This document shows, piece by piece, positions 1 to 64,000 of a DNA stretch of 64,000 nucleotides. The notes below the pieces were generated by a model, which did no database searches, had not been told where the DNA came from, and saw only the letters and a program-made list of their open reading frames with translations. This DNA comes from Candidatus Epulonipiscium viviparus (GTDB lineage: Bacteria; Bacillota; Clostridia; Lachnospirales; Cellulosilyticaceae): the NCBI RefSeq assembly GCF_030708075.1, contig NZ_CP117982.1:2497302-2561301 (forward strand), given 5' to 3'. Position numbers and translations under genes: made by a program. Position 1 is the first letter of the stretch. The number at the start of each line of letters is the position of its first letter.

Positions 1-480
1 AATCCGACTGGCAGATTTGTAATTGGTGGTCCGGTTGGAGATGCGGGGCTTACTGGGCGCAAAATTATTGTGGATACCTATGGAGGATACGCATCTCATG
101 GAGGCGGTGCGTTCTCTGGAAAAGATCCAACAAAAGTAGATCGCTCGGGAGCATATGCGGCCAGATATATTGCAAAGAACATAGTAGCTGCGGAGCTAGC
201 GACAAAGTGTGAAATAGAAATAGCATATGCAATTGGCGTTGCAAACCCAGTTTCACTGCTAGTAAATACTCATGGCACTGGTATAATCGAGGATGATAGG
301 TTGGCGGAAATAGTAAAGGCAAATTTTGATCTAACGCCAAATGGTATTATTAAGATGTTAGATCTTAGAAGACCGATCTACAAACAAACTGCGACATATG
401 GACATTTTGGTAGACACGATATTGATATTCCTTGGGAAAAAACTGATAAGATAGAGGTTCTGAAAGCTGCGATAAATTAG
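1..480 (+). CDS. metK: S-adenosylmethionine synthetase, C-terminal part (5' end outside window)
   Basis: C-terminal 159 residues of methionine adenosyltransferase, the cytosolic enzyme that makes S-adenosylmethionine from methionine and ATP. The reading frame is open from base 1, so the gene begins upstream of the window. Family motifs are intact: [13 protein letters not shown], then DTYGG, then the [16 protein letters not shown] loop that binds phosphate and metal, and the terminal GHFGR. It ends at TAG and is followed after about a dozen bases by a hairpin terminator, so it is probably the last gene of its transcript. Confidence 0.97.
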
Positions 481-492
481 TATATGAAAAGC

Positions 493-530
493 AAAAGTAC
501 TCCGAAATATAGGGGGTACTTTTATTTTAT
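493..530 (+). terminator. Intrinsic terminator after metK
   Basis: AAAAGTACTCC (493-503) pairs with GGGGTACTTTT (513-523) around a short loop and is followed by a T-rich stretch. It lies 12 bases past the metK stop. Confidence 0.75.
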
Positions 531-564
531 TGCGGGTGATTAACTTAAAATATTAAGTTTTTAC

Positions 565-593
565 TTGTTTTTGGTATGAAATTGTGATAATAT
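565..593 (+). promoter_or_regulatory. Candidate sigma-A promoter for the DEAD-box helicase
   Basis: TTGTTT (565-570) and TAATAT (588-593) are 17 bases apart. Transcription would start near 600 and give a leader of about 125 nt before the ribosome site at 711-719. Long leaders are common on cold-inducible helicase genes. The leader holds one perfect hairpin, GGGAGA (664-669) with TCTCCC (679-684), not followed by a T-run. Confidence 0.5.
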
Positions 594-727
594 GGCAAGG
601 TTATAAAGTAGGTTTATCATAATTATTGGAAGTTGAAAATGTGATGAATCGAAATAATTAATAGGGAGATGATTTTGTTCTCCCAAATATATCGCCGTAA
701 AAAATTATATAGAAAGAGGCAATTATT

Positions 728-2374
728 ATTAATACGAAATTATTTGAAGAATTACCAATTATCAAAGAAATTAAGAAGGCTATCAAAGATCTAGGATTTC
801 AACATACTACACCCATTCAGGAAGAAGCAATTCCATATGCAATAGAGGGAAAAGATATAATAGCGCAAGCACCAACAGGAACTGGAAAAACTTGTGCATT
901 TGCAATACCAGCAATTCAAAACATAGATGCTTCTGTTGAGGCAGTTCAAGTTCTTGTGCTTTGTCCAACAAGAGAATTAGCCGTTCAAATTGCAACTGAA
1001 ATGAAGAAAATTTGTGCCCACAAAAAGGATATTGGAATTTTAGCAGTTTATGGTGGAGAGTCTATCGAAAAACAATTGGCCGGGTTGCGTCGACGTCCGC
1101 AAATTGTTGTTGGAACACCAGGACGCGTTATGGATCATATGAGAAGAAAAACATTAAAGCTTGGAGCACTTAAAATGTTGGTGCTCGACGAAGCGGATGA
1201 GATGCTAAATATGGGCTTTAGAGAAGATATTGATACAATCTTGGAATCGATTCCAGAGAATAGACAATTTTTATTATTTTCTGCGACATTACCAAAAGCC
1301 ATAATGGAGATTGCAAATAAATATCAAACCAATGCCGTTAAAATAAATACTACAAAAAAACAAGTGACTGTGAAAACAATTTCTCAGCATTATCTAGATG
1401 TAAACGAAAAGAAAAAGTCTGAAGTGTTGGCAAGGTTAATAGATTCGAATAACTTTAAGCTGATGCTAGTTTTCTGCAACACCAAAAAGCGAGTGGATGA
1501 CCTATGCAAAGACCTAATGAGTAGAGGATATAAAGCCGAAGCTCTACATGGAGATATGAAGCAAATTCATAGAGATAGTGTAATGAACAAGTTTAGACGA
1601 GGAATAGTAGATATACTCATTGCAACCGACGTTGCAGCGCGCGGAATTGATATCGATGACGTAGATGCGGTATTTAACTATGACCTTCCAATTGATGACG
1701 AATACTATGTTCACAGAATAGGTAGAACAGGTAGAGCAAATCGAAAAGGCACATCATATAGCTTTGTATGTGGCAAAGAAATATATAAGCTTCGCCAGAT
1801 TGAACGCTATACTAATTCCAAAATTACCAAAATTACTATTCCAACAATGGATGACATAAAAGGAAACAAAGTTAATTCGATTTTAGACGAAATTAAAGAG
1901 GAAATTAAAGAAGGAAAGATTACAACAAATCTAGCGTTTATAACTCAGATTGCACAAGAACTTAACGCAGAATGCGAAGAATTGGATATCACAAGCACTG
2001 AAGTTGCGGCAGCGTTTTTAAATGTAGCTATGAAAAAAATGGTGACGGGATCGAATCCTAGAGTGAAGCTTGCAGATTTGGAACACGAAGATAAAAAAAC
2101 AACAACGTATGGATACAACGAAAAAGGATATAAGCGTCTATTTATTAATCTAGGAAATAAGGATAAGCTAGAAAGCTCGCAATTAGTAAAATTTGTCGCA
2201 AGCAATACTTCTGTATCTGGCAAGGAAATTGGCAAAATCGATATGCTAGATAAGTTTTCATTTTTAGAAGTGCCGGCTAAATATGTTGATGAGCTTATTG
2301 CTGTGTTGCCTAAAAAGAAATTTAAGGGTCGAAAAGTTAATATAGAAGTTGCAAATAAGAAGAAGAAAAAATAA
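728..2374 (+). CDS. DEAD-box ATP-dependent RNA helicase, DbpA/CshA-like, apparent ATT start
   Basis: RNA helicase of about 548 residues, expected to remodel ribosomal or messenger RNA in the cytosol. The motifs occur in order: Q motif (TPIQEEAI), Walker A (APTGTGKT), PTRELA, TPGR, DEAD, SAT, then ARG-D and HRIGRTGR. The C-terminus (about 75 residues from GYKRLFINLG) looks like the DbpA-type RNA-binding domain, which in DbpA/YxiN recognises 23S rRNA; it ends in a lysine-rich tail. The frame opens after a TAG at 710-712 and has no ATG, GTG or TTG until 956, which is inside motif Ia. An AGAAAGAGG ribosome site at 711-719 sits 8 bases before ATT at 728, so I place the start there; ATT at 722 and 725 are too close to the ribosome site. 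Confidence 0.88.
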   Translation: MNTKLFEELPIIKEIKKAIKDLGFQHTTPIQEEAIPYAIEGKDIIAQAPTGTGKTCAFAIPAIQNIDASVEAVQVLVLCPTRELAVQIATEMKKICAHKKDIGILAVYGGESIEKQLAGLRRRPQIVVGTPGRVMDHMRRKTLKLGALKMLVLDEADEMLNMGFREDIDTILESIPENRQFLLFSATLPKAIMEIANKYQTNAVKINTTKKQVTVKTISQHYLDVNEKKKSEVLARLIDSNNFKLMLVFCNTKKRVDDLCKDLMSRGYKAEALHGDMKQIHRDSVMNKFRRGIVDILIATDVAARGIDIDDVDAVFNYDLPIDDEYYVHRIGRTGRANRKGTSYSFVCGKEIYKLRQIERYTNSKITKITIPTMDDIKGNKVNSILDEIKEEIKEGKITTNLAFITQIAQELNAECEELDITSTEVAAAFLNVAMKKMVTGSNPRVKLADLEHEDKKTTTYGYNEKGYKRLFINLGNKDKLESSQLVKFVASNTSVSGKEIGKIDMLDKFSFLEVPAKYVDELIAVLPKKKFKGRKVNIEVANKKKKK

Positions 2375-2446
2375 GAGACTATAGCATCTGTATAAATTAG
2401 TAATATTTAGAAACACTAAGAGGTATTATGAACTACGGAGGTGCGT

Positions 2447-3304
2447 ATGCTAGATATAGCAATTATTGGCAGTGGGCCAGCTGGGTTGTCTGCTGCAATT
2501 AATGGAGTAATTAGAAATAAAGAAGTTAAGGTCTTTGGAACTGATCCCGAAAAATCGAGCTATTTGCGAAAAGCTGAAAAAATTGATAACTACCTTGGAA
2601 TGCCAGGTATAAGCGGAGAAGAAATGATTCGTAAGTTCGTTGAGCATGCCAAGGAAATGGGCGTTCAATTTCATAGCGGAAGAGTTATACAAATTTTTCA
2701 AATGGATGACTATTTTACTCTAAATGTAGAAAATGAGTTTATCGATGCCAAGACGATTATTTTGGCCAATGGGATAGTTAATGAAAAAGCCATAGAAGGT
2801 GAAACTGAATTTTTGGGAAGAGGCGTGAGCTACTGCGCTACATGTGATGGACCTCTATATAGAGGAAAAACGGCAGTGTTGGTTGGAGATAGCGAAGCAG
2901 CAGAAGAAGATGTAAATTATTTAGCAGAGGTTTGTGAGAAAGTCTATTACGTTCCTTTGCATAAAAAAACTGAAAAAGTTGATTCTAGAGTTGAAGTTAT
3001 TCACGATAAGCCTGTTGCAATAGAAGGTGAAGAGACTGTTAAAACATTAAAACTAAAAGATAATGAAGAGTTAAATGTGAATGGTGTGTTTATCATAAAA
3101 GATACAGTACCTACAACTCAGCTATTGCAAGGGATAGAAATCGTAGATAAAGCGATAAAAGTCAACCAATATATGGAAACAAATTTGAAGGGTGTCTATG
3201 CCGCCGGAGATTGTACGGGCAGACCGTTTCAGGTTGCTAAAGCAGTAGGGCAGGGAACAACAGCGGCGTTACAAGCAGTGAGCTATCTACACAAAAATTC
3301 ATAA
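2447..3304 (+). CDS. Thioredoxin-reductase-like flavoprotein, possibly ferredoxin-dependent
   Basis: FAD-containing disulfide reductase of about 285 residues. The N-terminal FAD site (IGSGPAGLSAA) and the redox pair CATC in the SYCATCDGP context are typical of thioredoxin reductase, as is the C-terminal GVYAAGD(C) FAD motif. The NADPH subdomain is unusual: the expected GGGDSA reads VGDSEAAEE and the HRRxxxR phosphate clamp reads LHKKTEKVD. This resembles pyridine-nucleotide-independent, ferredoxin-linked reductases known from clostridia (inference). GGAGG at 2437-2441 supports ATG 2447 over the upstream GTG at 2441. Confidence 0.85.
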   Translation: MLDIAIIGSGPAGLSAAINGVIRNKEVKVFGTDPEKSSYLRKAEKIDNYLGMPGISGEEMIRKFVEHAKEMGVQFHSGRVIQIFQMDDYFTLNVENEFIDAKTIILANGIVNEKAIEGETEFLGRGVSYCATCDGPLYRGKTAVLVGDSEAAEEDVNYLAEVCEKVYYVPLHKKTEKVDSRVEVIHDKPVAIEGEETVKTLKLKDNEELNVNGVFIIKDTVPTTQLLQGIEIVDKAIKVNQYMETNLKGVYAAGDCTGRPFQVAKAVGQGTTAALQAVSYLHKNS

Positions 3305-3318
3305 GTGATAATGAACAT

Positions 3319-3357
3319 GTAAAAGGGATGTAGATTAGATTGCTCACCCCCTTTTAC
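3319..3357. terminator. Inverted repeat between convergent genes, possible bidirectional terminator
   Basis: GTAAAAGGG (3319-3327) pairs with CCCTTTTAC (3349-3357) in the gap between the flavoprotein and the convergent degV gene. The A and T tracts are within the stem, so termination strength is uncertain. Confidence 0.4.
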
Positions 3358-3371
3358 GGTTTCTAAAATTG

Positions 3372-4259
3372 TTAGTGTTTAAGATATTGCTGATACTTTG
3401 GCACACAAGCGGTTCCGCAAACATCAGGACCGGTATAGACTCCTATTGTAGTTCCGATTTCCATATCATCATACATAAGTGGTATATTGAGCTTATTTAA
3501 TATGATATCTTCTAGATGCCTTAAATCTTCTGCCGCATCAGCATGCGCAATTGCATAGTTAAATTGGTCCTCGCGCCCGGCAATATATTCGGCGAGGCTA
3601 GCAGCTACTTTTTCGGCTGCCTTTTTTTTGCCACGAACTTTGGCAATCGGAAATAACTCTCCTTCTTTGAGGCAAATGACAGGTTTGATATTTAACATTC
3701 CTCCAAGAAAAGCTGAAACCTTGCCAATGCGTCCGCCTTTTTCTAAATATTCTAAAGTGTCTACATAAAAAAAGATACGAGAATCTGCGCGTATTAATTT
3801 GGCAACGCGAGCAACTTCCTCAAAGCTGAGACCGTCTTTAATCATCATTGCGGTCTCTAAGACGATCAAGCCCTGTTGTCCTGTGGCAGCTTCGGAGTCG
3901 ATTATCTCTATTTTGGCATTAGGAAATTCGTCTAGCAAAATGTCTTTGGCATTCACTGCAGCTGCATAAGAACCGCTAAATTTACTAGAAAGACATAAAC
4001 ATATTACAGCATTTCCAGCCGCTAATACTGGTCTAAAGTGTTCGCAATAGTCGTTGATAGAAGGAAGAGAAGTTTTTGGAAAAGTGTGTGGAACGCGAAG
4101 CTTTTTATAAAATTCTTGTAGTGAAATTTCTTCATTTGCTTTTAAATATATTTCGCTTTCGAAACTAACATAAAAGGGAATAAGATTTATAGGATATTCC
4201 TTGATAATATTTGGAAATAAATCACATGAACTGTCGCTAAATAGTACAATTTCTGCCAT
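3372..4259 (-). CDS. DegV family fatty-acid-binding protein
   Basis: A 295-residue two-domain DegV protein. In Gram-positive bacteria, members of this family (for example FakB) bind a fatty acid for phosphorylation by FakA and so feed exogenous fatty acids to phospholipid synthesis. Visible hallmarks are the N-terminal SDSSCDL, the TSLPSINDY segment and the conserved GSYAAA and DTLEYLEKGGRIG stretches. There is no signal peptide, so it is cytosolic. No fakA is seen nearby; partner and ligand cannot be read from the sequence. ATG at 4259 has a ribosome site in the AAGGAG found just upstream on the minus strand. Confidence 0.9.
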   Translation of the reverse strand: MAEIVLFSDSSCDLFPNIIKEYPINLIPFYVSFESEIYLKANEEISLQEFYKKLRVPHTFPKTSLPSINDYCEHFRPVLAAGNAVICLCLSSKFSGSYAAAVNAKDILLDEFPNAKIEIIDSEAATGQQGLIVLETAMMIKDGLSFEEVARVAKLIRADSRIFFYVDTLEYLEKGGRIGKVSAFLGGMLNIKPVICLKEGELFPIAKVRGKKKAAEKVAASLAEYIAGREDQFNYAIAHADAAEDLRHLEDIILNKLNIPLMYDDMEIGTTIGVYTGPDVCGTACVPKYQQYLKH

Positions 4260-4385
4260 AAAAAAACTCCTTTGTATAAATTTTAATTAACTGTAACATA
4301 CATGAATAGTTAATACAAGGTGATATGAATTTATCCAAGCCGGTATTGCATATGAATTTATAAAATAAAGAAAGGAGAAAATTTG

Positions 4386-4838
4386 ATGATATCAATCAGT
4401 TTGCAAGCGTATTTGGTAGAAATCTATAAAATGAAAGAAGAGAACATAGAAATTAGTTGTTTGAAGATTGCTAAAAAGATGAATATACCTATTAAAAAAT
4501 CAATACAGGCAGCCCAGAGGTTGCATTATCAAAACTATATACAATATACAACATATCAACCAATACAAATTACGCCGCGAGGCGAGCAAATAGCGAGATA
4601 CATTATTTCAAAAGATCGATTGCTATATAATTTTTTAGATATTCTACAAATAACACAAAATATTGAATTAGAAAAAGAGTCCATGCAGCAATGTTTCAGC
4701 GATAGTGCTCTAAATCAAATAGAGCAGTTTGTATTATTCATAAATCAATATCCAGAAATTACTAATTATTATAAACTTTTTCTAAATGAGCAAAGTAAAA
4801 TGTCAATTTTAGAAAAAATTCCTTCAGAAGATATATAA
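4386..4838 (+). CDS. DtxR/MntR-fold transcriptional regulator with degenerate metal site
   Basis: A 150-residue protein. Residues 1-75 match the DtxR/MntR winged helix (QAYLVEIYKM, then helix-turn-helix, then the ITPRGEQIARYI wing), followed by a helical dimerisation-like region starting RLLYNFLDIL. Compared with remembered B. subtilis MntR, most manganese ligands are changed: D8 is Ala, H77 is Asp, and the E102-H103 pair is Gln-Gln. It therefore may not sense metal. AAAGGAG at 4371-4377 sits 8 bases before ATG 4386; TTG 4383 is a weaker alternative. It is short of the usual C-terminal SH3 domain. The smpB gene begins 59 bases downstream. Confidence 0.65.
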   Translation: MISISLQAYLVEIYKMKEENIEISCLKIAKKMNIPIKKSIQAAQRLHYQNYIQYTTYQPIQITPRGEQIARYIISKDRLLYNFLDILQITQNIELEKESMQQCFSDSALNQIEQFVLFINQYPEITNYYKLFLNEQSKMSILEKIPSEDI

Positions 4839-4897
4839 TTGACCCTTGAATTTAATTTGCTGCTATGATAGACTGAGCAAAGTAGGGAGTGATATTG

Positions 4898-5365
4898 ATG
4901 GGAAAAACAGGTGCGTACAAGTTGATAGCACAGAATAAAAAAGCTTACCACGATTATTTTATTGACGAGACATATGAAGCAGGAATGGTTCTTGTCGGTA
5001 CAGAAGTCAAATCAATTAGGTGTGGAAGTGGATCTATTAAAGAGAGCTTTATTCGCATTCAAAACGGCGAAGCATTTGTCTTTAACATGCACATCAATCC
5101 ATACGAAAAAGGCAATATTTTTAACAAGGAGCCTCTTAGAACTAGAAAACTTTTGCTTCATAAAAAGCAGATAACTAAGCTACTCGGCGCTATTTCCACT
5201 AAGGGAATGACAATTGTTCCGCTGAAGGTTTATATAAAAGATAGTTTGGTTAAGATGGAAATTGGTTTAGCAAGAGGTAAGAAACTTCATGATAAGAGAC
5301 AAGATATTGCCAAAAAAGATGTTCGTCGTCAAAATGAACGAGATTTTAAGATTAAAAATCTCTAG
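4898..5365 (+). CDS. smpB: SsrA-binding protein SmpB
   Basis: A 155-residue tmRNA partner that delivers alanyl-tmRNA to stalled ribosomes. The family core is clear: [10 protein letters not shown] near the N-terminus, [17 protein letters not shown], and a basic tail with [14 protein letters not shown]. The start is ATG 4898, 9 bases after GGGAG; GTG at 4889 overlaps the ribosome site. The gene lies directly before ssrA, a common arrangement in Firmicutes. Confidence 0.97.
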
Positions 5366-5373
5366 TATACCTT

Positions 5374-5718
5374 GGGGGTGTACTGGTTTCGACGGGGGTC
5401 ACATCTGTTGGGGCAGCCATTCGTAGGAAGTCTACACTACGTAAAAAGAGGACACGTTAAATTAAACGCAGAAGACAATTTTGCACTAGCAGCGTAATGC
5501 TGCTCGTTTCTCTAGGATAATCCGCTAGCCTAGAAGAAACGCCAACGAGCGGAGAACGACTTGTGCTAAGCTTTGCTCACAAGCTGTATTTATGAAGCTA
5601 CTAAAGCTTTGAACCTGTCATTAGGTGCCTAGTAGAGGGAATGTTAATATAATGAATATAATGGTAGAGACCACGCCTTTTGGGCTTTCGGACAGGGGTT
5701 CGATTCCCCTCACCTCCA
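5374..5718 (+). ncRNA. ssrA: tmRNA (ssrA), tag AEDNFALAA
   Basis: Transfer-messenger RNA. The 5' end GGGGGTG (5374-5380) pairs with CACCTCC (5711-5717) to form the acceptor stem, and A at 5718 is the discriminator base. The 5' sequence TGTACTGGTTTCGACGGGGG and the 3' GGTTCGATTCCCC T-arm are diagnostic. The tag frame begins at GCA 5468 and reads A-E-D-N-F-A-L-A-A, stopping at TAA 5495-5497. The genome reads TTT after the discriminator, so the terminal CCA is not encoded and must be added after transcription. Confidence 0.97.
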
Positions 5719-5722
5719 TTTT

Positions 5723-5757
5723 AGGACTTGCAGCGAATATGCTGTAGGTCCTTTTTG
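5723..5757 (+). terminator. Intrinsic terminator after ssrA
   Basis: A 12-bp stem with two G-U pairs, AGGACTTGCAGC (5723-5734) with GCTGTAGGTCCT (5741-5752), followed by a T-run. Confidence 0.85.
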
Positions 5758-5763
5758 GTCTAT

Positions 5764-5803
5764 AAAAAAAGACTGCCACAGTATAAGCCACTGCAGAGTC
5801 TTT
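5764..5803 (-). terminator. Intrinsic terminator of the ula operon
   Basis: Read on the minus strand, AAAGACT then CTGCAG pair with CTGTGG and AGTCTTT, followed by a T-run. It lies just past the ulaF stop. Confidence 0.8.
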
Positions 5804-5811
5804 GAGATATA

Positions 5812-6507
5812 TTACTTTTGGCCATAGTATGCGTTTGGTCCGTGCTTGCGCATAAAATGTTTGTTGACAATATAACTAGGGGCAGGCTGAATGCTTTGGT
5901 TTAAAAATTCTGCGTTAAACGCCATGGCAGCAACTTCTTCTAACACTACTGAGTTATGAACAGCCTCGTGAGCATCTTTGCCCCAGGAGAAAGGTCCGTG
6001 GTTTGTACATAAAATTCCTGGGTTATGCATAGGGTTGACGTTAAAGTTGTCGAGGGTTTCGATAATAACTAGACCAGTGTTTTTTTCGTAAGCAGATTCG
6101 ATTTCTTCTTGTGTTAAGCTTCTTGAGCATAAAATATCGCCATAGAAGTAGTCGCTGTGTGTTGTATTATAGTTGGGAATGTTTCTTCCAGCTGCGGCCC
6201 ACGCGACAGCCATTCTCGAATGAGTGTGAACTATTCCGCCGATTTCAGGATAGCGTTTGTAGAGCTCAACGTGCGTTAGCGTATCGGATGATGGATTGTA
6301 TTTGCCTTCCACCGTATTTCCGTCTAAATCTACAACAACCATATCTGCTGGTGTCAAATCGTCATATGCAACACCAGATGGTTTGATCACGAAGTATCCA
6401 CTTGCGCGGTCGATTCCAGAAACATTGCCCCAAGTAAAGGTGACTAAACCATATTTTGGTAAATCCATATTTGCCTGATATACTTCTTCTTTCAATTTTT
6501 CTAACAT
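5812..6507 (-). CDS. ulaF: L-ribulose-5-phosphate 4-epimerase (UlaF/AraD family)
   Basis: A 231-residue class II aldolase-fold epimerase that converts L-ribulose 5-phosphate to D-xylulose 5-phosphate, the exit step of ascorbate catabolism to the pentose phosphate pathway. The family signatures are TWGNVSGID near residue 25, [25 protein letters not shown], the zinc pair in GIVHTHSR, and [11 protein letters not shown]. It is the last gene of the operon, 27 bases after ulaE. AraD and UlaF are hard to separate by sequence; the neighbours favour UlaF. Confidence 0.9.
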
Positions 6508-6534
6508 ATTCTACTCCATTCTGCGTATAGCAAA

Positions 6535-7374
6535 TTAATTTCTATCTAATAAATTTCTCATCATTTCGTTTGCGGCAACGATGTCGGCAAACCAATCTTC
6601 TTTGCCCAAGTCCCAAAACTCGGTTACGTATTTGCGAGTGCCCAGCTTCCAGGCAGCAGATATTACTTTTGCAAAATCCACATGACCCGTTCCATATGGA
6701 ATTTCTCTAAATTTTCCGGGAACCGTTTCTTTGAGATGCAGTGCCAATATGTGCCCATGCCCAGTGGTGATGTCATCAACAAAATCGGTGCCATATGTTT
6801 TGATGGCGTTGGTGATATTGCCGCTATCGGGATAAATTTGTAGATACGGTGAATCTATGATTTTGACATATTCTGCCGCTTTTTGGGTGGTATTCATAAA
6901 CTCGTTTTCCATAGTTTCAAAGCCCAAGCACACACCATACTTTGCTGCCTGATCGGTTATTACTCGCAAATTGTGTATGTACTTATCTCGAGTTTGGGCA
7001 GTAGAGGTGCCAAAATATATATCATAGCCTGGGATCATAACAATTCTCGCTCCCAGATCTTTTGCTAGGGCAATTGCCCCTGTGATGATTTCTATACCCC
7101 GAGAACTGATGCGGTCGTCGGGGTCTCCTAGCGCATATTTTGTGAGTGCAGAAACGCAGAAAGAGTCGATAGTAATTTCTGTTTCGTACATATCGTGGAT
7201 GATAGAGAGTCGCTCGGCTTTTGACATATAGATGCGGTTGATTTTATCTTCGGATGCATCTATGCTGAGCTCGATATAGTCGTAGTTGGCTTTTTTGGCA
7301 TAGTCTAGCTTTTCGCGTATAGTTAGATTGTTTGGCATCGCTTTTTCATATAAACCAAGTGAGTATTTTTGCAT
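6535..7374 (-). CDS. ulaE: L-ribulose-5-phosphate 3-epimerase UlaE
   Basis: A 279-residue TIM-barrel epimerase that interconverts L-xylulose 5-phosphate and L-ribulose 5-phosphate. It begins with YSLGLYEKAMP, has YIELSIDASEDK, the metal-site GFETMENEFMNT, and HLKETVPGKFREIPYGTGHVDF near the C-terminus, all typical of UlaE/SgbU. It lies one base from the preceding gene, so the two are translationally close. The length matches the family. Confidence 0.93.
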   Translation of the reverse strand: MQKYSLGLYEKAMPNNLTIREKLDYAKKANYDYIELSIDASEDKINRIYMSKAERLSIIHDMYETEITIDSFCVSALTKYALGDPDDRISSRGIEIITGAIALAKDLGARIVMIPGYDIYFGTSTAQTRDKYIHNLRVITDQAAKYGVCLGFETMENEFMNTTQKAAEYVKIIDSPYLQIYPDSGNITNAIKTYGTDFVDDITTGHGHILALHLKETVPGKFREIPYGTGHVDFAKVISAAWKLGTRKYVTEFWDLGKEDWFADIVAANEMMRNLLDRN

Positions 7375-7375
7375 A

Positions 7376-8413
7376 TTAAATCACCTCGTAAAAAGCAATT
7401 TCGTCTATTTCGCGGTTGGCAGAAACGATATATGTTTTGTCATTGTTCTGGTAAGCAAAAGTGTTGGCAACTCCGGTGGCATCGTCTAATACTGATATTT
7501 CGATAGCTCCGGCTGTCATTGACAATGCTATAAGCTGCTTGTTACCCTCGCGATGCCCAAGTATAGCAACAGGTTGACCGTTGATTTTGCCAGACCATAA
7601 GGCATGTGCAAATTCAAATGGCTTATCAAAACTCCAAAATTTGGAATATTTACCATCTACTAATTTGTAGACGTCGAGATTGCTGCCATGAAAAGGAGAA
7701 AATACTACCATTTCGAGCTCCCCATCGTTATCTAAGTCGACTAAAGTCATATCGCTTGCAGGAGAATCTAGCAGCTGAATAATTTCAAACTTTGCTCCCA
7801 CCACTGCAGGAGGAACGATTTTGTATATGCCGTCTTCGGTGCCTACAACACAATAGTCATAGCCGTTTTCGCTTCCTCTAAAGTAGCCATGATTTTTTAA
7901 TAGCTCATCTTGTATCACATCCAAAGGCAGTTGATTATCTTTGTTATAAGCAGACAGATCATCGGGCAATTTTGTAGCATAGACCTTGCCTTTGTGGGCC
8001 CAATCATCTTTAAAATCGCGACCAGAGCATAGCGTCGCTGCGACAAGGTAGTTTTGTCCATCGCGAGAAATTATATCAAATCGATGCACATGCGGAAGCT
8101 CTGCAAGGACCTGGATGTTCCAGCCATCTGCAGAAGGAGAAACGACCATAATCTTTGCTTCCTTAGAATCGTTAGGTGAGTAAAATTTGTGTGTAGCTAA
8201 AAATACTCCATCAGAGTTCGGCACCTGCACCATAGACATAGTGCCACCGGGTTCTTCCCAAATGGTATCCTCGAGATTTCCGTCTAAGTCGAACATTAGG
8301 CATCGGTTGATTTTTTCGGCTGCAACTAAGATGTGCTTTTTGCCTAAATATTCCAGAGGGGCGATAGAATAGCATTTGTCTAGGTGATGAGTCTTAATTT
8401 TCTTTGCTTGCAT
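7376..8413 (-). CDS. Unknown cytoplasmic beta-propeller-like protein in the ula operon
   Basis: I do not recognise this 345-residue protein as a named ascorbate enzyme. It has no signal peptide or membrane segment. The sequence is made of repeating beta-rich blocks with acidic loops such as TLVDLDNDGELEMVVFSP, which resembles an FG-GAP/VCBS propeller blade. Internal position in the operon (1 base before ulaE) suggests a role linked to ascorbate or a related lactone. A gluconolactonase-like or sensor role is possible but not shown. Confidence 0.6.
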   Translation of the reverse strand: MQAKKIKTHHLDKCYSIAPLEYLGKKHILVAAEKINRCLMFDLDGNLEDTIWEEPGGTMSMVQVPNSDGVFLATHKFYSPNDSKEAKIMVVSPSADGWNIQVLAELPHVHRFDIISRDGQNYLVAATLCSGRDFKDDWAHKGKVYATKLPDDLSAYNKDNQLPLDVIQDELLKNHGYFRGSENGYDYCVVGTEDGIYKIVPPAVVGAKFEIIQLLDSPASDMTLVDLDNDGELEMVVFSPFHGSNLDVYKLVDGKYSKFWSFDKPFEFAHALWSGKINGQPVAILGHREGNKQLIALSMTAGAIEISVLDDATGVANTFAYQNNDKTYIVSANREIDEIAFYEVI

Positions 8414-8450
8414 TATAAACCTTCTTTCTATTTATATTAATATATAAAGA

Positions 8451-8474
8451 AAGCCTCCTAAAAAACAGGGGCTT
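8451..8474 (-). other. Intra-operon hairpin
   Basis: On the minus strand AAGCCCCT pairs with AGGAGGCTT with one bulged base, followed by TCTTTATA. It begins in the stop codon of the upstream membrane protein gene. It could be a weak attenuator or an mRNA-processing or stability element that separates transport genes from epimerase genes. Confidence 0.35.
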
Positions 8475-8959
8475 CACTGAGGCAGGGTGATGAGATAATT
8501 TTCTAGTTTGTTATCGATTAATACGTTGATATTTTTGGATTGCAAATATCTTATTGCAGGAACAATTTTGTATTTGTTGAAGAACAACTTGTGCTTAAAT
8601 TTTCGTGAATAGACTATCATGCAAGCCTTGTTAACCTGATGTTCGTGAATTGTGATTTGTTCTATATCGCACCAATCAATATGATAAAAAAACTTTTCGC
8701 AGCCAGTTTCTGAAAAGCCGCGCAACACACCAACGCTGCCAAATATTGCAACAAAAGCCAGTGTATTTCGAAGACTTTCTATAATCGTTTGGTCCATTTC
8801 CATCGGAAAAAATAGCATCGCAAAGAATATTATCATCGTAAAGGTAACGAGATCGTCTTTGCCCTTAATTTTGATCAACCGATTTCGTCGTATAACATAA
8901 TAGATTTCAAATATTACGACAGCAATAAGCACAAAACATATTAAATAATTAGCAACCAT
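8474..8959 (-). CDS. Small membrane protein of unknown function
   Basis: A 161-residue protein with an N-terminal membrane helix (about residues 4-22), a short basic cytoplasmic segment, and two further hydrophobic stretches near residues 40-55 and 67-80. A soluble, lysine-rich C-terminal domain of about 80 residues follows. The arrangement resembles DUF5673-type proteins of Gram-positive bacteria, but I cannot assign a function. It lies between the PTS genes and the propeller-like gene of the ula operon. Confidence 0.55.
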   Translation of the reverse strand: MVANYLICFVLIAVVIFEIYYVIRRNRLIKIKGKDDLVTFTMIIFFAMLFFPMEMDQTIIESLRNTLAFVAIFGSVGVLRGFSETGCEKFFYHIDWCDIEQITIHEHQVNKACMIVYSRKFKHKLFFNKYKIVPAIRYLQSKNINVLIDNKLENYLITLPQ

Positions 8960-8984
8960 GTTATCCCCACCCCATTTTTTTTAT

Positions 8985-9284
8985 CTATTTCATTTCTGCT
9001 GGAAAGTTGTTTTTCACTACATCTAGCAACACTGCCGTTACACCTTTAATATCCACAAGGTTTTTGGTTTCTGCAATAACGGCCTTGTTTGGAGGTAGCA
9101 TAGACGACCACTCAGGGCTTGTTAATACTATATCTGTGTTGGCTATAAACATCATGGCTTCTCCAAAAGCACAAGAATCTACATTGGCATCAATGCCATG
9201 TTGAGTACATATTTTTTTGACATTGATTTTTAATAAAGTACTAGTTCCCATACCGTTTCCACATACACATAAAATATTTAACAT
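8985..9284 (-). CDS. ulaB: PTS ascorbate-specific EIIB component
   Basis: A 99-residue EIIB of the ascorbate/galactitol superfamily. The N-terminal CVCGNGMGTS loop carries the phosphocysteine (Cys8). It passes phosphate from EIIA to the sugar bound by UlaA. A sequence of this length followed by the UlaA-type EIIC gene is the usual layout. The ATG at 9284 is preceded on the minus strand by an AAGGTGG ribosome site. Confidence 0.9.
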   Translation of the reverse strand: MLNILCVCGNGMGTSTLLKINVKKICTQHGIDANVDSCAFGEAMMFIANTDIVLTSPEWSSMLPPNKAVIAETKNLVDIKGVTAVLLDVVKNNFPAEMK

Positions 9285-9340
9285 AATTTTCCACCTTTCA
9301 AATTTAAGCCCAGCGGCAATGATGCTGAGCTATGTAGAGA

Positions 9341-10687
9341 TTAACCTGCTATTGGAATGCCTAATAATTGACCGATGCTTTGGAATATAAATACGATTGT
9401 AGTCCAAATTGTTGCCCAGTCCGAACTTCCAAACCACCATGCCAAGTCGGTCATGGCAATGGCCGCGGCAGAGCCCAAAATTTGTATTACGCCATTGATA
9501 ATAGTTATAATTAGAGCCGCTTTATATCCGCCAAACTTGTTTGCAAAAATTGAAATCGTTGCATTATCAAAGAACAATGGAATAAATCCTGGAACAATAA
9601 ATATTGGTGCGTTAAATAAAAATAATAACAATATTCCGGTTAATTGCCCAACGGTTCCTCCGATTAGTCCCAACACTACCGATTTTGGAGCAAAAGCAAA
9701 GATAGCAGAACAGTCCACACCTGCAACTGCGCCTGGAAGAAGTTTTTGCGATATACCCTGAAACGATAGCATAAGCTCGCCAACAAACATACGTACACCA
9801 GATAGCAAAACCACAATGTTCGCAGTAAGCGTTAGTGAAACCCATAGCAAAAAGATAAAGTCGTTGTGCAATACGGTTTGACCAAACCCAACTCGCAATT
9901 GATCGATTTCTTCACCGCCGATTATCAAGAAAATTGCGGCAACTGAGATTGCCATAATTAAAGCCGTAGCTATAACGCTGTCTTGAAGTATATTAACAGA
10001 CTCTGGTAATTTCTTTGTTTCGATGTCATCTTTTTCGGGATCACCCAATTTTGGAGCCACTTTATAGGCGATGTAGTTAAAAAGCATTTGCTGATGCGCG
10101 ATAGTAAACCCTGCTCCACCAGTTATTTCGTCGGTTGGCTTAATGAGTAGGGTTGACATAACGCCTTGATATACTGCGGTAACTGATGCAGCGATCAATA
10201 CTGTTGGGATCATGCCCAAATCTAAAAATCGCCATACAATAAAAGTGGCCACTGCTGATTGCTGCAGCATAATATTTCCAGTTAGAAACACGGCTCTAAT
10301 TTTGGTGTACTTTTGTAAGGCTACAAAAGTTAGGTTTAAGAGAAATGCTACTAAAAGTGTATATATTCCCCAACTAGCGCCGGTGCCAGTGCCTAAGATT
10401 TTGTCCATGGCCTCGAAACCAGCTGTCATTGTTGGGTATGTATTGAGTCCTGCGCCATTCATTCCAGTTGCAGATGTCATGGCATCTAAAAGCTTGTTGA
10501 AGTTTGCGATCAATGCACCAGAGCCCATTCCCATAATCAAAATACCGATTCCAGCTTTGACTGAACCGATAAAGGATTTTGAGAAGTTTTGACCCATGGC
10601 TTTGTATCCGATAAACACAACTATGCCCATGAGGATAAACGATTGACCAAAAATTTGTTCCAATAATAAATTTAAAATATATTCCAT
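9341..10687 (-). CDS. ulaA: PTS ascorbate-specific EIIC component (UlaA/SgaT)
   Basis: A 448-residue polytopic permease that takes up L-ascorbate with phosphorylation. It has about ten hydrophobic segments and family hallmarks such as MGMGSGALIANF, the AHQQMLF segment, GVRMFVGELMLSFQGIS and the GVDCSAIFAFAPKSV loop. The context (EIIB, EIIA, UlaG, UlaE, UlaF) supports ascorbate as substrate rather than galactitol. Confidence 0.93.
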   Translation of the reverse strand: MEYILNLLLEQIFGQSFILMGIVVFIGYKAMGQNFSKSFIGSVKAGIGILIMGMGSGALIANFNKLLDAMTSATGMNGAGLNTYPTMTAGFEAMDKILGTGTGASWGIYTLLVAFLLNLTFVALQKYTKIRAVFLTGNIMLQQSAVATFIVWRFLDLGMIPTVLIAASVTAVYQGVMSTLLIKPTDEITGGAGFTIAHQQMLFNYIAYKVAPKLGDPEKDDIETKKLPESVNILQDSVIATALIMAISVAAIFLIIGGEEIDQLRVGFGQTVLHNDFIFLLWVSLTLTANIVVLLSGVRMFVGELMLSFQGISQKLLPGAVAGVDCSAIFAFAPKSVVLGLIGGTVGQLTGILLLFLFNAPIFIVPGFIPLFFDNATISIFANKFGGYKAALIITIINGVIQILGSAAAIAMTDLAWWFGSSDWATIWTTIVFIFQSIGQLLGIPIAG

Positions 10688-10708
10688 TAATTCACCTCTG
10701 TTTGTTTA

Positions 10709-11554
10709 TTAATAATTTTCTAACAGTAGTTCTAAATATTTTGCCACCCCATCGTTATCATTTGTATATGTAACAAAAGTCGCAACATCTTTTAAAACTT
10801 GTTGAGCATTGCCCATTGCTATTTTGTGTGTGGCGCAGTCAAACATGCTTAGGTCGTTGTCGTAGTCGCCAAAGATACATACGTTATCTGCCGTAAGATT
10901 TAGGTCTGCTAGTACTTTAAGTACGGCAACCTTTTTGGATACAGTTTTATCGAATACTCCCACTAAGCCATAGCCGGTGCTTTCGGCACATACGCCTACT
11001 GTTTGCGCTATAAAGTCGAAATAGTCTCGTGCTTTTTCGTGATCTTCTTCGGCAACGATGATTTTGAAGGTATCTGCTATTGCCGGCCAAGGGTGATTGT
11101 GTTCAAGTTCCGTGAGATCGAAGTGTGCAACAAAGTTGTGCTTGAGTGCAAGCGCTGTATAATTGCTAAATCGTTGCAGTAGTTTTGGAGAGTTTGCAGT
11201 GAGGTATACTTTGTTTGCGGTATATATAATAAATTGGAGTTGCCTACTTTTTATATAGTCAAAAACTTGTGCCGCAGGAGCAGGTTGTATGGGAATCTTC
11301 CATAGCGTGTCGCGGCCCTTGGTGATGATGGCACCGTTTTGAGATATAACATAGTCGCAACCACCCAATATGTTTTCGTATAAATCAAGCATATTTTGAC
11401 TTCTGCCAGAGGCAAAGCACAAGTTGATTCCCTGTGCTCGGCAGTCTAGCAATGCGCGCTTGGTGCGATCGCTGATTTCGTTTTGATTGTTTAGAAGTGT
11501 ACCATCTAAGTCGCAAACAATTAGTTTGATGTCATCTTTTTTAGCTATTAGCAT
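10709..11554 (-). CDS. HAD-superfamily Cof-type phosphatase
   Basis: A 281-residue Cof/YidA-like hydrolase. Motif I is DLDGTLL near residue 15, motif II is the SGR in ASGRSQ, and motif IV is the GDYDNDLSMF loop. The large C2 cap domain is present. Such enzymes dephosphorylate sugar phosphates or flavins with low specificity. It is packed between the EIIA and EIIC genes, suggesting it removes a phosphorylated sugar or by-product in this pathway. Confidence 0.85.
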   Translation of the reverse strand: MLIAKKDDIKLIVCDLDGTLLNNQNEISDRTKRALLDCRAQGINLCFASGRSQNMLDLYENILGGCDYVISQNGAIITKGRDTLWKIPIQPAPAAQVFDYIKSRQLQFIIYTANKVYLTANSPKLLQRFSNYTALALKHNFVAHFDLTELEHNHPWPAIADTFKIIVAEEDHEKARDYFDFIAQTVGVCAESTGYGLVGVFDKTVSKKVAVLKVLADLNLTADNVCIFGDYDNDLSMFDCATHKIAMGNAQQVLKDVATFVTYTNDNDGVAKYLELLLENY

Positions 11555-11557
11555 GGG

Positions 11558-12028
11558 TTACTCCTCTAGTTGCGCCGCAAAGTATTGATCCAATTCTAGC
11601 AAATCTTCTACATTTTTGGCTTCCAACATCTTTTCTGTAAAGTCCTCAAGGCTTAAGAGTTCTGCCAATTTTTGCATATTTTCCATATGTTGGTCATTGT
11701 TTTCGGAAGCCAACACAAAAAACAGCTCTGCATCTTTGTCGGGATCGCCCGCTTCAAACGAAACAGGTTGCTCAACCTTCATAAAGCAAATAGCAGTTTG
11801 GTTAACTCCTTCGGCACCTTCTTGAGAGTGTGGCATGGCAATGTGAGGTGCTAATACGATATATGGTCCGTATTTCTTAACGGACTCGATCATGGCCTCG
11901 ATATATTTAGGCTCGATAGCACCTTCGTCGATCAGTGGTTGCGCTGAAGCAAATAGAGATTCCTCCCAGCTATCAAATTTTTGGTGAAAAGAATATCTTT
12001 TTGCATCTACTAACTCTTTTAATATCAT
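11558..12028 (-). CDS. ulaC: PTS ascorbate-specific EIIA component
   Basis: A 156-residue EIIA of the fructose/mannitol fold. The phosphorylated histidine lies in APHIAMPHSQEGAEGV, the conserved pattern for UlaC and related EIIA proteins. It receives phosphate from HPr and gives it to UlaB. It is 3 bases from the HAD gene and 12 bases from ulaG. Confidence 0.9.
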   Translation of the reverse strand: MILKELVDAKRYSFHQKFDSWEESLFASAQPLIDEGAIEPKYIEAMIESVKKYGPYIVLAPHIAMPHSQEGAEGVNQTAICFMKVEQPVSFEAGDPDKDAELFFVLASENNDQHMENMQKLAELLSLEDFTEKMLEAKNVEDLLELDQYFAAQLEE

Positions 12029-12040
12029 AACGACTCCTTT

Positions 12041-13111
12041 CTATAACATGGAACGGAACGGAAGGTCTGGCTCATGAGAAAACGCATCTTGAAAACCTCT
12101 GTCATACATATATTGCAGTTTATCTTTGTCTTGTGGCCACATAAACATTCCGCCAACTTCTAATATAAATGGCTTAAAAGCATATTGCAGTCTGTGGCGT
12201 CTCATTTCCCACAAAGTTAAGATTTCTGCAGGGTCGGCCTTAAAATTGGTCCAGATGTCGTGGTGGATAGGTATAACCACTTGGGTATTTAAGCACTCCG
12301 CCATTCTAAGGATGTCGATTGCAGACAATTTGTCGGTCATTCCTCTAGGGTTTTCGCCAAATGAGCCTAGGGCAACATCGATTTTATAGTCATTCCCATG
12401 TTTTGCAAAGTAGTTAGAGTAGTGTGAATCTCCAGAGTGATACACGTTTCCTCCAGGTGTGTTAAATAAATAGTTTACTGCCAAATCATCCATATCTTGT
12501 GGCATGTTATTTGTGAGAGCTCCCACCGCGTGCCCGTGAGCAGTAACTAATTCTGTTCTGTCAAAAGAATCTAATGCAACGATTTCTATATCTTTGACCT
12601 GAATTTTGTCTCCAGGACGAACGGTAACGCATCTATCTGCAGGTACGCCCCACTTGAGCCAAAGGTCAACGCAAGATTTTGGCCCGATAAATTTAACATC
12701 TGCAGAACAATTTTGAATCACTGCCGCGGCAACATTTTCGTCGATGTGATCGCCATGGTCATGCGTTGCCAACACTGCGTCTAAATTTTTTATTGCAAAA
12801 GGATCAATAACACAAGGGACATTTCTTAAATTAGGTTGTAATTTTTCGCAACCAATCATTCGTCTATGCTGATGCCCAGGCGCCATTAGGCCATCTCCGT
12901 GAGAGCGCTTGCCGGTCTTAACCCACAAATCGACTAATACGTTGGCATTGCTTTCGGACTTGAGCCATAATCCAGTACATCCAAGCCACCACATCGCGAC
13001 GCTACCTTTTGGAACAGTTGTTTCGTCGATCTCTTCGTTTAACCAAGTGCCCCATTCTGGAAACGTGCTCAAAATCCAACTTTCTCTGGTAATTTCATTA
13101 ACTTTGCTCAT
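12041..13111 (-). CDS. ulaG: L-ascorbate-6-phosphate lactonase UlaG
   Basis: A 356-residue metallo-beta-lactamase-fold lactonase that opens L-ascorbate 6-phosphate to 3-keto-L-gulonate 6-phosphate. It shows the family N-terminus ([22 protein letters not shown]), the metal motif THDHGDH and the downstream [10 protein letters not shown]. Length is within two residues of remembered E. coli UlaG. The start is ATG 13111, preceded on the minus strand by CGGAGGG. It is the first gene of the minus-strand operon. Confidence 0.96.
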
Positions 13112-13160
13112 ATTTTCCCTCCGCATAATTAGATGTTAAAGCTCAAAAAACTAACTAGTT

Positions 13161-13177
13161 GATATGTAATACATATC
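13161..13177. promoter_or_regulatory. Palindromic candidate operator, ula promoter
   Basis: GATATGT-AAT-ACATATC is a 17-bp inverted repeat about 35 bases downstream of the predicted ula start point. It is a plausible repressor site for the DeoR-family protein encoded next door (inference). Confidence 0.5.
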
Positions 13178-13182
13178 CCGTA

Positions 13183-13203
13183 TTCAATATTAAGTGTATT
13201 GAA
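13183..13203. promoter_or_regulatory. Second inverted repeat, ula promoter
   Basis: TTCAATA-7-TATTGAA (arms 13183-13189 and 13197-13203) lies just downstream of the predicted -10 box of the ula promoter, where bound repressor would block initiation. Its sequence differs from the first palindrome. Confidence 0.45.
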
Positions 13204-13216
13204 CGTTGTAATGTAT

Positions 13217-13245
13217 ATTTTAAGGCTCTTATGTTTGTTTGTCAA
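13217..13245 (-). promoter_or_regulatory. Promoter of the ula operon
   Basis: Minus-strand TTGACA (13245-13240) and TAAAAT (13222-13217) are 17 bases apart. Transcription would start near 13210, about 100 bases before ulaG. From here to 13412 the sequence is AT-rich and I see no gene. Confidence 0.65.
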
Positions 13246-13412
13246 CTTAATTTTAGATGCTATCGTAATTTTATGAATAATAGATAAGTTTTAAAATGAA
13301 AAATAGATAAAAAAATTAAATATATTCTAAAAAAATTCATGAAAAAATAAAAACGCTCATAAAAGACAAAATTCCTAGAGATATATCTATAACAGCATTT
13401 TTTTTCGTGAAA

Positions 13413-14174
13413 TTATACAATGATTACAGGTATATTTACTTTTTCGAATCCATTACGATCAACCTCTGTGATTTCGGAGTCAGTTATTAAGCAAGAAATC
13501 TGGTCGATAGAGCCGCTGGAAAAATTATTGGGTTTTAGTATTTTGTAACTTTCGGCAACGATATAGATGCTACCCTGAGTTTGGGAAATCATTTCTTTGT
13601 TGATTTGCGTTTCTTGCATAATGGCGGTACTGATGCCAGTGTTATAATCGATGCCGCTAACTCCGAGGAAGCATTTGGAGGCAGAGATATTTTTTAAAAT
13701 ATGTGTAGCAAAGTCTCCAATCATCGATTGTTTGCCAGGATTGATTTGTCCTCCGGTAAGCATAACTTCTATATTATAAGGAATGTTTTTGGACAAGATA
13801 TTTCCATTATTAGTCACAACTATAACATGTTTGTCATTTATATAGTCCAAAATATTTAAAGCAGTAGAGCTCGAGTTGATAAAGATAATATCATCTTCTT
13901 GAATTAGTGTCGCGGCATATTGAGCAATGCGTTCTTTATTGCTAGAGAGTTTGTTGGGCTCGGAAGAATATGAAGGAGGTAAGATTAGTGTGGCGCCACC
14001 GTAATGCCGAATTAAGAGGTGCTGCTCTTCGAGATATTTGAGATCGCGTCGAATAGTTAGAGGAGAGGTATTCAGTAACTTAGATAGCTGATCATTGCTT
14101 ATTGCAGGAGTGGTTTTTAAATATTTTATAATATCGTTGCGGCGTTTATTGATAATTGATTGAGGAGTTTTCAT
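13413..14174 (-). CDS. DeoR-family transcriptional regulator
   Basis: A 253-residue sugar-phosphate-responsive regulator. Residues 1-60 form the DeoR helix-turn-helix (ISNDQLSKLLNTSPLTIRRDLKYLEEQHLLIRHYGGA) and the rest is the DeoRC sensor domain with the INSSSTALN phosphate loop and VVTNNGN. It lies between the ula operon (same strand, downstream) and the divergently transcribed sulfoquinovose cluster, so it could control either. Ascorbate operons use the DeoR protein UlaR, and E. coli sulfoquinovose genes use the DeoR protein CsqR (YihW), so both assignments are reasonable. Confidence 0.85.
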   Translation of the reverse strand: MKTPQSIINKRRNDIIKYLKTTPAISNDQLSKLLNTSPLTIRRDLKYLEEQHLLIRHYGGATLILPPSYSSEPNKLSSNKERIAQYAATLIQEDDIIFINSSSTALNILDYINDKHVIVVTNNGNILSKNIPYNIEVMLTGGQINPGKQSMIGDFATHILKNISASKCFLGVSGIDYNTGISTAIMQETQINKEMISQTQGSIYIVAESYKILKPNNFSSGSIDQISCLITDSEITEVDRNGFEKVNIPVIIV

Positions 14175-14297
14175 TCCAAAATTCCTTTCTGAATAAATTG
14201 TATTTTTGGTTTAATATTACAAATTTTGATAAGTATATCATATTTTTGGGAACATTTACAAATAAGATTGTTATAAAACGTATTTACTTATAGGGTA

Positions 14298-14344
14298 TAT
14301 CACTAAAAATAGTACACAAATTTTAGTAATAATATTTAGTGATA
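14298..14344. promoter_or_regulatory. Split inverted repeat in the divergent intergenic region
   Basis: TATCACTAAA (14298-14307) and its exact reverse complement TTTAGTGATA (14335-14344) flank a 27-base AT-rich spacer, between the deoR gene and the sulfoquinovose operon. The second arm ends 32 bases before the -35 box at 14377. A paired operator bridging two regulator dimers is the simplest reading. Confidence 0.45.
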
Positions 14345-14376
14345 ATAGAGAAAAACGAAAAAATAGAAAAATATAG

Positions 14377-14405
14377 TTGCAGGAAATATTTTCTTGTGGT
14401 AATAT
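14377..14405 (+). promoter_or_regulatory. Promoter of the sulfoquinovose cluster
   Basis: TTGCAG (14377-14382) and TAATAT (14400-14405) are 17 bases apart, giving a start near 14412 and a leader of about 50 nt before the first gene. Confidence 0.6.
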
Positions 14406-14464
14406 TGCTTTAGTTAATAGAATTAATTAATTGTGATAGTAAATATGATGAATTGGAGGCAATT

Positions 14465-15145
14465 ATGAAATATTTTTTAGATAGCGCAAAAATTGAAGAA
14501 ATTAAAGAAGCATATAACACGTTTGGAATCGATGGGGTAACCACAAACCCAAGACATATTCAACTTAGTGGCAAACCGTTTTTAACAGTAGTCAAAGAAT
14601 TGGCCGACTGGGTTAAAGAAGAAGGTTTAGAGGGTATCGATAGATTTCCAATCTCGGTAGAAATTAATCCGCATCTGGATAATGCGGCAGATATGATTAC
14701 GGAAGCTAAAAAAATTGCAGCTATATCCGAGAACTTTGCTATTAAAATTCCATCAACTGCGGCAGGAATAGAAGCGTCAAGAAAGTTGGAAAAAGAAGGT
14801 ATCAGAACAAATGTAACTCTCGTATTTTCTACTGCTCAAGCGATTTTGCCAGCAAAGAATAATGCGTTATTTATGTCTCCGTTTATAGGTTGGAAAGAGG
14901 CAAACGGTGAAGATTGTAAAAAGTATATTGAAGATATTGTAACTATATATAATAAATTTGGATATAAAACTGAGATAATCTGTGCCGCCATTCGAAATCC
15001 AAAGCAAATCGTAGAATGTGCCGTTGCGGGGGCGCATATCGTTACTACCGCGTTAGACGTTTACAAAGATGCGATGAAACATCCGTTTACAAACCAGGGA
15101 CTAGACACTTTTATTGCTGCATGGGATAACACAATTACAGAATAA
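14465..15145 (+). CDS. sftT: 6-deoxy-6-sulfofructose transaldolase candidate (SftT/SqvA)
   Basis: A 226-residue transaldolase of the small FSA/TalC type. Lys94 in AIKIPST is the expected Schiff-base lysine; Asp6 and the TTNPR motif at 26-30 are the other active-site elements. Ordinary fructose-6-phosphate aldolases fit the fold too, but linkage to a sulfoquinovosidase and a sulfolactaldehyde-reductase-like gene points to SftT/SqvA. That enzyme cleaves sulfofructose and moves dihydroxyacetone to glyceraldehyde 3-phosphate, giving fructose 6-phosphate and sulfolactaldehyde. TTGGAGGC at 14453-14460 supports ATG 14465. First gene of the operon. Confidence 0.8.
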   Translation: MKYFLDSAKIEEIKEAYNTFGIDGVTTNPRHIQLSGKPFLTVVKELADWVKEEGLEGIDRFPISVEINPHLDNAADMITEAKKIAAISENFAIKIPSTAAGIEASRKLEKEGIRTNVTLVFSTAQAILPAKNNALFMSPFIGWKEANGEDCKKYIEDIVTIYNKFGYKTEIICAAIRNPKQIVECAVAGAHIVTTALDVYKDAMKHPFTNQGLDTFIAAWDNTITE

Positions 15146-15169
15146 AATTAGTAAAAGGAGTTAACTATT

Positions 15170-16027
15170 ATGAAAATAGGATTTATTGGACTTGGAATAA
15201 TGGGAGAGTCCATGAGCGAAAATATCGTTAAAAAACACGATGACGAAGTTTTTGTATTCGACTATGTTGCGGAGAAAGTGGCATTGCTAAAATCTAAAGG
15301 GGCGATCCCATGTGATAACGCAGTAGAGTTGGCAAAAAAATCTGATCTAATCATTTCTATGGTTCCAAAATCAGAGCATTCAAAGCAATTATATACCGAA
15401 ATTTTACCCGCGTTAGATGCCACCAAAATTTGTATTGACATGAGCACGATAGATCCATCTGTTTCTATAGAAATATCAAAATTTGTTAAGGCAACTGGGG
15501 CAGAATTTATAGATGCGCCAGTGGTTAAGTCTAAGGCTGCTGCAATTTCGGCAACTCTCGGAATATATGTCGGAGGAGACATCGCAACGTACGAAAAGGT
15601 GAAGCCTATCTTGCTATATATGGGCAACAACACAATACACCTTGGCGACAACGGAAAAGGCCTGGTAATGAAGGTTGCTCACAATGCGCTCGTTTCTCAA
15701 ATTCAAAATGGTGTGAACGAAACTATAACAATAGCTCTGAAAAATAATATTTCTGTAGAAGATTATGCAACCGCAGTTTCTTATGGCGGTGGTCAAAATT
15801 TTTATCTCGATTCGAAAGCAAAGCCTATTGCAGAAAATAACTTTACCACTGCCTTCTCTGTAGAAAATATGGCAAAAGATATTGATATATGCGTAAATTT
15901 GGCGGCAGAGTGCGCGGTAAATGTGCCAGGTGTTGAAGTGGCGAAGGCAGTTTACGATAAGTCGCTAGAGCTAGGCTACGGCAAAGAAGATTTTTCTGCG
16001 ACAATAAAAACTGTACGAGGTGAGTAG
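15170..16027 (+). CDS. 3-sulfolactaldehyde reductase candidate (beta-hydroxyacid dehydrogenase family)
   Basis: A 285-residue NAD(P)-dependent dehydrogenase. It has the Rossmann motif GFIGLGIMG at 4-12 and the catalytic lysine Lys168 in GLVMKVAHN. The substrate motif, usually DAPVSGG in 3-hydroxyisobutyrate dehydrogenase, reads DAPVVKSK at 115-122. E. coli YihU, which reduces sulfolactaldehyde to DHPS, also departs from SGG here, which suits a sulfonate rather than a carboxylate. It would supply DHPS to the glycyl-radical enzyme downstream and reoxidise NADH. A GarR or tartronate semialdehyde reductase role is the alternative. Confidence 0.78.
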   Translation: MKIGFIGLGIMGESMSENIVKKHDDEVFVFDYVAEKVALLKSKGAIPCDNAVELAKKSDLIISMVPKSEHSKQLYTEILPALDATKICIDMSTIDPSVSIEISKFVKATGAEFIDAPVVKSKAAAISATLGIYVGGDIATYEKVKPILLYMGNNTIHLGDNGKGLVMKVAHNALVSQIQNGVNETITIALKNNISVEDYATAVSYGGGQNFYLDSKAKPIAENNFTTAFSVENMAKDIDICVNLAAECAVNVPGVEVAKAVYDKSLELGYGKEDFSATIKTVRGE

Positions 16028-16690
16028 ATGATTGCTAAGCTGAATTCACTAAATGATGTAGAAGTCAAAGATGTAACGAGCAGTGATTTTAAAACGTACG
16101 GAAAAATATTGGATGGCTACGATTTTACTGATCTGCTAGATTTTATGGCTACAACTGAGGTGCCTGCAGAGGGCAATATTTACGTTGCTTCTGTAGCAGA
16201 AATGGAAAAATTTCCTATATATAAAACACTGAAAAATACGTTCTATGGTGGAATGGACATTCAAATCGGATATTGTAATGGCAAAAACAGTACCTACAAC
16301 GGCTTCGAATATCATAAATGTAGCGAAATCAATATTGCAGTAACAGATTTTATGCTAGTACTAGGTCATACATGGGATATGGTAGATAACACGTTTAAAG
16401 TGGAAGATGCGGAGGTGTTCTTTGTTCCAAAAGGCACCGCGTTAGAAATGTATCAAACTACTTTGCACCTGTCGCCTTGCAAGGTTTGCGACTCTGGGTT
16501 TAAGGATGTCGTAATATTATTAAAAGGAACGAACGATACAACGTTCAAAAAAACCGAAGCAGTCTCGCAAGAAGACGAAATTTTGTTATTCCAAAACAAG
16601 TGGGTCATTGCGCATAAAGATAGAGAGCCACTTGTAAAGGCGGGAGCGCACATCGGATTGCTGGGCGAAAATAAAGAGCTGAAATATTAA
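16028..16690 (+). CDS. DUF4867 protein, candidate sulfoquinovose isomerase (SftI/SqvD type)
   Basis: A 220-residue cupin-like protein that I recognise as DUF4867 by segments such as YGGMDIQIGYCNG, YHKCSEINIA, LGHTWDMVDN and FFVPKGTALEMYQTTLHLSPC. The His and Glu in the EYHKCSEIN segment are plausible metal ligands. As I recall, DUF4867 proteins sit in transaldolase-type sulfoquinovose clusters of Firmicutes as the isomerase making 6-deoxy-6-sulfofructose. The start codon abuts the stop of the preceding gene, so the two are translationally coupled. Confidence 0.72.
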   Translation: MIAKLNSLNDVEVKDVTSSDFKTYGKILDGYDFTDLLDFMATTEVPAEGNIYVASVAEMEKFPIYKTLKNTFYGGMDIQIGYCNGKNSTYNGFEYHKCSEINIAVTDFMLVLGHTWDMVDNTFKVEDAEVFFVPKGTALEMYQTTLHLSPCKVCDSGFKDVVILLKGTNDTTFKKTEAVSQEDEILLFQNKWVIAHKDREPLVKAGAHIGLLGENKELKY

Positions 16691-16708
16691 ATATAGGCGG
16701 GTGAACAG

Positions 16709-18697
16709 ATGGTAGTAAATAGCGAGTTTAGCTTGTCGCATAATGGGCATATAATTTTAGAGCATACGGATGACTCTCCAATGCTATTTGCAGGAGTGGG
16801 AGAAGAAACAGTTGAAATGTATAGGGGTAATTTTGATATTGCAGACTATTTGATCGAGCGCAATAGGCTGAAGTTGACGCAGATTGTGGAAGAAAATGGC
16901 AATTATAGGCTAAATTTTGATGATCAGATAGAGGTATATGTGACTGTTACCTACGACAAAGTAACGTTAGATTTTACGCAAATCAATATGGCATTGAACA
17001 GGTTTTTTATTAGGCTCAATTCTACTGCAGATGAAAAGATTTTTGGATTGGGCGAGCAGATGTCTTATCTCAATTTAAAAGGAAGAAACTTTCCGATATT
17101 TACTTCGGAGCCCGGAGTGGGTAGGGACAAATCGACCTATATAACTTGGCGTTCCGATGTTGAGAACAAAGCTGGGGGAGATTATTACAACACGAACTTT
17201 CCGCAGCCGACGTATGTGTCGTCAAATATGTATTTTCTGCACGTAGACTCTACTGCCTATGCTGATTTTAATTTTAAGAATGATGCGTTTACGGAAGTGG
17301 CAGTTTGGGAGGTGCCAAAGCAGATTGTGATTCAGGGTGGATCGAGCTATTTGGATTTGGTAGAAAAACTTACTGCGTATCTAGGTAGGCAGCCAGAGCT
17401 TCCAGACTGGATTTATAATGGCGTGATTTTGGGTCTACAGGGTGGAACAGATCGTACCTTTGGATTACTCGATAAAACGATCGAGCATGGAATTAAGGTT
17501 GCTGCTGTATGGGCTCAAGATTGGTGCGGTAAGCGAGTGACTTCGTTTGGAAAGCGGTTGCAATGGAATTGGCAATATCATAAAGAGATGTATCCTGAGT
17601 TGCCTAAAAAGATTGCGGAGCTGCATAAGCAAAATATTAAGTTTCTGGGCTATGTTAATCCGTATCTAGTGAATGACGGACCGCTTTATAAAGAAGGAAA
17701 AGATAAAGGATACTTTGCAACCAAGCATGATGGGTCGGAGTATTTGGTAGATTTTGGAGAATTCGATTGCGGTGTAGTGGATCTCACAAACCCTGCAGCA
17801 TACGCGTGGTTTAAAGATGATGTTATCAAGAAGTATTCGATAGATATTGGAATGGATGGCTGGATGGCCGATTTTGGAGAATATTTGCCAACCGATGATA
17901 TCAAATTATATAGCGGAAAGAGCGCTATGATCGAGCATAACCATTGGCCAGTGTTGTGGGCAAAGTGTAATTATGACGCTGTGGCAGAAGCCAAAAAAAC
18001 AGGAGAGATCGTATATTTTATGAGAGCGGGAGGAGCAGGATCGCAAAAGTATTGCCCATTGCTATGGGCAGGAGATCAGTCGGTGGACTTTTCGATACAC
18101 GATGGGTTGGCATCGACGGTTGTGGCCGCACTCTCAGCTGGAATGACAGGTTGCGGAATATCTCACAGCGATATAGGCGGGTATACTTCGCTATTTGAGA
18201 ACACCAGAGACAAAGAACTGTTTTTGCGATGGGCAGAAATGGCGGCATTTACTCCGGTGATGCGAACTCATGAGGGCAACAGACCGGAGACCAATTTTCA
18301 GTACTATGATGATGAAGATTGTATGGCAAGATTCGCTAGGCTTGTGGATGTACATGTAATGTTAAAAGACTACATCAAAGCTGCTGTTTCAGAGAATGCG
18401 CAAAAGGGAATTCCTGTGCAACGACCACTGTTTATGCATTATCCAGATGATGAGGTGGCATATGAACAGCAATTCTCCTATTTGCTAGGAGAAGATCTGC
18501 TGGTGGCGCCGGTATATGAAAGCAATAGAAGTGACTGGAAGGTGTATCTGCCAAAAGGTCAATGGGTTCATCTATGGACCGAGAAAGAATATACGCAAGG
18601 GTATCACACAGTTGCTGCGGAGCTGGGCTATCCACCAGTATTTTATAAAAAGGAGTCGGCGGCAATATTTAAGGCAATCAAATATGAGGTGAAATAA
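16709..18697 (+). CDS. Sulfoquinovosidase, GH31 (YihQ-type)
   Basis: A 662-residue GH31 alpha-glycosidase, close in length to E. coli YihQ (678). It would hydrolyse sulfoquinovosyl glycerol to sulfoquinovose and glycerol in the cytosol; there is no signal peptide. Asp388 in GWMADFGEY is the nucleophile and Asp456 in LWAGDQ the acid/base. The residues that read the sulfonate in YihQ are all present at equivalent spacing: Gln270, Arg283 and Trp286 (RLQW) and Tyr492 (GGYTSLFE). This separates it from ordinary alpha-glucosidases. It lies 18 bases after the DUF4867 gene. Confidence 0.93.
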   Translation: MVVNSEFSLSHNGHIILEHTDDSPMLFAGVGEETVEMYRGNFDIADYLIERNRLKLTQIVEENGNYRLNFDDQIEVYVTVTYDKVTLDFTQINMALNRFFIRLNSTADEKIFGLGEQMSYLNLKGRNFPIFTSEPGVGRDKSTYITWRSDVENKAGGDYYNTNFPQPTYVSSNMYFLHVDSTAYADFNFKNDAFTEVAVWEVPKQIVIQGGSSYLDLVEKLTAYLGRQPELPDWIYNGVILGLQGGTDRTFGLLDKTIEHGIKVAAVWAQDWCGKRVTSFGKRLQWNWQYHKEMYPELPKKIAELHKQNIKFLGYVNPYLVNDGPLYKEGKDKGYFATKHDGSEYLVDFGEFDCGVVDLTNPAAYAWFKDDVIKKYSIDIGMDGWMADFGEYLPTDDIKLYSGKSAMIEHNHWPVLWAKCNYDAVAEAKKTGEIVYFMRAGGAGSQKYCPLLWAGDQSVDFSIHDGLASTVVAALSAGMTGCGISHSDIGGYTSLFENTRDKELFLRWAEMAAFTPVMRTHEGNRPETNFQYYDDEDCMARFARLVDVHVMLKDYIKAAVSENAQKGIPVQRPLFMHYPDDEVAYEQQFSYLLGEDLLVAPVYESNRSDWKVYLPKGQWVHLWTEKEYTQGYHTVAAELGYPPVFYKKESAAIFKAIKYEVK

Positions 18698-19429
18698 ATG
18701 AGTGAAGTTGTAACAACAGGTTTATTTTTTGTGGTTATTCTTCTATCTCATATCATTCATGGAATTACGGGCTTTGCGGGGACTCTCCTTGCAATGCCCT
18801 TTGCCATTGAATTGGTAGGAATAGATGTGGCAAGACCAGTTTTAAATGTATTGGCAATATTTTCGGGATTTTATGTATTGGTAAATAATTACAAATACGT
18901 AAATTACAAAGAGCTACGAAAAATTGTGTTGATCATGCTGGTGGGAATATTTTCGGGAATATACATAAAATTTCTATTTGTTGGAAACGAAAGAGTTCTA
19001 ATGATATTTTTAGGAATATTTATAATTTACTTATCAATTAAGGGGTTGTTTATCAAGAAAAAAGAGTATAAAGAAACGAGCGCAATAAAATCGAATGCGT
19101 TGCTGGTGTTTGCAGGTATTGTGCACGGGATATTTGTTGCAGGAGGACCTATATTAATAGGCTACTTAAGTGAGAAAATTAAAGACAAGACAGTTTTTAG
19201 AGCAACAATTTCGACGGTGTGGATATTCCTAAATACTGTAATACTTGCAGATGATATCAGGATGGGCCTATGGGATGGAGAGCTGCTAAAAATTTTAGCG
19301 ATAGGAACGCCCATATTGTTTGGAGGAATGTTTATAGGTACAAAGTTGTATCACAAGATGAATCAGGAAACATTTATGAAAATAACATATATTCTGCTAT
19401 TTATTGCAGGAGTGATAACAATTTTTTAG
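18698..19429 (+). CDS. TSUP (TauE/SafE) family exporter
   Basis: A 243-residue integral membrane protein with about eight hydrophobic segments in two homologous halves, each marked by a HGI motif: HGITGFAGTLLAMPF near residue 23 and HGIFVAGGPILIGYL near 143. TSUP proteins move sulfite, sulfoacetate and other sulfonates. Its ATG directly follows the stop codon of the sulfoquinovosidase gene. In this operon it would most likely export the sulfonated end product (3-hydroxypropanesulfonate, DHPS or sulfite). Confidence 0.85.
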   Translation: MSEVVTTGLFFVVILLSHIIHGITGFAGTLLAMPFAIELVGIDVARPVLNVLAIFSGFYVLVNNYKYVNYKELRKIVLIMLVGIFSGIYIKFLFVGNERVLMIFLGIFIIYLSIKGLFIKKKEYKETSAIKSNALLVFAGIVHGIFVAGGPILIGYLSEKIKDKTVFRATISTVWIFLNTVILADDIRMGLWDGELLKILAIGTPILFGGMFIGTKLYHKMNQETFMKITYILLFIAGVITIF

Positions 19430-19444
19430 TAGGAGGAGATTGAA

Positions 19445-20377
19445 ATGCAAGGCATAGTTTTTAATATTCAACATTTTACAATCCACGATGGGCCAGGCAT
19501 CAGAACAGAACTATTTTTGAAAGGATGCCCCTTGCGATGCGAATGGTGTAGCAATCCGGAGGGGCTGTTGCCAAAGTTGGAGGTGGGAGTATACAAAACT
19601 AAGTGCATTGCTAAGTGCGAAGATTGCGCAAAGGCTTGCCCTCAAGGAAACATACTGACTTTTAATCGCGGAAAAATTCAGTCTATAGACAGAGATAAAT
19701 GTACTGGCTGTTTGGAATGTGCCAAAGCATGCCCGACAGAAGCGATTAGGCAATGGGGCAAGATTATAAATATAGAAGAATGCATGAAAGAAATTTTAAA
19801 AGATAAGGGCTATTATCAGCGCTCTGGTGGCGGAGTTACAATTTCGGGAGGGGAGCCACTACTGCAAAGCGAATTTGTGGCATCGGTATTTAGAGAATGC
19901 CAAAATGAGGGCATCCATACGTGTGTGGAAACAAGCATGTATGTGACATGGGAAAATGTGGCAGCGGTATTGCCGTATGCAGATATGGTTATTGCAGATA
20001 TAAAGCACATGAAGGCAGATGTTCACAAAAAATTTACGGGGGTTAGTAATAAGCTGATCTTGGAGAATCTCAAAAAATTGAGTCAAACAGGCAAGGAAAT
20101 TATTTTGCGGATACCTGTTATTCCAAACGTAAATGAAGATACGGACAATGTGGAAGCGACGGCAGATTTTATACTAAATGAAATGAGTAATAACATTAGA
20201 ACGCTACAGTTGTTAAGTTTTATGCATCTGGGAGAAGAAAAATATGAGTCACTGGGAATGCCATATAAAAATATCGATGTGAATCGAACGGCTTTTCAGA
20301 AGGTAGTTGCCGAAATAGCAGAGTATATGAATTCTCGAGGGATACATTGCGTGGTGGGGACTAAGGAGAAAGAATAA
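19445..20377 (+). CDS. Glycyl-radical enzyme activating enzyme (radical SAM)
   Basis: A 310-residue radical-SAM activase that installs the glycyl radical on its partner. The SAM cluster motif CPLRCEWC gives Cys28, Cys32 and Cys35. Two extra ferredoxin-like clusters follow: KCEDCAKACP and KCTGCLECAKACP, the insert typical of activases for choline lyase, glycerol dehydratase and sulfonate lyases. The SGGEPLLQ motif is present. It is one gene upstream of its likely substrate, matching an HpfH or HpsH role. Confidence 0.92.
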   Translation: MQGIVFNIQHFTIHDGPGIRTELFLKGCPLRCEWCSNPEGLLPKLEVGVYKTKCIAKCEDCAKACPQGNILTFNRGKIQSIDRDKCTGCLECAKACPTEAIRQWGKIINIEECMKEILKDKGYYQRSGGGVTISGGEPLLQSEFVASVFRECQNEGIHTCVETSMYVTWENVAAVLPYADMVIADIKHMKADVHKKFTGVSNKLILENLKKLSQTGKEIILRIPVIPNVNEDTDNVEATADFILNEMSNNIRTLQLLSFMHLGEEKYESLGMPYKNIDVNRTAFQKVVAEIAEYMNSRGIHCVVGTKEKE

Positions 20378-20404
20378 CAAAATCAAATTTTAGAGGTGAA
20401 TATA

Positions 20405-22879
20405 ATGAGTGCAGTTGGAACACAACCTTTTGATCAAACCTATAGTTTAGGGTATCAAGTCAACCATGAAGATTGGTCACCATTTCCGAGAGTTAATCAT
20501 CTTAGGCAAAAGTTTTTGGATCGACCATATGATGTGGATGTTGAAAGATTACGATTAGTAACGGAAGCGTATCAGAATAATGAAGATAAACCTAGAAAAC
20601 TTCAATGTGCGTATGCGTTCGAAAATATTTTGCTGAACACGCAGTTATATATTTATGACGAAGATCTAATTTTGGGCGAAATTGCAGCGCCCGCAAAGGC
20701 GTCTCCGATCTATCCAGAATTTTCGGTAAAATGGATTATAGACGAAATATTACATTCACCATTTGAAGAAAGATCAAACGATCAATTTTATATCAGAAAT
20801 GATTCCGATAGAGAAGAAATAGTGGCCCTTTGCAGGTACTGGGAAGGCAAAACTGTAGACGATGCGGTTACCGCAAGGCTCGAGGAATCGCAAACGGTGG
20901 GCTCGCAAGTTGGGGACAAGGTGTTTCAAACCAACGTATATCAATATGCGGGCATTGGCCACTTGGCAGCGGATTATGACGTTTTGATGAAAGAGGGCTA
21001 TAACGGGTTAATCAACAAAGCGACGGCAGCGCGTAAAAAATTATCGAAAAAAGATCCTGAGTATGCAGATAAGCGAGATTTTTATGATGCGATGATAATA
21101 ATGTTGGAGGCCGCAAAGAAATATATCGCGAGATACGCAAAGCTAGCAGAGGAAAGTGCTATTGCAGAAAAGGATGAAGGTCGCAAGAGAGAGTTGGAAG
21201 CGATGGCGGCAAATTGCTATGCTATTGCGGGAGAAGCACCAAAAACATTTTGGCAGGCAGTGCAACTATTCAATTTTGCAACGACGCTGATACAAATAGA
21301 AAGCAATGGGCATTCGATATCATATGGACGAATGGATCAATGGCTGCACCCAATTTATGAACAGGATATGCGCAGCGGAAATCTAACGAAAGAGTTTGCA
21401 TTAGAAATTTTGGAAGTGCAGTTTGTAAAGATGAATAACCCAACAAAACTTAAGGATAAAGGAACTGTATTGGTGCGAAATGGCCGAGGTTTTGGTGGAG
21501 AAAGTCTAACGATTGGCGGCATTGATAAAAACGGAAACGATGTAACCAACGATTTGACAATGTTAATATTGGAGGGCTCCGCGCATACACGAATGATGAA
21601 TCCTTGGGTTTGTGTGCGTATGCATGAGAACACACCGTATGAGTTGAAAGTGAAAGCTGTGGAATGTATTAGGGCAGGATACGGACATCCAAAACTGTTT
21701 AATGATGCGCCTACGATTAAAGCGATGATGAGAAAAGGGATGACTCTAGAAGAAGCAAGAGAGTATGTAGTTGTAGGCTGCGTTGAGCCGAGTTTACCAG
21801 GGCAGGAGTTTGGTTGGCACGATGCGGCATATGTGAATACAGCAAAAATGATGGAAATGGTAATAAATGGTGGAAAATGCTTAGATGGTGGAGTGTTCAA
21901 TAAGCAAATTGGGCCAAATACAGGAACTCTGGAGACATACGAAACGTTTGAACAGGTTTTAGAAAGCGTAGAAAAGCAATTCGATTATTGGTGCGATCAA
22001 ATGTGTAGCAGCCTAAATATTATCGACGAAGCGCATAGAGTTTGCAAGCCAACGCCATATATTTCGGCTTTCTTTAGCAATTGTATAGAAACAGGAAAAG
22101 ATCTAAGTGAGGGCGGTGCCAAATACAACGGAACAGGGCCGCAAGCAAGTGGAATCGCGACTTGTGCAGATAGCCTTGCAACGATAAAGCAACTAGTTTT
22201 TGATGAAAAGAAATATACAGGTGCCGAGTTACTACAAGCTGTTAAGGATAACTGGGAGGGGCATGAAAAGTTGTACGCTATAGTGAATGGATCCAAAGTG
22301 CATCATTATGGCAACGATGATGAGTATGCAGATGAATTGTTTAAGTTTATGTTCGAAACTTATTGCAACAATATCAATGGCAGAAAAAATCCACGCGGAG
22401 GAAATTATAGTCCTGGTGTATATTCTGTAAACGCAAATGTTGGAATGGGGATGTTTACTAACGCATCGCTGGATGGCCGATTTAAGGGAGAAGCAATCTC
22501 GGATAATATGGGGCCGGTGCACACCGATGGCGGCTCTCACGACATATGCGGACCAACAGCAATAGCAAATTCGGTGGCAAAAGTAGATCATAGCCTAGCG
22601 ACAAATGGGACTCTACTAAATCTGAGATTTCCGCAAGAAGCTGTTGCAGGGACAGAGGGCAGAGATAATCTGGTAAGCTTTATAGACGAATACCTGTCGA
22701 GGCATCCGATGCATGTGCAATTTAATATAATGAATGCGCAAACAATGCGTGCGGCACAGAAAAATCCAGAGAAGTATAAGGATATGCTAGTGCGAGTGGC
22801 CGGGTATAGCGCATATTTTGTGGAGCTCGGAAAGCCACTACAAAAGGATTTGATACAGAGAACAGAACTACATTTTTAG
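20405..22879 (+). CDS. Glycyl-radical enzyme, candidate DHPS dehydratase (HpfG) or sulfolyase (HpsG)
   Basis: An 824-residue pyruvate-formate-lyase-like enzyme. The thiyl radical cysteine is Cys459 in VVVGCVEPS, with Glu461 two residues later, as in CutC-like eliminases and diol dehydratases and unlike the Cys-Cys pair of pyruvate formate-lyase. The radical-bearing glycine is Gly800 in RVAGYSAYF. With the neighbouring aldehyde/alcohol dehydrogenase and sulfoglycolysis genes it best fits DHPS dehydratase, making 3-sulfopropionaldehyde. The sulfolyase, which makes hydroxyacetone and sulfite, cannot be excluded by reading alone; no dissimilatory sulfite reductase is in the window. ATG 20405 follows AGAGGTG; an upstream GTG (20396) is part of that ribosome site. 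Confidence 0.85.
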   Translation: MSAVGTQPFDQTYSLGYQVNHEDWSPFPRVNHLRQKFLDRPYDVDVERLRLVTEAYQNNEDKPRKLQCAYAFENILLNTQLYIYDEDLILGEIAAPAKASPIYPEFSVKWIIDEILHSPFEERSNDQFYIRNDSDREEIVALCRYWEGKTVDDAVTARLEESQTVGSQVGDKVFQTNVYQYAGIGHLAADYDVLMKEGYNGLINKATAARKKLSKKDPEYADKRDFYDAMIIMLEAAKKYIARYAKLAEESAIAEKDEGRKRELEAMAANCYAIAGEAPKTFWQAVQLFNFATTLIQIESNGHSISYGRMDQWLHPIYEQDMRSGNLTKEFALEILEVQFVKMNNPTKLKDKGTVLVRNGRGFGGESLTIGGIDKNGNDVTNDLTMLILEGSAHTRMMNPWVCVRMHENTPYELKVKAVECIRAGYGHPKLFNDAPTIKAMMRKGMTLEEAREYVVVGCVEPSLPGQEFGWHDAAYVNTAKMMEMVINGGKCLDGGVFNKQIGPNTGTLETYETFEQVLESVEKQFDYWCDQMCSSLNIIDEAHRVCKPTPYISAFFSNCIETGKDLSEGGAKYNGTGPQASGIATCADSLATIKQLVFDEKKYTGAELLQAVKDNWEGHEKLYAIVNGSKVHHYGNDDEYADELFKFMFETYCNNINGRKNPRGGNYSPGVYSVNANVGMGMFTNASLDGRFKGEAISDNMGPVHTDGGSHDICGPTAIANSVAKVDHSLATNGTLLNLRFPQEAVAGTEGRDNLVSFIDEYLSRHPMHVQFNIMNAQTMRAAQKNPEKYKDMLVRVAGYSAYFVELGKPLQKDLIQRTELHF

Positions 22880-22897
22880 TAATAGGAGACGAAAATT

Positions 22898-24034
22898 ATG
22901 AAAAATTATAGTTTTAAGATACCGCAAAATATAGAATTCGGATTAGGGAGCCTTCATAAGCTAGCAGAAATTTTAGATAAATCGGAACATGTTTTGTTGA
23001 TATCTGATAAAGGACTTGCGGCCATAGGGGTAGTGAAAATGGTTGAAGATATATTGGGGCATAGCGGAATTGGGTATACGAAATTTTTAGATGTAAAGCC
23101 AAACCCAACTATAGATATAGTGACCGCAGCGACGGAAGCTTTTAAAAACTGTGGGGCCACCAGTATTATAGCGTTGGGAGGAGGCAGCCCCATCGATGTG
23201 GCAAAAGCGACTGGAGTGTTGGCGACCTATGCTGGAAAAATTACCGATTATGAAGGCAATCATAAGGTACCAGGGCCGATTGTTCCAATAATAGCAATAC
23301 CAACTACGGCCGGGACAGGGAGCGAAGTTACTGCTTCTGCGGTTATTACGGATGAGGCAAGAAACTATAAGATGACAGTGTTTAGTTACGAAATGTTGCC
23401 CAAGTATGCAATATTAGATCCGAAGCTAATTATGAGTGCGCCGTCACATATAGCAGCAGCCTGTGGAGTAGACGCTCTGATTCATGCAATGGAGGCATAT
23501 CTTTCTGTAAATGCGACACCGTTTTCTGATGCTATGGCGGAAAAAGCGATGGAGATGATAGGAAGGAGCATCCGTAGATTTGTTGCCAACCGAGAAGATG
23601 TAGAAGCGGCTTGCGATATGATGGCGGGTTCGAACTTTGCGGGAATAGCGTTTGCATGGGCTAGACTAGGATGTATACATGCGATGAGCCATCCGGTAAG
23701 CGCATATTTTAATGTGCCCCATGGTGTGGCAAACGCAATATTAATGCCAACGGTGATGAGCTATAACGCACTGACCGATAACGGGAGATACGAAAAAATT
23801 TATAATTATATATGCAAAGGAAAGGCAAACTACACATCGGCGGTGGATCTGGTATATGAAGTAGAATATCTAAACGAAGATCTGGGTATTCCGCAATCGT
23901 TGAGTGAAGTGGGTGTAACGGAAGATAAGATTGTAGCGATGGCAGAAGACGCGGCCAAAAGTGCCAACACACTAGCTAATCCAAGACAAACTACCGCATC
24001 AGATATTGCGGAGCTGTATCGAAAAGCGTTATAG
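22898..24034 (+). CDS. Iron-containing alcohol dehydrogenase, candidate sulfopropionaldehyde reductase (HpfD)
   Basis: A 378-residue type III alcohol dehydrogenase. It shows the NAD-binding GGGSPIDVAK and the metal site: Asp and His in GVDALIHAMEAY, then His in GCIHAMSHP and His in NVPHGVAN. It follows the glycyl-radical enzyme by 18 bases. In fermenting bacteria HpfD reduces 3-sulfopropionaldehyde to 3-hydroxypropanesulfonate with NADH. If the radical enzyme were a sulfolyase, this protein could instead reduce hydroxyacetone to 1,2-propanediol. Confidence 0.85.
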   Translation: MKNYSFKIPQNIEFGLGSLHKLAEILDKSEHVLLISDKGLAAIGVVKMVEDILGHSGIGYTKFLDVKPNPTIDIVTAATEAFKNCGATSIIALGGGSPIDVAKATGVLATYAGKITDYEGNHKVPGPIVPIIAIPTTAGTGSEVTASAVITDEARNYKMTVFSYEMLPKYAILDPKLIMSAPSHIAAACGVDALIHAMEAYLSVNATPFSDAMAEKAMEMIGRSIRRFVANREDVEAACDMMAGSNFAGIAFAWARLGCIHAMSHPVSAYFNVPHGVANAILMPTVMSYNALTDNGRYEKIYNYICKGKANYTSAVDLVYEVEYLNEDLGIPQSLSEVGVTEDKIVAMAEDAAKSANTLANPRQTTASDIAELYRKAL

Positions 24035-24104
24035 ACAGGATCTGCAGTATCTGTTTGTGGATGCTGCAAAAAATAAAAATTATATGTCGAGAGAGGAAAA
24101 TATT

Positions 24105-25436
24105 ATGTTTGAAATGGCTTATATACCAATTGGAGTTCCAACTTTTCATTTAGAGAGTGCGCAAATTGAATTTAATAAATCAATAGAAATGATAAAATCT
24201 TTGACAGATGCTTGCATTTTTCCTGATGAAATGCTATTGTCAATGGACAGCCTAGAAAAATTTTTGGCAAAAATAAGTCCGAAATTGGTAGTGGTACAAA
24301 ATATTACGTTTGCCAATGCCGCGTATATAACAGAGGTACTGAAGAAATTTGACTGCCCTGTATTGCTATGGACATTGCGAGAGCCTGTAATAGATGGAGG
24401 CAGATTGAGACTGAACTCTCTGACTGGAGCATATTCAGCAGGGAACGCATTGCTAAATTTCAGAGAAGGCAATTTTGAGTATATATTTGGCTCACCAGAA
24501 GAATCAGAGGTGCAAAATAAAATTGCAGCAACGATAAAGGCTGCGAAAGTAAAATATGATTTGACAAAAACTAAAATTGCATCTATAGGGCATACGCCAC
24601 AAGGGTTTGGATTTGGACGCGCGTTGGATGTGGAAGTTGCTAAATATTTCGGATCAACATTGGAGTGTATTGAGGCGAGAGAGTTGATTGATAAGGCAAA
24701 AACTTTTGCAGATGCGGAGTGCGCAGAAAATTTGGTAGAGTTTGAAAAATCGTGTTGCAATCATGAGGCAATTGATATAAAAAATATGACGGACTTTGCT
24801 AAATTGTTGAAGGCGTATAAAGAATATGTAATAGAGAATAATATTCAAGTAATCGCGTCTAGATGCTGGCCAGACTTTTTTGTATCATATGGGACACCAG
24901 TCTGTGCGGTATTGTCGATGTTAAACGACTTGGGAGTTGCTGCTAGTTGTGAATCGGATACATTTGGTGCGCTATCTATGTATATTGCAGCAAAATTGAG
25001 CGGAAAAGTGACATTTTTTGGAGATCCTGTTTCGTTGGATGAAGAGGAAAATACAATAACCTATTGGCATTGCGGAATGGCGCCTTGCTCTCTGGCAGAT
25101 GCGGAAAAAGCTAATATAGGAATTCATCCGAATAGAAAAATAGGCCCAGTTATGGATTTCGGTTGCAAAGCAAATGACGTCGCGACAGTATTTAGAATTG
25201 GCAAGGACGGCGATGGCAAGTTTAGATTTTTTGTGATGTCTGGAAGTATTTTGGAGAAGCCAAAGCAGTTTCAAGGGACATCGGTTGTGGTAAAGCCTGA
25301 GGCAAATAGCAAAGATGTGGTAACGAGAAGTGTAAAAGACGGATGGGAGCCTCACTTTGTTGTGGCCTATGGGGATATCGCAACAGAGCTCGAAATCTTA
25401 GCAAGAATGTTAGGGTTTGAAGTTATGAAATATTAA
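24105..25436 (+). CDS. L-fucose-isomerase-like protein, substrate unknown
   Basis: A 443-residue protein related to the L-fucose/L-arabinose isomerase superfamily. It has two alpha/beta domains at the N-terminus, WTLREPVIDGGRLRLNS near residue 90, the ASRCWPDF segment, and a C-terminal beta domain with HCGMAPCSLA and GDGKFRFF. The glutamate in ASCESD near residue 290 is a plausible metal ligand. ATG 24105 is supported by GAGAGG upstream; the frame is open further upstream but without a ribosome site. It could isomerise sulfoquinovose or an epimeric or reduced sulfosugar. With DUF4867 present the cluster has two isomerase candidates. Confidence 0.7.
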   Translation: MFEMAYIPIGVPTFHLESAQIEFNKSIEMIKSLTDACIFPDEMLLSMDSLEKFLAKISPKLVVVQNITFANAAYITEVLKKFDCPVLLWTLREPVIDGGRLRLNSLTGAYSAGNALLNFREGNFEYIFGSPEESEVQNKIAATIKAAKVKYDLTKTKIASIGHTPQGFGFGRALDVEVAKYFGSTLECIEARELIDKAKTFADAECAENLVEFEKSCCNHEAIDIKNMTDFAKLLKAYKEYVIENNIQVIASRCWPDFFVSYGTPVCAVLSMLNDLGVAASCESDTFGALSMYIAAKLSGKVTFFGDPVSLDEEENTITYWHCGMAPCSLADAEKANIGIHPNRKIGPVMDFGCKANDVATVFRIGKDGDGKFRFFVMSGSILEKPKQFQGTSVVVKPEANSKDVVTRSVKDGWEPHFVVAYGDIATELEILARMLGFEVMKY

Positions 25437-25454
25437 TTAAGAGGGGTTATGTAA

Positions 25455-26669
25455 ATGAAGAACATAGGTGGCAATTTAGAAAGGCTGAAAATAAAAAATC
25501 GACAACTGATATTGAGGTTGCTAAATAATCATGGAAAGATGTCTCGGAAGCTGATTGCGCAGACAATTTCTCTAACATCAGCTTCTATTACCCAGCTATG
25601 TTCTGAAATGATAGCAGAAGGGCTGATAGTAGAGGTTGGAGAAGATGAAACAAGCACAAAAGCTGGTCGTAAGGAAATTTTTATAAATATCAACTATGAA
25701 AATCGATACGCATTATGCATCAACATCGAAAAGTTTTCGACCGATATAAGCTTAGCGAATCTGCAGGGCAATGTCATCTTGACCAAGAGGATAAAGACAG
25801 CAACAAGAGTGGATGCCGAGATTTTTTTAAAGCAAGTAGCGGATACTTGCTTGGCATTTTTAGAACAAGCTGCAAAAAAAATTATTGGGGTAGGAGTTAG
25901 TTTGCGGGGGCTGGTGGATTCTGCAGAAGGAGTAAGCAAGAAGGCCTATGAAATCTGGAGCAAACCGGTGGCTGTAAAAGACATACTAGAAAGCTATCTG
26001 CCATTTCCAATAATAGTACAAAACAATATGCGGGCCTTTGCACAAGCAGAAATAATATATGGAATTGGCAAGGAATATAAAAATTTGTTATTTTTGAAGT
26101 GGTTTCCGGGAGTGGGATCGAGTATAGTGATAGACCAGGCGGTATATGAAGGAGAAGACGGGCGAGCTGCAGAGTTGGGGCATTACATTGTAGATGGCGA
26201 TGGAAGACGATGTAGATGCGGAAAGTGCGGTTGTCTTGAAACGGTAACATCGTTTGATGCGATTGTAAGCAATATAAGTTTGATTTATTCTAAGGAGATG
26301 ACGCCGCTGTTATATGAAGCAACGAGAGGCGAAAGAATGAATATTGCTTCAGTTGTGAAAAATTATTTAAAAACCGATTTATCAAAAGTGGATGCGTATG
26401 TAAAAGAAACGATAGATAAGGCGATAGCGAAGATAGCGGTGGTTGCGTTTAATGCGATGACTTTTATGGCACCGCAAAAATTGATTGTATATGGAGAATT
26501 TTTTGCTAACGAATATATATATTGTAAATTTGTAGAGAAATATAAAACATATGAAATAGATTATAAAGAAAATTTAATCATCAAAACTAATCTGAGCGAC
26601 AAAATTTTTTATATTGGAGCGTTGGCGATAGTCGTTGAACAATTCTTTTTCAATGTAGGAGGCTTATAA
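25455..26669 (+). CDS. ROK-family transcriptional regulator
   Basis: A 404-residue NagC/XylR-type regulator. Residues 12-75 hold the winged helix (GKMSRKLIAQTISLTSASITQLCSEMIAEGLI). The ROK sensor domain follows with GVGVSLRGLVD, the sugar-site ELGHYIVDGDGRRCRCGKCGCLE and its zinc-binding CxCGxxGCLE. It is transcribed with the sulfoquinovose genes 18 bases after the isomerase-like gene, so it is likely an autoregulated sensor of a sulfosugar or glycoside. Confidence 0.88.
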   Translation: MKNIGGNLERLKIKNRQLILRLLNNHGKMSRKLIAQTISLTSASITQLCSEMIAEGLIVEVGEDETSTKAGRKEIFININYENRYALCINIEKFSTDISLANLQGNVILTKRIKTATRVDAEIFLKQVADTCLAFLEQAAKKIIGVGVSLRGLVDSAEGVSKKAYEIWSKPVAVKDILESYLPFPIIVQNNMRAFAQAEIIYGIGKEYKNLLFLKWFPGVGSSIVIDQAVYEGEDGRAAELGHYIVDGDGRRCRCGKCGCLETVTSFDAIVSNISLIYSKEMTPLLYEATRGERMNIASVVKNYLKTDLSKVDAYVKETIDKAIAKIAVVAFNAMTFMAPQKLIVYGEFFANEYIYCKFVEKYKTYEIDYKENLIIKTNLSDKIFYIGALAIVVEQFFFNVGGL

Positions 26670-26823
26670 TTAGTTAAAATGATTAATTATATTATGTAGT
26701 AAAGATGTTATTTTGTGATAAACATAAAACCTGACTTGATAATTTGTTTAAAATTTACATATAGTTAATTAACGGAAAAAAATAATGACAAAAATATAAG
26801 GATAAATATGTATAAAATGCAAA

Positions 26824-26852
26824 TTGATTTATTGAAAACTATAGTATATAAT
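26824..26852 (+). promoter_or_regulatory. Promoter of the tctCBA genes
   Basis: TTGATT (26824-26829) and a consensus TATAAT (26847-26852) are 17 bases apart, with a ribosome site AAGGAGG at about 26869-26875. The rest of the 213-base gap is AT-rich with no gene seen. Confidence 0.65.
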
Positions 26853-26882
26853 TTGTTTAAAGAATATTAAGGAGGAGATTAT

Positions 26883-27896
26883 ATGATTAAAAAGTTATTA
26901 ACATTGTTTGTTGCGACGACCATGGTGATTTCGATTTCTGGTTGCGGAAGTGACAACACAGAATCGAGCTCTGGTACTGTCAGAATCATTTGTCCATATG
27001 GAGTAGGTGGAACTGCGGATCTGATTGCAAGAAAATATGCCTTAGTTGCAGGAGAGCTGTTTCCAGAAAAAAACTTCATCGTGGAAAATATGACTGGCGG
27101 CGACGGGTTTGCAGCGGCTACATACTATACAGAACTTGACCCAGATACTACAGATCTATTGATCTATGGATATGGAGTAATCTATAGACACGATTTGGGA
27201 AAAGAGTATGGCACAGAGATTGTGGATTTTGATAGAGACGAAATTCAGCCAATCGGAATTATTGATGATAGAACTTGGATCTTATATTCCACTCCTGGAA
27301 CAACTGTTGAGGATGTATTAGCCAAAGCAAAAAATGGCGGAATAAAAATGTCTGGCGGAAATCCGTTGTCCGACCCGCACTTGGCGTTGGGCTCACTGAT
27401 TGCAGAAGAACAAGGAAAGACCATGGTAATTCCTTATGACGGGGGCGCTTCACAGAAAAAGGCTTTGACTGATGGTGAGGTTGATGTATTTGTGGGAACC
27501 ACGCAGGCTGGTAAAGAAGAAGTGGAAGCCGGAACAATGGAAGCGATTTTATCATTTAGTATAGAAGAGTTTGAGGGATTTGTAGGCCCAGATGGAAAGG
27601 CTGTTGAGATTCCAACTGTTGCAGGAGAAAATAAGCATGAGGCGCTAAGAGATGATGTGGATTATTCGCAATACATTTTGCCATCGGGTGGATTTATTGC
27701 AACTCGTGCGGGAGCGCCTGCAGAATGGGTTGCAGAAATGGAAGAAATTACAAAAGCGGTATGGAATTCGCCGGAATATTACGAATGGATAGAAGAGATT
27801 ATGCTAAACAAAAAAGAGTTATATGGAGCGGATGCTGTTGCCTATGTAGAAGAGGCGTCGCTAATCGCTAAGGGAGCGTTTGAAACACTGAGATAG
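26883..27896 (+). CDS. tctC: TctC-type substrate-binding lipoprotein
   Basis: A 337-residue extracytoplasmic solute receptor of the tripartite tricarboxylate transporter family. It begins with a lipoprotein signal peptide ending ISISGC, so Cys21 is the lipidated residue. The mature protein starts with VRIICPYGVGGTADLIAR, the typical Bug-fold ligand loop. The family binds carboxylates and some sulfonates. Position beside the sulfoquinovose operon suggests a sulfonated sugar, its glycerol derivative or DHPS as ligand. Confidence 0.88.
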   Translation: MIKKLLTLFVATTMVISISGCGSDNTESSSGTVRIICPYGVGGTADLIARKYALVAGELFPEKNFIVENMTGGDGFAAATYYTELDPDTTDLLIYGYGVIYRHDLGKEYGTEIVDFDRDEIQPIGIIDDRTWILYSTPGTTVEDVLAKAKNGGIKMSGGNPLSDPHLALGSLIAEEQGKTMVIPYDGGASQKKALTDGEVDVFVGTTQAGKEEVEAGTMEAILSFSIEEFEGFVGPDGKAVEIPTVAGENKHEALRDDVDYSQYILPSGGFIATRAGAPAEWVAEMEEITKAVWNSPEYYEWIEEIMLNKKELYGADAVAYVEEASLIAKGAFETLR

Positions 27897-27930
27897 ATGA
27901 GATATAGAAAAGGCCACGAGGAGGAATAGA

Positions 27931-28383
27931 ATGAAAATAAAAACCAACTTATGGACGGGAATAATTATGGGCGTGATTAGCGCGATACTTTTGATAGTAT
28001 TGCCTAGTCAGGTGCCGCTGCCTATGTTTGATTCGGGAGCGCCAAGCCCAAGAATTTTACCGTCCTTTGCGATCATTGGAATGCTGATAGCATCTATAAT
28101 TTTGATAGTTCAGAGCGTTGTGTTTAAACAAGATAAAATTTACGAATTTGATATTAAGAAAGAGTTGCCGGCTATAATTATGATAGGGTTGCTGTGCCTG
28201 TTTGCGATATTGATTATAGCAATAGGGTTTGTGGCTGCGGCATGTATTGTGTTCCCGATTTTGCTGTTTTATGTGGGTGAACGCAAGCCGGCAATATATA
28301 TCTTTACGCTGGTATCTGCAGTTGCAATATTTTATTTGTTTAGATTAGTTTTGAACATTTCGTTGCCGGGATTTGGAGGTTAG
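27931..28383 (+). CDS. tctB: TctB-type small membrane subunit
   Basis: A 150-residue protein with four hydrophobic segments. It has the SQVPLPMFDSGAPSPRILPSF region between the first two, typical of TctB, the small membrane subunit that pairs with TctA. It lies between tctC and tctA with short spacing. Confidence 0.85.
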   Translation: MKIKTNLWTGIIMGVISAILLIVLPSQVPLPMFDSGAPSPRILPSFAIIGMLIASIILIVQSVVFKQDKIYEFDIKKELPAIIMIGLLCLFAILIIAIGFVAAACIVFPILLFYVGERKPAIYIFTLVSAVAIFYLFRLVLNISLPGFGG

Positions 28384-28389
28384 ACGTCT

Positions 28390-29937
28390 ATGGGTGATAT
28401 GGATATGATTTTAGCAGCCTTAGGGCAAGTACTTAGTTTTACAAATATCGCTGTTATCTTGGGCGGATTACTGTTGGGGATAATAGTAGGGTGCATTCCA
28501 GGGCTGAGTGTTACGTTGGGAATAATTTTACTATTGCCTCTAACATATTCTTTTTCTTCTCCTGATACTGCAATAATTTCGCTGCTTGCTGTATATGTTG
28601 GAGGAATGTACGGGGGGTCGATCAGTGCGATATTGCTAAACTCGCCGGGCACAAACTCTGCAATAGCCACAACGTTCGATGGATACCCTCTGGCACAACA
28701 AGGAAAAGTGAAGAAAGTGTTGGATGCCTCGTTGTTTGCGTCAGTGTTTGGAGGAATTTTCTCAGCTTTGATATTGTTGTTCTTTTCATCATTGATAACA
28801 AAATTGGTTGGCGGCTTTGCTTCGACAGAATATTTTGCGTTGGCCATTTTGGGAATTTCGTTGCTAGCAGGAGTGAGTGGCGATAACTTAGCCAAAGGAG
28901 TTATATCGGGGTTGCTGGGAATCTTCATTGCGTGTATTGGCGCAGATGCTGTAACCGGAGTTAGGCGATTTACATTTGATACAGAAACGCTAAAGTTTGG
29001 TATCGACATGGTCCCAGCGATGATCGCGTTTATTGCGTTGACCCAGGTAATATTAAAATTACGAGATTATTATGTTTCGGGTGGCAAGATCGATGATATA
29101 ACCAAAATTGATAATAAGGGGTTGACTTTAGTAGAAGCGAAATCGATAGTGCCCGCGTGTTTACGGTCTTCGACTATAGCGTCGATAATTGGAGCCATGC
29201 CTGGCGTAGGTGGCGGAGTGGCCCAGTTTATGTGCTATAACGAGGTAAAGCGTACATCGAAGACGCCGGAAAAATTTGGCAAAGGTGCATTAGAGGGCGT
29301 TGCAGCAGCGGAGGCAAGTAATAATGCGGTTGTAGGTTCTGCCATGATTCCGTTATTAACGCTAGGAATTCCTGGAGATGGAGTAACGGCGTTGTTATTA
29401 GGAGCATTCATTTTGCATGGAATTCAGCCAGGACCTACAATGTTTACAAAGCAAGGCGTTGTGGCGTATAGTATAATACTTGGCACGCTGATAGCCAACA
29501 TTGCGTTGATAGCGGTGGGGTTGGTTTGTACAAGAGCCGTGGCCAAGATTGTACAAGTGAAATATACGTATCTGGCACCAATAATTATTCTGTTTTGTTT
29601 TGCAGGGGCATTTGCCGCAACAGGAAATACAAAGGAGCTGATCATAACCGCAGTTTTGCTAGTAGTTAGCTATATATTTGTAATATTAGACTTTTCGGTT
29701 ATACCGCTAATGTTGGGAATGATATTAGCAGATATAATGGAGATGAATTTTGTAACAAGCATGATGAGCTATGATAACGATATGCTAATATTTTTCAAGA
29801 GACCAATTACGGCCGGAATCTTGGTGTTAACAGTAATATTGCTTGTGTCGTTAATACGTCTAAATAAGCGCATAAATAAGCTAAACGAAGTGCAAATGGA
29901 AGAAATGAGCCACAGAGATTTAGAGGATGTTGGATAA
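28390..29937 (+). CDS. tctA: TctA-type large membrane subunit
   Basis: A 515-residue polytopic membrane protein, the translocating subunit of the tripartite transporter. Hallmarks are LLGIIVGCIPGLSVTLGIILLLPLTY near residue 25, YGGSISAILLNSPGTNSAIAT, and the internal repeat IIGAMPGVGGGVAQF with LTLGIPGDGVTALLLGAF. The ribosome site GGAGG lies in the last codons of tctB, so the genes are coupled. Confidence 0.92.
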   Translation: MGDMDMILAALGQVLSFTNIAVILGGLLLGIIVGCIPGLSVTLGIILLLPLTYSFSSPDTAIISLLAVYVGGMYGGSISAILLNSPGTNSAIATTFDGYPLAQQGKVKKVLDASLFASVFGGIFSALILLFFSSLITKLVGGFASTEYFALAILGISLLAGVSGDNLAKGVISGLLGIFIACIGADAVTGVRRFTFDTETLKFGIDMVPAMIAFIALTQVILKLRDYYVSGGKIDDITKIDNKGLTLVEAKSIVPACLRSSTIASIIGAMPGVGGGVAQFMCYNEVKRTSKTPEKFGKGALEGVAAAEASNNAVVGSAMIPLLTLGIPGDGVTALLLGAFILHGIQPGPTMFTKQGVVAYSIILGTLIANIALIAVGLVCTRAVAKIVQVKYTYLAPIIILFCFAGAFAATGNTKELIITAVLLVVSYIFVILDFSVIPLMLGMILADIMEMNFVTSMMSYDNDMLIFFKRPITAGILVLTVILLVSLIRLNKRINKLNEVQMEEMSHRDLEDVG

Positions 29938-29951
29938 AAAATAATTGTTAG

Positions 29952-29979
29952 GGTCTCCGAAGAAGGGGGCCTTTTTTTT
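29952..29979 (+). terminator. Intrinsic terminator after tctA
   Basis: GGTCTCC (29952-29958) pairs with GGGGGCC (29965-29971) with G-U pairs, followed by eight T. It closes the transport operon. Confidence 0.85.
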
Positions 29980-29980
29980 G

Positions 29981-30007
29981 GCTGCACATGCCTGTTTCAC
30001 GTGCAGC
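29981..30007. repeat. Inverted repeat near the glpK 3' end
   Basis: GCTGCAC (29981-29987) and GTGCAGC (30001-30007) form a perfect 7-bp stem with a 13-base loop. On the minus strand it is followed by A rather than T, so it would not be a classic terminator for glpK by itself. Confidence 0.4.
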
Positions 30008-30017
30008 AGCAATGTAA

Positions 30018-31520
<1,503 letters not shown>

Positions 31521-31582
31521 TCAACCCTTTATTAATATTTATTAAAATAAAACAACAAGATGTATTTATCTTAATAGATATA

Positions 31583-31610
31583 AGTATAATGGAAATTTGA
31601 GGTAAGTCAA
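31583..31610 (-). promoter_or_regulatory. Promoter of glpK
   Basis: Minus-strand TTGACT (31610-31605) and TATACT (31588-31583) are 16 bases apart. The leader of about 60 nt shows no obvious terminator hairpin, unlike the divergent glpP leader. Confidence 0.5.
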
Positions 31611-31668
31611 GCTGAATACGGCGACAATACTGTACAAAATTAAATTGGAAATTTGTTCTAATCGTATA

Positions 31669-31697
31669 TTGACATTGGGGCAAATTTATTATATTCT
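31669..31697 (+). promoter_or_regulatory. Promoter of the glpP operon
   Basis: Consensus TTGACA (31669-31674) and TATTCT (31692-31697) are 17 bases apart. The start point would be near 31704, about 16 bases before the leader terminator. Confidence 0.65.
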
Positions 31698-31719
31698 ATA
31701 GATATATATTGTAGCGGAG

Positions 31720-31773
31720 AAAAAGAGTGATGCTATACAAGTTGTAAGAGGCTTGTTTGCGTTGCTCTTTTTT
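31720..31773 (+). terminator. Leader terminator, likely GlpP antitermination target
   Basis: AAAAAGAGTGATGC (31720-31733) pairs with GCGTTGCTCTTTTT (31759-31772) as a 14-bp stem with three G-U pairs, ending in a T-run. It lies between the promoter and the glpP start. In B. subtilis, GlpP with glycerol 3-phosphate allows read-through of such leader terminators. Confidence 0.7.
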
Positions 31774-31792
31774 ATATGTTGGAGGACAAAAT

Positions 31793-32353
31793 ATGAATGT
31801 CATAGAATTACTGGAAGAGGCGCCAATTATAGCGGCAGTGAAAGATTGGGACGGCCTAGAAAAAGCGCAGACAGCACCGGTAAATGTAGTGTTTGTTTTG
31901 TTTGGTGATGTATGTAATATTGGAAAAATAATTAAAAGATTAAAAGCTGCGGGAAAATTTGTAGTGGTGCATTTGGATTTGATAGAGGGGCTTGAGAGTA
32001 AGCCGATCAGCGTACAGTTTTTAAAAGAGACCACACAAGTGAATGGAATAATTTCTACCAAGATTTCTGTGATCACTGCAGCACATAAGCTGGGGCTTAC
32101 AACGGTGATGCGATTTTTTGTATTGGATTCGCTCTCTGTTGAGAACATTAAAAAGCAAACAAAAACTAGGTGTATAGATTTTGTGGAAATCTTGCCTGGA
32201 ATTGCGCCAAAGATAATAAAGAAGCTAGTAAAAGAACTGTCTATTCCGCTTATAACAGGGGGATTGATTTCGGATAAAGAAGATGTGATAACTGCATTAC
32301 AGCAAGGTGCGTTGGCATTGTCAACTACAAATTCGGATATTTGGGAGTTATAA
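31793..32353 (+). CDS. glpP: Glycerol uptake operon antiterminator GlpP
   Basis: A 186-residue TIM-barrel RNA-binding regulator. The conserved features are PIIAAVKDW near the N-terminus, FVLFGDVCNI, VVVHLDLIEGL, GIISTKISVI, and the C-terminal phosphate-site PLITGGLISDKEDV. GlpP senses glycerol 3-phosphate and prevents termination in glp leaders. GGAGGA at 31781-31786 supports ATG 31793; the in-frame upstream codons are within the leader hairpin. It heads an operon with glycerol-3-phosphate dehydrogenase-like genes. Confidence 0.92.
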   Translation: MNVIELLEEAPIIAAVKDWDGLEKAQTAPVNVVFVLFGDVCNIGKIIKRLKAAGKFVVVHLDLIEGLESKPISVQFLKETTQVNGIISTKISVITAAHKLGLTTVMRFFVLDSLSVENIKKQTKTRCIDFVEILPGIAPKIIKKLVKELSIPLITGGLISDKEDVITALQQGALALSTTNSDIWEL

Positions 32354-32368
32354 TAGGAGGACGAATAT

Positions 32369-33817
32369 ATGATAGATGTTGCAATAATTGGTGCAGGCAT
32401 AAGTGGCGCGAGTGTGGCAAGGGTGCTTGGGCAATATAATTTGAACGTTGTAGTATTGGAAAAGGAGAGCGACGTTTCTGCAGGCACAACTAAAGCAAAT
32501 AGCGGAATTGTTCACGCAGGATATGACCCAGAGCCAGGAACGCTTATGGCAAAGTATAATGTGTGGGGCAATAAACTGATAGAAGAGCTTGCAGAGAAGC
32601 TGGAAATTCCGTATAAAAAAGTGGGGTCGATGGTATTGGGCTTCAACTCTGCGGACGAAGCGCATTTGCAAAAGTTATATGAGAGGGGAGTCGCAAACGG
32701 CGTACCAGATTTGGAGATTCTAACTGCTGTAGAAGCGTTAAAGAAAGAGCCTGCGTTGAGCAAAAATATAGTGGCGGCGCTATACGCTCCTTCTGCAGGA
32801 GTGGTGAGCCCCTATGAAATGGCAATTGCGTTTATGGATAACGCTGTAACAAATGGTGTTGAAGTTAAGCTAAATCACAAAGTAACGGGAATCGTAAAGC
32901 AAGACGATGAAAGCTTTATACTAGACGTAATACATAATGGAGAGACGGAAAAACTACATGCTCGATATGTAATTAACGCGGCTGGGTTATATGCAGATGA
33001 AATTCAAAATATGTTGGCAACGGCAACGTATACAATAAAGGCCAATAAGGGTGAATACTTTTTGTTAGACAAAGTGAGTGGCGAATTGGTAAATCATGTA
33101 ATATTTCAATGTCCAACTGCAGTAGGAAAGGGCATATTGATTTCACCAACAGCGCATGGAAATCTAATAGTGGGGCCAACCGCTGTGGACGCAGCTGCAA
33201 AGGATGATGTTGCAACAACGCTAGAGGGCTTCGATAAAGTAAAGGTGATGGCGGCGATCTCATGTCCAAATATTGAATATAGAAATAACATTCGAAACTT
33301 TGCGGGAAACAGAGCGCTTGCCGATGTGGATGACTTCATCGTAGGACCGATAAAAGAGAGTGCGCATTTTATAAATATCGCAGGGATGAAATCTCCGGGG
33401 CTATCCTCTGCGCCAGCAATAGCAGAAGACATCGTGGCAATGTTAACTGATTTGGAGCTAACGAAGAAAGAGAATTTTGTAGACACTCGCAAAGTAGCCA
33501 GATTTACAGAGAGTACCAAAGAGGAATGGCAACAGAAGGTTGATGAAAATCCGCTATACGGCAGAATTATATGTAGATGCGAGAGAATTACAGAGGGTGA
33601 GATTGTTGATGCAATACATTCGCCAGTGCCGGCAACAACGGTAGAAGCGGTAAAGCGCAGAGTGAGAGCAGGGTCGGGTCGATGCCAAGGAGGGTTTTGC
33701 GCACCAAAAGTTGTGGAGATCATCGCAAGAGAGTTGGGAATCGCATATGAAGATGTGATGCTAGATAAAGCGAATTCGTATATATTGGCGGCAAAGACTG
33801 CTAAAGGAAGTAACTAA
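32369..33817 (+). CDS. FAD-dependent glycerol-3-phosphate dehydrogenase-like protein with BFD iron-sulfur domain
   Basis: A 482-residue DAO-family flavoprotein. It starts with the dinucleotide-binding IIGAGISGASVAR and has TKANSGIVHAGYDPEPG. From about residue 400 it carries a BFD-like [2Fe-2S] domain (IICRCERITEGEIVDA, then SGRCQGGFCAPKV). This architecture is that of the GlpA subunit of anaerobic glycerol-3-phosphate dehydrogenase in clostridia and Thermotoga. The following two genes complete the set, supporting glycerol 3-phosphate oxidation to dihydroxyacetone phosphate. L-2-hydroxyglutarate oxidase is the closest alternative. Confidence 0.85.
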   Translation: MIDVAIIGAGISGASVARVLGQYNLNVVVLEKESDVSAGTTKANSGIVHAGYDPEPGTLMAKYNVWGNKLIEELAEKLEIPYKKVGSMVLGFNSADEAHLQKLYERGVANGVPDLEILTAVEALKKEPALSKNIVAALYAPSAGVVSPYEMAIAFMDNAVTNGVEVKLNHKVTGIVKQDDESFILDVIHNGETEKLHARYVINAAGLYADEIQNMLATATYTIKANKGEYFLLDKVSGELVNHVIFQCPTAVGKGILISPTAHGNLIVGPTAVDAAAKDDVATTLEGFDKVKVMAAISCPNIEYRNNIRNFAGNRALADVDDFIVGPIKESAHFINIAGMKSPGLSSAPAIAEDIVAMLTDLELTKKENFVDTRKVARFTESTKEEWQQKVDENPLYGRIICRCERITEGEIVDAIHSPVPATTVEAVKRRVRAGSGRCQGGFCAPKVVEIIARELGIAYEDVMLDKANSYILAAKTAKGSN

Positions 33818-33838
33818 ACTGAGGGGGAGGAAACTGAT

Positions 33839-35098
33839 ATGAATTATGACTTGGTTGTGATAGGTGGGGGACCAGCGGGATTGGCTGCAGCATACAAAGC
33901 ATGCGAAAAGGGGGTCGATAGCATCCTAATAATAGAAAGAGATAAAGAGCTGGGAGGCATACTCAATCAGTGTATTCATAATGGCTTTGGGTTGCACTAT
34001 TTTAAAGAGCAGCTGACGGGCCCCGAATATGCTGGAAAGTTTATAGAGATGATAGAAGAGAAAAACGTAGAGGTGTTAACAGATACAATGGTGTTGGAGG
34101 TAACGGCAGATAAGCGTGTCTATGCTATGAATTCAGAAAAAGGGAGCATCGAGATTCAGGCAAAAGCGGTGGTGTTGGCAATGGGATGCCGCGAGCGAAC
34201 CAGAGGGGCCATTGCGATTCCGGGAGAGAGACCGTCGGGAGTTTTTACAGCAGGTGCGGCGCAAAGATATGTTAATATGGAAGGATATTTGGTGGGTAAA
34301 AAAGTTTTGATTTTGGGATCAGGAGATATAGGGCTAATAATGGCGAGAAGAATGACGCTAGAGGGGGCAGAAGTTTTGGCTGTGGTGGAGCTCATGCCAT
34401 ATTCAAACGGGTTAAATAGAAATATAGTTCAGTGCCTAGAAGACTATAATATTCCGCTCTATCTTTCGCATACCGTAACTGATATAAGAGGTAAGGAACG
34501 ATTAGAAGAAGTGGTGGTTAGCAAAGTGGACGAAAAATTTAGACCGATAGCTGGCACAGAGATTAAATTTGAATGCGATACTTTGTTGCTATCTGTGGGG
34601 CTGATACCAGAAAATGAGCTCACAAAAGATGCGGGAATAATGTTGGATCCGCGAACAAATGGCGCAGCAGTCTACGAAGACATGCAAACAGCAATACCAG
34701 GAATATTTGCTTGTGGAAACGTTTTGCATGTGCATGACCTGGTGGATTTCGTTACGAAAGAAAGTATGAAAGCTGGAGAGAGCGCGGCCGAATATATAGC
34801 TACACCGTATACGCATTCGGAGAACATGATAGTCGTGGCAAATGGAGAAGGCGTTGGGTACACAGTGCCACAAAAAATCGATATGGACAGAATGAATAAA
34901 TTTGTAGAAGTGTTTTTTAGGGTGCGCCAGGTGTATAAAGATGTTTGGATAGAAGTGAAAAGCGGAGACAAAGTGGTGATGTCGCAGAAGAAGAAGCACC
35001 TGCTGCCAGCAGAAATGGAAAAAATTGTAATCCCGAAAAATTTATTGGGGGCAGCCAATAAGGGAATTGTCGTAAATGTAAAGAAGGGGGACTGTTAA
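33839..35098 (+). CDS. FAD/NAD(P)-dependent oxidoreductase, GlpB-like partner
   Basis: A 419-residue pyridine-nucleotide-disulfide-type flavoprotein. It has VIGGGPAGLAAAYKA at the N-terminus, GGILNQCIHNGFGL, GCRERTRGA and the second nucleotide site VLILGSGDIGLIMARR near residue 157. It is the usual middle gene between the GlpA-like dehydrogenase and a DUF1667 protein and would pass electrons from the flavin/iron-sulfur unit to NAD or another carrier. Confidence 0.85.
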   Translation: MNYDLVVIGGGPAGLAAAYKACEKGVDSILIIERDKELGGILNQCIHNGFGLHYFKEQLTGPEYAGKFIEMIEEKNVEVLTDTMVLEVTADKRVYAMNSEKGSIEIQAKAVVLAMGCRERTRGAIAIPGERPSGVFTAGAAQRYVNMEGYLVGKKVLILGSGDIGLIMARRMTLEGAEVLAVVELMPYSNGLNRNIVQCLEDYNIPLYLSHTVTDIRGKERLEEVVVSKVDEKFRPIAGTEIKFECDTLLLSVGLIPENELTKDAGIMLDPRTNGAAVYEDMQTAIPGIFACGNVLHVHDLVDFVTKESMKAGESAAEYIATPYTHSENMIVVANGEGVGYTVPQKIDMDRMNKFVEVFFRVRQVYKDVWIEVKSGDKVVMSQKKKHLLPAEMEKIVIPKNLLGAANKGIVVNVKKGDC

Positions 35099-35443
35099 AT
35101 GAATAAAGAGTTGACATGTATTGTATGTCCAAAAGGATGCGGACTGGTTGTAAATGCGGACCTTGCAGTAGTAGGAAATAGCTGTCCGAAAGGAGTAACA
35201 TATGGAGTCAAAGAGGTAACAGCACCAACAAGAGTGGTAACATCAACCGTCAAAATCGAGGGAGGAGTACACAACCGCCTCCCGGTTAAAACAGATGGAG
35301 ACATACCGAAAGAGCTAATTAATGAATGCATGAAAGCAATCAACGAGGTTACAGTGAAGGCACCCGTGAAAATGTATGATGTAATAATTGAAGATTTGTT
35401 AGATACAGGCGTATCAGTGGTGGCAACTCGAGCAATGCAATAG
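35099..35443 (+). CDS. DUF1667 cysteine-rich protein
   Basis: A 114-residue protein with two cysteine motifs, CIVCPKGCGL near residue 6 and NSCPKG near residue 30, suggesting an iron-sulfur cluster. It is almost always found after the two flavoproteins upstream, where it is proposed as the electron-transfer partner. Its ATG overlaps the preceding stop region, so translation is coupled. Confidence 0.85.
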   Translation: MNKELTCIVCPKGCGLVVNADLAVVGNSCPKGVTYGVKEVTAPTRVVTSTVKIEGGVHNRLPVKTDGDIPKELINECMKAINEVTVKAPVKMYDVIIEDLLDTGVSVVATRAMQ

Positions 35444-35445
35444 CA

Positions 35446-35859
35446 GGTGCTTACTGATCGGAACAATTAGAATGAAGTAATTCAAGCTGTTGCTCAGCAA
35501 GTGTATTTCCAAGGGCAGCAGCTTTTTTGAACCACTCAACGGCCGTAGAAAAATCTTGAACGACACCCTGCCCAGTGGCATAGCAAATGGCTAAGTTGTA
35601 TTGAGCTTCGGCATCTCCCTGAGCCGCGGATGCAGAAAACCATTTGGCGGCGGGTGCTTACTGATCGGAACAATTAGAATGAAGCAATTCAAGCTGTTGC
35701 TCAGCAAGTGTATTTCCTAGGGCAGCAGCTTTTTTGAACCACTCAACGGCCGTAGAAAAATCTTGAACGACACCCTGCCCAGTGGCATAGCAAATGGCTA
35801 AGTTGTATTGAGCTTCGGCATCTCCCTGAGCCGCGGATGCAGAAAACCATTTGGCAGCT
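35446..35859. repeat. 207-bp tandem duplication at the 3' end of the SEL1 gene
   Basis: The block 35446-35652 is repeated at 35653-35859 with only a few differences (for example CCAAGG against CCTAGG and GAAGTAA against GAAGCAA). The inner copy encodes the last 67-69 residues of the SEL1 gene plus its stop. The outer copy lies beyond the stop and is untranslated. The unit is divisible by three. Confidence 0.9.
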
Positions 35860-37131
35860 AAGCTAAGATCGAGAGAAACACCCTCGCCATAAGCATAAAT
35901 AACGCCGAGATAAAACTGCGCGATTGCATGTCCCTGATTGGCAGATTTTGTAAACCATTCTGCTGCAATATCAAAATCTTGAGATACGCCCTCACCGTGA
36001 TAATAGCAAAAACCGAGGGCTGTTTGCGCTGCAGCTAATTCGAAAGTTGCAGCTTTTTGATACCAATTTACTGCGGTGGCGAAATTTTGAGCGACGGGCT
36101 GTCCCTGATGATAAAAGAAGCCTAATTGATATTGCGAGCTGGCAGGCAAGTCCCTGATTGGCAGCCGCTTGATATAGTGTAGCCGCTTGTGTAAAATCTT
36201 GAATTTTTCCATAGCCATAAAAATAGCATTTGCCGAGTTCGTATTGAGCTTTGCCATGATCTTGACGGGCAGCTTCGTGAAAATATGTAGCCGCTTGTGT
36301 GAGATTTTTGGGGACAAGTTCACCTTTAAAATAGCAAAGACCGAGAATATATTGCGCGTTGGGGTCCCCTAGCTCTGCAGCAGATAGCGATTCATCTAGC
36401 ATAGCCTGAGAAATGACTGATGATTGAGAGGTTTTGGAGGTACTGGAGATATCTAAAATAAACTGTGCATTGGCGTGGCCCTGTGTTGCGGCCTTTTGGT
36501 ACCAAACATTAGATAGGGCAAAGTCTTCGGAAACGCCCTCTCCGTAGCGATAGCAAAATCCGAGAGAATATTGAGCATCTGCATTACCTTTTTTGGCGGC
36601 CAATTTAAACCATTCAGCAGCCTTGGTGAGATCTTGAGCTACAGCATCTCCGTATTGGTAGCAGTAGCCGAGTCGGAGCTGAGCAAGTGCATAACCAAGA
36701 TTTGCAGATTTGTGAAAATATTCCATGGCAGTTGCTGGATCGGATGAAAGCCCGTCGCCTAGATAATAGCGAATGCCCATCTGGTATTGCGCAGCGGAAT
36801 GCCCCATATCAGCGGCCTTTTGAGAGCACTCCAAAATTTTGTCTAAATCCAGAGATCGAGTATCTTCGTATTGATAGCAAGAGACAAGACTCCACTGAGC
36901 ATCGGCATGCCCCTGACTTGCGGCTTTCTCGAGCCATTCGATTGCTTGTGTAACATCTTTATCAACGCCATCGCCTTTAAAATAGCAAAGCCCGACCTGA
37001 TATTGTGATTCGATGCTCCCCTTTGTTGCAAATTTTAGGAGGCGTTTGAACTGTAATTCGCTGGTGCCTTGATTGGTGGAGATGAGTTGCTTGAGCGCAT
37101 CAGGCTTGAGATAATTTTTAAATTTAGTCAT
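35658..37131 (-). pseudogene. SEL1-like repeat protein, interrupted by a frameshift
   Basis: A long array of SEL1/TPR-like repeats of about 36 residues (pattern AQYxLGxCYxxGxGVxxDxxxAxxWFxKAAxQGHA), likely a cytoplasmic scaffold or interaction protein of about 490 residues. The 5' frame starts at ATG 37131 with a GGGTG ribosome site and runs about 330 residues, then leaves the repeat pattern after AAANQGLA. The pattern resumes in another frame and runs to the stop at 35658. The junction near 36145-36155 contains a TGCC tandem duplication, consistent with a 4-bp slippage. It may be inactive or phase-variable. Confidence 0.8.
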
Positions 37132-37215
37132 GATTTCACCCTTTCGATGGAAATGCCTTATATATTGATATAGAATATTCGCTATATAGAAAGAGTATGC
37201 CTAGAGGCTGGAAAT
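37122..37215. repeat. Leader repeat, copy 1 (94 bp)
   Basis: The start codon and upstream 85 bases of the SEL1 gene, including ribosome site and an AT-rich probable promoter (TATATAGCG and AATATTC segments). A near copy occurs at 37503-37595. Confidence 0.85.
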
Positions 37216-37239
37216 TGGGGACAAAGACAACGCTAAGCG

Positions 37240-37512
37240 CTATTGCTGCGATTTTGGCTCAGGTAATTGTGGCAGCTGAGGAGGTGATTGCAGCTGGGGC
37301 AAAGGCAGCTGGGGTTGTAGCAGATCGAGTTTATGCCACTGATATCGAAACTGTAATTTCAGCGGATATAATCGATATAGTAATTGGAGCTTAAGCAGAT
37401 ATAATCGATGTTTTGATGGTGGCTGGAGCATATGTAACTGATATTGTAGCTCAAGCATGTGCAACTGATGTTCTAACTTTGGTAATTGCGAGCGGTTTTT
37501 GGATTTAGCCAT
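37240..37512 (-). CDS. Short low-complexity open frame downstream of the repeated leader
   Basis: A 90-codon frame beginning at ATG 37512 inside the second leader copy. The translation is rich in Gln, Leu and Pro with imperfect repeats (LEHQLHMLELQYQLHML). I do not recognise it. Having the same leader and start context as the SEL1 gene suggests it was once a related reading frame. The composition suggests a decayed repeat tract and it may not make a functional protein. Confidence 0.3.
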   Translation of the reverse strand: MAKSKNRSQLPKLEHQLHMLELQYQLHMLQPPSKHRLYLLKLQLLYRLYPLKLQFRYQWHKLDLLQPQLPLPQLQSPPQLPQLPEPKSQQ

Positions 37513-37595
37513 GATTTCACCCTTTCGATGGAAATGCCTTATATATCGATATAGAAATTCGCTATATAAAAAGAGTGTGCCTAGAGGCTGGAAAT
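37503..37595. repeat. Leader repeat, copy 2 (93 bp)
   Basis: A near copy of 37122-37215 with a few substitutions and a 1-base deletion. It includes the same ribosome site and an ATG at 37512. Both copies end in CTAGAGGCTGGAAAT. From 37596 to 37645 there is only an inverted repeat, TATAGAGG (37595-37602) with CCTCTATA (37627-37634). Confidence 0.85.
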
Positions 37596-37645
37596 ATAGA
37601 GGCAGCAGTATGATTTGAGATGCATACCTCTATATACGCTACAAA

Positions 37646-38701
37646 CTAGAGAGAAGTAGCAGTATTTCGAATATCTGCAACAGTTTCAATAGGAAGTTTG
37701 GTTACTTCTGCAATGATAGCGTCATCAGCGAAATGGGTGAGTAGAGCTTTGGCAGTTTCTAGTTGTTGTTTTTCCACACCCTTTTCCATACCCCTTTTAA
37801 TACCTTCAGCGATGCCATCATCTTTGATCATTTGTCCTAAAACGGTCATTTTAACAATCTCCTTTATACTTTTCATTTGAGTAATGGTTAAAAATTTGAG
37901 AGCAAAAGTGTATAGCATAGATTGAATGTCATCTTTTTCATCAATTTCATATTGCTGAAATAATGTTAAGGCTTTTTCTAATCTAGCTGCTTTGGTAGAC
38001 TTGCCGCCCATTATTGGCAAAAAGACCAGATCCATTTGGTCAGCCGAGGTTAGCGCTTCGTCATTGATAAGTTTGGTCTCGATATGAGTAAGAATTTCGT
38101 CTGCATTTTTATTAGCCATGAAAATTGCTTTTATTTTATAAGTGTTGAATCCGTTTTGGTATTCGGTTATGGGATTTTTTATATTATTGGAAAATATAAC
38201 ATATGTGTAAACTTCACGCTTTGTTTGAGAGAAAAGTACCGCATCGTAAATGCTAAATCGTGCTAAATCTTCCTCTACGTTGTCGGTGGTCTGAATTTCA
38301 AAGTGTGTATAAGTGTCATCATCCATTAAAAACAAGTAATCCATTCGTCTGTTTATAAATTTTAGGTCAATTTCTTCGGTATAAACGATTTCTTTGACTT
38401 TTTTAGTTTCACCAAAGTATTCGATAACAACTTGTGCAAAGACCTGCATCGCATGTTTCATTATCATGTCTTCTTGGTTGCGAGATGAGCGCGCATCGAC
38501 CGTATCTTCTTTTGAAAGAATAGCTGATATCTCCATAATTGTCTCATCTACTAGCTGTGCAGTGTCAGTAAAGGATATTTTAGTATGGTTAATTTTGGTA
38601 AAAGTGGCGTTATCCTTGACAGTTTTGGTAGAAGCGGCTTTGGTCCTTAACAGTTTTGGCAGAAGCGGCTTTGGCCTTAACAGTTTTGGCAGAAGCGGCA
38701 T
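37646..38701 (-). CDS. Rpn-family PD-(D/E)XK nuclease-like protein with repeat N-terminus
   Basis: The frame encodes about 300 conserved residues of the Rpn/PDDEXK transposase-like family. The core RMDYLFLMDDDTYTHFEIQTT holds the acidic pair and ExQ of the nuclease motif. The C-terminus has EGIKRGMEKGVEKQQLETAKALL, typical of the family. These proteins promote recombination or act in host defence. The first 30 residues are translated from the 30-bp minisatellite and change register, so the ATG at 38701 is only the start of the open frame. The likely original start is GTG 39277. Confidence 0.7.
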   Translation of the reverse strand: MPLLPKLLRPKPLLPKLLRTKAASTKTVKDNATFTKINHTKISFTDTAQLVDETIMEISAILSKEDTVDARSSRNQEDMIMKHAMQVFAQVVIEYFGETKKVKEIVYTEEIDLKFINRRMDYLFLMDDDTYTHFEIQTTDNVEEDLARFSIYDAVLFSQTKREVYTYVIFSNNIKNPITEYQNGFNTYKIKAIFMANKNADEILTHIETKLINDEALTSADQMDLVFLPIMGGKSTKAARLEKALTLFQQYEIDEKDDIQSMLYTFALKFLTITQMKSIKEIVKMTVLGQMIKDDGIAEGIKRGMEKGVEKQQLETAKALLTHFADDAIIAEVTKLPIETVADIRNTATSL

Positions 38702-39240
38702 TGGCCTTGAACAGTTTTGGTAGAAGCGGCTTTGGTCCTTAACAGTTTTGGTAGAAGCGGCATTGGTCCTTGAACAGTTTTGGTAGAAGCGGCATTGGCC
38801 TTAACAGTTTTGGTAGAAGCGGCTTTGGTCCTTAACAGTTTTGGTAGAAGCGGCATTGGTCCTCGACAGTTTTGGCAGAAGCGGCATTGGCCTTAACAGT
38901 TTTGGTAGAAGCGGCATTGTCCTCGACAGTTTTGGTAGAAGCGGCATTGGCCTCGACAGTTTTGGTAGAAGCGGCATTGTCCTCACAGTTTTGGTAGAAG
39001 CGGCATTGTCCTCGACAGTTTTGGTAGAAGCGGCATTGTCCTCGACAGTTTTGGTAGAAGCGGCATTGGCCTCGACAGTTTTGGTAGAAGCGGCATTGGT
39101 CGAACAGTTTTGGTAGAAGCGGCTTTGGTCTTAACAGTTTTGTAGAAGCGGCATTGTCTTAGTTTTGGCAGAAGCGGCTTTGGTATTGATAGTTTTAGTA
39201 GAAGCGGCGTTGTCTTTGATAGTTTTGGCAGAAGTTGTTT
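38621..39240. repeat. Minisatellite, about 21 copies of a 30-bp unit
   Basis: Units built on AGTTTTGGTAGAAGCGGC recur at spacings of 30 bases, with exceptions of 31, 32, 29 and 26. The minus-strand translation of the 30-base unit is A-A-S-T-K-T-V-K-D-N. A degenerate unit lies at 38591 and fading copies continue to 39260. The variable part covers the 5' end of the Rpn gene. There are no unique spacers, so this is not a CRISPR array. Confidence 0.95.
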
Positions 39241-39277
39241 TAGTATTGGTTGTTTTTTCTTTAGCTGATGGGGTCAC
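39131..39277 (-). pseudogene. 5' fragment of the Rpn gene, from its likely true start
   Basis: GTG 39277 has an AAGGAG ribosome site 8 bases upstream. It opens a 48-residue frame reading TPSAKEKTTNTKTTSAKTI and then repeat units before a TAA at 39131-39133. It is in the same reading register as the nuclease body. A 26-base unit near 39135-39161 breaks the frame. Confidence 0.65.
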
Positions 39278-39298
39278 AATCACTGCTCCTTTTCGATT

Positions 39299-40684
39299 TT
39301 AAAATTCTGCAGAACCGGTTGTTCTAGGATATGGGATGACATCTCTGATATTAGTCATGCCAGTAAGGTACATAACAAGTCGCTCGAAGCCAAGGCCAAA
39401 GCCAGAATGTCTAGTGCCACCAAATCTTCTGAGGTTTAGATACCAGAAGTAGTCTTCTTCGTTGAGATTGCATTCTTTCATTCGTAGCTTAAGAACATCT
39501 AGTCGCTCTTCTCTTTGACTGCCTCCAATAAGCTCTCCAACGCCAGGAACTAGCAGATCCATTGCAGCAACGGTTTTGTTATCAGCGTTTAATCGCATAT
39601 AGAATGCTTTGATATCTTTAGGATAATCGATGACGAATACAGGCTTCTTAAAGTGTTTTTCGGTTAAATATCGTTCGTGTTCTGTTTGTAGATCCACTCC
39701 CCATTCTACTTTATATTCAAACTTTTGACCAGATTTTTGCAATATATCGATAGCGTCGGTGTAAGTGACTTGGCCGAAATTAGACTTGAGAATGGATATT
39801 AATCTATCTTTGATGCCTTTGTCGACGAAGCTATTGAAGAAGGCCATTTCCTCTGGAGCATTATCAAGCACATACTGAATTACAAATTTAAGCATATCTT
39901 CGGCTAGATTCATATTATCTTCGAGGTCAGCAAAAGCAATTTCTGGTTCAATCATCCAGAACTCGGCAGCATGCCTAGGAGTATTAGAATTTTCAGCTCT
40001 AAAGGTAGGTCCAAATGTGTATACATCTCTGAAAGCAAGGGCAAAGGTTTCCGCACTCAATTGTCCGCTAACAGTAAGTGACGCCATTTTGCCAAAGAAA
40101 TCTTCGCTAAAGTCGACTTCGCCATTTTTGAGCAATTTTGGTTCTGTTGCCGAGAGTGTGGTAACGCGAAACATCTCTCCGGCGCCTTCACAATCATTGG
40201 CAGTGATTATTGGAGTGTGTACATATACGAAATGTCTGTCTTGGAAAAATTTGTGTATGGCATAAGCAACAAGAGAACGAACCCTAAACACTGCCGCAAA
40301 AGTGTTGGTGCGCGGTCTTAGATAAGCAATCTCTCGCAAGAACTCAAATGAGTGGCGCTTCTTTTGTAGAGGATAATCTGGTGGACATTCGCCTTCTATA
40401 GTAATAGCAGAAGCTTTAATTTCAAACGGTTGTTTTTGGTCAGGAGTTAAAACCACGCTCCCTTTTACTATGATAGATGCGCCGACTCCAAGCTTTGCTA
40501 TTTCCTTAAAGTTGGGCATAGTGTCATCGAATACAACTTGAACCCCCTTAAAGAATGTGCCATCGTTTAGGTCGATAAAGCCAAATGTTTTAGAATCACG
40601 TACAGAACGGATCCAGCCTGCAACCTCCACCTCTCTAAAATTGGATATATCTTGGTATAGCAGTCTAATAGAAATTATAGTCAT
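39299..40684 (-). CDS. asnS: Asparaginyl-tRNA synthetase
   Basis: A 461-residue class IIb synthetase. It has an N-terminal OB fold ([24 protein letters not shown]), the motif 2 region [21 protein letters not shown], and motif 3 [15 protein letters not shown]. The Asn-specific signature (rather than Asp) is supported by SNTPRH and the length. The ribosome site AAAGGAG precedes ATG 40684 on the minus strand. Confidence 0.96.
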
Positions 40685-40834
40685 AAAAATTCTCCTTTGT
40701 ACTTTTTTTATTTATAACATCCAAACCAATAAATTGCAAGGTGTTAGAAACATATAGTTGCGAAAACACTTCCTTGAAAAATGAGCGATGAGTTGCTATA
40801 CTTAGATTCGTTCATTAAAATAAGGAGGGAATAT

Positions 40835-41503
40835 ATGATAGGTACATACTTTAACACGGGGACTATTATTGCAGGAACACTGATAGGATGCGCATTAAAA
40901 AAAGGGATAAACGAAAAGAAGAGTGCAACGCTACTGCAGGCAATGGGCCTGGCGGCAACAGCAATAGGTATAAACTCGTTGGTAAGCAATATGGCAAAGA
41001 GCGAGTTGCCAGTGTTGTTTATAGTGGCATTGGCAATAGGAGGATATGTAGGAGAAAGTATAGATTTGGATGCTAGAGTAAATGGGTTGAAATCTAGATT
41101 TACGGGATTAAATATAGAAGGGGTTGTAACCGCGGTATTGCTATTTTGTGTGGGAACATTGGCAATATTGGGGCCTATAGAAAGTGCGTTAAATCATGAT
41201 AATACATTGCTATTTACAAACGGCACATTAGACTTTGTTACATCGATGGTGCTAGCCTCAAGCTTTGGGTTGTCAATTCTTATTGCGGCACCGATATTGT
41301 TTGCGTGGCAAGGAAGTATATATATGTTGGCAAACTATTTGGCAGATTTTTTTACACCAGCGTTGATGGCAGAAATAGGTGTGGTGGGTGGAATACTAAT
41401 ATTGTGTACGGGATTGAGCATCTTAAAAGTTGTACAAATCAAGACGATAAATTTCTTGCCTGCGTTATTAGTTCCAATAATATACTTTTGGGCTATATTT
41501 TGA
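40835..41503 (+). CDS. DUF554 membrane protein
   Basis: A 222-residue protein with about six hydrophobic segments and the family start GTYFNTGTIIAGTLIGCALKKG. The family is conserved in Gram-positive bacteria and of unknown function, possibly a transporter. AAGGAGGG at 40822-40829 supports ATG 40835 over an in-frame start at 40781. Divergent from asnS. Confidence 0.85.
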   Translation: MIGTYFNTGTIIAGTLIGCALKKGINEKKSATLLQAMGLAATAIGINSLVSNMAKSELPVLFIVALAIGGYVGESIDLDARVNGLKSRFTGLNIEGVVTAVLLFCVGTLAILGPIESALNHDNTLLFTNGTLDFVTSMVLASSFGLSILIAAPILFAWQGSIYMLANYLADFFTPALMAEIGVVGGILILCTGLSILKVVQIKTINFLPALLVPIIYFWAIF

Positions 41504-41510
41504 CAAAGTA

Positions 41511-41552
41511 AAAGTGCTGCATATGGGAGGTGCAGCACTTTGTGTAATTTTT
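41511..41552 (+). terminator. Intrinsic terminator after DUF554 gene
   Basis: AAAGTGCTGC (41511-41520) pairs perfectly with GCAGCACTTT (41532-41541), then a T-rich stretch. Confidence 0.8.
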
Positions 41553-41593
41553 TGTATGAAGGAAGGTTTTTTTAAGTTTAAAGATTTATTCTA

Positions 41594-42142
41594 TCATGTT
41601 AAGGATATCTGTAGTAATTCTTCATGATTATCTAGCTTGTATATATATGCCTTTTTGTCTTCGTATATGGCGTACGTTTTAGGACGATTTTCTTTGGGTA
41701 AAGCCACAGAACCCGGGTTTAGCATTAAGATGTTATTGTGTAATGTTAAGTCATATAAATGTGTGTGTCCATACATAAAGATGTCAATTTTGTTAGTGAT
41801 AGGTAAATATTCGGGGTTATATAAATGTCCGTGTGTGGCAAAGATTTCAACGCCATTATCAACAATAAGTGCGTAAGGGGCCTGGATAGGAAAATCCAAA
41901 ACCATCTGATCAACTTCTGAGTCACAATTTCCTCGAGCACAAATAATTTTATCTTTGTGTTCGTTTAATAATGTTGCAGCTTGCGCAGGGTCAAAGCCTT
42001 TTGGTAGTGGATTTCTAGGTCCATGATAGAGAATGTCACCCAATAAAATAATTTTATCACACTTGTGAAAATCAAATGCAGCAAGCGCGGCTAAAACTCC
42101 TTCATATGAACCATGAACATCCGAAATTATTAAATACTTCAT
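41594..42142 (-). CDS. YfcE-type metallophosphoesterase
   Basis: A 182-residue phosphodiesterase of the YfcE/MJ0936 family. The dimetal site residues are visible as DVHGS near residue 8, GDILYHGPRN, GNCDSEVD, THGH and GHTH. Typical substrates are small phosphodiesters; the physiological one is unknown. The length matches the family. Confidence 0.9.
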   Translation of the reverse strand: MKYLIISDVHGSYEGVLAALAAFDFHKCDKIILLGDILYHGPRNPLPKGFDPAQAATLLNEHKDKIICARGNCDSEVDQMVLDFPIQAPYALIVDNGVEIFATHGHLYNPEYLPITNKIDIFMYGHTHLYDLTLHNNILMLNPGSVALPKENRPKTYAIYEDKKAYIYKLDNHEELLQISLT

Positions 42143-42244
42143 AAGTACCTCCTAAAAATTTTCTTTGGAGTATTATAGCAAAATCAAGATGTAATTTCTA
42201 GGTAATATTATTATATTCATCTAAACTTTTGAGGTGCATATAAT

Positions 42245-43027
42245 TTACTGAAATTTTTTTATTTTTGTAGAAGAATTAAGGGGTAGATAATTTATGAAGA
42301 AGATCAATTCGTGTCCTAGCGGAAGCATTAGCAGTGACAAACCTAATGATAGCACACGTTCAAATGCAAGCCAGCCGATAATTAATACAAAAATTCCGTA
42401 TATCAATACCATTTTACCCATATAACGCGATTTTTCTTTGGCATCATAGTGAGTATGATCGGCATAACCAAGAATAGTGTATAAAGGAATAAGCGTACCA
42501 TTGCTGGTGATAAAAATTACGAGAGGAACTGGCCAAAACTTTTTCATTGCTGTACCTTTAACAATTGCTTGACCATTAAACAGAGGAGCTGCTTTGGCAT
42601 TTTCTGAACCGTATTTAATGACAAAAATACCTTCTACAAGATGCAAGAACCCGATTAAAACAATAAACTCGCGATAGGGTAAGTGAAAAAGAGGTATGAA
42701 TAAATTAAATGTTTCTAGGATTTCTCCTAAAAAATATGTAAAAGGAATAACGTAAGCAAAGCAGCTAAATTTTGGATTAAGGCTCATGAGACCAACTGTG
42801 ATAGGTACAAGTAAGAGCATTCCAAAAGTTAGGGGAATATAAATTTCAAATATGTTTAATAGAGTACTTAAAATTAGACCAACTACAGTGCCACGAATGA
42901 TGTCCTTTATTCCTAGTATTTCCCATTTTGAGTTTTCACATTTGTACATAATTACTATAAGAATAGCAATAATCAAAAATATTGGATCAAAGATTACTAA
43001 ATAAATGTTGTTTAATAAGTTTTCTAT
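42245..43027 (-). CDS. MinJ-like polytopic membrane protein, apparent ATA start
   Basis: A membrane protein of about 260 residues with seven to eight hydrophobic segments. The N-terminal pattern (one helix, a short charged loop, WEILGIKDIIRGTVVGLILSTL, then further helices) resembles the membrane domain of MinJ, which in B. subtilis lies next to ctpB; the C-terminal PDZ domain is missing. AAAGGAGG (43042-43035 on the minus strand) is 7 bases before ATA at 43027, and the frame is open from there. The first conventional start (TTG at 42976) would remove 17 residues and lie 60 bases from the ribosome site. It follows the two S41 genes in the same direction. Confidence 0.6.
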   Translation of the reverse strand: MENLLNNIYLVIFDPIFLIIAILIVIMYKCENSKWEILGIKDIIRGTVVGLILSTLLNIFEIYIPLTFGMLLLVPITVGLMSLNPKFSCFAYVIPFTYFLGEILETFNLFIPLFHLPYREFIVLIGFLHLVEGIFVIKYGSENAKAAPLFNGQAIVKGTAMKKFWPVPLVIFITSNGTLIPLYTILGYADHTHYDAKEKSRYMGKMVLIYGIFVLIIGWLAFERVLSLGLSLLMLPLGHELIFFINYLPLNSSTKIKKFQ

Positions 43028-43063
43028 AAAACTTCCTCCTTTCTGTGTAGTGACATGGGTAAG

Positions 43064-44251
43064 TTACATTTGTTCTGATAAGACTTCGACGGCTTTTTGA
43101 AGTTGCACATCTTCGTCGAAAGTGAGCTCAGCTTTGATAAGAAGGTCTGCAGTAAGCTCGACAGGATAGTCGGGTTCGATACCAATTCCTTGAATGCAGA
43201 TGCCAGAAGGAGTGTAGTATTCGCTGGTTGTAACCTTTAATGCGGAGCTGTCAATAAGAGGAAGAATGGTCTGTACAATTCCCTTTCCAAAAGTTCTGGA
43301 GCCAACTAACTTTGCTCGGCCATGGTCTTTTAGTGCGCCTGCTAAAACTTCGCTCGCGCTAGCACTTTGTTCGTTGACAATAACAACGAGCGGGATGTCA
43401 TTTATCTTTTTATCGGCGAATGTTGGCTCAGCTTTATCGCCTATACCTACAGAAACAATGATGCCTTCGCTTAAAAATTCATCGACAATTTGCTCGACTA
43501 TATGAAGCAATCCACCAGGATTATTGCGTAAGTCTAGAATAAGTCCTTTGGCACCATCGGCTTCTAAAGATTCGATTCCAGAAACCAACTGGCTATAAGT
43601 TAGTTCTTCAAAGCTTCGCAGTTCAATATAACCTATATCGTCAAAACCCTCTAGCATCTTAACTTCGACAGATGGGTAAATAACGTTTTCACGCATTATA
43701 TCAAATGTGTACGTTGTATTGTCGCTGGGTCTATAAATATCAACTAGTACGTTTGTACCTTCTGGCCCTTTAATTATATCGGGCACTGTATCAAAGTCAT
43801 CGCCATTAATTTCTGTTCCTGCAGCACCAACGATTTTATCTTTGGGTAAAATTCCAACCTTTTCGGCAGGAGACCCCTTAAAAACTTCGACGATTTGTAT
43901 ACTATTGTCACTTTTATCAAGAGTCATCTGAACTCCAATGCCTGCATAGATGCCGCTAGCACTTTCCATAAATTCAGTAAATTCATCTGGCGTAAAATAT
44001 GATGTATAAGGATCACCAACACCCGCAACAAATCCTCTATATACCCCTTCTTCTAAAGAAGTAGCATCTATCTCGCCATAGTATTTTGCGTTTAATACGT
44101 GTGTGATATCTTGTAGTTTGCTATCAATAGCATCAGTATTTCCAACAGCAGAAACAGTCATAAAAACAACGCTTCCAGTAAATGCAAACGAAGCTAATGC
44201 ACATAAACCAAATTGTTTAGCATGTCCGAGCTTTCCTGTTAATTTTTTCAT
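43064..44251 (-). CDS. S41 carboxy-terminal processing protease (CtpA/CtpB)
   Basis: A 395-residue membrane-anchored protease. It has one N-terminal transmembrane or signal segment, a PDZ domain (GIGVQMTLD to AGTEINGDD) and the S41 domain. The Ser in NEQSASASE and Lys in RTFGKGIVQ form the catalytic dyad, and the Gln follows. It probably trims or degrades exported proteins. AGGGAGG precedes ATG 44251; the longer open frame to 44281 has no ribosome site. Confidence 0.92.
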   Translation of the reverse strand: MKKLTGKLGHAKQFGLCALASFAFTGSVVFMTVSAVGNTDAIDSKLQDITHVLNAKYYGEIDATSLEEGVYRGFVAGVGDPYTSYFTPDEFTEFMESASGIYAGIGVQMTLDKSDNSIQIVEVFKGSPAEKVGILPKDKIVGAAGTEINGDDFDTVPDIIKGPEGTNVLVDIYRPSDNTTYTFDIMRENVIYPSVEVKMLEGFDDIGYIELRSFEELTYSQLVSGIESLEADGAKGLILDLRNNPGGLLHIVEQIVDEFLSEGIIVSVGIGDKAEPTFADKKINDIPLVVIVNEQSASASEVLAGALKDHGRAKLVGSRTFGKGIVQTILPLIDSSALKVTTSEYYTPSGICIQGIGIEPDYPVELTADLLIKAELTFDEDVQLQKAVEVLSEQM

Positions 44252-44296
44252 TTTAACCTCCCTTGATTTCATTATAACCATCCTTTCGATTGCAGT

Positions 44297-45421
44297 TTAT
44301 CTGATTAGTTCAATAGCTTTCTGGAGTGGGTCATCCTTTGCCAAATCTTTGTGACCTGTGGTGACAAGTTCTAATGTATATGGTTCACCTTGCCTAACCT
44401 CATATTCTGGCTCAACAGCGGCATCAGAAACAGATGTGCCGTCAACAAAAATTTTATTGGTAGCAACAAGTAATGCGCTTCCGTCTGCCAGTTCTATCAA
44501 TTCGTTTGTCATTCCGGAGCCATGAGTTTTTTCGCCAACAATATATATATTTTCGAGAGGTTTAAGGCGTGCAATGGCAGCTTCGATCACTCCGACAGTT
44601 GAGTTGCCTATGAGGATAGCAACGTCTTGAGTGAGCTTGCCGGGTGTTGCGTTGTAGACAACTTCTGTGCCATGCTTATCAACTGTAGTAAATATTTCGC
44701 CTTCGTCTAAAAATAAATCGCAAAGCCACTGCGCTTCGTCAATGGTAACATTGGTAATATATCGTAAATCGATAATTCCGTTGTCTAAATCTACAGTCCA
44801 GTTAGTAAATTCATTGGGCTTTATATAATCAATGTTGCCTTCTAAGACTTGCTTTTCGACAACCGGAACAGGTAGCTGCGCTATTGTAAGAGGGATTGCT
44901 TGCAAAGAGCCATCTGATTTTTGAATGTGATACGTAACGGGTGTGCGATCTGTAGTAGTTAGCTTTTTGTATATATCTACTTCATTTGAACCCATAGCCA
45001 GAGTGTCATCTAGTTGGATTATTCTATCCCCCGTTACAATACCAGCGAGCGCTGCGGGAGAGTCGACTTGTACGTTGGTTACAACTAAATACTGATTGGT
45101 AATTCCCCAAGTAAATTGGATTCCAACATTTTGAACGATTCCTTGTTGAGCTTGTAGATAGCTGATTTTTTCATCCGCAGTTAAATATGCAGTGTTTGGA
45201 TCATCGAGTGCTGCAACGTATCCTGCATATAACCCTTCTACTCTGTCTTCAAAATCAGAATCTTTAAAATATTCAAGTCCAACAATTCTATCTAATCCTA
45301 TAATTTTTGTACTGCTATAAATATCGCCTTCGCCTTTATCAAGAGAAATTGAAAGGGCACAAACAGTTCCTGCTGCAATAGTTCCAACGATTATTCCTGA
45401 AAACCAAGTTAAAAATTTCAT
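44297..45421 (-). CDS. S41 protease paralogue lacking catalytic residues
   Basis: A 374-residue protein with an N-terminal membrane segment (FLTWFSGIIVGTIAAGTVCALSI), a PDZ domain (around GDRIIQLDDTLAMGSNEVD) and an S41-type core. Aligned to the active neighbour, the catalytic Ser in SASASE corresponds to Gly in the stretch NSTVGVIEAA, and the catalytic Lys of FGKG corresponds to Ser in HGSG. It should therefore be inactive as a protease and may regulate or scaffold the neighbouring CtpA. GGAGGG precedes ATG 45421. Confidence 0.8.
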   Translation of the reverse strand: MKFLTWFSGIIVGTIAAGTVCALSISLDKGEGDIYSSTKIIGLDRIVGLEYFKDSDFEDRVEGLYAGYVAALDDPNTAYLTADEKISYLQAQQGIVQNVGIQFTWGITNQYLVVTNVQVDSPAALAGIVTGDRIIQLDDTLAMGSNEVDIYKKLTTTDRTPVTYHIQKSDGSLQAIPLTIAQLPVPVVEKQVLEGNIDYIKPNEFTNWTVDLDNGIIDLRYITNVTIDEAQWLCDLFLDEGEIFTTVDKHGTEVVYNATPGKLTQDVAILIGNSTVGVIEAAIARLKPLENIYIVGEKTHGSGMTNELIELADGSALLVATNKIFVDGTSVSDAAVEPEYEVRQGEPYTLELVTTGHKDLAKDDPLQKAIELIR

Positions 45422-45481
45422 AATTCCCTCCTTCTTATTGTGAGAAGCGACCGATATTGGCCACTCGTCACTAATCACTCT

Positions 45482-46189
45482 CTATCTATTTTGTTTAGAA
45501 AGCTTGTTTTCGATACCTCTCATAAAATAAGTTAATATACTTGTAATTGTTAAATAAATTAATGCGACCATTATTAATGGAATTTCAAAGTTATATGTTG
45601 TACTAATCAAGATGTTCGCAGCTTTCATAAGATCCATTCCACCAATAAATCCTATTATAGCAGTTTCTTTTATAAGATTTATGAATTCGTTTACAAGAGA
45701 AGGAAGCATTTGTCTAAAAGCTTGAGGCAGGATTATAAGATGCATAGTTTGAAAATATGAAAGACCCAACGAACGCCCGGCCTCAGTTTGGCCACGATCG
45801 ATAGAGGTGATGCCACCCCGTATAACTTCTGACATATATGCACCGCTATTAATTCCAAATGCGATTCCTCCAACCATTACACGTGGCAAATTTAATGGAG
45901 CAAGCACTACAAGCCACAAAAAGGAAACCTGAACTACTGCAGGTGTGCCACGAATAATATCAACATATACTTTTGCAATGATTTTTAATACTTTTAATAT
46001 ACTGTTTTCAATTGTTCCTTTGGATTCTAGCATCCCAATGACAGCAACAACTAAGCCGATGGCCAGACCAATAATCGTTGCAATTAATGAAAGCAACAAA
46101 GTGTTATAAAGCCCATCTAGAATAGTAAAAATATATCCACCATCTATGAAAGTCTCGAAAAAATTACTAAATCTCTCAAGTGTAAACAT
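45482..46189 (-). CDS. Polar amino acid ABC transporter permease
   Basis: A 235-residue HisM/GlnP-type permease with five or six membrane segments. It has the conserved YVDIIRGTPAVVQVSFLW and the EAA loop EAGRSLGLSYFQTMHLIILPQAFRQMLPSL that contacts the ATPase. It follows the binding-protein gene. The ATP-binding subunit is not in this operon. Confidence 0.92.
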   Translation of the reverse strand: MFTLERFSNFFETFIDGGYIFTILDGLYNTLLLSLIATIIGLAIGLVVAVIGMLESKGTIENSILKVLKIIAKVYVDIIRGTPAVVQVSFLWLVVLAPLNLPRVMVGGIAFGINSGAYMSEVIRGGITSIDRGQTEAGRSLGLSYFQTMHLIILPQAFRQMLPSLVNEFINLIKETAIIGFIGGMDLMKAANILISTTYNFEIPLIMVALIYLTITSILTYFMRGIENKLSKQNR

Positions 46190-46234
46190 ATTCTCCCCCT
46201 TAAAAAAGGGCTAAGGAAATCCTTAACCCATACA

Positions 46235-46984
46235 TTACTCTACTTTTTCAAAATATTTATCAAAAATTTCGTCGTATTTACCGTTCTCTTTTAATGTGGA
46301 TAGCGCATCGTTAATTTGCTCCGTGAGTTCTGTATTTTCTTTAGCAATGGCGATCGCATATTCTTCTTCTACAAAAGGATTTTCTAAAATTTGTAGGCTA
46401 TCTTGTGCGGCCACAAAGTTTTTGGCAGGCTCAGCATCAATGATGACGGCATCTATGGTACCGTTTAGTAGATCGGCAATTGCCAAAGCGCCTTTGTCAA
46501 AACGAACGATATCGGCACCTTCTATATACATGCTTGCGAATTGATCGCCTGTTGTACCAAGCTGAACACCTATAGTTTGGTCGGTCAAATCATCTGTTAC
46601 TTTTATATCACTGTCATCTGGTACAATAATCATTTGTTTAGAAGTAAAGTATCCTTCTGAGAAATTAACACTATCTCGTCGTTCTGGAGTATTGGTCATT
46701 CCAGCTACCGCGATATCGATGATTCCATTGGCAACAGCACCAGTGAGCGTGTTAAATTCCATATCCATAATTTCAAGTTCCATGCCAAGCTCTTCTGCTA
46801 TAAGATTAGCAAGATCAACATCGAAACCAACGATTTCTGTTCCTTCTATATATTCGAACGGCGGAAATGCCGCGTTGGTTCCCATTTTTAATATTGTAGA
46901 GTCATCTGAAGAAGCGCCACATCCCACAATTGTTATAGCCAATGATGCTGATAATAATAAGCTAGCTATATTCTTTAATCTCAT
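46235..46984 (-). CDS. Amino acid ABC transporter substrate-binding lipoprotein
   Basis: A 249-residue type II periplasmic-binding-fold receptor. It has a lipoprotein signal ending IVGC. The mature domain shows NAAFPPFEYIEGTEIVGFDVDL near residue 35, which is the amino acid family signature. AGGGGGAAA precedes ATG 46984; the codons upstream are in the 5' untranslated region. Likely ligand is a polar amino acid such as glutamine, but this cannot be read from the sequence. Confidence 0.9.
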   Translation of the reverse strand: MRLKNIASLLLSASLAITIVGCGASSDDSTILKMGTNAAFPPFEYIEGTEIVGFDVDLANLIAEELGMELEIMDMEFNTLTGAVANGIIDIAVAGMTNTPERRDSVNFSEGYFTSKQMIIVPDDSDIKVTDDLTDQTIGVQLGTTGDQFASMYIEGADIVRFDKGALAIADLLNGTIDAVIIDAEPAKNFVAAQDSLQILENPFVEEEYAIAIAKENTELTEQINDALSTLKENGKYDEIFDKYFEKVE

Positions 46985-47108
46985 CGTTTTTCCCCCTGAA
47001 TTATTACAAATATACCGATTATTGCTATAATTATACCTTTGGTGCAAAAATTAGTCAATATGTCCGCAATAAAAAGTTTTAACATGTTTTGTAAGTATTA
47101 GGAAAATA

Positions 47109-48620
47109 TTATGCTCGCATATCAATAATAACGATGGTATCTTCTTCAAAAGGGCTAATAATTTTTCGGGCTTTGCCACTCAATGGAACCTTGCTAGTAT
47201 ATTCTCCTGTAATAGTATTAAAGAAGCGATATGTGCCTATTCCTTTAAAGTGATCAACATATCCAATGCCGATGCCATAGTTTTCTTTAGGAATGTATCC
47301 AACAACAAGAGTGTTTTCTGTATTAGCTAACAGGTAGCCGCCACCCGAAAACTGGCCAAATTTATCTACAGGATATAGCTGGCTGTAATCATATGTTGTG
47401 AAAAAATCTATCATATGTTTGTAATAATCGAAGTGTGGCTCTGGTGTGGCTTCCCAAGGCATAAGAGTAATGCACCAAGACAGAGGTTGCCAATAATATG
47501 CAGAGTATGCACCTGCAAACATGATGTGATAGTTTCTTTTTAAACAAGTTTTAGCATTGGTATAATGACCTGTAAATACTTGATACGGACCTTCTTCGTA
47601 TCCGCCGTGTTCTAAATTGAGCACCGGCTTATTGCTATGAAGCGATGTAAGGCGTCTGGTTTCTTTGTATATATCAAGATCCCAACTTTGAATAGAAATA
47701 ATGTCGACAAGATCTTGGTACTTCTTACAAAAGTTGTATTCATGTACGGTTAGTAATCGTTTGTAGGTATCTAGCTTTCGAAGTCGCAAAATTCTATTGA
47801 TGATATAATGAGCATCGCATCTTCCGTAAGCCAATGCTTCTTTGCTTATATCCCATAAAATGTTGGTAAAAGGAGAATATCGTTTAACTACGTAATCAAA
47901 ATACATGTTGTCGGCAATGCTGCACGCATCAGGCCAGTTTACTTTTTTGTTCCATACATAAATCATTAGATGAGCAATGATGTTTTTTCGATCTAATAAT
48001 TTAATAATTTTGTCAAGATGTTTAAAAAAATCAACATTTAGTTCGCTGAAATCTGGGTTTGAGTTGCTACCCTTAAAGGGAAATATATCATCGTCATTGC
48101 CAAGATTGTGCTCTAAACGCAAATTTTTATCCAAAATCCAAGACTCATTATTAAATTTGAGATCATTAGCATAAACATTCATAATTATTTGATTTACATG
48201 GTTGTCGCTAAAATAATTTATCAAGCGTTCTAACTTATTTGTTTCTGATTTATAATCTATAGCAAATAACCAATCGCATTCAAAAGCATAAAGTTGATAC
48301 GGAGTGCCGTTAGCATAATATAGTTTAGATGGATTTTCGGGATTTATTACAAGAGGTCCAGATTTTTTTTGACATGGATTAACTATTATTTCTCCGGTTT
48401 TGCCATCTAATTCAGTTAAATTAGAAATGATTGTATAATGATATTTGCCTATTTCTGAGAAGCTAAATCTAAGCAAAAAATTATCGTTTCCATTATAAAC
48501 TCCATAGGCTTTATGTGAAAAAACACCATCCTTTTCTATATTAGCTTCTAATATTAAATCAGTAAAAGGATTAAAATTGAATGTAGCGGTTAAATTAATA
48601 TCTATTACTTCACACTGCAT
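47109..48620 (-). CDS. Glycoside hydrolase with DUF5060 and DUF4038 domains (GH140-like)
   Basis: A 503-residue enzyme with no signal peptide. Residues 1-80 form a beta domain like DUF5060 and the rest a TIM barrel like DUF4038, with NGTPYQLYAFECDWLF. Glu in WDISKEALAYG and Glu in PVLNLEHGGYEEG are candidate acid/base and nucleophile. Related enzymes act on plant cell-wall side chains such as apiose in RG-II. It acts in the cytosol, on imported oligosaccharides. TTGGAGGT precedes ATG 48620. Confidence 0.75.
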   Translation of the reverse strand: MQCEVIDINLTATFNFNPFTDLILEANIEKDGVFSHKAYGVYNGNDNFLLRFSFSEIGKYHYTIISNLTELDGKTGEIIVNPCQKKSGPLVINPENPSKLYYANGTPYQLYAFECDWLFAIDYKSETNKLERLINYFSDNHVNQIIMNVYANDLKFNNESWILDKNLRLEHNLGNDDDIFPFKGSNSNPDFSELNVDFFKHLDKIIKLLDRKNIIAHLMIYVWNKKVNWPDACSIADNMYFDYVVKRYSPFTNILWDISKEALAYGRCDAHYIINRILRLRKLDTYKRLLTVHEYNFCKKYQDLVDIISIQSWDLDIYKETRRLTSLHSNKPVLNLEHGGYEEGPYQVFTGHYTNAKTCLKRNYHIMFAGAYSAYYWQPLSWCITLMPWEATPEPHFDYYKHMIDFFTTYDYSQLYPVDKFGQFSGGGYLLANTENTLVVGYIPKENYGIGIGYVDHFKGIGTYRFFNTITGEYTSKVPLSGKARKIISPFEEDTIVIIDMRA

Positions 48621-48671
48621 AAATACCTCCAATTGTTATTAAAAGTTTAACAACTTAATTTTTTTTGTAAC

Positions 48672-48711
48672 AAAAATGCACCCCCCCCCGATAAAAATGG
48701 TGAGAGGTGCA
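48672..48711 (-). terminator. Terminator with G9 homopolymer in its loop
   Basis: On the minus strand TGCACC pairs with GGTGCA, followed by TTTTTG. A C9 run (48681-48689 on the plus strand) extends from the second arm. It closes the transcript of the GH43-like gene. Confidence 0.6.
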
Positions 48712-48719
48712 ATGATTGA

Positions 48720-49991
48720 TTATAGTACATTTATTTCTTGAATAAAAAACTGCCCAGAGTCAGTATTTTTGGCGGGTCTAATTCGAATGCGTTTAAGACG
48801 ATGTGTGGCCAGGTCTAATTTTGCGATATAAGATTTGAAGTTATCATCATTTGGTGTTATATCGAGTATAACAGACGTAGCTTCGTCCCAGTTAATATCA
48901 GGATTTTTTAGAGGAGCTGGGACAGAATTGTCAACGCTAGCTACTAAAAGTTCCATCTGCGTAGCATCAGTCAAATTTTTTAATATAATTTCGATCGCAG
49001 GCTTTTCGCCAAATCTAATACCAGCAGGCCAGATGACACTCTCTATTGTCGCATCGGTTGCTGTAATTTTTCCGGCTATAGAATTTTTGCCATCCCAACC
49101 CAAGCTGGTTCCAGAAATAGGATGGTAGCCACGGGTAGAACGATCAAATTTCCATGTGCGCTCAGACATTTTGTGGATTCTGGGATCTTGAATAGTTCCG
49201 TCGTCGTTAAAGTTGATTTCGACTATGCCAACACCGCGATAAAAATAAGATGTTTCTGGATACTCGCAAGTCATATAATATTTATCATGGTATATAAAAA
49301 AGTCGTTATGCTCATGAGAATTAGGTGCAAAAAATCCTAAATATTTGTATGGACCATATAAGTTTTCAGAAATACCGTACTGACCTCCAGAAATTAGGTA
49401 GTACAATCCATTTCGTTGAAATAAGCTAGGTTTATCTCCCATTCGAACGTGCTCACCTTTTTCGTTAAGCATTTCTAAAAATCGAGGTTCACTAGTAATG
49501 CTGAGCAAATCATCTGCTAAGTTCATAATGTAGTATTTACCAGAGCCTACAATGATATACCAATCATTACCTTCTGTATAAACAACGGGATCATAAGGTC
49601 TTGTGCCAGACACAATTGTGGAATCAATTAATGGATGACCCAATGCATCTTTGTATGGGCCTTCGGGTTTATCGGCAACTGCAACACCTGTGCTATCAGA
49701 TCGATCCGAAAAGAACCAATAGTATTTGTTGTTCTTCTTCTTTAAATTTCCTGCCCAGCAGTTGGGTTTGTCACCTATATAAGTGCTTGTGGGTAAAATT
49801 TCTCCCACTTTATTCCAGTCCATCAAGTTGCTAGATTTGAGAATTATCCACTTGTCCATAATCCAAGTGTCCATAGTATCTGGACTTTTGTCGTGCCCGC
49901 ATATAACATAAATATCATCGCCTTCTACAAGAGCGTGAGGATCTGCTAAGCCTTCTTCTGGAAAAAAGCTTTCAATAAATAATCTGTCCAT
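48720..49991 (-). CDS. GH43-like glycoside hydrolase with C-terminal beta domain
   Basis: A 423-residue five-bladed propeller-type glycosidase. The GH43-type acidic residues appear in LADPHALV (base), RPYDPVVYTE (pKa modulator) and a later Glu in TCEYPET. A carbohydrate-binding-like beta domain follows from about residue 300. No signal peptide, so it works on intracellular oligosaccharides, perhaps with the GH140-like gene. The start at 49991 has an AAGGATTG ribosome site. Confidence 0.75.
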   Translation of the reverse strand: MDRLFIESFFPEEGLADPHALVEGDDIYVICGHDKSPDTMDTWIMDKWIILKSSNLMDWNKVGEILPTSTYIGDKPNCWAGNLKKKNNKYYWFFSDRSDSTGVAVADKPEGPYKDALGHPLIDSTIVSGTRPYDPVVYTEGNDWYIIVGSGKYYIMNLADDLLSITSEPRFLEMLNEKGEHVRMGDKPSLFQRNGLYYLISGGQYGISENLYGPYKYLGFFAPNSHEHNDFFIYHDKYYMTCEYPETSYFYRGVGIVEINFNDDGTIQDPRIHKMSERTWKFDRSTRGYHPISGTSLGWDGKNSIAGKITATDATIESVIWPAGIRFGEKPAIEIILKNLTDATQMELLVASVDNSVPAPLKNPDINWDEATSVILDITPNDDNFKSYIAKLDLATHRLKRIRIRPAKNTDSGQFFIQEINVL

Positions 49992-50009
49992 ATAAAAAGC
50001 AATCCTTTC

Positions 50010-50858
50010 TTAGTTGGTATATCCCATTTTAGCGAGATTGTCAATAGATTTTTTATAGCAATCATACTTATCAGCACCGTAAGTTTGATCTTGTTCAATA
50101 ATAAGATATTTGGTGCCCAATGTTTTAGATACTTCTATAATCTCTTTGATATGAAGATTGCCTTCACCAATTTCGGCAAATCGAACGACATCATTAAATA
50201 AGTCAGGATTTTTGGCCTTAAACTCTTCATCGACTTTGTCAAGACGAGGGTGCGCAATTTTATAGTCTTTAAGGTGCAGAAGGTCTAATCTGTTGGCAAA
50301 ATTTTTGATATACTCTTGAGGAGTTTCTCCACCGCGTTGGACCCAAAAGACATCGATTTCAAATCCAGCATCTGGGCAAAGATCTTTAACAATATCAATT
50401 ACATATTTACCATCCAGTTTCATAAACTCGCGGTGATGATTGTGTAAATGAAGCTTAAGTCCATGTTCTTTGAGCTTTTCTACATATTCATTAGTACGCT
50501 TGCAGTCATCTTCGATCTGAGCTCTGGTTCCTCCAATATTTCCTGGAAAAGAGCCAAGACGAATGTGCTCAACACCAAATTCTTTGGCAGTTTCAACGAT
50601 TATATCGTATTCATCAATAAGCGAAGGGTTAAATTTTGACTTTTCTTTAGATTGCATAGCACCGCTAAGAGCGATCAATTCGATGCCAAATTCTTCGCGA
50701 GCCTTTTTTAAACCAGCAATATTTTCTTTGGTAAGCGCTACCATAGAAAGTTCTACATATTTGCTACCAATTGTTGGAAATTTGCTGAAAACTTCGAAAA
50801 TTCCTTGTTCGATAATTTCATTTCTAAACAGCATGCTTTGAATTGCGATCTTTTGCAT
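50010..50858 (-). CDS. Sugar phosphate isomerase/epimerase (TIM barrel)
   Basis: A 282-residue AP-endonuclease-2-like TIM barrel of the xylose-isomerase-like family. The segments KLHLHNHHREFMKLDG and FEIDVFWVQRGGETPQEYI, followed by HLKDYK, carry likely metal ligands (His, Glu, Asp). Substrate unknown; location 19 bases before the GH43-like gene suggests it processes a released sugar. Confidence 0.85.
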   Translation of the reverse strand: MQKIAIQSMLFRNEIIEQGIFEVFSKFPTIGSKYVELSMVALTKENIAGLKKAREEFGIELIALSGAMQSKEKSKFNPSLIDEYDIIVETAKEFGVEHIRLGSFPGNIGGTRAQIEDDCKRTNEYVEKLKEHGLKLHLHNHHREFMKLDGKYVIDIVKDLCPDAGFEIDVFWVQRGGETPQEYIKNFANRLDLLHLKDYKIAHPRLDKVDEEFKAKNPDLFNDVVRFAEIGEGNLHIKEIIEVSKTLGTKYLIIEQDQTYGADKYDCYKKSIDNLAKMGYTN

Positions 50859-50943
50859 ATTTCTACCTCACTTTATAATGTTATCGTCAATAAAAAAAAA
50901 TCGACTTAAATAAATTATACAGTATGATTTTAAATTTGTCATC

Positions 50944-50983
50944 AAAAAAAACACCCCCTAAGCAAAAGATGGCTTAGAAGGTG
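50944..50983 (-). terminator. Intrinsic terminator of the 3D-domain protein gene
   Basis: On the minus strand CACCTTCTAAGC pairs with GCTTAGGGGGTG, followed by a run of eight T. Confidence 0.85.
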
Positions 50984-50999
50984 AGAAAAATAAATTTAA

Positions 51000-51719
51000 T
51001 TAATAATTTTCATGTGCTCTGAGGGTTTGCACATCTATGTCTTGATTTGCTAATTTATATACAGTTAAATTTTTGCGTCCAAATTCCATAGCGTCACTAT
51101 AGGAGTGCATAAACAAGTCTATATCCCAATCATCAATGGCTCCGCCAACATCTCCAGCGACCGCAACTCCATATCCATCAACATATAGAATTGTTCCCAG
51201 AGGGATAACGTTTCTATCCACGGCTACCATCCCGATAAAAGTTGGAAGACCAGTAGCAGTAATACCATTCCAAGGTGCATTTTCTACGTCAGTGTATGCG
51301 GTGGCGTGCATCGTATATTTATCAGTAAACTCATACTCAACACCAGAAAACTCGCATACAATGGTGTTGGCAGCTTTTGTTCCCTGTTTAATAATATGAA
51401 CAACAGGTGCTGCAACAATTTTTTCATTTGTAACTACTTCAGATGTAATCTGATCACCAACCAAAGTTTGTTCAACGGTAAGTTCCTTAATGCCAGTTGA
51501 GCCTTGTTGCGATATAACAGTAGTGCCTTTGGTAAGAGTGTTGTCTTCTATAATTTGCGTTTCGTATGGAATAATTTCTTGAATCAATTTTACGACAGAA
51601 GTTTCGATTTCGTCAGATGTAGTTTGTGCTAGGACTTCTGGTGTAAAAGTTGAGACAGCTCCCGTTGATATTGCAAATACAGAAAACGTAGTAGCTGCAA
51701 ATTTGATGAACCTTTTCAT
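51000..51719 (-). CDS. Secreted G5/3D-domain cell-wall protein (YabE-like)
   Basis: A 239-residue exported protein. It has a signal peptide (residues 1-31, cleavage near VLAQ), a G5-like beta region (residues 40-115) and a C-terminal 3D domain from about 140. The 3D catalytic aspartates appear in MHATAYTD, VAVDRNVIPLGTILYVDGYG and the DWDIDLFM segment. 3D proteins of this type cut peptidoglycan glycan strands. It is shorter than RpfB/YabE and lacks their N-terminal repeats. Confidence 0.87.
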   Translation of the reverse strand: MKRFIKFAATTFSVFAISTGAVSTFTPEVLAQTTSDEIETSVVKLIQEIIPYETQIIEDNTLTKGTTVISQQGSTGIKELTVEQTLVGDQITSEVVTNEKIVAAPVVHIIKQGTKAANTIVCEFSGVEYEFTDKYTMHATAYTDVENAPWNGITATGLPTFIGMVAVDRNVIPLGTILYVDGYGVAVAGDVGGAIDDWDIDLFMHSYSDAMEFGRKNLTVYKLANQDIDVQTLRAHENY

Positions 51720-51948
51720 TTTAGGTTTACCTCCCTATTTTCAAATGTTATACATAGTATAGTATAGACGCTTCACCTGATAAATATGTCATAAATATTT
51801 AATAATGTTACAAAGTGATTAAATAAATATGGCATTTATTAGCAAAAAGGACAAGTAAACAGATAAAAAATTCAAAAAACTATTAAGAATTTTACAAATT
51901 TTATATAGGACAAAGATATATATCATCAATAATAGAATTTTTATTAAA

Positions 51949-52707
51949 TTATATTCGGTAAAATTTTAGTGCATTTCCATAAGTGATGGAAGCGACAGTA
52001 TGAGCATCAACATGCTTAAGCTCAGATATTTTGTCGATAACCTGAACAAGGTGCTGAGAATCATTGCGTTTGCCGCGATACGGTTCTGGAGAAAGGTATG
52101 GCGCATCGGTTTCAATTAAAATGTTTTCTATAGGAATGCCTTCGACGACTTTTACAGTTTTCTTGGCATTCTTAAAGGTTAATGTGCCTCCTATTCCGAT
52201 ATATAGTCCCATTTTTATATATTCTTGAGCAAGTTCGAGGCTGCCACTAAAGCAGTGAACGACTGCGTTTTTTATATTCTCTTGCTTAATAATATTAAAG
52301 GTATCAAGATCTGCGTCTCTAGAGTGAATTACAATAGGTAAATTAAGTTCTTGTGCAAGATGAATTTGTTTTATAAAGTATTGTTTCTGCTTTTGGCGAA
52401 TTGTATTCTCGTAGTGATAGTCTAGGCCAATTTCTCCAATTGCAACGACTTTGGGGTGCTGGGCAAGTTGTCGCAAAATATCAAGATCATCATCGGTCAT
52501 ATTGTTAATATCATGAGGATGAACGCCAACGGTGGCATATATATTATCGTATTTGTCTGCAAGCTCAATGCATCGTCTGCTGGTAGAAATGTCAGCTCCT
52601 ATATTTACAATCATATAATCGTTTGCGGCTAAAGTATCTAGCAATCTAAATTGGTCGGCTTCAAATTTAGGGTCATCATAGTGTGCGTGTGAATCAAATA
52701 TTTTCAT
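51949..52707 (-). CDS. TatD-family DNase
   Basis: A 252-residue metal-dependent hydrolase of the TatD/YcfH family. The metal motifs are FDSHAHYDD at the N-terminus, AIGEIGLDYHY, PIVIHSRDA, VHCFSGS and ETDAPYL. ATG 52707 is preceded by AAAGGAG; the open frame extends upstream through the leader but lacks a ribosome site. Confidence 0.93.
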   Translation of the reverse strand: MKIFDSHAHYDDPKFEADQFRLLDTLAANDYMIVNIGADISTSRRCIELADKYDNIYATVGVHPHDINNMTDDDLDILRQLAQHPKVVAIGEIGLDYHYENTIRQKQKQYFIKQIHLAQELNLPIVIHSRDADLDTFNIIKQENIKNAVVHCFSGSLELAQEYIKMGLYIGIGGTLTFKNAKKTVKVVEGIPIENILIETDAPYLSPEPYRGKRNDSQHLVQVIDKISELKHVDAHTVASITYGNALKFYRI

Positions 52708-52735
52708 CAATGTCTCTCCTTTAATTTTTATACAC

Positions 52736-52761
52736 AAAAAAAAGACAAGGTTGACCTTGCC
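52736..52761 (-). terminator. Terminator in the tatD leader
   Basis: On the minus strand GGCAAGG-TCAA-CCTTGTC forms a stem-loop followed by eight T, 29 bases before the tatD start. Because it lies upstream of the gene, it suggests attenuation or the end of a separate small RNA. Confidence 0.75.
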
Positions 52762-52783
52762 TCCAAAAGGGTATAGTATGGGA

Positions 52784-52915
52784 ATAACTATAAATATTTG
52801 GTAACCTTCGAAATCTTCAGGGGGAAGTGTTACCATTTTGATAGTTATGGATAAGATAATTAGAAAACTTTACGCTTCCTTTATTTTCCTAACCATAAAT
52901 AAAATTATACCTTAA
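52784..52915 (-). ncRNA. Structured RNA element upstream of tatD, unidentified
   Basis: Nested pairings are visible: ATAACTAT (52784-52791) with ATAGTTAT (52841-52848), GGTAAC (52800-52805) with GTTACC (52829-52834), and an inner CTTC/GAAG pair. The element is followed by the terminator above. Upstream bases 52850-52915 include the purine-rich GGAAGCGTAAAG on the minus strand. I cannot match it to a known riboswitch class with confidence. Confidence 0.45.
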
Positions 52916-52943
52916 CTTGATAAATTTGACAAGTACAAAAATT

Positions 52944-53113
52944 ATTGCTTTTACTCTTTTTATTTGTAAATTTTATAACAACTATTACCAAATAATGCAT
53001 TATTTACCATAATAAAGGCGTTAAATTATACACGAACTTCGCCAACCAATCCTAATTGCTTTTACTCTTTTTATTTGTAAATTTTTTATAACAACTATTA
53101 CCAAATAATGCAT
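52944..53113. repeat. Direct repeat across the purB 3' end
   Basis: The block 52944-53000 recurs at 53055-53113 with a 2-base length difference in a T-run. The second copy forms the last part of the purB frame; the first lies beyond the stop. The intervening 54 bases hold the purB stop codon at 53021. Confidence 0.85.
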
Positions 53114-54478
53114 GATCAAATCATTTGCCCCCCCGTGTTGCTTTACATTGGCCGCGGCATCCATAGATAATATTCTAATCTTTTCGTGTAAAACTTGCCT
53201 ATTGCCCCCTCGCTTAACTCCCTCCATCAAAATTATTTCTGTTGCCATAAACGGCAGCTCTTCTGCTATATGCTTTGCTATAATCTTTTCGTTTACAACT
53301 AGATCACTGGAGATATTTAAATATGTCTCGAGAATAGCATCTGTGGCCAAGAATGCTTCCGAAACTACAAGTCGCTTATTAGCACTGTCGTCGAGAGTTC
53401 GCTCAAACCATTGCGTGGATGCTGTGATGGCTCCGTTTATAGGCAGTGAAATAACGAATCTGCTTAAAGAAGAAATGCGTTCGCTTCTCATGGGATTGCG
53501 CTTGTATGCCAGAGTTCGCTCAAACCATTGCGTGGATGCTGTGATGGCTCCGTTTATAGGCAGTGAAATAACGAATCTGCTTAAAGAAGAAATGCGTTCG
53601 CTTCTCATGGGATTGCGCTTGTATGCCATTGCGGAGGAACCGATCTGAGTTTTTTCGAAGGGTTCTTCGATTTCTTTGAGGTGAGATAGCAATCGCAGGT
53701 CGTTGCTAAATTTATATGCCGATTGTGCGACTGCAGAAAGTACATTTAAAATTCGTGTATCGATTTTTCTGGAATAAGTTTGCCCTGTAACGGGAATGAC
53801 ATTGTCGTAACCCAGTTTGGCTGCAACCAAATGGTCGAGCTGCCTAACTTTTTCAATGTCGCCATCAAAGAGGTTAACAAATGTTGCTTGAGTGCCTGTT
53901 GTTCCCTTTGCACCTCGCAAGGCCTTATGCGCTAAAACATCGTCAATTTCTTCCAAATCCATAAGCAGTTCGTTGATCCAAAGAGTGGCTCTCTTGCCGA
54001 CTGTGGTAAGTTGCGCTGCCTGAAAATGTGTAAATCCAAGAGTGGGAAGTTTTTTATATTTATCTGCAAATGCGGCCAACTTGGCAATAACATTAAGAAG
54101 CTTGGTGCGTATAATTTCCAGGCCTTCATACATGATGAGAAGGTCGGTGTTATCCCCAACATAGCAGCTGGTGGCACCCAAATGAATGATCGGGGCAGCG
54201 GTAGGTGCTTGCTCTGCATATGCGTGGACGTGAGCCATAACATCGTGGCGTACTTTTCGCTCATACATATCTGCAATGTCATAGTTGATAGCGTATTCGT
54301 GAAGTTTTAAATCGGCTATTTGCTCATCTGTAATATTGAGTCCCAGTTCTTGCTCGGCTTCTGCGAGGATAACCCATAGCTTGCGCCAAGTTGTAAATTT
54401 CTTATTTTCCGAAAATAATTTCAGCATCTCCTTAGAGGCATAACGTCCTTCTAGAGGGCTTTTATATGAATCTTTCAT
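53021..54478 (-). CDS. purB: Adenylosuccinate lyase with an internal duplication and altered C-terminus
   Basis: A 485-residue product of the purine pathway enzyme that splits adenylosuccinate and SAICAR. The fumarase-superfamily signature SSAMAYKRNP is present, as are HLGATSCYVGDN and TQWFERTLDD. Bases 53394-53510 and 53511-53627 are identical, so 39 residues (AYKRNPMRSE to QWFERTL) occur twice, next to the catalytic loop. The C-terminus departs from other PurB proteins after GGANDLI, where a repeated AT-rich block begins, and the protein lacks about 30 expected residues. It may be inactive, or the duplication may be an assembly error. Confidence 0.85.
   Translation of the reverse strand: MKDSYKSPLEGRYASKEMLKLFSENKKFTTWRKLWVILAEAEQELGLNITDEQIADLKLHEYAINYDIADMYERKVRHDVMAHVHAYAEQAPTAAPIIHLGATSCYVGDNTDLLIMYEGLEIIRTKLLNVIAKLAAFADKYKKLPTLGFTHFQAAQLTTVGKRATLWINELLMDLEEIDDVLAHKALRGAKGTTGTQATFVNLFDGDIEKVRQLDHLVAAKLGYDNVIPVTGQTYSRKIDTRILNVLSAVAQSAYKFSNDLRLLSHLKEIEEPFEKTQIGSSAMAYKRNPMRSERISSLSRFVISLPINGAITASTQWFERTLAYKRNPMRSERISSLSRFVISLPINGAITASTQWFERTLDDSANKRLVVSEAFLATDAILETYLNISSDLVVNEKIIAKHIAEELPFMATEIILMEGVKRGGNRQVLHEKIRILSMDAAANVKQHGGANDLIMHYLVIVVIKNLQIKRVKAIRIGWRSSCII
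53394..53627. repeat. Exact 117-bp tandem duplication inside purB
   Basis: Two perfect copies, 53394-53510 and 53511-53627, joined head to tail. The unit is a multiple of three, so the frame is kept. Confidence 0.97.
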
Positions 54479-54503
54479 AGGTCAAACTCCTTTATAAAAT
54501 AGT

Positions 54504-55889
54504 TTAATGAGTAGTTTCAGATGCAGAATCCGCAACAGAATCTACTGCAGAAGCATCTCTTTTTATATAAGAAAATCCAATAATAGCTGCTACTGCAAAA
54601 AATAGCACCAAAGTTATGCCCCAAGATCCCCAAAATTCTTGTATATTGCCTAAAAATATTCCATACAAAGCAAAGTCTGCATCTCCAAACGTAGAGTTTT
54701 GTATACCAAGACCACCTAAAACTGGGAGCAATGCAACGGGCAAAAATGAAATTAATATACCATTGATAAATGAACCAACTACAACTCCGCGTCTGCCTCC
54801 GGTTGCATTAGCAAATACTCCAGCTGTTGCGCCGGTAAAAAAATGAGGGACTACTCCAGGAATTATAATTGCCAAATTTAAAGCACCTAGTGCAAACATA
54901 GATACTATTCCACCAATAAAAGAACACATAAATCCAAGTATAACAGCATTCGGAGCGTATGTAAAAGTAATAGGACAGTCGAGAGCCGGTTTAGCTCCAG
55001 GAACTAGTTTAGTAGCAATGCCTTTAAAGGCAGGAACAATTTCGTTTAAAACCAATCTAACACCATTTTGTATTACAATAAATCCAGCAGTGAATGTTAA
55101 CGCTTGAATCATAGCATAAACAAGAAAGTTTTTGCCAGCCGACAATTCTGTTTCTACATATTCAGCACCGGCAACAAAGGCAACAACCAAATATAAAACC
55201 AACATGGTAAGAGAAATTGATACTACAGAATCTCGTAAAAAGGACAGTGATTTGGGAACGTTCATTTCTTCTGTAGACTTTGATCCTTTGCCAACTAATT
55301 TGCCAATTAATCCTGCTAAAGCATAGCCTGCACCAGAGAAGTGCCCGAGTGCTATTTGATCAGTTTTGGTAACTTTTTGCATAAATGGTTGACAAATTGC
55401 AGGGGATAATACCATTATTAATCCTAAGGCCACTGCACCAACGAATAATACCTGAACGCCATTCATGCCAGATTCGGTTAATATGACAGTAATCATTCCG
55501 GCCATAAATAAAGTGTGGTGCCCTGTTAGAAAAATATATTTCAGTCGGCTAAATCTAGCAATCAAAATATTAACAAGCATTCCAAAGCACATAACTAAAG
55601 CAGTTGCTTGACCATATTTATCTAATGCTAATGAGATGATTACCTCGTTATTGGGAATGACTCCGGTGACGTTAAAGCCATATTCAAACATTTTGCCAAA
55701 TGGGTCGAGCGCTTCAACAATAATTCCAGCCCCTGCAGATATAATTACAAATCCGACCATAGCCTTGAGAGTTGCTTTAATAATATCTGTTGCAGATTTC
55801 TTTTGTATTATTAGACCCAAAAGTACGATAATTCCAATAAGAACCGATGGTTCAGAGATAAAATCAATAAAATTTTGTAGAAATGACAT
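54504..55889 (-). CDS. PTS EIIC component, ascorbate (UlaA) type, second system
   Basis: A 461-residue polytopic permease related to UlaA. It has KAMVGFVIISAGAGIIVEAL at the N-terminus, GHHTLFMAGM, QNGVRLVLNEIVPAFKGIA and the CPITFTYAPNAVILG loop. It differs from the window's first UlaA (54 of the signature positions are not shared by eye) and its sugar is unknown. It follows EIIB and EIIA genes and a PRD regulator. Confidence 0.88.
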   Translation of the reverse strand: MSFLQNFIDFISEPSVLIGIIVLLGLIIQKKSATDIIKATLKAMVGFVIISAGAGIIVEALDPFGKMFEYGFNVTGVIPNNEVIISLALDKYGQATALVMCFGMLVNILIARFSRLKYIFLTGHHTLFMAGMITVILTESGMNGVQVLFVGAVALGLIMVLSPAICQPFMQKVTKTDQIALGHFSGAGYALAGLIGKLVGKGSKSTEEMNVPKSLSFLRDSVVSISLTMLVLYLVVAFVAGAEYVETELSAGKNFLVYAMIQALTFTAGFIVIQNGVRLVLNEIVPAFKGIATKLVPGAKPALDCPITFTYAPNAVILGFMCSFIGGIVSMFALGALNLAIIIPGVVPHFFTGATAGVFANATGGRRGVVVGSFINGILISFLPVALLPVLGGLGIQNSTFGDADFALYGIFLGNIQEFWGSWGITLVLFFAVAAIIGFSYIKRDASAVDSVADSASETTH

Positions 55890-55917
55890 AAACAGCCCTC
55901 CTCAAAGATAATGTTAT

Positions 55918-56193
55918 TTATTTGGTAATTTTAGCCAATAGCTTAGATTTTAATTCATCCTTATCAATTAGCGACTCTAGGACAATTAAATTTGGTAAAT
56001 GAGTTGCACTATCTGCTAAATCTTTTGCTACCACAAATATATCTGCTTGCTCAGCTGACGCATCTGCAAGAGAGTTATGTGCGCCTTCGTATTCGCTATT
56101 TAATCCCTCAGCTAACAAAATATCATTAATATTCATTTCTACCATAAAGCTAGAGCCTAATCCAGATCCACAAACCGCCATAATAATTTTCAT
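55918..56193 (-). CDS. PTS EIIB component, ascorbate/galactitol type
   Basis: A 91-residue EIIB with the phosphocysteine loop MAVCGSGLGSS (Cys8). It lies between the EIIA and EIIC genes of the second system. Confidence 0.88.
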   Translation of the reverse strand: MKIIMAVCGSGLGSSFMVEMNINDILLAEGLNSEYEGAHNSLADASAEQADIFVVAKDLADSATHLPNLIVLESLIDKDELKSKLLAKITK

Positions 56194-56196
56194 AAA

Positions 56197-56601
56197 TTAC
56201 ACAACCTTTCTAATAATATCTTCTACAGTTTTTGATGCTAAAATTTGATTTAACGTGTCTTGATTCATACAAATAGAAGCGATTTGCTTCATAATGTTTA
56301 AGTGTGAGCTGTTATCTACTGCGCATAATGTTAAGAAGAGAGCAATTTGCTTGCCTAAAAAGTCTACAGGAGTGTTCAATTTTAAAAGGCAAACTTCGCT
56401 TTTAATTACACCGTCTTCTGGTCGTGCATGTGGCATTGCAATACCATCAGCAATGCAGAAATAAGGTCCAAATTCTAAAACTTTTTGCAATATAGCAGGA
56501 TAATAATCTTCTGTGACATTGCCATTGTGTATTAATTCGTCACAAGTAATTTTGATGGCTTCTTCGTATGAATTAACTTGCTCTATAATTTTAACGAGCA
56601 T
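56197..56601 (-). CDS. PTS EIIA component
   Basis: A 134-residue EIIA of the mannitol/fructose fold. The phosphorylated His lies in ADGIAMPHARPEDGV. It is 3 bases before the EIIB gene and 18 bases after the regulator gene. Confidence 0.88.
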   Translation of the reverse strand: MLVKIIEQVNSYEEAIKITCDELIHNGNVTEDYYPAILQKVLEFGPYFCIADGIAMPHARPEDGVIKSEVCLLKLNTPVDFLGKQIALFLTLCAVDNSSHLNIMKQIASICMNQDTLNQILASKTVEDIIRKVV

Positions 56602-56619
56602 TGATGTTACCTCCTAATT

Positions 56620-58533
56620 TTATGAAATCGTTGTAAGATCCTCATATTGCGTGGCGTTGGTAATTTTTGTTATATTATCGCCATGAGAAAGGATATTTAC
56701 AAGATTGATGAGATTCATATTTTTAGTTCGATTTGCTAGGACTATAATTACTTTTACAGGTACATTGCCTACATCGCCAAATTGAATTCTCTTTTTTAAA
56801 GTTATAAGACTGACAGAGTCGCAGTTTACGTAATCTGCTTTTGCATGAACAAATGCAATTTCTGGAATAAAAACCATATAAGTACCCAAATTTTCGATAT
56901 TGCTAATAATATCTTCTACATATCGATAATCGACTTTGTTGGTTTTAACGAGGGGCTTGGCAGCGGCATAAATAGCTTTTTTCCAGTCTGTTATATCAAA
57001 GTTAAACATAGCGTTTTCTGATGCTACAATATCTGTTATGGCAAAGGTTTGTCCTTGAGCATATCTAACAGCCAAATATTGTGAGCTCTTTTGATAAATT
57101 TTGTTGATAATAAATTCTCGTAAAATGGCTAAATCTTTTTTATTTAATAGAGGTGAAGTTTGAACAACAATAGGATCATCAATTTCTATAGCAACAGTGG
57201 TGATAATGAGATCTATATTGTATTGTTTTAAGATGCTGGGTAAATCATCTGTTGAGCAGATCGTAATAATGCGGACGTTGGAGATTTTATTATTAATGCG
57301 TACTGCTAATAATCGAGAAATTGATAATTCATTATCGCAAACAACAGCTACTGAAGGCGCAAAGATTCGATTACTTAAGTTTTCGAAAATGGCAGCAAAA
57401 TGCATTGCCAGGTAAGCGATTTCGGTTTCTGGAAAGATCACATTTAATGTGAATTCATATTTGCGCAATATTTTTTCGGTAATTGCATAAATAAGACCGA
57501 TCTCATATCGAATCTCAGCAACTAATGAATTGTTAATTTTAAAGTTATTTTTGAGTCTATATACAGCTATGTTAAAGTGAGTTAATATTGAGCCGATAAG
57601 GTTGGTATCGTAAGCAAATTTAATACCAATATAATTTTCAAAATCTGCAACAACTTGTAGACCGATAGTGTTCGTAGTGTTTTCAAAAGCATATGTCTTT
57701 GAAAGACTAGCAAGTTTTGCGCTTTTAAAATAGTGGGTGAAATAATAAATTTCAGAATCTGTAATAGAACTCTCGATATATAATAGTGATTCCTTTAGCA
57801 TTATAAATATAGGTTTTTTTTGAATTGCTTGTAAATATTCAGTGGGATATTCGACGTGGTATCCTTGTGATATTCTCCATAAGCTATATAAAAGTATAAG
57901 AGATAGTTCTTCGAATGCCTGTTTTGAATATTTAACCTTTAGTGTGTTTTCAATAGACTTAATTACCGCAGTGACAGAATCGTTATTTTTGGAGATTTTT
58001 TCCAAAATAATATGCTTGAAATTATCGGATTTGCAATAAAACTCTATAAATGAGTATCGCAGATCTTTTTCTGGTCCGGCAATGTGTGTGCCATGATAAG
58101 GAACCGATTTTAAGATTAAATAAGATTTTTTCAAATATATTTTAGCTTTTTTTAAGTCTTGTATTATAGTATTTTTGCTAACTTGGAGCTGCTCTGACAA
58201 ATCGCTAATAGTAGCATTGGCGATAAAAAGCAATAAACATAAATTTATGATGCGATCTTCGGGGCTAAAAACATTTATAACAGATTGGTCTAGCCTATTT
58301 AATAATTTATAGCGAGCAGCATCATCTGCAAATGCAATTTTAATGCCATGTTTAGGAATACGTAACAATTTAGTGGAGACATTATCTAAGACAGCTGAAA
58401 TACTATCTAAATCGTAGCGAATAGTACGTTCGCTTACTTCAAATTTTTTGGCTAACACCTTGGTAGAAGTAAATTCACTCTGAGATAACAACATTTTTAA
58501 AATAGCATGCTGTCGTTTAGTTATTAATTGCAT
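56620..58533 (-). CDS. PRD-containing transcriptional activator (BglG/MtlR type)
   Basis: A 637-residue regulator. Residues 5-60 form a helix-turn-helix (FTSTKVLAKKFEVSERTIRYDLDSI), residues 80-160 a second winged helix, then two PRD domains (about 170-400). An EIIB-like domain follows (VAVVCDNELSISRLLAVRI) and a C-terminal EIIA-like domain with His in IAFVHAKADY. It likely activates the downstream PTS genes and is controlled by PTS phosphorylation. It is the first gene of this operon. Confidence 0.9.
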   Translation of the reverse strand: MQLITKRQHAILKMLLSQSEFTSTKVLAKKFEVSERTIRYDLDSISAVLDNVSTKLLRIPKHGIKIAFADDAARYKLLNRLDQSVINVFSPEDRIINLCLLLFIANATISDLSEQLQVSKNTIIQDLKKAKIYLKKSYLILKSVPYHGTHIAGPEKDLRYSFIEFYCKSDNFKHIILEKISKNNDSVTAVIKSIENTLKVKYSKQAFEELSLILLYSLWRISQGYHVEYPTEYLQAIQKKPIFIMLKESLLYIESSITDSEIYYFTHYFKSAKLASLSKTYAFENTTNTIGLQVVADFENYIGIKFAYDTNLIGSILTHFNIAVYRLKNNFKINNSLVAEIRYEIGLIYAITEKILRKYEFTLNVIFPETEIAYLAMHFAAIFENLSNRIFAPSVAVVCDNELSISRLLAVRINNKISNVRIITICSTDDLPSILKQYNIDLIITTVAIEIDDPIVVQTSPLLNKKDLAILREFIINKIYQKSSQYLAVRYAQGQTFAITDIVASENAMFNFDITDWKKAIYAAAKPLVKTNKVDYRYVEDIISNIENLGTYMVFIPEIAFVHAKADYVNCDSVSLITLKKRIQFGDVGNVPVKVIIVLANRTKNMNLINLVNILSHGDNITKITNATQYEDLTTIS

Positions 58534-58682
58534 TAACTTCGCCTCCTAATATTATTATATGATAGATATAGCAACGCAACAAGACCAAATCCTTTCCACG
58601 TATGTGGCAAAATTAATATTAAACTTAAAAAATATGAATAATATTTTGGCTTAAAGATTAGAATATTGTCAAGGAGGAAAGT

Positions 58683-59318
58683 ATGATGATAATTAGAAAT
58701 GAAGCAACAACAGATTATGAAAAAGCCGAAGCCGTAGCTCGCGATGCCTTTTGGAATTTATATAAGCCGGGAGCAGAAGAGCATGTGCTATTAAAGCAAA
58801 TGAGGACGCATAGGGATTATATACCAGAGTTGACGTTTGTGGCAGAAGTGGATGGCGAGGTTGTAGGGGCGGTCTACGCAACGCGCTCGAAAATTGTACA
58901 AACAGATGGTGCGGAGATTTCAACGGTGACGTTTGGGCCAGTTTTTGTTGCTCCCAATCTGCATAGACAAGGAATAGGTAGAGCGATGATCACACATGCT
59001 ATTGCCGAAGCGAAAGAAATGGGGTTTGCGGCAGTGACGCTACTGGGATATCCGTATCACTATAAGCCATATGGATTTGCTGGAGGGAAGAAGTATAATG
59101 TTACAGCGGAGGATGGAAAGTTCTATGCAGGCTTACAAATATTGCCGTTGGCAGAAGCTGCAATGGCGGGAGTGAGTGGATATGCAGTATTTTCGGAGGT
59201 GTTCGAAGTGGATCTAGCAGATGTAGATAGAGTGGAGGCTGCGTTGCCATATAAAGAAAAGCGAGTGTTGCCTAGTCAGCAAGAATATGAGATAGCATGT
59301 CAAGAATTAGAAGAATAG
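58683..59318 (+). CDS. GNAT-family N-acetyltransferase (YhbS-like)
   Basis: A 211-residue acetyltransferase with the acetyl-CoA loop RQGIGRAMITHA near residue 98 and the YhbS-like GYPYHYKPYGFAGGKKY. Start at ATG 58683, 5 bases after AAGGAGG; ATG 58686 is an alternative. Substrate unknown. Convergent with the next gene. Confidence 0.87.
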   Translation: MMIIRNEATTDYEKAEAVARDAFWNLYKPGAEEHVLLKQMRTHRDYIPELTFVAEVDGEVVGAVYATRSKIVQTDGAEISTVTFGPVFVAPNLHRQGIGRAMITHAIAEAKEMGFAAVTLLGYPYHYKPYGFAGGKKYNVTAEDGKFYAGLQILPLAEAAMAGVSGYAVFSEVFEVDLADVDRVEAALPYKEKRVLPSQQEYEIACQELEE

Positions 59319-59323
59319 ACGCA

Positions 59324-59351
59324 TAAAAAAAGGAGCCAAATTACAGCTCCT
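59324..59351 (-). terminator. Terminator overlapping the 3' end of the GNAT gene
   Basis: On the minus strand AGGAGC (59351-59346) pairs with GCTCCT (59336-59331), followed by seven T. The upstream arm is part of the final codons of the gene on that strand. Confidence 0.8.
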
Positions 59352-59880
59352 GAGTACTTATCAATGGATTAACAATGTTGATGCACACTTGTTGATAATA
59401 TGTCTGATACAGAGTATCAGTTAGCGGTCCACTAGCCATAATGACAAGATTTTGATTAGGCAAGCCAAAACGATACGCAGGTGGATTATGTTCAAATTTT
59501 GTTAATACAAAGCCGGATCTTTCGTAAAACTTTTGCCGAGACTTTGCATATGCGTCTATGGGTGGATCGATTTCTAATATAACAAGTTTGCCTTTGTTTT
59601 GGATCAGTGCAAGAGTTTGAGTTCCAAGTCCTGCACCTCTTTTATCTTTGCAAATTGCAAAATGCTCTATATAAATATACTCGTCATATTCCCAATACAT
59701 TATAATTCCAGAAAATACATCATCAACTAAAATAATATCATAATGATACTTTTCATCGTTTAGTACAAATTTTTGTGTAGCAGGCGCGCGGCTCTGCTCA
59801 GGTGGAAAGTTCTCCAAATATAACGAGTATCCTTGATCGTAATTATTATCTTGCTTAACAATTCTCTGCAATTTTATCAT
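59341..59880 (-). CDS. GNAT-family N-acetyltransferase
   Basis: A 179-residue acetyltransferase. The acetyl-CoA binding pattern RGAGLGTQTLALIQ lies near residue 81, and VILEIDPPIDAYAKSRQKFYERSGF follows, typical of the family. Substrate unknown. It is 16 bases downstream of the esterase gene on the same strand. Confidence 0.83.
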   Translation of the reverse strand: MIKLQRIVKQDNNYDQGYSLYLENFPPEQSRAPATQKFVLNDEKYHYDIILVDDVFSGIIMYWEYDEYIYIEHFAICKDKRGAGLGTQTLALIQNKGKLVILEIDPPIDAYAKSRQKFYERSGFVLTKFEHNPPAYRFGLPNQNLVIMASGPLTDTLYQTYYQQVCINIVNPLISTQEL

Positions 59881-59896
59881 TGTGTATACTCCAAAT

Positions 59897-60727
59897 TTAT
59901 TTTAAATTCTTAATGAATGTTACCGCAAAGCATAACCAACTAGCAACAGTCGGAATGTTTTCGACAGATTTGTTAACTAAATCGGTAGCAAGGCTTAGCC
60001 CATGGCCTCCGTTGGGATATATGTGAAGCTCAAGTGGAATTCTATGTGCTGTTGCCTCATTAGCAAAGAGTAGAGCGTTTTCTACTGGAACAGCTTGATC
60101 CTTATATGTGTGCCATAAAAAAGTTGGTGGCAAATCGGCAGTAACATGCTTTTCGAGCGATACGAGATCTCGTTGCTCTTCTAGGTGCTCTTCGCCGAGC
60201 AAGTTTTGTATGGAGCCGTTGTGTGCCTTATCTCCGGCAGTAATTACTGGGTAACATAAGATTAGTGCATTGGGCTTAAATTCTTCTGCAGAAGTGGCGA
60301 CATCTGCTAAGATATGGCTGTTCCAAAACACACCGAGACTTGCTGCTAAATGTCCGCCAGCAGAAAATCCGCATACTACAATCTGGTTTGGAGCAATATT
60401 CCACTCTTGGGCATTGTCTCGAACCATTTTTACCGCAGATGCGAGCTCAAGTAGTGATGTAGGAAAGCGGTTTGGAGCGACCGAGTATCTAAGCACAAAG
60501 CAAGTGATTCCCTTTGCAATAAAACCTAAAGCAATCGGAGTTGCCTCTCTATCTGATGTAAATCTATAACCTCCGCCGGGACATATAATTACTGCAGGAC
60601 GCGTCCGGTCGGCACAATATTCGGCAGTATTTTGGAGGATATATCCCGTGAATGATACGGCTTCTTCGGGGGCATCTAATTTCAATTTATCATAGGCAAC
60701 GTTTAGATTGATTTGTTTTATTATCAT
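59897..60727 (-). CDS. Alpha/beta hydrolase, acyl or acetyl-sugar esterase type
   Basis: A 276-residue cytosolic hydrolase. The oxyanion-hole motif CPGGGYRFTSDRE lies near residue 50, the nucleophile is Ser in VCGFSAGGHLA, and Asp and His are in TYKDQAVPVENA and NGGHGLSL. It resembles carbohydrate esterases that remove acetyl groups from plant oligosaccharides. Confidence 0.87.
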   Translation of the reverse strand: MIIKQINLNVAYDKLKLDAPEEAVSFTGYILQNTAEYCADRTRPAVIICPGGGYRFTSDREATPIALGFIAKGITCFVLRYSVAPNRFPTSLLELASAVKMVRDNAQEWNIAPNQIVVCGFSAGGHLAASLGVFWNSHILADVATSAEEFKPNALILCYPVITAGDKAHNGSIQNLLGEEHLEEQRDLVSLEKHVTADLPPTFLWHTYKDQAVPVENALLFANEATAHRIPLELHIYPNGGHGLSLATDLVNKSVENIPTVASWLCFAVTFIKNLK

Positions 60728-60740
60728 AATTTAAATTCCT

Positions 60741-62240
60741 TTACATCATAATATATTGGTTATAATCCTTTTGTAGATCATATCTTAAGTAATCGATAAA
60801 GTCATTTAGAAATGCGGCGCAGTCTTGGTAGGTTACAAATTTTTGAGGAAAAATATATCCGTTAGTGGAAGGAATAATTCCGATTTTTGTCGCAGCGTAG
60901 ATACTGGTTTTTGCATAGTCTGATATTTGGTTATCGTCAATAAAAGGAGTTTGCGGATTTACAACGCCAAGCCCCAATCTCAAAAGGCCAATTGCGCGAA
61001 CGTTGAAGACTATCATCTGCTCTCGAGTGAGTGGGTCATCGGCATTAATGTCACCGCCAATAACTAATCCTGCGTCGAATGCGGCTTTTGCATATACATA
61101 TAAATCATGAGAAGTATCTAAATCTTTAAACGGATTTTCTTTTGCAGCATTATTTTTGTTGCGTCTATCATCTAGATTAGGCAGTGGGATCCGCAACGCC
61201 TTAACGAGCATCTTTACATATTCACCACGCGTTACAACTTGCTGCTCTGAAAATCCAAGAGGGTGCATATCGAAAATACCCATAGCATACATCTTCTCGA
61301 CATCCGACTTTGCAGGGTGACCAATCATATTTTCTAAGAATGGCATCGTCAGTTGTTCAAGCGATGGCTTGGTATCTGCCACATAAATAGCCCCACTGCG
61401 ATCTCGAGGATGAACTTCATCACCAGCAACGAGCATATTGTATGTTATGGCACCCTCTCCCTTAATGAGCTCTTTGAAATTGCCTGCAAAGCTAATTGCA
61501 ATAGGTTCGTTGCCAGAGTATGCAAGCTCTTTGCTCATAGTTGTCATGGGAGTTTCTTCTATATAATATTGGTTATCTCCGGTATCCACAGTGATGTTGC
61601 GTTTTTGAGTTTCGCTTTTTGCAAAGGCCTGGTCATAGCCATATACTCTGCTATCAACCGTTAATGTGGTAGCATTGTCGTCGTCTCCGCCCGACGTATA
61701 GACTGCATTATAAAACACATCGCCGCTATAATATTTAACACCTGGTGTATAGTCTTCTATAATGCTTTTTGAAAATGTGGATTGATCGGCATCCAAATTG
61801 TACGCAGTTCCATCTGCAACTACCACCTCAGTCCAGTTTGATACTTCTGAGGATTTTGTGATTTGGTTCGTTAGATCATTTTTTACATAAATAGTATCTA
61901 AAGTTAGAGTCCTGCTAATTTCGGTTTGCTTATCTGCACTGACAGCTTTGATGATATACGTCTCTTTGTAATCTCCCGATGTGGAGTCGAGATCAACTTC
62001 GCCAGGTCTAATATCTAGTGTTCCGGTAACAACAATGGGTTCACCCGTTAAATATATAACCTCTTTATAAGGAAGAGTGTATTGGTCGTCGAAATTAAAT
62101 TTATCTTGAGCAAGAGCGATTCCGGTTGGAATTTTGGTTCCTGGTGTAGCCCCGCCAAAGTAGCCAAGTTCACCTTCAAGTGCAAATGTGTTAGTCGTCA
62201 TAATCCCTAAACAGAGGACTACACCTAAAAATTTTTTCAT
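60741..62240 (-). CDS. Secreted S-layer homology protein
   Basis: A 499-residue exported protein with a signal peptide (residues 1-20, KKFLGVVLCLGIMTTNTFA). The N-terminal 300 residues are an unrecognised beta-rich domain. Two to three SLH repeats follow from about 310 (SDVEKMYAMGIFDMHPLGFS, then VTRGEYVKMLVKAL, then ANADDPLTREQMIV-like segment). SLH repeats bind pyruvylated cell-wall polymer. GGGGGAG precedes ATG 62240. Operon with the next gene. Confidence 0.85.
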   Translation of the reverse strand: MKKFLGVVLCLGIMTTNTFALEGELGYFGGATPGTKIPTGIALAQDKFNFDDQYTLPYKEVIYLTGEPIVVTGTLDIRPGEVDLDSTSGDYKETYIIKAVSADKQTEISRTLTLDTIYVKNDLTNQITKSSEVSNWTEVVVADGTAYNLDADQSTFSKSIIEDYTPGVKYYSGDVFYNAVYTSGGDDDNATTLTVDSRVYGYDQAFAKSETQKRNITVDTGDNQYYIEETPMTTMSKELAYSGNEPIAISFAGNFKELIKGEGAITYNMLVAGDEVHPRDRSGAIYVADTKPSLEQLTMPFLENMIGHPAKSDVEKMYAMGIFDMHPLGFSEQQVVTRGEYVKMLVKALRIPLPNLDDRRNKNNAAKENPFKDLDTSHDLYVYAKAAFDAGLVIGGDINADDPLTREQMIVFNVRAIGLLRLGLGVVNPQTPFIDDNQISDYAKTSIYAATKIGIIPSTNGYIFPQKFVTYQDCAAFLNDFIDYLRYDLQKDYNQYIMM

Positions 62241-62264
62241 TTTGCTCCCCCTATTCAATAATCG

Positions 62265-64000
62265 CTATTTAACTAGCATAATGTATCCATCTACCTGTGG
62301 TGCCTCATCATCATCGCCGCCACCGTTTGCGTCATCTATAAGATTGAGCAATTCGTCGGTAAGCATCACAGATACTTTATCCCCTTTTTCGAGCTTGGAA
62401 GAATCTACTAATTCACCGTTTTTAATAATTAAGCTTCCTGGCAACATTGTAAATTGAACCCCCAAATTTGTTTGATCTAATTGTCTCCAAAGATTTTCGT
62501 CCACATTATAATAGAAGACATCTTTTAGTGAGACGTTGCCATCGTCATCAGCATCGAATATCTCGCCTTTTGCCACTTCTCTGGTATATGGAATTTTAGA
62601 AACGGCAATGGCTCTGTCGCCGTCCGCAACGATGGTAAATATTTCGCTCATTTCTGTTGTTGGGCCATAGTCTAAAAACTCGTTGAGTCCATCTGCGTTA
62701 AAGCCCTCCTCGTCTACATAAAATCTGGTGTCATTGTCGAGCGCAAAAGTTCGAGGCTGCGGATGATAATGCCATTCATCATTTTTTAGCAACGAAAATG
62801 TTTCAACTACAAATAAGTCGTGATCATCAATTTTTTTAATAGTTCCGCGATATATGGTAAGTGGCCCTTGCCCGATATTTTCAACGGTTTTGGCAACAAG
62901 CAAGTTGTCGTCTGAATCAATTACGGCCTGAATTGTATCTCCCACCAAGATATTTGCTGGCGATACCAAGCGCTCTCCTTTTATAATGATCGAATCTGCA
63001 TTTGGAATAACCACGTCGCCCCCAAGTAACCGAATTTCTGTTGCAGATACATCTACTACCATATTAGGATCGAGGCTTTTTGTAAACCCATCGCTAAGAG
63101 ACATCTTGGCAACGCTGTCTCGGCCCAAGAAGTTTTCTATCGCAACATACGCAGTCATATCTGAGCCACTAATATATTTGCTTACATAGTCGAAGGATGT
63201 GCGAGTTCCTTCTATATAGGCATTAAAATTACGAGGATCTGTATTAAATGTTGCGATATCGATGTATTGCCCAAAGCCAGTTTGCTCTAATAATCGAGCA
63301 TCTGCAAGTTTGAGGGTGTTGTCAAATCCACCAAGCTGAAGAACATTGCCTTTATATATGTCATTTACTATTCTGCTATCTGGATCAACAACGATCTCTA
63401 TAACATCTTCTTCTATAATGCCATGGCCGAGATGCTTGCGAGACAGCAGAAATTTAGCCCACTCGCCAGGACGTATGCTCGATAAAGAGATTGGACGACC
63501 TAACTTGGTTGCAAATGTGGAAATAGGAGTAATGTATCTAAAAAATTGCCCTTCTTCATCTGTAAAAGTGATTTCGGCGTTTCCTTGATTGAGAAAGCGT
63601 ATATTGTTGATTTGACCATATCTCATTGTGTAGTCAACATAAGCGCTGATATATTGAATGTATCCTTGCGAATCAGTGCGCAAATAAATATTGTCGCCGG
63701 GTTTGATATTTTCTATTGTCGTGTCTCTTCCGTCATATTCAAACGATGGAAAAAGTTCATCTATATAACCAACTCGGTCTTCGATTTCTTCGATATTTTG
63801 TTTTTCTACTGCAAGGTCTGAAGTATAGTATGGAGCGGTCACTATTGCTCCGTCTTTATTTTTATAAGTGAGATATCCGAGCATTGGATGGTTTTCGATC
63901 ACGAGACCGCGGTCTTCGTAAATTGTACCGACCAATGCTTCGTTGTATTCGTCTTCTGTATAATAAAAGTTTATAGCGTATATATTTGGTACTGCGGTAA
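62265..64000 (-). CDS. Cell-surface protein, 5' end outside window
   Basis: At least 578 residues, open to the right edge of the window, so the N-terminus is missing. The visible part is beta-rich, acidic and Gly/Asp rich, with repeated small domains (for example GQINNIRFLNQGNAEITFTDEEG and GTIKKIDDHDLFVVE). These may be surface-exposed repeats. I cannot name a family. It is probably secreted and co-expressed with the SLH protein 24 bases downstream, which would anchor or accompany it. Confidence 0.75.
   Translation of the reverse strand, partial: TAVPNIYAINFYYTEDEYNEALVGTIYEDRGLVIENHPMLGYLTYKNKDGAIVTAPYYTSDLAVEKQNIEEIEDRVGYIDELFPSFEYDGRDTTIENIKPGDNIYLRTDSQGYIQYISAYVDYTMRYGQINNIRFLNQGNAEITFTDEEGQFFRYITPISTFATKLGRPISLSSIRPGEWAKFLLSRKHLGHGIIEEDVIEIVVDPDSRIVNDIYKGNVLQLGGFDNTLKLADARLLEQTGFGQYIDIATFNTDPRNFNAYIEGTRTSFDYVSKYISGSDMTAYVAIENFLGRDSVAKMSLSDGFTKSLDPNMVVDVSATEIRLLGGDVVIPNADSIIIKGERLVSPANILVGDTIQAVIDSDDNLLVAKTVENIGQGPLTIYRGTIKKIDDHDLFVVETFSLLKNDEWHYHPQPRTFALDNDTRFYVDEEGFNADGLNEFLDYGPTTEMSEIFTIVADGDRAIAVSKIPYTREVAKGEIFDADDDGNVSLKDVFYYNVDENLWRQLDQTNLGVQFTMLPGSLIIKNGELVDSSKLEKGDKVSVMLTDELLNLIDDANGGGDDDEAPQVDGYIMLVK

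Follow-up and report, generated by a model that had tools for sequence, protein, structure and literature searches.

HpfG, a predicted DHPS dehydratase encoded in a sulfo-TAL gene cluster of Candidatus Epulonipiscium viviparus

The window analysed here is a 64,000-nucleotide stretch (2,497,302-2,561,301) of the single-contig 3.28-Mb genome of Candidatus Epulonipiscium viviparus; the protein treated below is 100% identical to that of the N.t. morphotype B (L004). Epulopiscium lives as a symbiont in the gut of herbivorous surgeonfish (PMC4789555, PMC3416734). At 20405-22879 (+) the window encodes a glycyl-radical enzyme (GRE) that is very probably HpfG, the dehydratase of (2S)-3-sulfopropanediol (DHPS), acting at the penultimate step of an extended sulfo-transaldolase (sulfo-TAL) pathway. 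Profile scores, a tree, the active-site residues and the accompanying HpfH activase agree, and therefore point to a dehydratase and not to a sulfolyase.

The hpfG gene and the family of its product

The reading frame is open from 20396 to 22879 (+). An ATG at 20405, preceded by the ribosome-binding site AGAGGTG, gives a product of 824 aa, which confirms the coordinates of the first-pass annotation. That annotation had described an eliminase-type radical enzyme from two loops, and both were found in the intact frame, the cysteine loop GCVEP at residues 458-462 and the glycine loop RVAGYSAYF at residues 797-805. The codon of the catalytic Cys459 (21779-21781, +) lies in a CVE motif, with Glu461 two codons on; the pair aligns with C433/E435 of glycerol dehydratase and C468/E470 of IslA. 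The codon of the glycyl-radical residue, Gly800 (22802-22804, +), aligns with G763 of glycerol dehydratase 1r8w and G805 of IslA. Both expected Pfam domains were present, PFL-like (6e-204) and Gly_radical (6e-27). When the gene was compared with its Epulopiscium and Klebsiella homologues, synonymous sites were saturated (pS 0.82-0.89) and pN was low (0.10-0.15). Hence, hpfG is under strong purifying selection, i.e., it is maintained.

The protein was scored against the profile models of the related enzymes. It reached 1714.6 bits with the HpfG model NF048009 (cut-off 1000), matching over positions 1-824 of 824. The scores for the HpsG model NF048011 (489.7 bits, cut-off 1000), the CutC model TIGR04394 (510.5 bits, cut-off 1050) and the HypD model (552.2 bits) all fell under the respective cut-offs. 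The protein is 79% identical to the Klebsiella homologue and 77% to that of H. hathewayi; identity to glycerol dehydratase is 40%, and to HpsG 6LON (PDB title 'Crystal structure of HPSG') 31%. The NCBIfam entry NF048011 is an annotation trap, being titled 'dehydratase' though HpsG is described as a sulfolyase. Moreover, Bacillota IslA-type enzymes exceed its cut-off (L084, for example, is 5YMR-like), and the model does not separate HpsG from IslA. Since HpsG and IslA are both sulfite-lyases, this overlap leaves the dehydratase argument unaffected.

A tree of 48 GRE sequences was built under LG+C20 with SH-aLRT support, including HpfG, HpsG, IslA and CutC as the first-pass annotation had proposed. 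The window protein fell inside the HpfG group (SH-aLRT 100). HpsG and IslA, including PDB entries 6LON, 5YMR and 7KQ3, formed a separate group (SH-aLRT 100), and CutC, HypD and glycerol dehydratase each stood apart from the HpfG group. Glycerol dehydratase was represented by 1r8w and one relative (L120), while propanediol dehydratase was compared by sequence and fold score instead of in the tree. As no clustering with glycerol dehydratase or CutC was seen in the tree, the assignment to the DHPS enzymes stands.

An AlphaFold model of the protein had a mean pLDDT of 79.5 and a pTM of 0.85, the glycine-loop end being of low confidence (pLDDT below 50 for residues 798-824). A fold search with this model placed glycerol and 1,2-propanediol dehydratases first, and IslA/HpsG at ranks 40-44. 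The ranking is supportive of a dehydratase, but it follows partly from sequence similarity.

The two genes flanking hpfG encode its predicted partners. HpfH (19445-20377, +), the putative radical-SAM activase of HpfG, scored 535.8 bits against NF048008 (cut-off 500), and 316 bits against the HpsH model, under the cut-off of 430. The gene at 22898-24034 (+) encodes an Fe-dependent alcohol dehydrogenase, predicted to be the 3-sulfopropionaldehyde reductase HpfD, homologues of which lie beside hpfG elsewhere. It is 73% identical to the Fe-dependent alcohol dehydrogenase adjoining hpfG in Hungatella hathewayi DSM 13479 (L017) and 68% identical to that of Klebsiella; HpfD was identified from Hungatella hathewayi (PMC12890257). 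The cluster thus holds both the cognate activase and the reductase, and the downstream alcohol dehydrogenase, as had been suggested, fits the HpfG/HpfD route.

A second GRE (766 aa) is encoded elsewhere in the same genome, in a cluster at C1:307109-317065 (L131 7110-17066). In this protein GCND replaces CxE, and the glycine loop reads VTGYSAFF. Its neighbours are an activase, a Zn-dependent alcohol dehydrogenase, an FGGY kinase, a glycerol-dehydrogenase-like protein, a galactitol-type PTS IIC, one further protein and DeoC. This second enzyme corresponds to no NCBIfam equivalog.

Active-site residues and alternative reactions

All eight diol-dehydratase active-site residues that were checked are kept in HpfG. 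His186, Ser300, His303 and Ser304 align with H164, S278, H281 and S282 of 1r8w, and Cys459, Glu461, Asp473 and Tyr673 with C433, E435, D447 and Y640. HpfG therefore carries the catalytic residue set of the GRE glycerol/1,2-propanediol dehydratases. These columns are invariant in 79 of 79 HpfG homologues, with the exception of column 300, which is S or G. The pocket of IslA is a different matter. Its residues R189, Q193 and R678 hold the sulfonate, as found by structure and mutagenesis (PMC8473560), and HpsG 6LON keeps these three along with W374. In the alignment, R189, Q193, W374 and R678 correspond to Ala182, His186, a gap and Gly671 of HpfG, so that none of the four is kept. The loop VRNGRGFGG contains two arginines, Arg358 and Arg361, that do not vary among the HpfG homologues and are nearly absent from the other enzymes aligned; many other GREs have in this stretch an aromatic residue (W/F/Y) that is aligned as a gap in HpfG. 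It is plausible that Arg358 and Arg361 are sulfonate ligands, through which the enzyme could recognise DHPS over glycerol.

The sulfolyase alternative raised in the first-pass annotation would be an enzyme of the HpsG type, cutting the C-S bond of DHPS to yield hydroxyacetone and sulfite, the latter to be exported by the TSUP protein or reduced by AsrABC. HpsG does have the same substrate, a TSUP gene adjoins, and the genome carries AsrABC. Against this stand the score for the HpsG model, the separate clade with full support, and the pocket itself, where other residues stand at three of the four IslA positions tested and the fourth falls in a gap; the diol-dehydratase leaving-group residues are present. 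In addition, no dsrA match over the cut-off was obtained in the genome, the only weak DsrA match being the AsrC gene. On the profile scores, the tree and the active site, the sulfolyase was rejected as extremely unlikely.

The TSUP gene does not alter this. The protein (18698-19429, +; PF01925, 80.8 bits) matched TSUPs of sulfo-TAL clusters with 201-263 bits, compared with about 100 bits for the HpfE-type TSUPs that adjoin hpfG. In many hpf clusters (e.g., Hungatella, L017, and Enterococcus, L018) hpfG and hpfD have a TSUP gene between them, at the position where HpfE would be expected. The subgroup of the window TSUP was also found in L166, together with sulfo-TAL genes and with no GRE in the stretch read. 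Since this subgroup occurs in a sulfo-TAL cluster that lacks a GRE, the presence of TSUP is no evidence for sulfite, and the proposal that it serves sulfite export was dropped. The window TSUP, a TauE-family exporter of the sulfo-TAL type, probably exports the terminal sulfonate.

The AsrABC anaerobic sulfite reductase is encoded at C1:343275-346038 (L130 5276-8039), far from the HpfG cluster, and its subunits scored 518.5, 422.8 and 536 bits, all over their cut-offs. The cell may be able to reduce sulfite from another source to sulfide in this way; nothing was found linking AsrABC to DHPS.

A glycerol or 1,2-propanediol dehydratase, disposing of the glycerol of SQ-glycerol (SQ, sulfoquinovose) while the Fe-dependent alcohol dehydrogenase makes 1,3-propanediol or propanol, would account for the full diol-dehydratase residue set, for glycerol dehydratase being the nearest solved fold, and for the glycerol kinase and glycerol-3-phosphate-oxidation-like block that comes next (30018-35443). 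However, 1r8w and its relative L120 belong to a different clade at 40% identity, the activase exceeds the HpfH cut-off, and Arg358 and Arg361, plausible sulfonate contacts, are invariant in HpfG only. We consider this alternative very improbable, though slightly less so than the sulfolyase. A further possibility concerns the fate of the product: the pathway of Enterococcus gilvus (PMC11489063) is bifurcated, with HpfXYZ oxidising part of the 3-sulfopropionaldehyde to 3-sulfopropionate, from which Bilophila can form H2S. The HpfYZ ligase is needed for 3-sulfopropionate (PMC11489063), but no HpfXYZ homologue was identified in the cluster, and the ligase family PF08442 (ATP-grasp_2) gave 0 matches in the whole single-contig genome, in a search for which 11 of 14 control genomes were positive. 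With the ligase absent from the genome, the HpfXYZ branch was rejected, its likelihood being as slight as that of the sulfolyase. The DHPS dehydratase HpfG is thus the reading that we retain.

The sulfo-TAL cluster and the predicted pathway

The hpf genes lie among genes for SQ degradation. They include a predicted 6-deoxy-6-sulfofructose (SF) transaldolase (SqvA/SftT; 14465-15145, +), for which the best PDB match was BmSF-TAL 8bc3 (292.8 bits) and the next distinct enzyme 1vpx (167.5 bits). It is followed by a HIBADH-family dehydrogenase (15170-16027, +), a predicted sulfolactaldehyde (SLA) reductase forming DHPS. This protein scored 142.9 bits against NF012005, below the cut-off of 348; it carries the conserved DAPVVKS motif and is 63-79% identical to the same gene product beside the transaldolase in other sulfo-TAL clusters. 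The DUF4867 protein (SqvB/SftX; 16028-16690, +; PF16161, 255.3 bits) is a putative SQ mutarotase or ring-opening enzyme, a role proposed in PMC9594981. The next gene encodes a GH31 sulfoquinovosidase of the YihQ type (16709-18697, +), with 976.5 bits against PRK10426 (cut-off 553), 1083.8 bits to 6pnr and 764 bits to E. coli YihQ; the motifs LQGG, AQDW, GKRLQW and GGYTSL are all present. Downstream of hpfD lies a FucI-like predicted SQ isomerase (SqvD/SftI; 24105-25436, +), which scored 393.2 bits against NF048012, below the cut-off of 700. This cut-off was reached by 0 of 391 Clostridia genomes, and a PDB search with SqvD returned no match. In L163 and L166, too, counterparts of both SqvD and the SLA reductase (57-70% identity) are encoded next to SF transaldolases. 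As both proteins are under their NCBIfam cut-offs, these two predicted assignments rest on context and homologues.

A ROK-family protein (25455-26669, +; NagC/Mlc-like, 167 bits, below the cut-off) is the probable regulator of the operon, and ROK homologues were found near sulfo-TAL genes in L020, L164 and L166 as well. All genes from the transaldolase through the ROK gene read on the + strand, and the gaps that separate them are no longer than about 70 bases, which fits an operon. SF transaldolase, SQ isomerase, sulfoquinovosidase and SLA reductase are thus found in one cluster, as in sulfo-TAL pathways. The gene content, the profile scores, the tree and the residues together support the first-pass suggestion that the GRE acts on DHPS in a pathway for plant or algal sulfolipid.

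Two neighbouring gene groups may be mentioned. A glycerol kinase (831 bits) and a glycerol-3-phosphate-oxidation-like block (30018-35443) lie beside the SQ cluster, and from their position a role as outlet for the glycerol of SQ-glycerol is plausible. On the other side, at 5812-13126 (-), is an ascorbate-type cluster with an L-ascorbate 6-phosphate lactonase (627.6 bits, cut-off 306) and an ascorbate-type PTS IIC.

A tctCBA set of the tripartite tricarboxylate transporter (TTT) family (26883-29937) starts after a gap of 213 bases from the ROK gene. TctC (26883-27896, +), the solute-binding protein and candidate receptor for SQ or SQ-glycerol, scored 25.7 bits with PF03401, just missing the gathering score of 27. 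The small membrane subunit TctB (27931-28383, +) is 47-59% identical to the TctB proteins adjoining sulfo-TAL genes in L051, L060, L163 and L164, where TctC genes adjoin them too, and the large membrane subunit TctA (28390-29937, +) is 67-70% identical to TctA of sulfo-TAL clusters. A terminator-like hairpin of 9 pairs, 5 of them GC, with a T run after it, at 29950-29973 (+), is by consensus match the probable end of the operon. In Oribacterium (L051, L060) the gene order is transaldolase, SLA reductase, DUF4867, SQase, TSUP, TctC, TctB and TctA. A TctA of at least 67% identity occurred in only 3 of 391 Clostridia genomes, the window's own included, each time close to SftI and SQase genes; the next best matches were at 44% or less. 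In all, the linkage of TTT and sulfo-TAL genes was seen in five genomes, with or without HpfG: that of the window, the two Oribacterium genomes and two other Clostridia (L163, L164). The idea that TctCBA imports SQ (or SQ-glycerol), using an ion gradient and not ATP as its energy source, is one in which our confidence is about evenly divided. The recurrent linkage offers a candidate SQ importer open to test. A literature search found no link of the TTT family to SQ uptake or sulfoglycolysis, the one match for sulfoquinovose concerning a taurine-respiring bacterium. TTT transporters and sulfolactate are mentioned together in some papers.

The family membership, active-site residues and gene content of the HpfG cluster come from this analysis; each reaction with its stereochemistry, as well as the radical mechanism and the export, we infer from published enzymes. 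SQ would be freed from SQ-glycerol by the sulfoquinovosidase and converted to 6-deoxy-6-sulfofructose by DUF4867 and SqvD. The transaldolase would then transfer the C1-C3 unit to glyceraldehyde-3-phosphate and release sulfolactaldehyde, to be reduced to (S)-DHPS by the HIBADH-type reductase. In HpfG, with the Gly800 radical installed by HpfH, Cys459 would abstract hydrogen from the carbon of the DHPS CH2OH group and Glu461 would deprotonate the hydroxyl that this carbon bears. The C2 hydroxyl would depart as water, helped by His186/Asp473, leaving 3-sulfopropionaldehyde, which HpfD would reduce to 3-hydroxypropanesulfonate (3-HPS) at the expense of NADH. The TSUP transporter would export the 3-HPS, and the C-S bond would stay uncut throughout. 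The predicted end product is therefore probably 3-HPS, excreted as an intact sulfonate. It may be added that Enterocloster clostridioformis has sulfo-TAL and hpfGHD genes, yet no 3-HPS was seen on SQ (PMC12330013); hence, the presence of hpf genes need not mean 3-HPS production.

If the prediction holds, sulfolipid sulfur would leave this giant symbiont, a highly polyploid inhabitant of algae-eating fish, as 3-HPS and not as sulfite. Such an exit would divert sulfur from H2S formation and would provide a fermenter with an extra NADH sink. Bilophila wadsworthia could not use 3-HPS, unlike 3-sulfopropionate (PMC11489063).

Relatives and known systems

Within the genus, the arrangement of hpf and sulfo-TAL genes varies. 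Epulopiscium AS2M-Bin001 (L006) has a combined hpf and sulfo-TAL cluster, whereas in Nele67-Bin005 (L005) the hpf genes occur without sulfo-TAL genes in the available DNA, the contig beginning at hpfG. In AS2M-Bin001, the stretch between hpfG and hpfD contains degenerate tandem fragments of the hpfG 3' end, which encodes the glycine loop (L006 12445-12998), and a second contig starts with about three copies of the hpfG 3' end (L132 1-330) followed by another hpfD. These may reflect duplication, a strain mixture or an assembly effect. The same metagenome-assembled genome has single in-frame stops, a TAG in the transaldolase (L006 3663-3665) and a TGA in TSUP (L006 8553-8555), which may stem from decay, from an error or from a minority allele in a polyploid cell.

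The pathway and this kind of HpfG are known; the linkage of TTT and sulfo-TAL genes was not found in the literature searched. HpfG in extended sulfo-TAL pathways has already been published (PMC11489063, PMC9594981), and hpfGHD with the transaldolase pathway is reported for Enterocloster (PMC12330013). A single clause of PMC11489063 mentions 'Epulopiscium sp.' as having the SQ to 3-HPS form. According to the passages of PMC12890257 and PMC12330013 that cite Liu et al. 2020 and An et al. 2021, the HpfG/HpfH/HpfD route belongs to Klebsiella oxytoca and Hungatella hathewayi. All three window proteins are 62-79% identical to those of K. spallanzanii (L010) and H. hathewayi (L017), and the window HpfG has the same catalytic residues. 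In contrast to that route, however, the window genes sit inside a sulfo-TAL operon, and their TSUP is of the sulfo-TAL and not the HpfE type.

In gene content, the window resembles Enterococcus gilvus with its extended sulfo-TAL pathway (PMC11489063); the two share SQase, SQ isomerase, SF transaldolase, SLA reductase, HpfGHD and a TauE-family gene. Unlike in that system, no HpfXYZ was found here, so that 3-HPS is the only predicted product, and a TTT transporter adjoins. The glycerol/1,2-propanediol dehydratases (1r8w, 5i2g, 9rco) are nearest to HpfG in fold, and HpfG retains the catalytic residues of 1r8w and would work like a diol dehydratase, but identity is about 40% or less, Arg358 and Arg361 are specific to HpfG, and glycerol dehydratase forms a separate clade. 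With HpsG (6LON) and IslA (5YMR, 7KQ3), HpfG has the GRE fold and the CxE motif in common, and with HpsG the substrate; it differs from both in its clade, in lacking the Arg/Gln/Trp/Arg pocket, and in the bond that it is predicted to cut.
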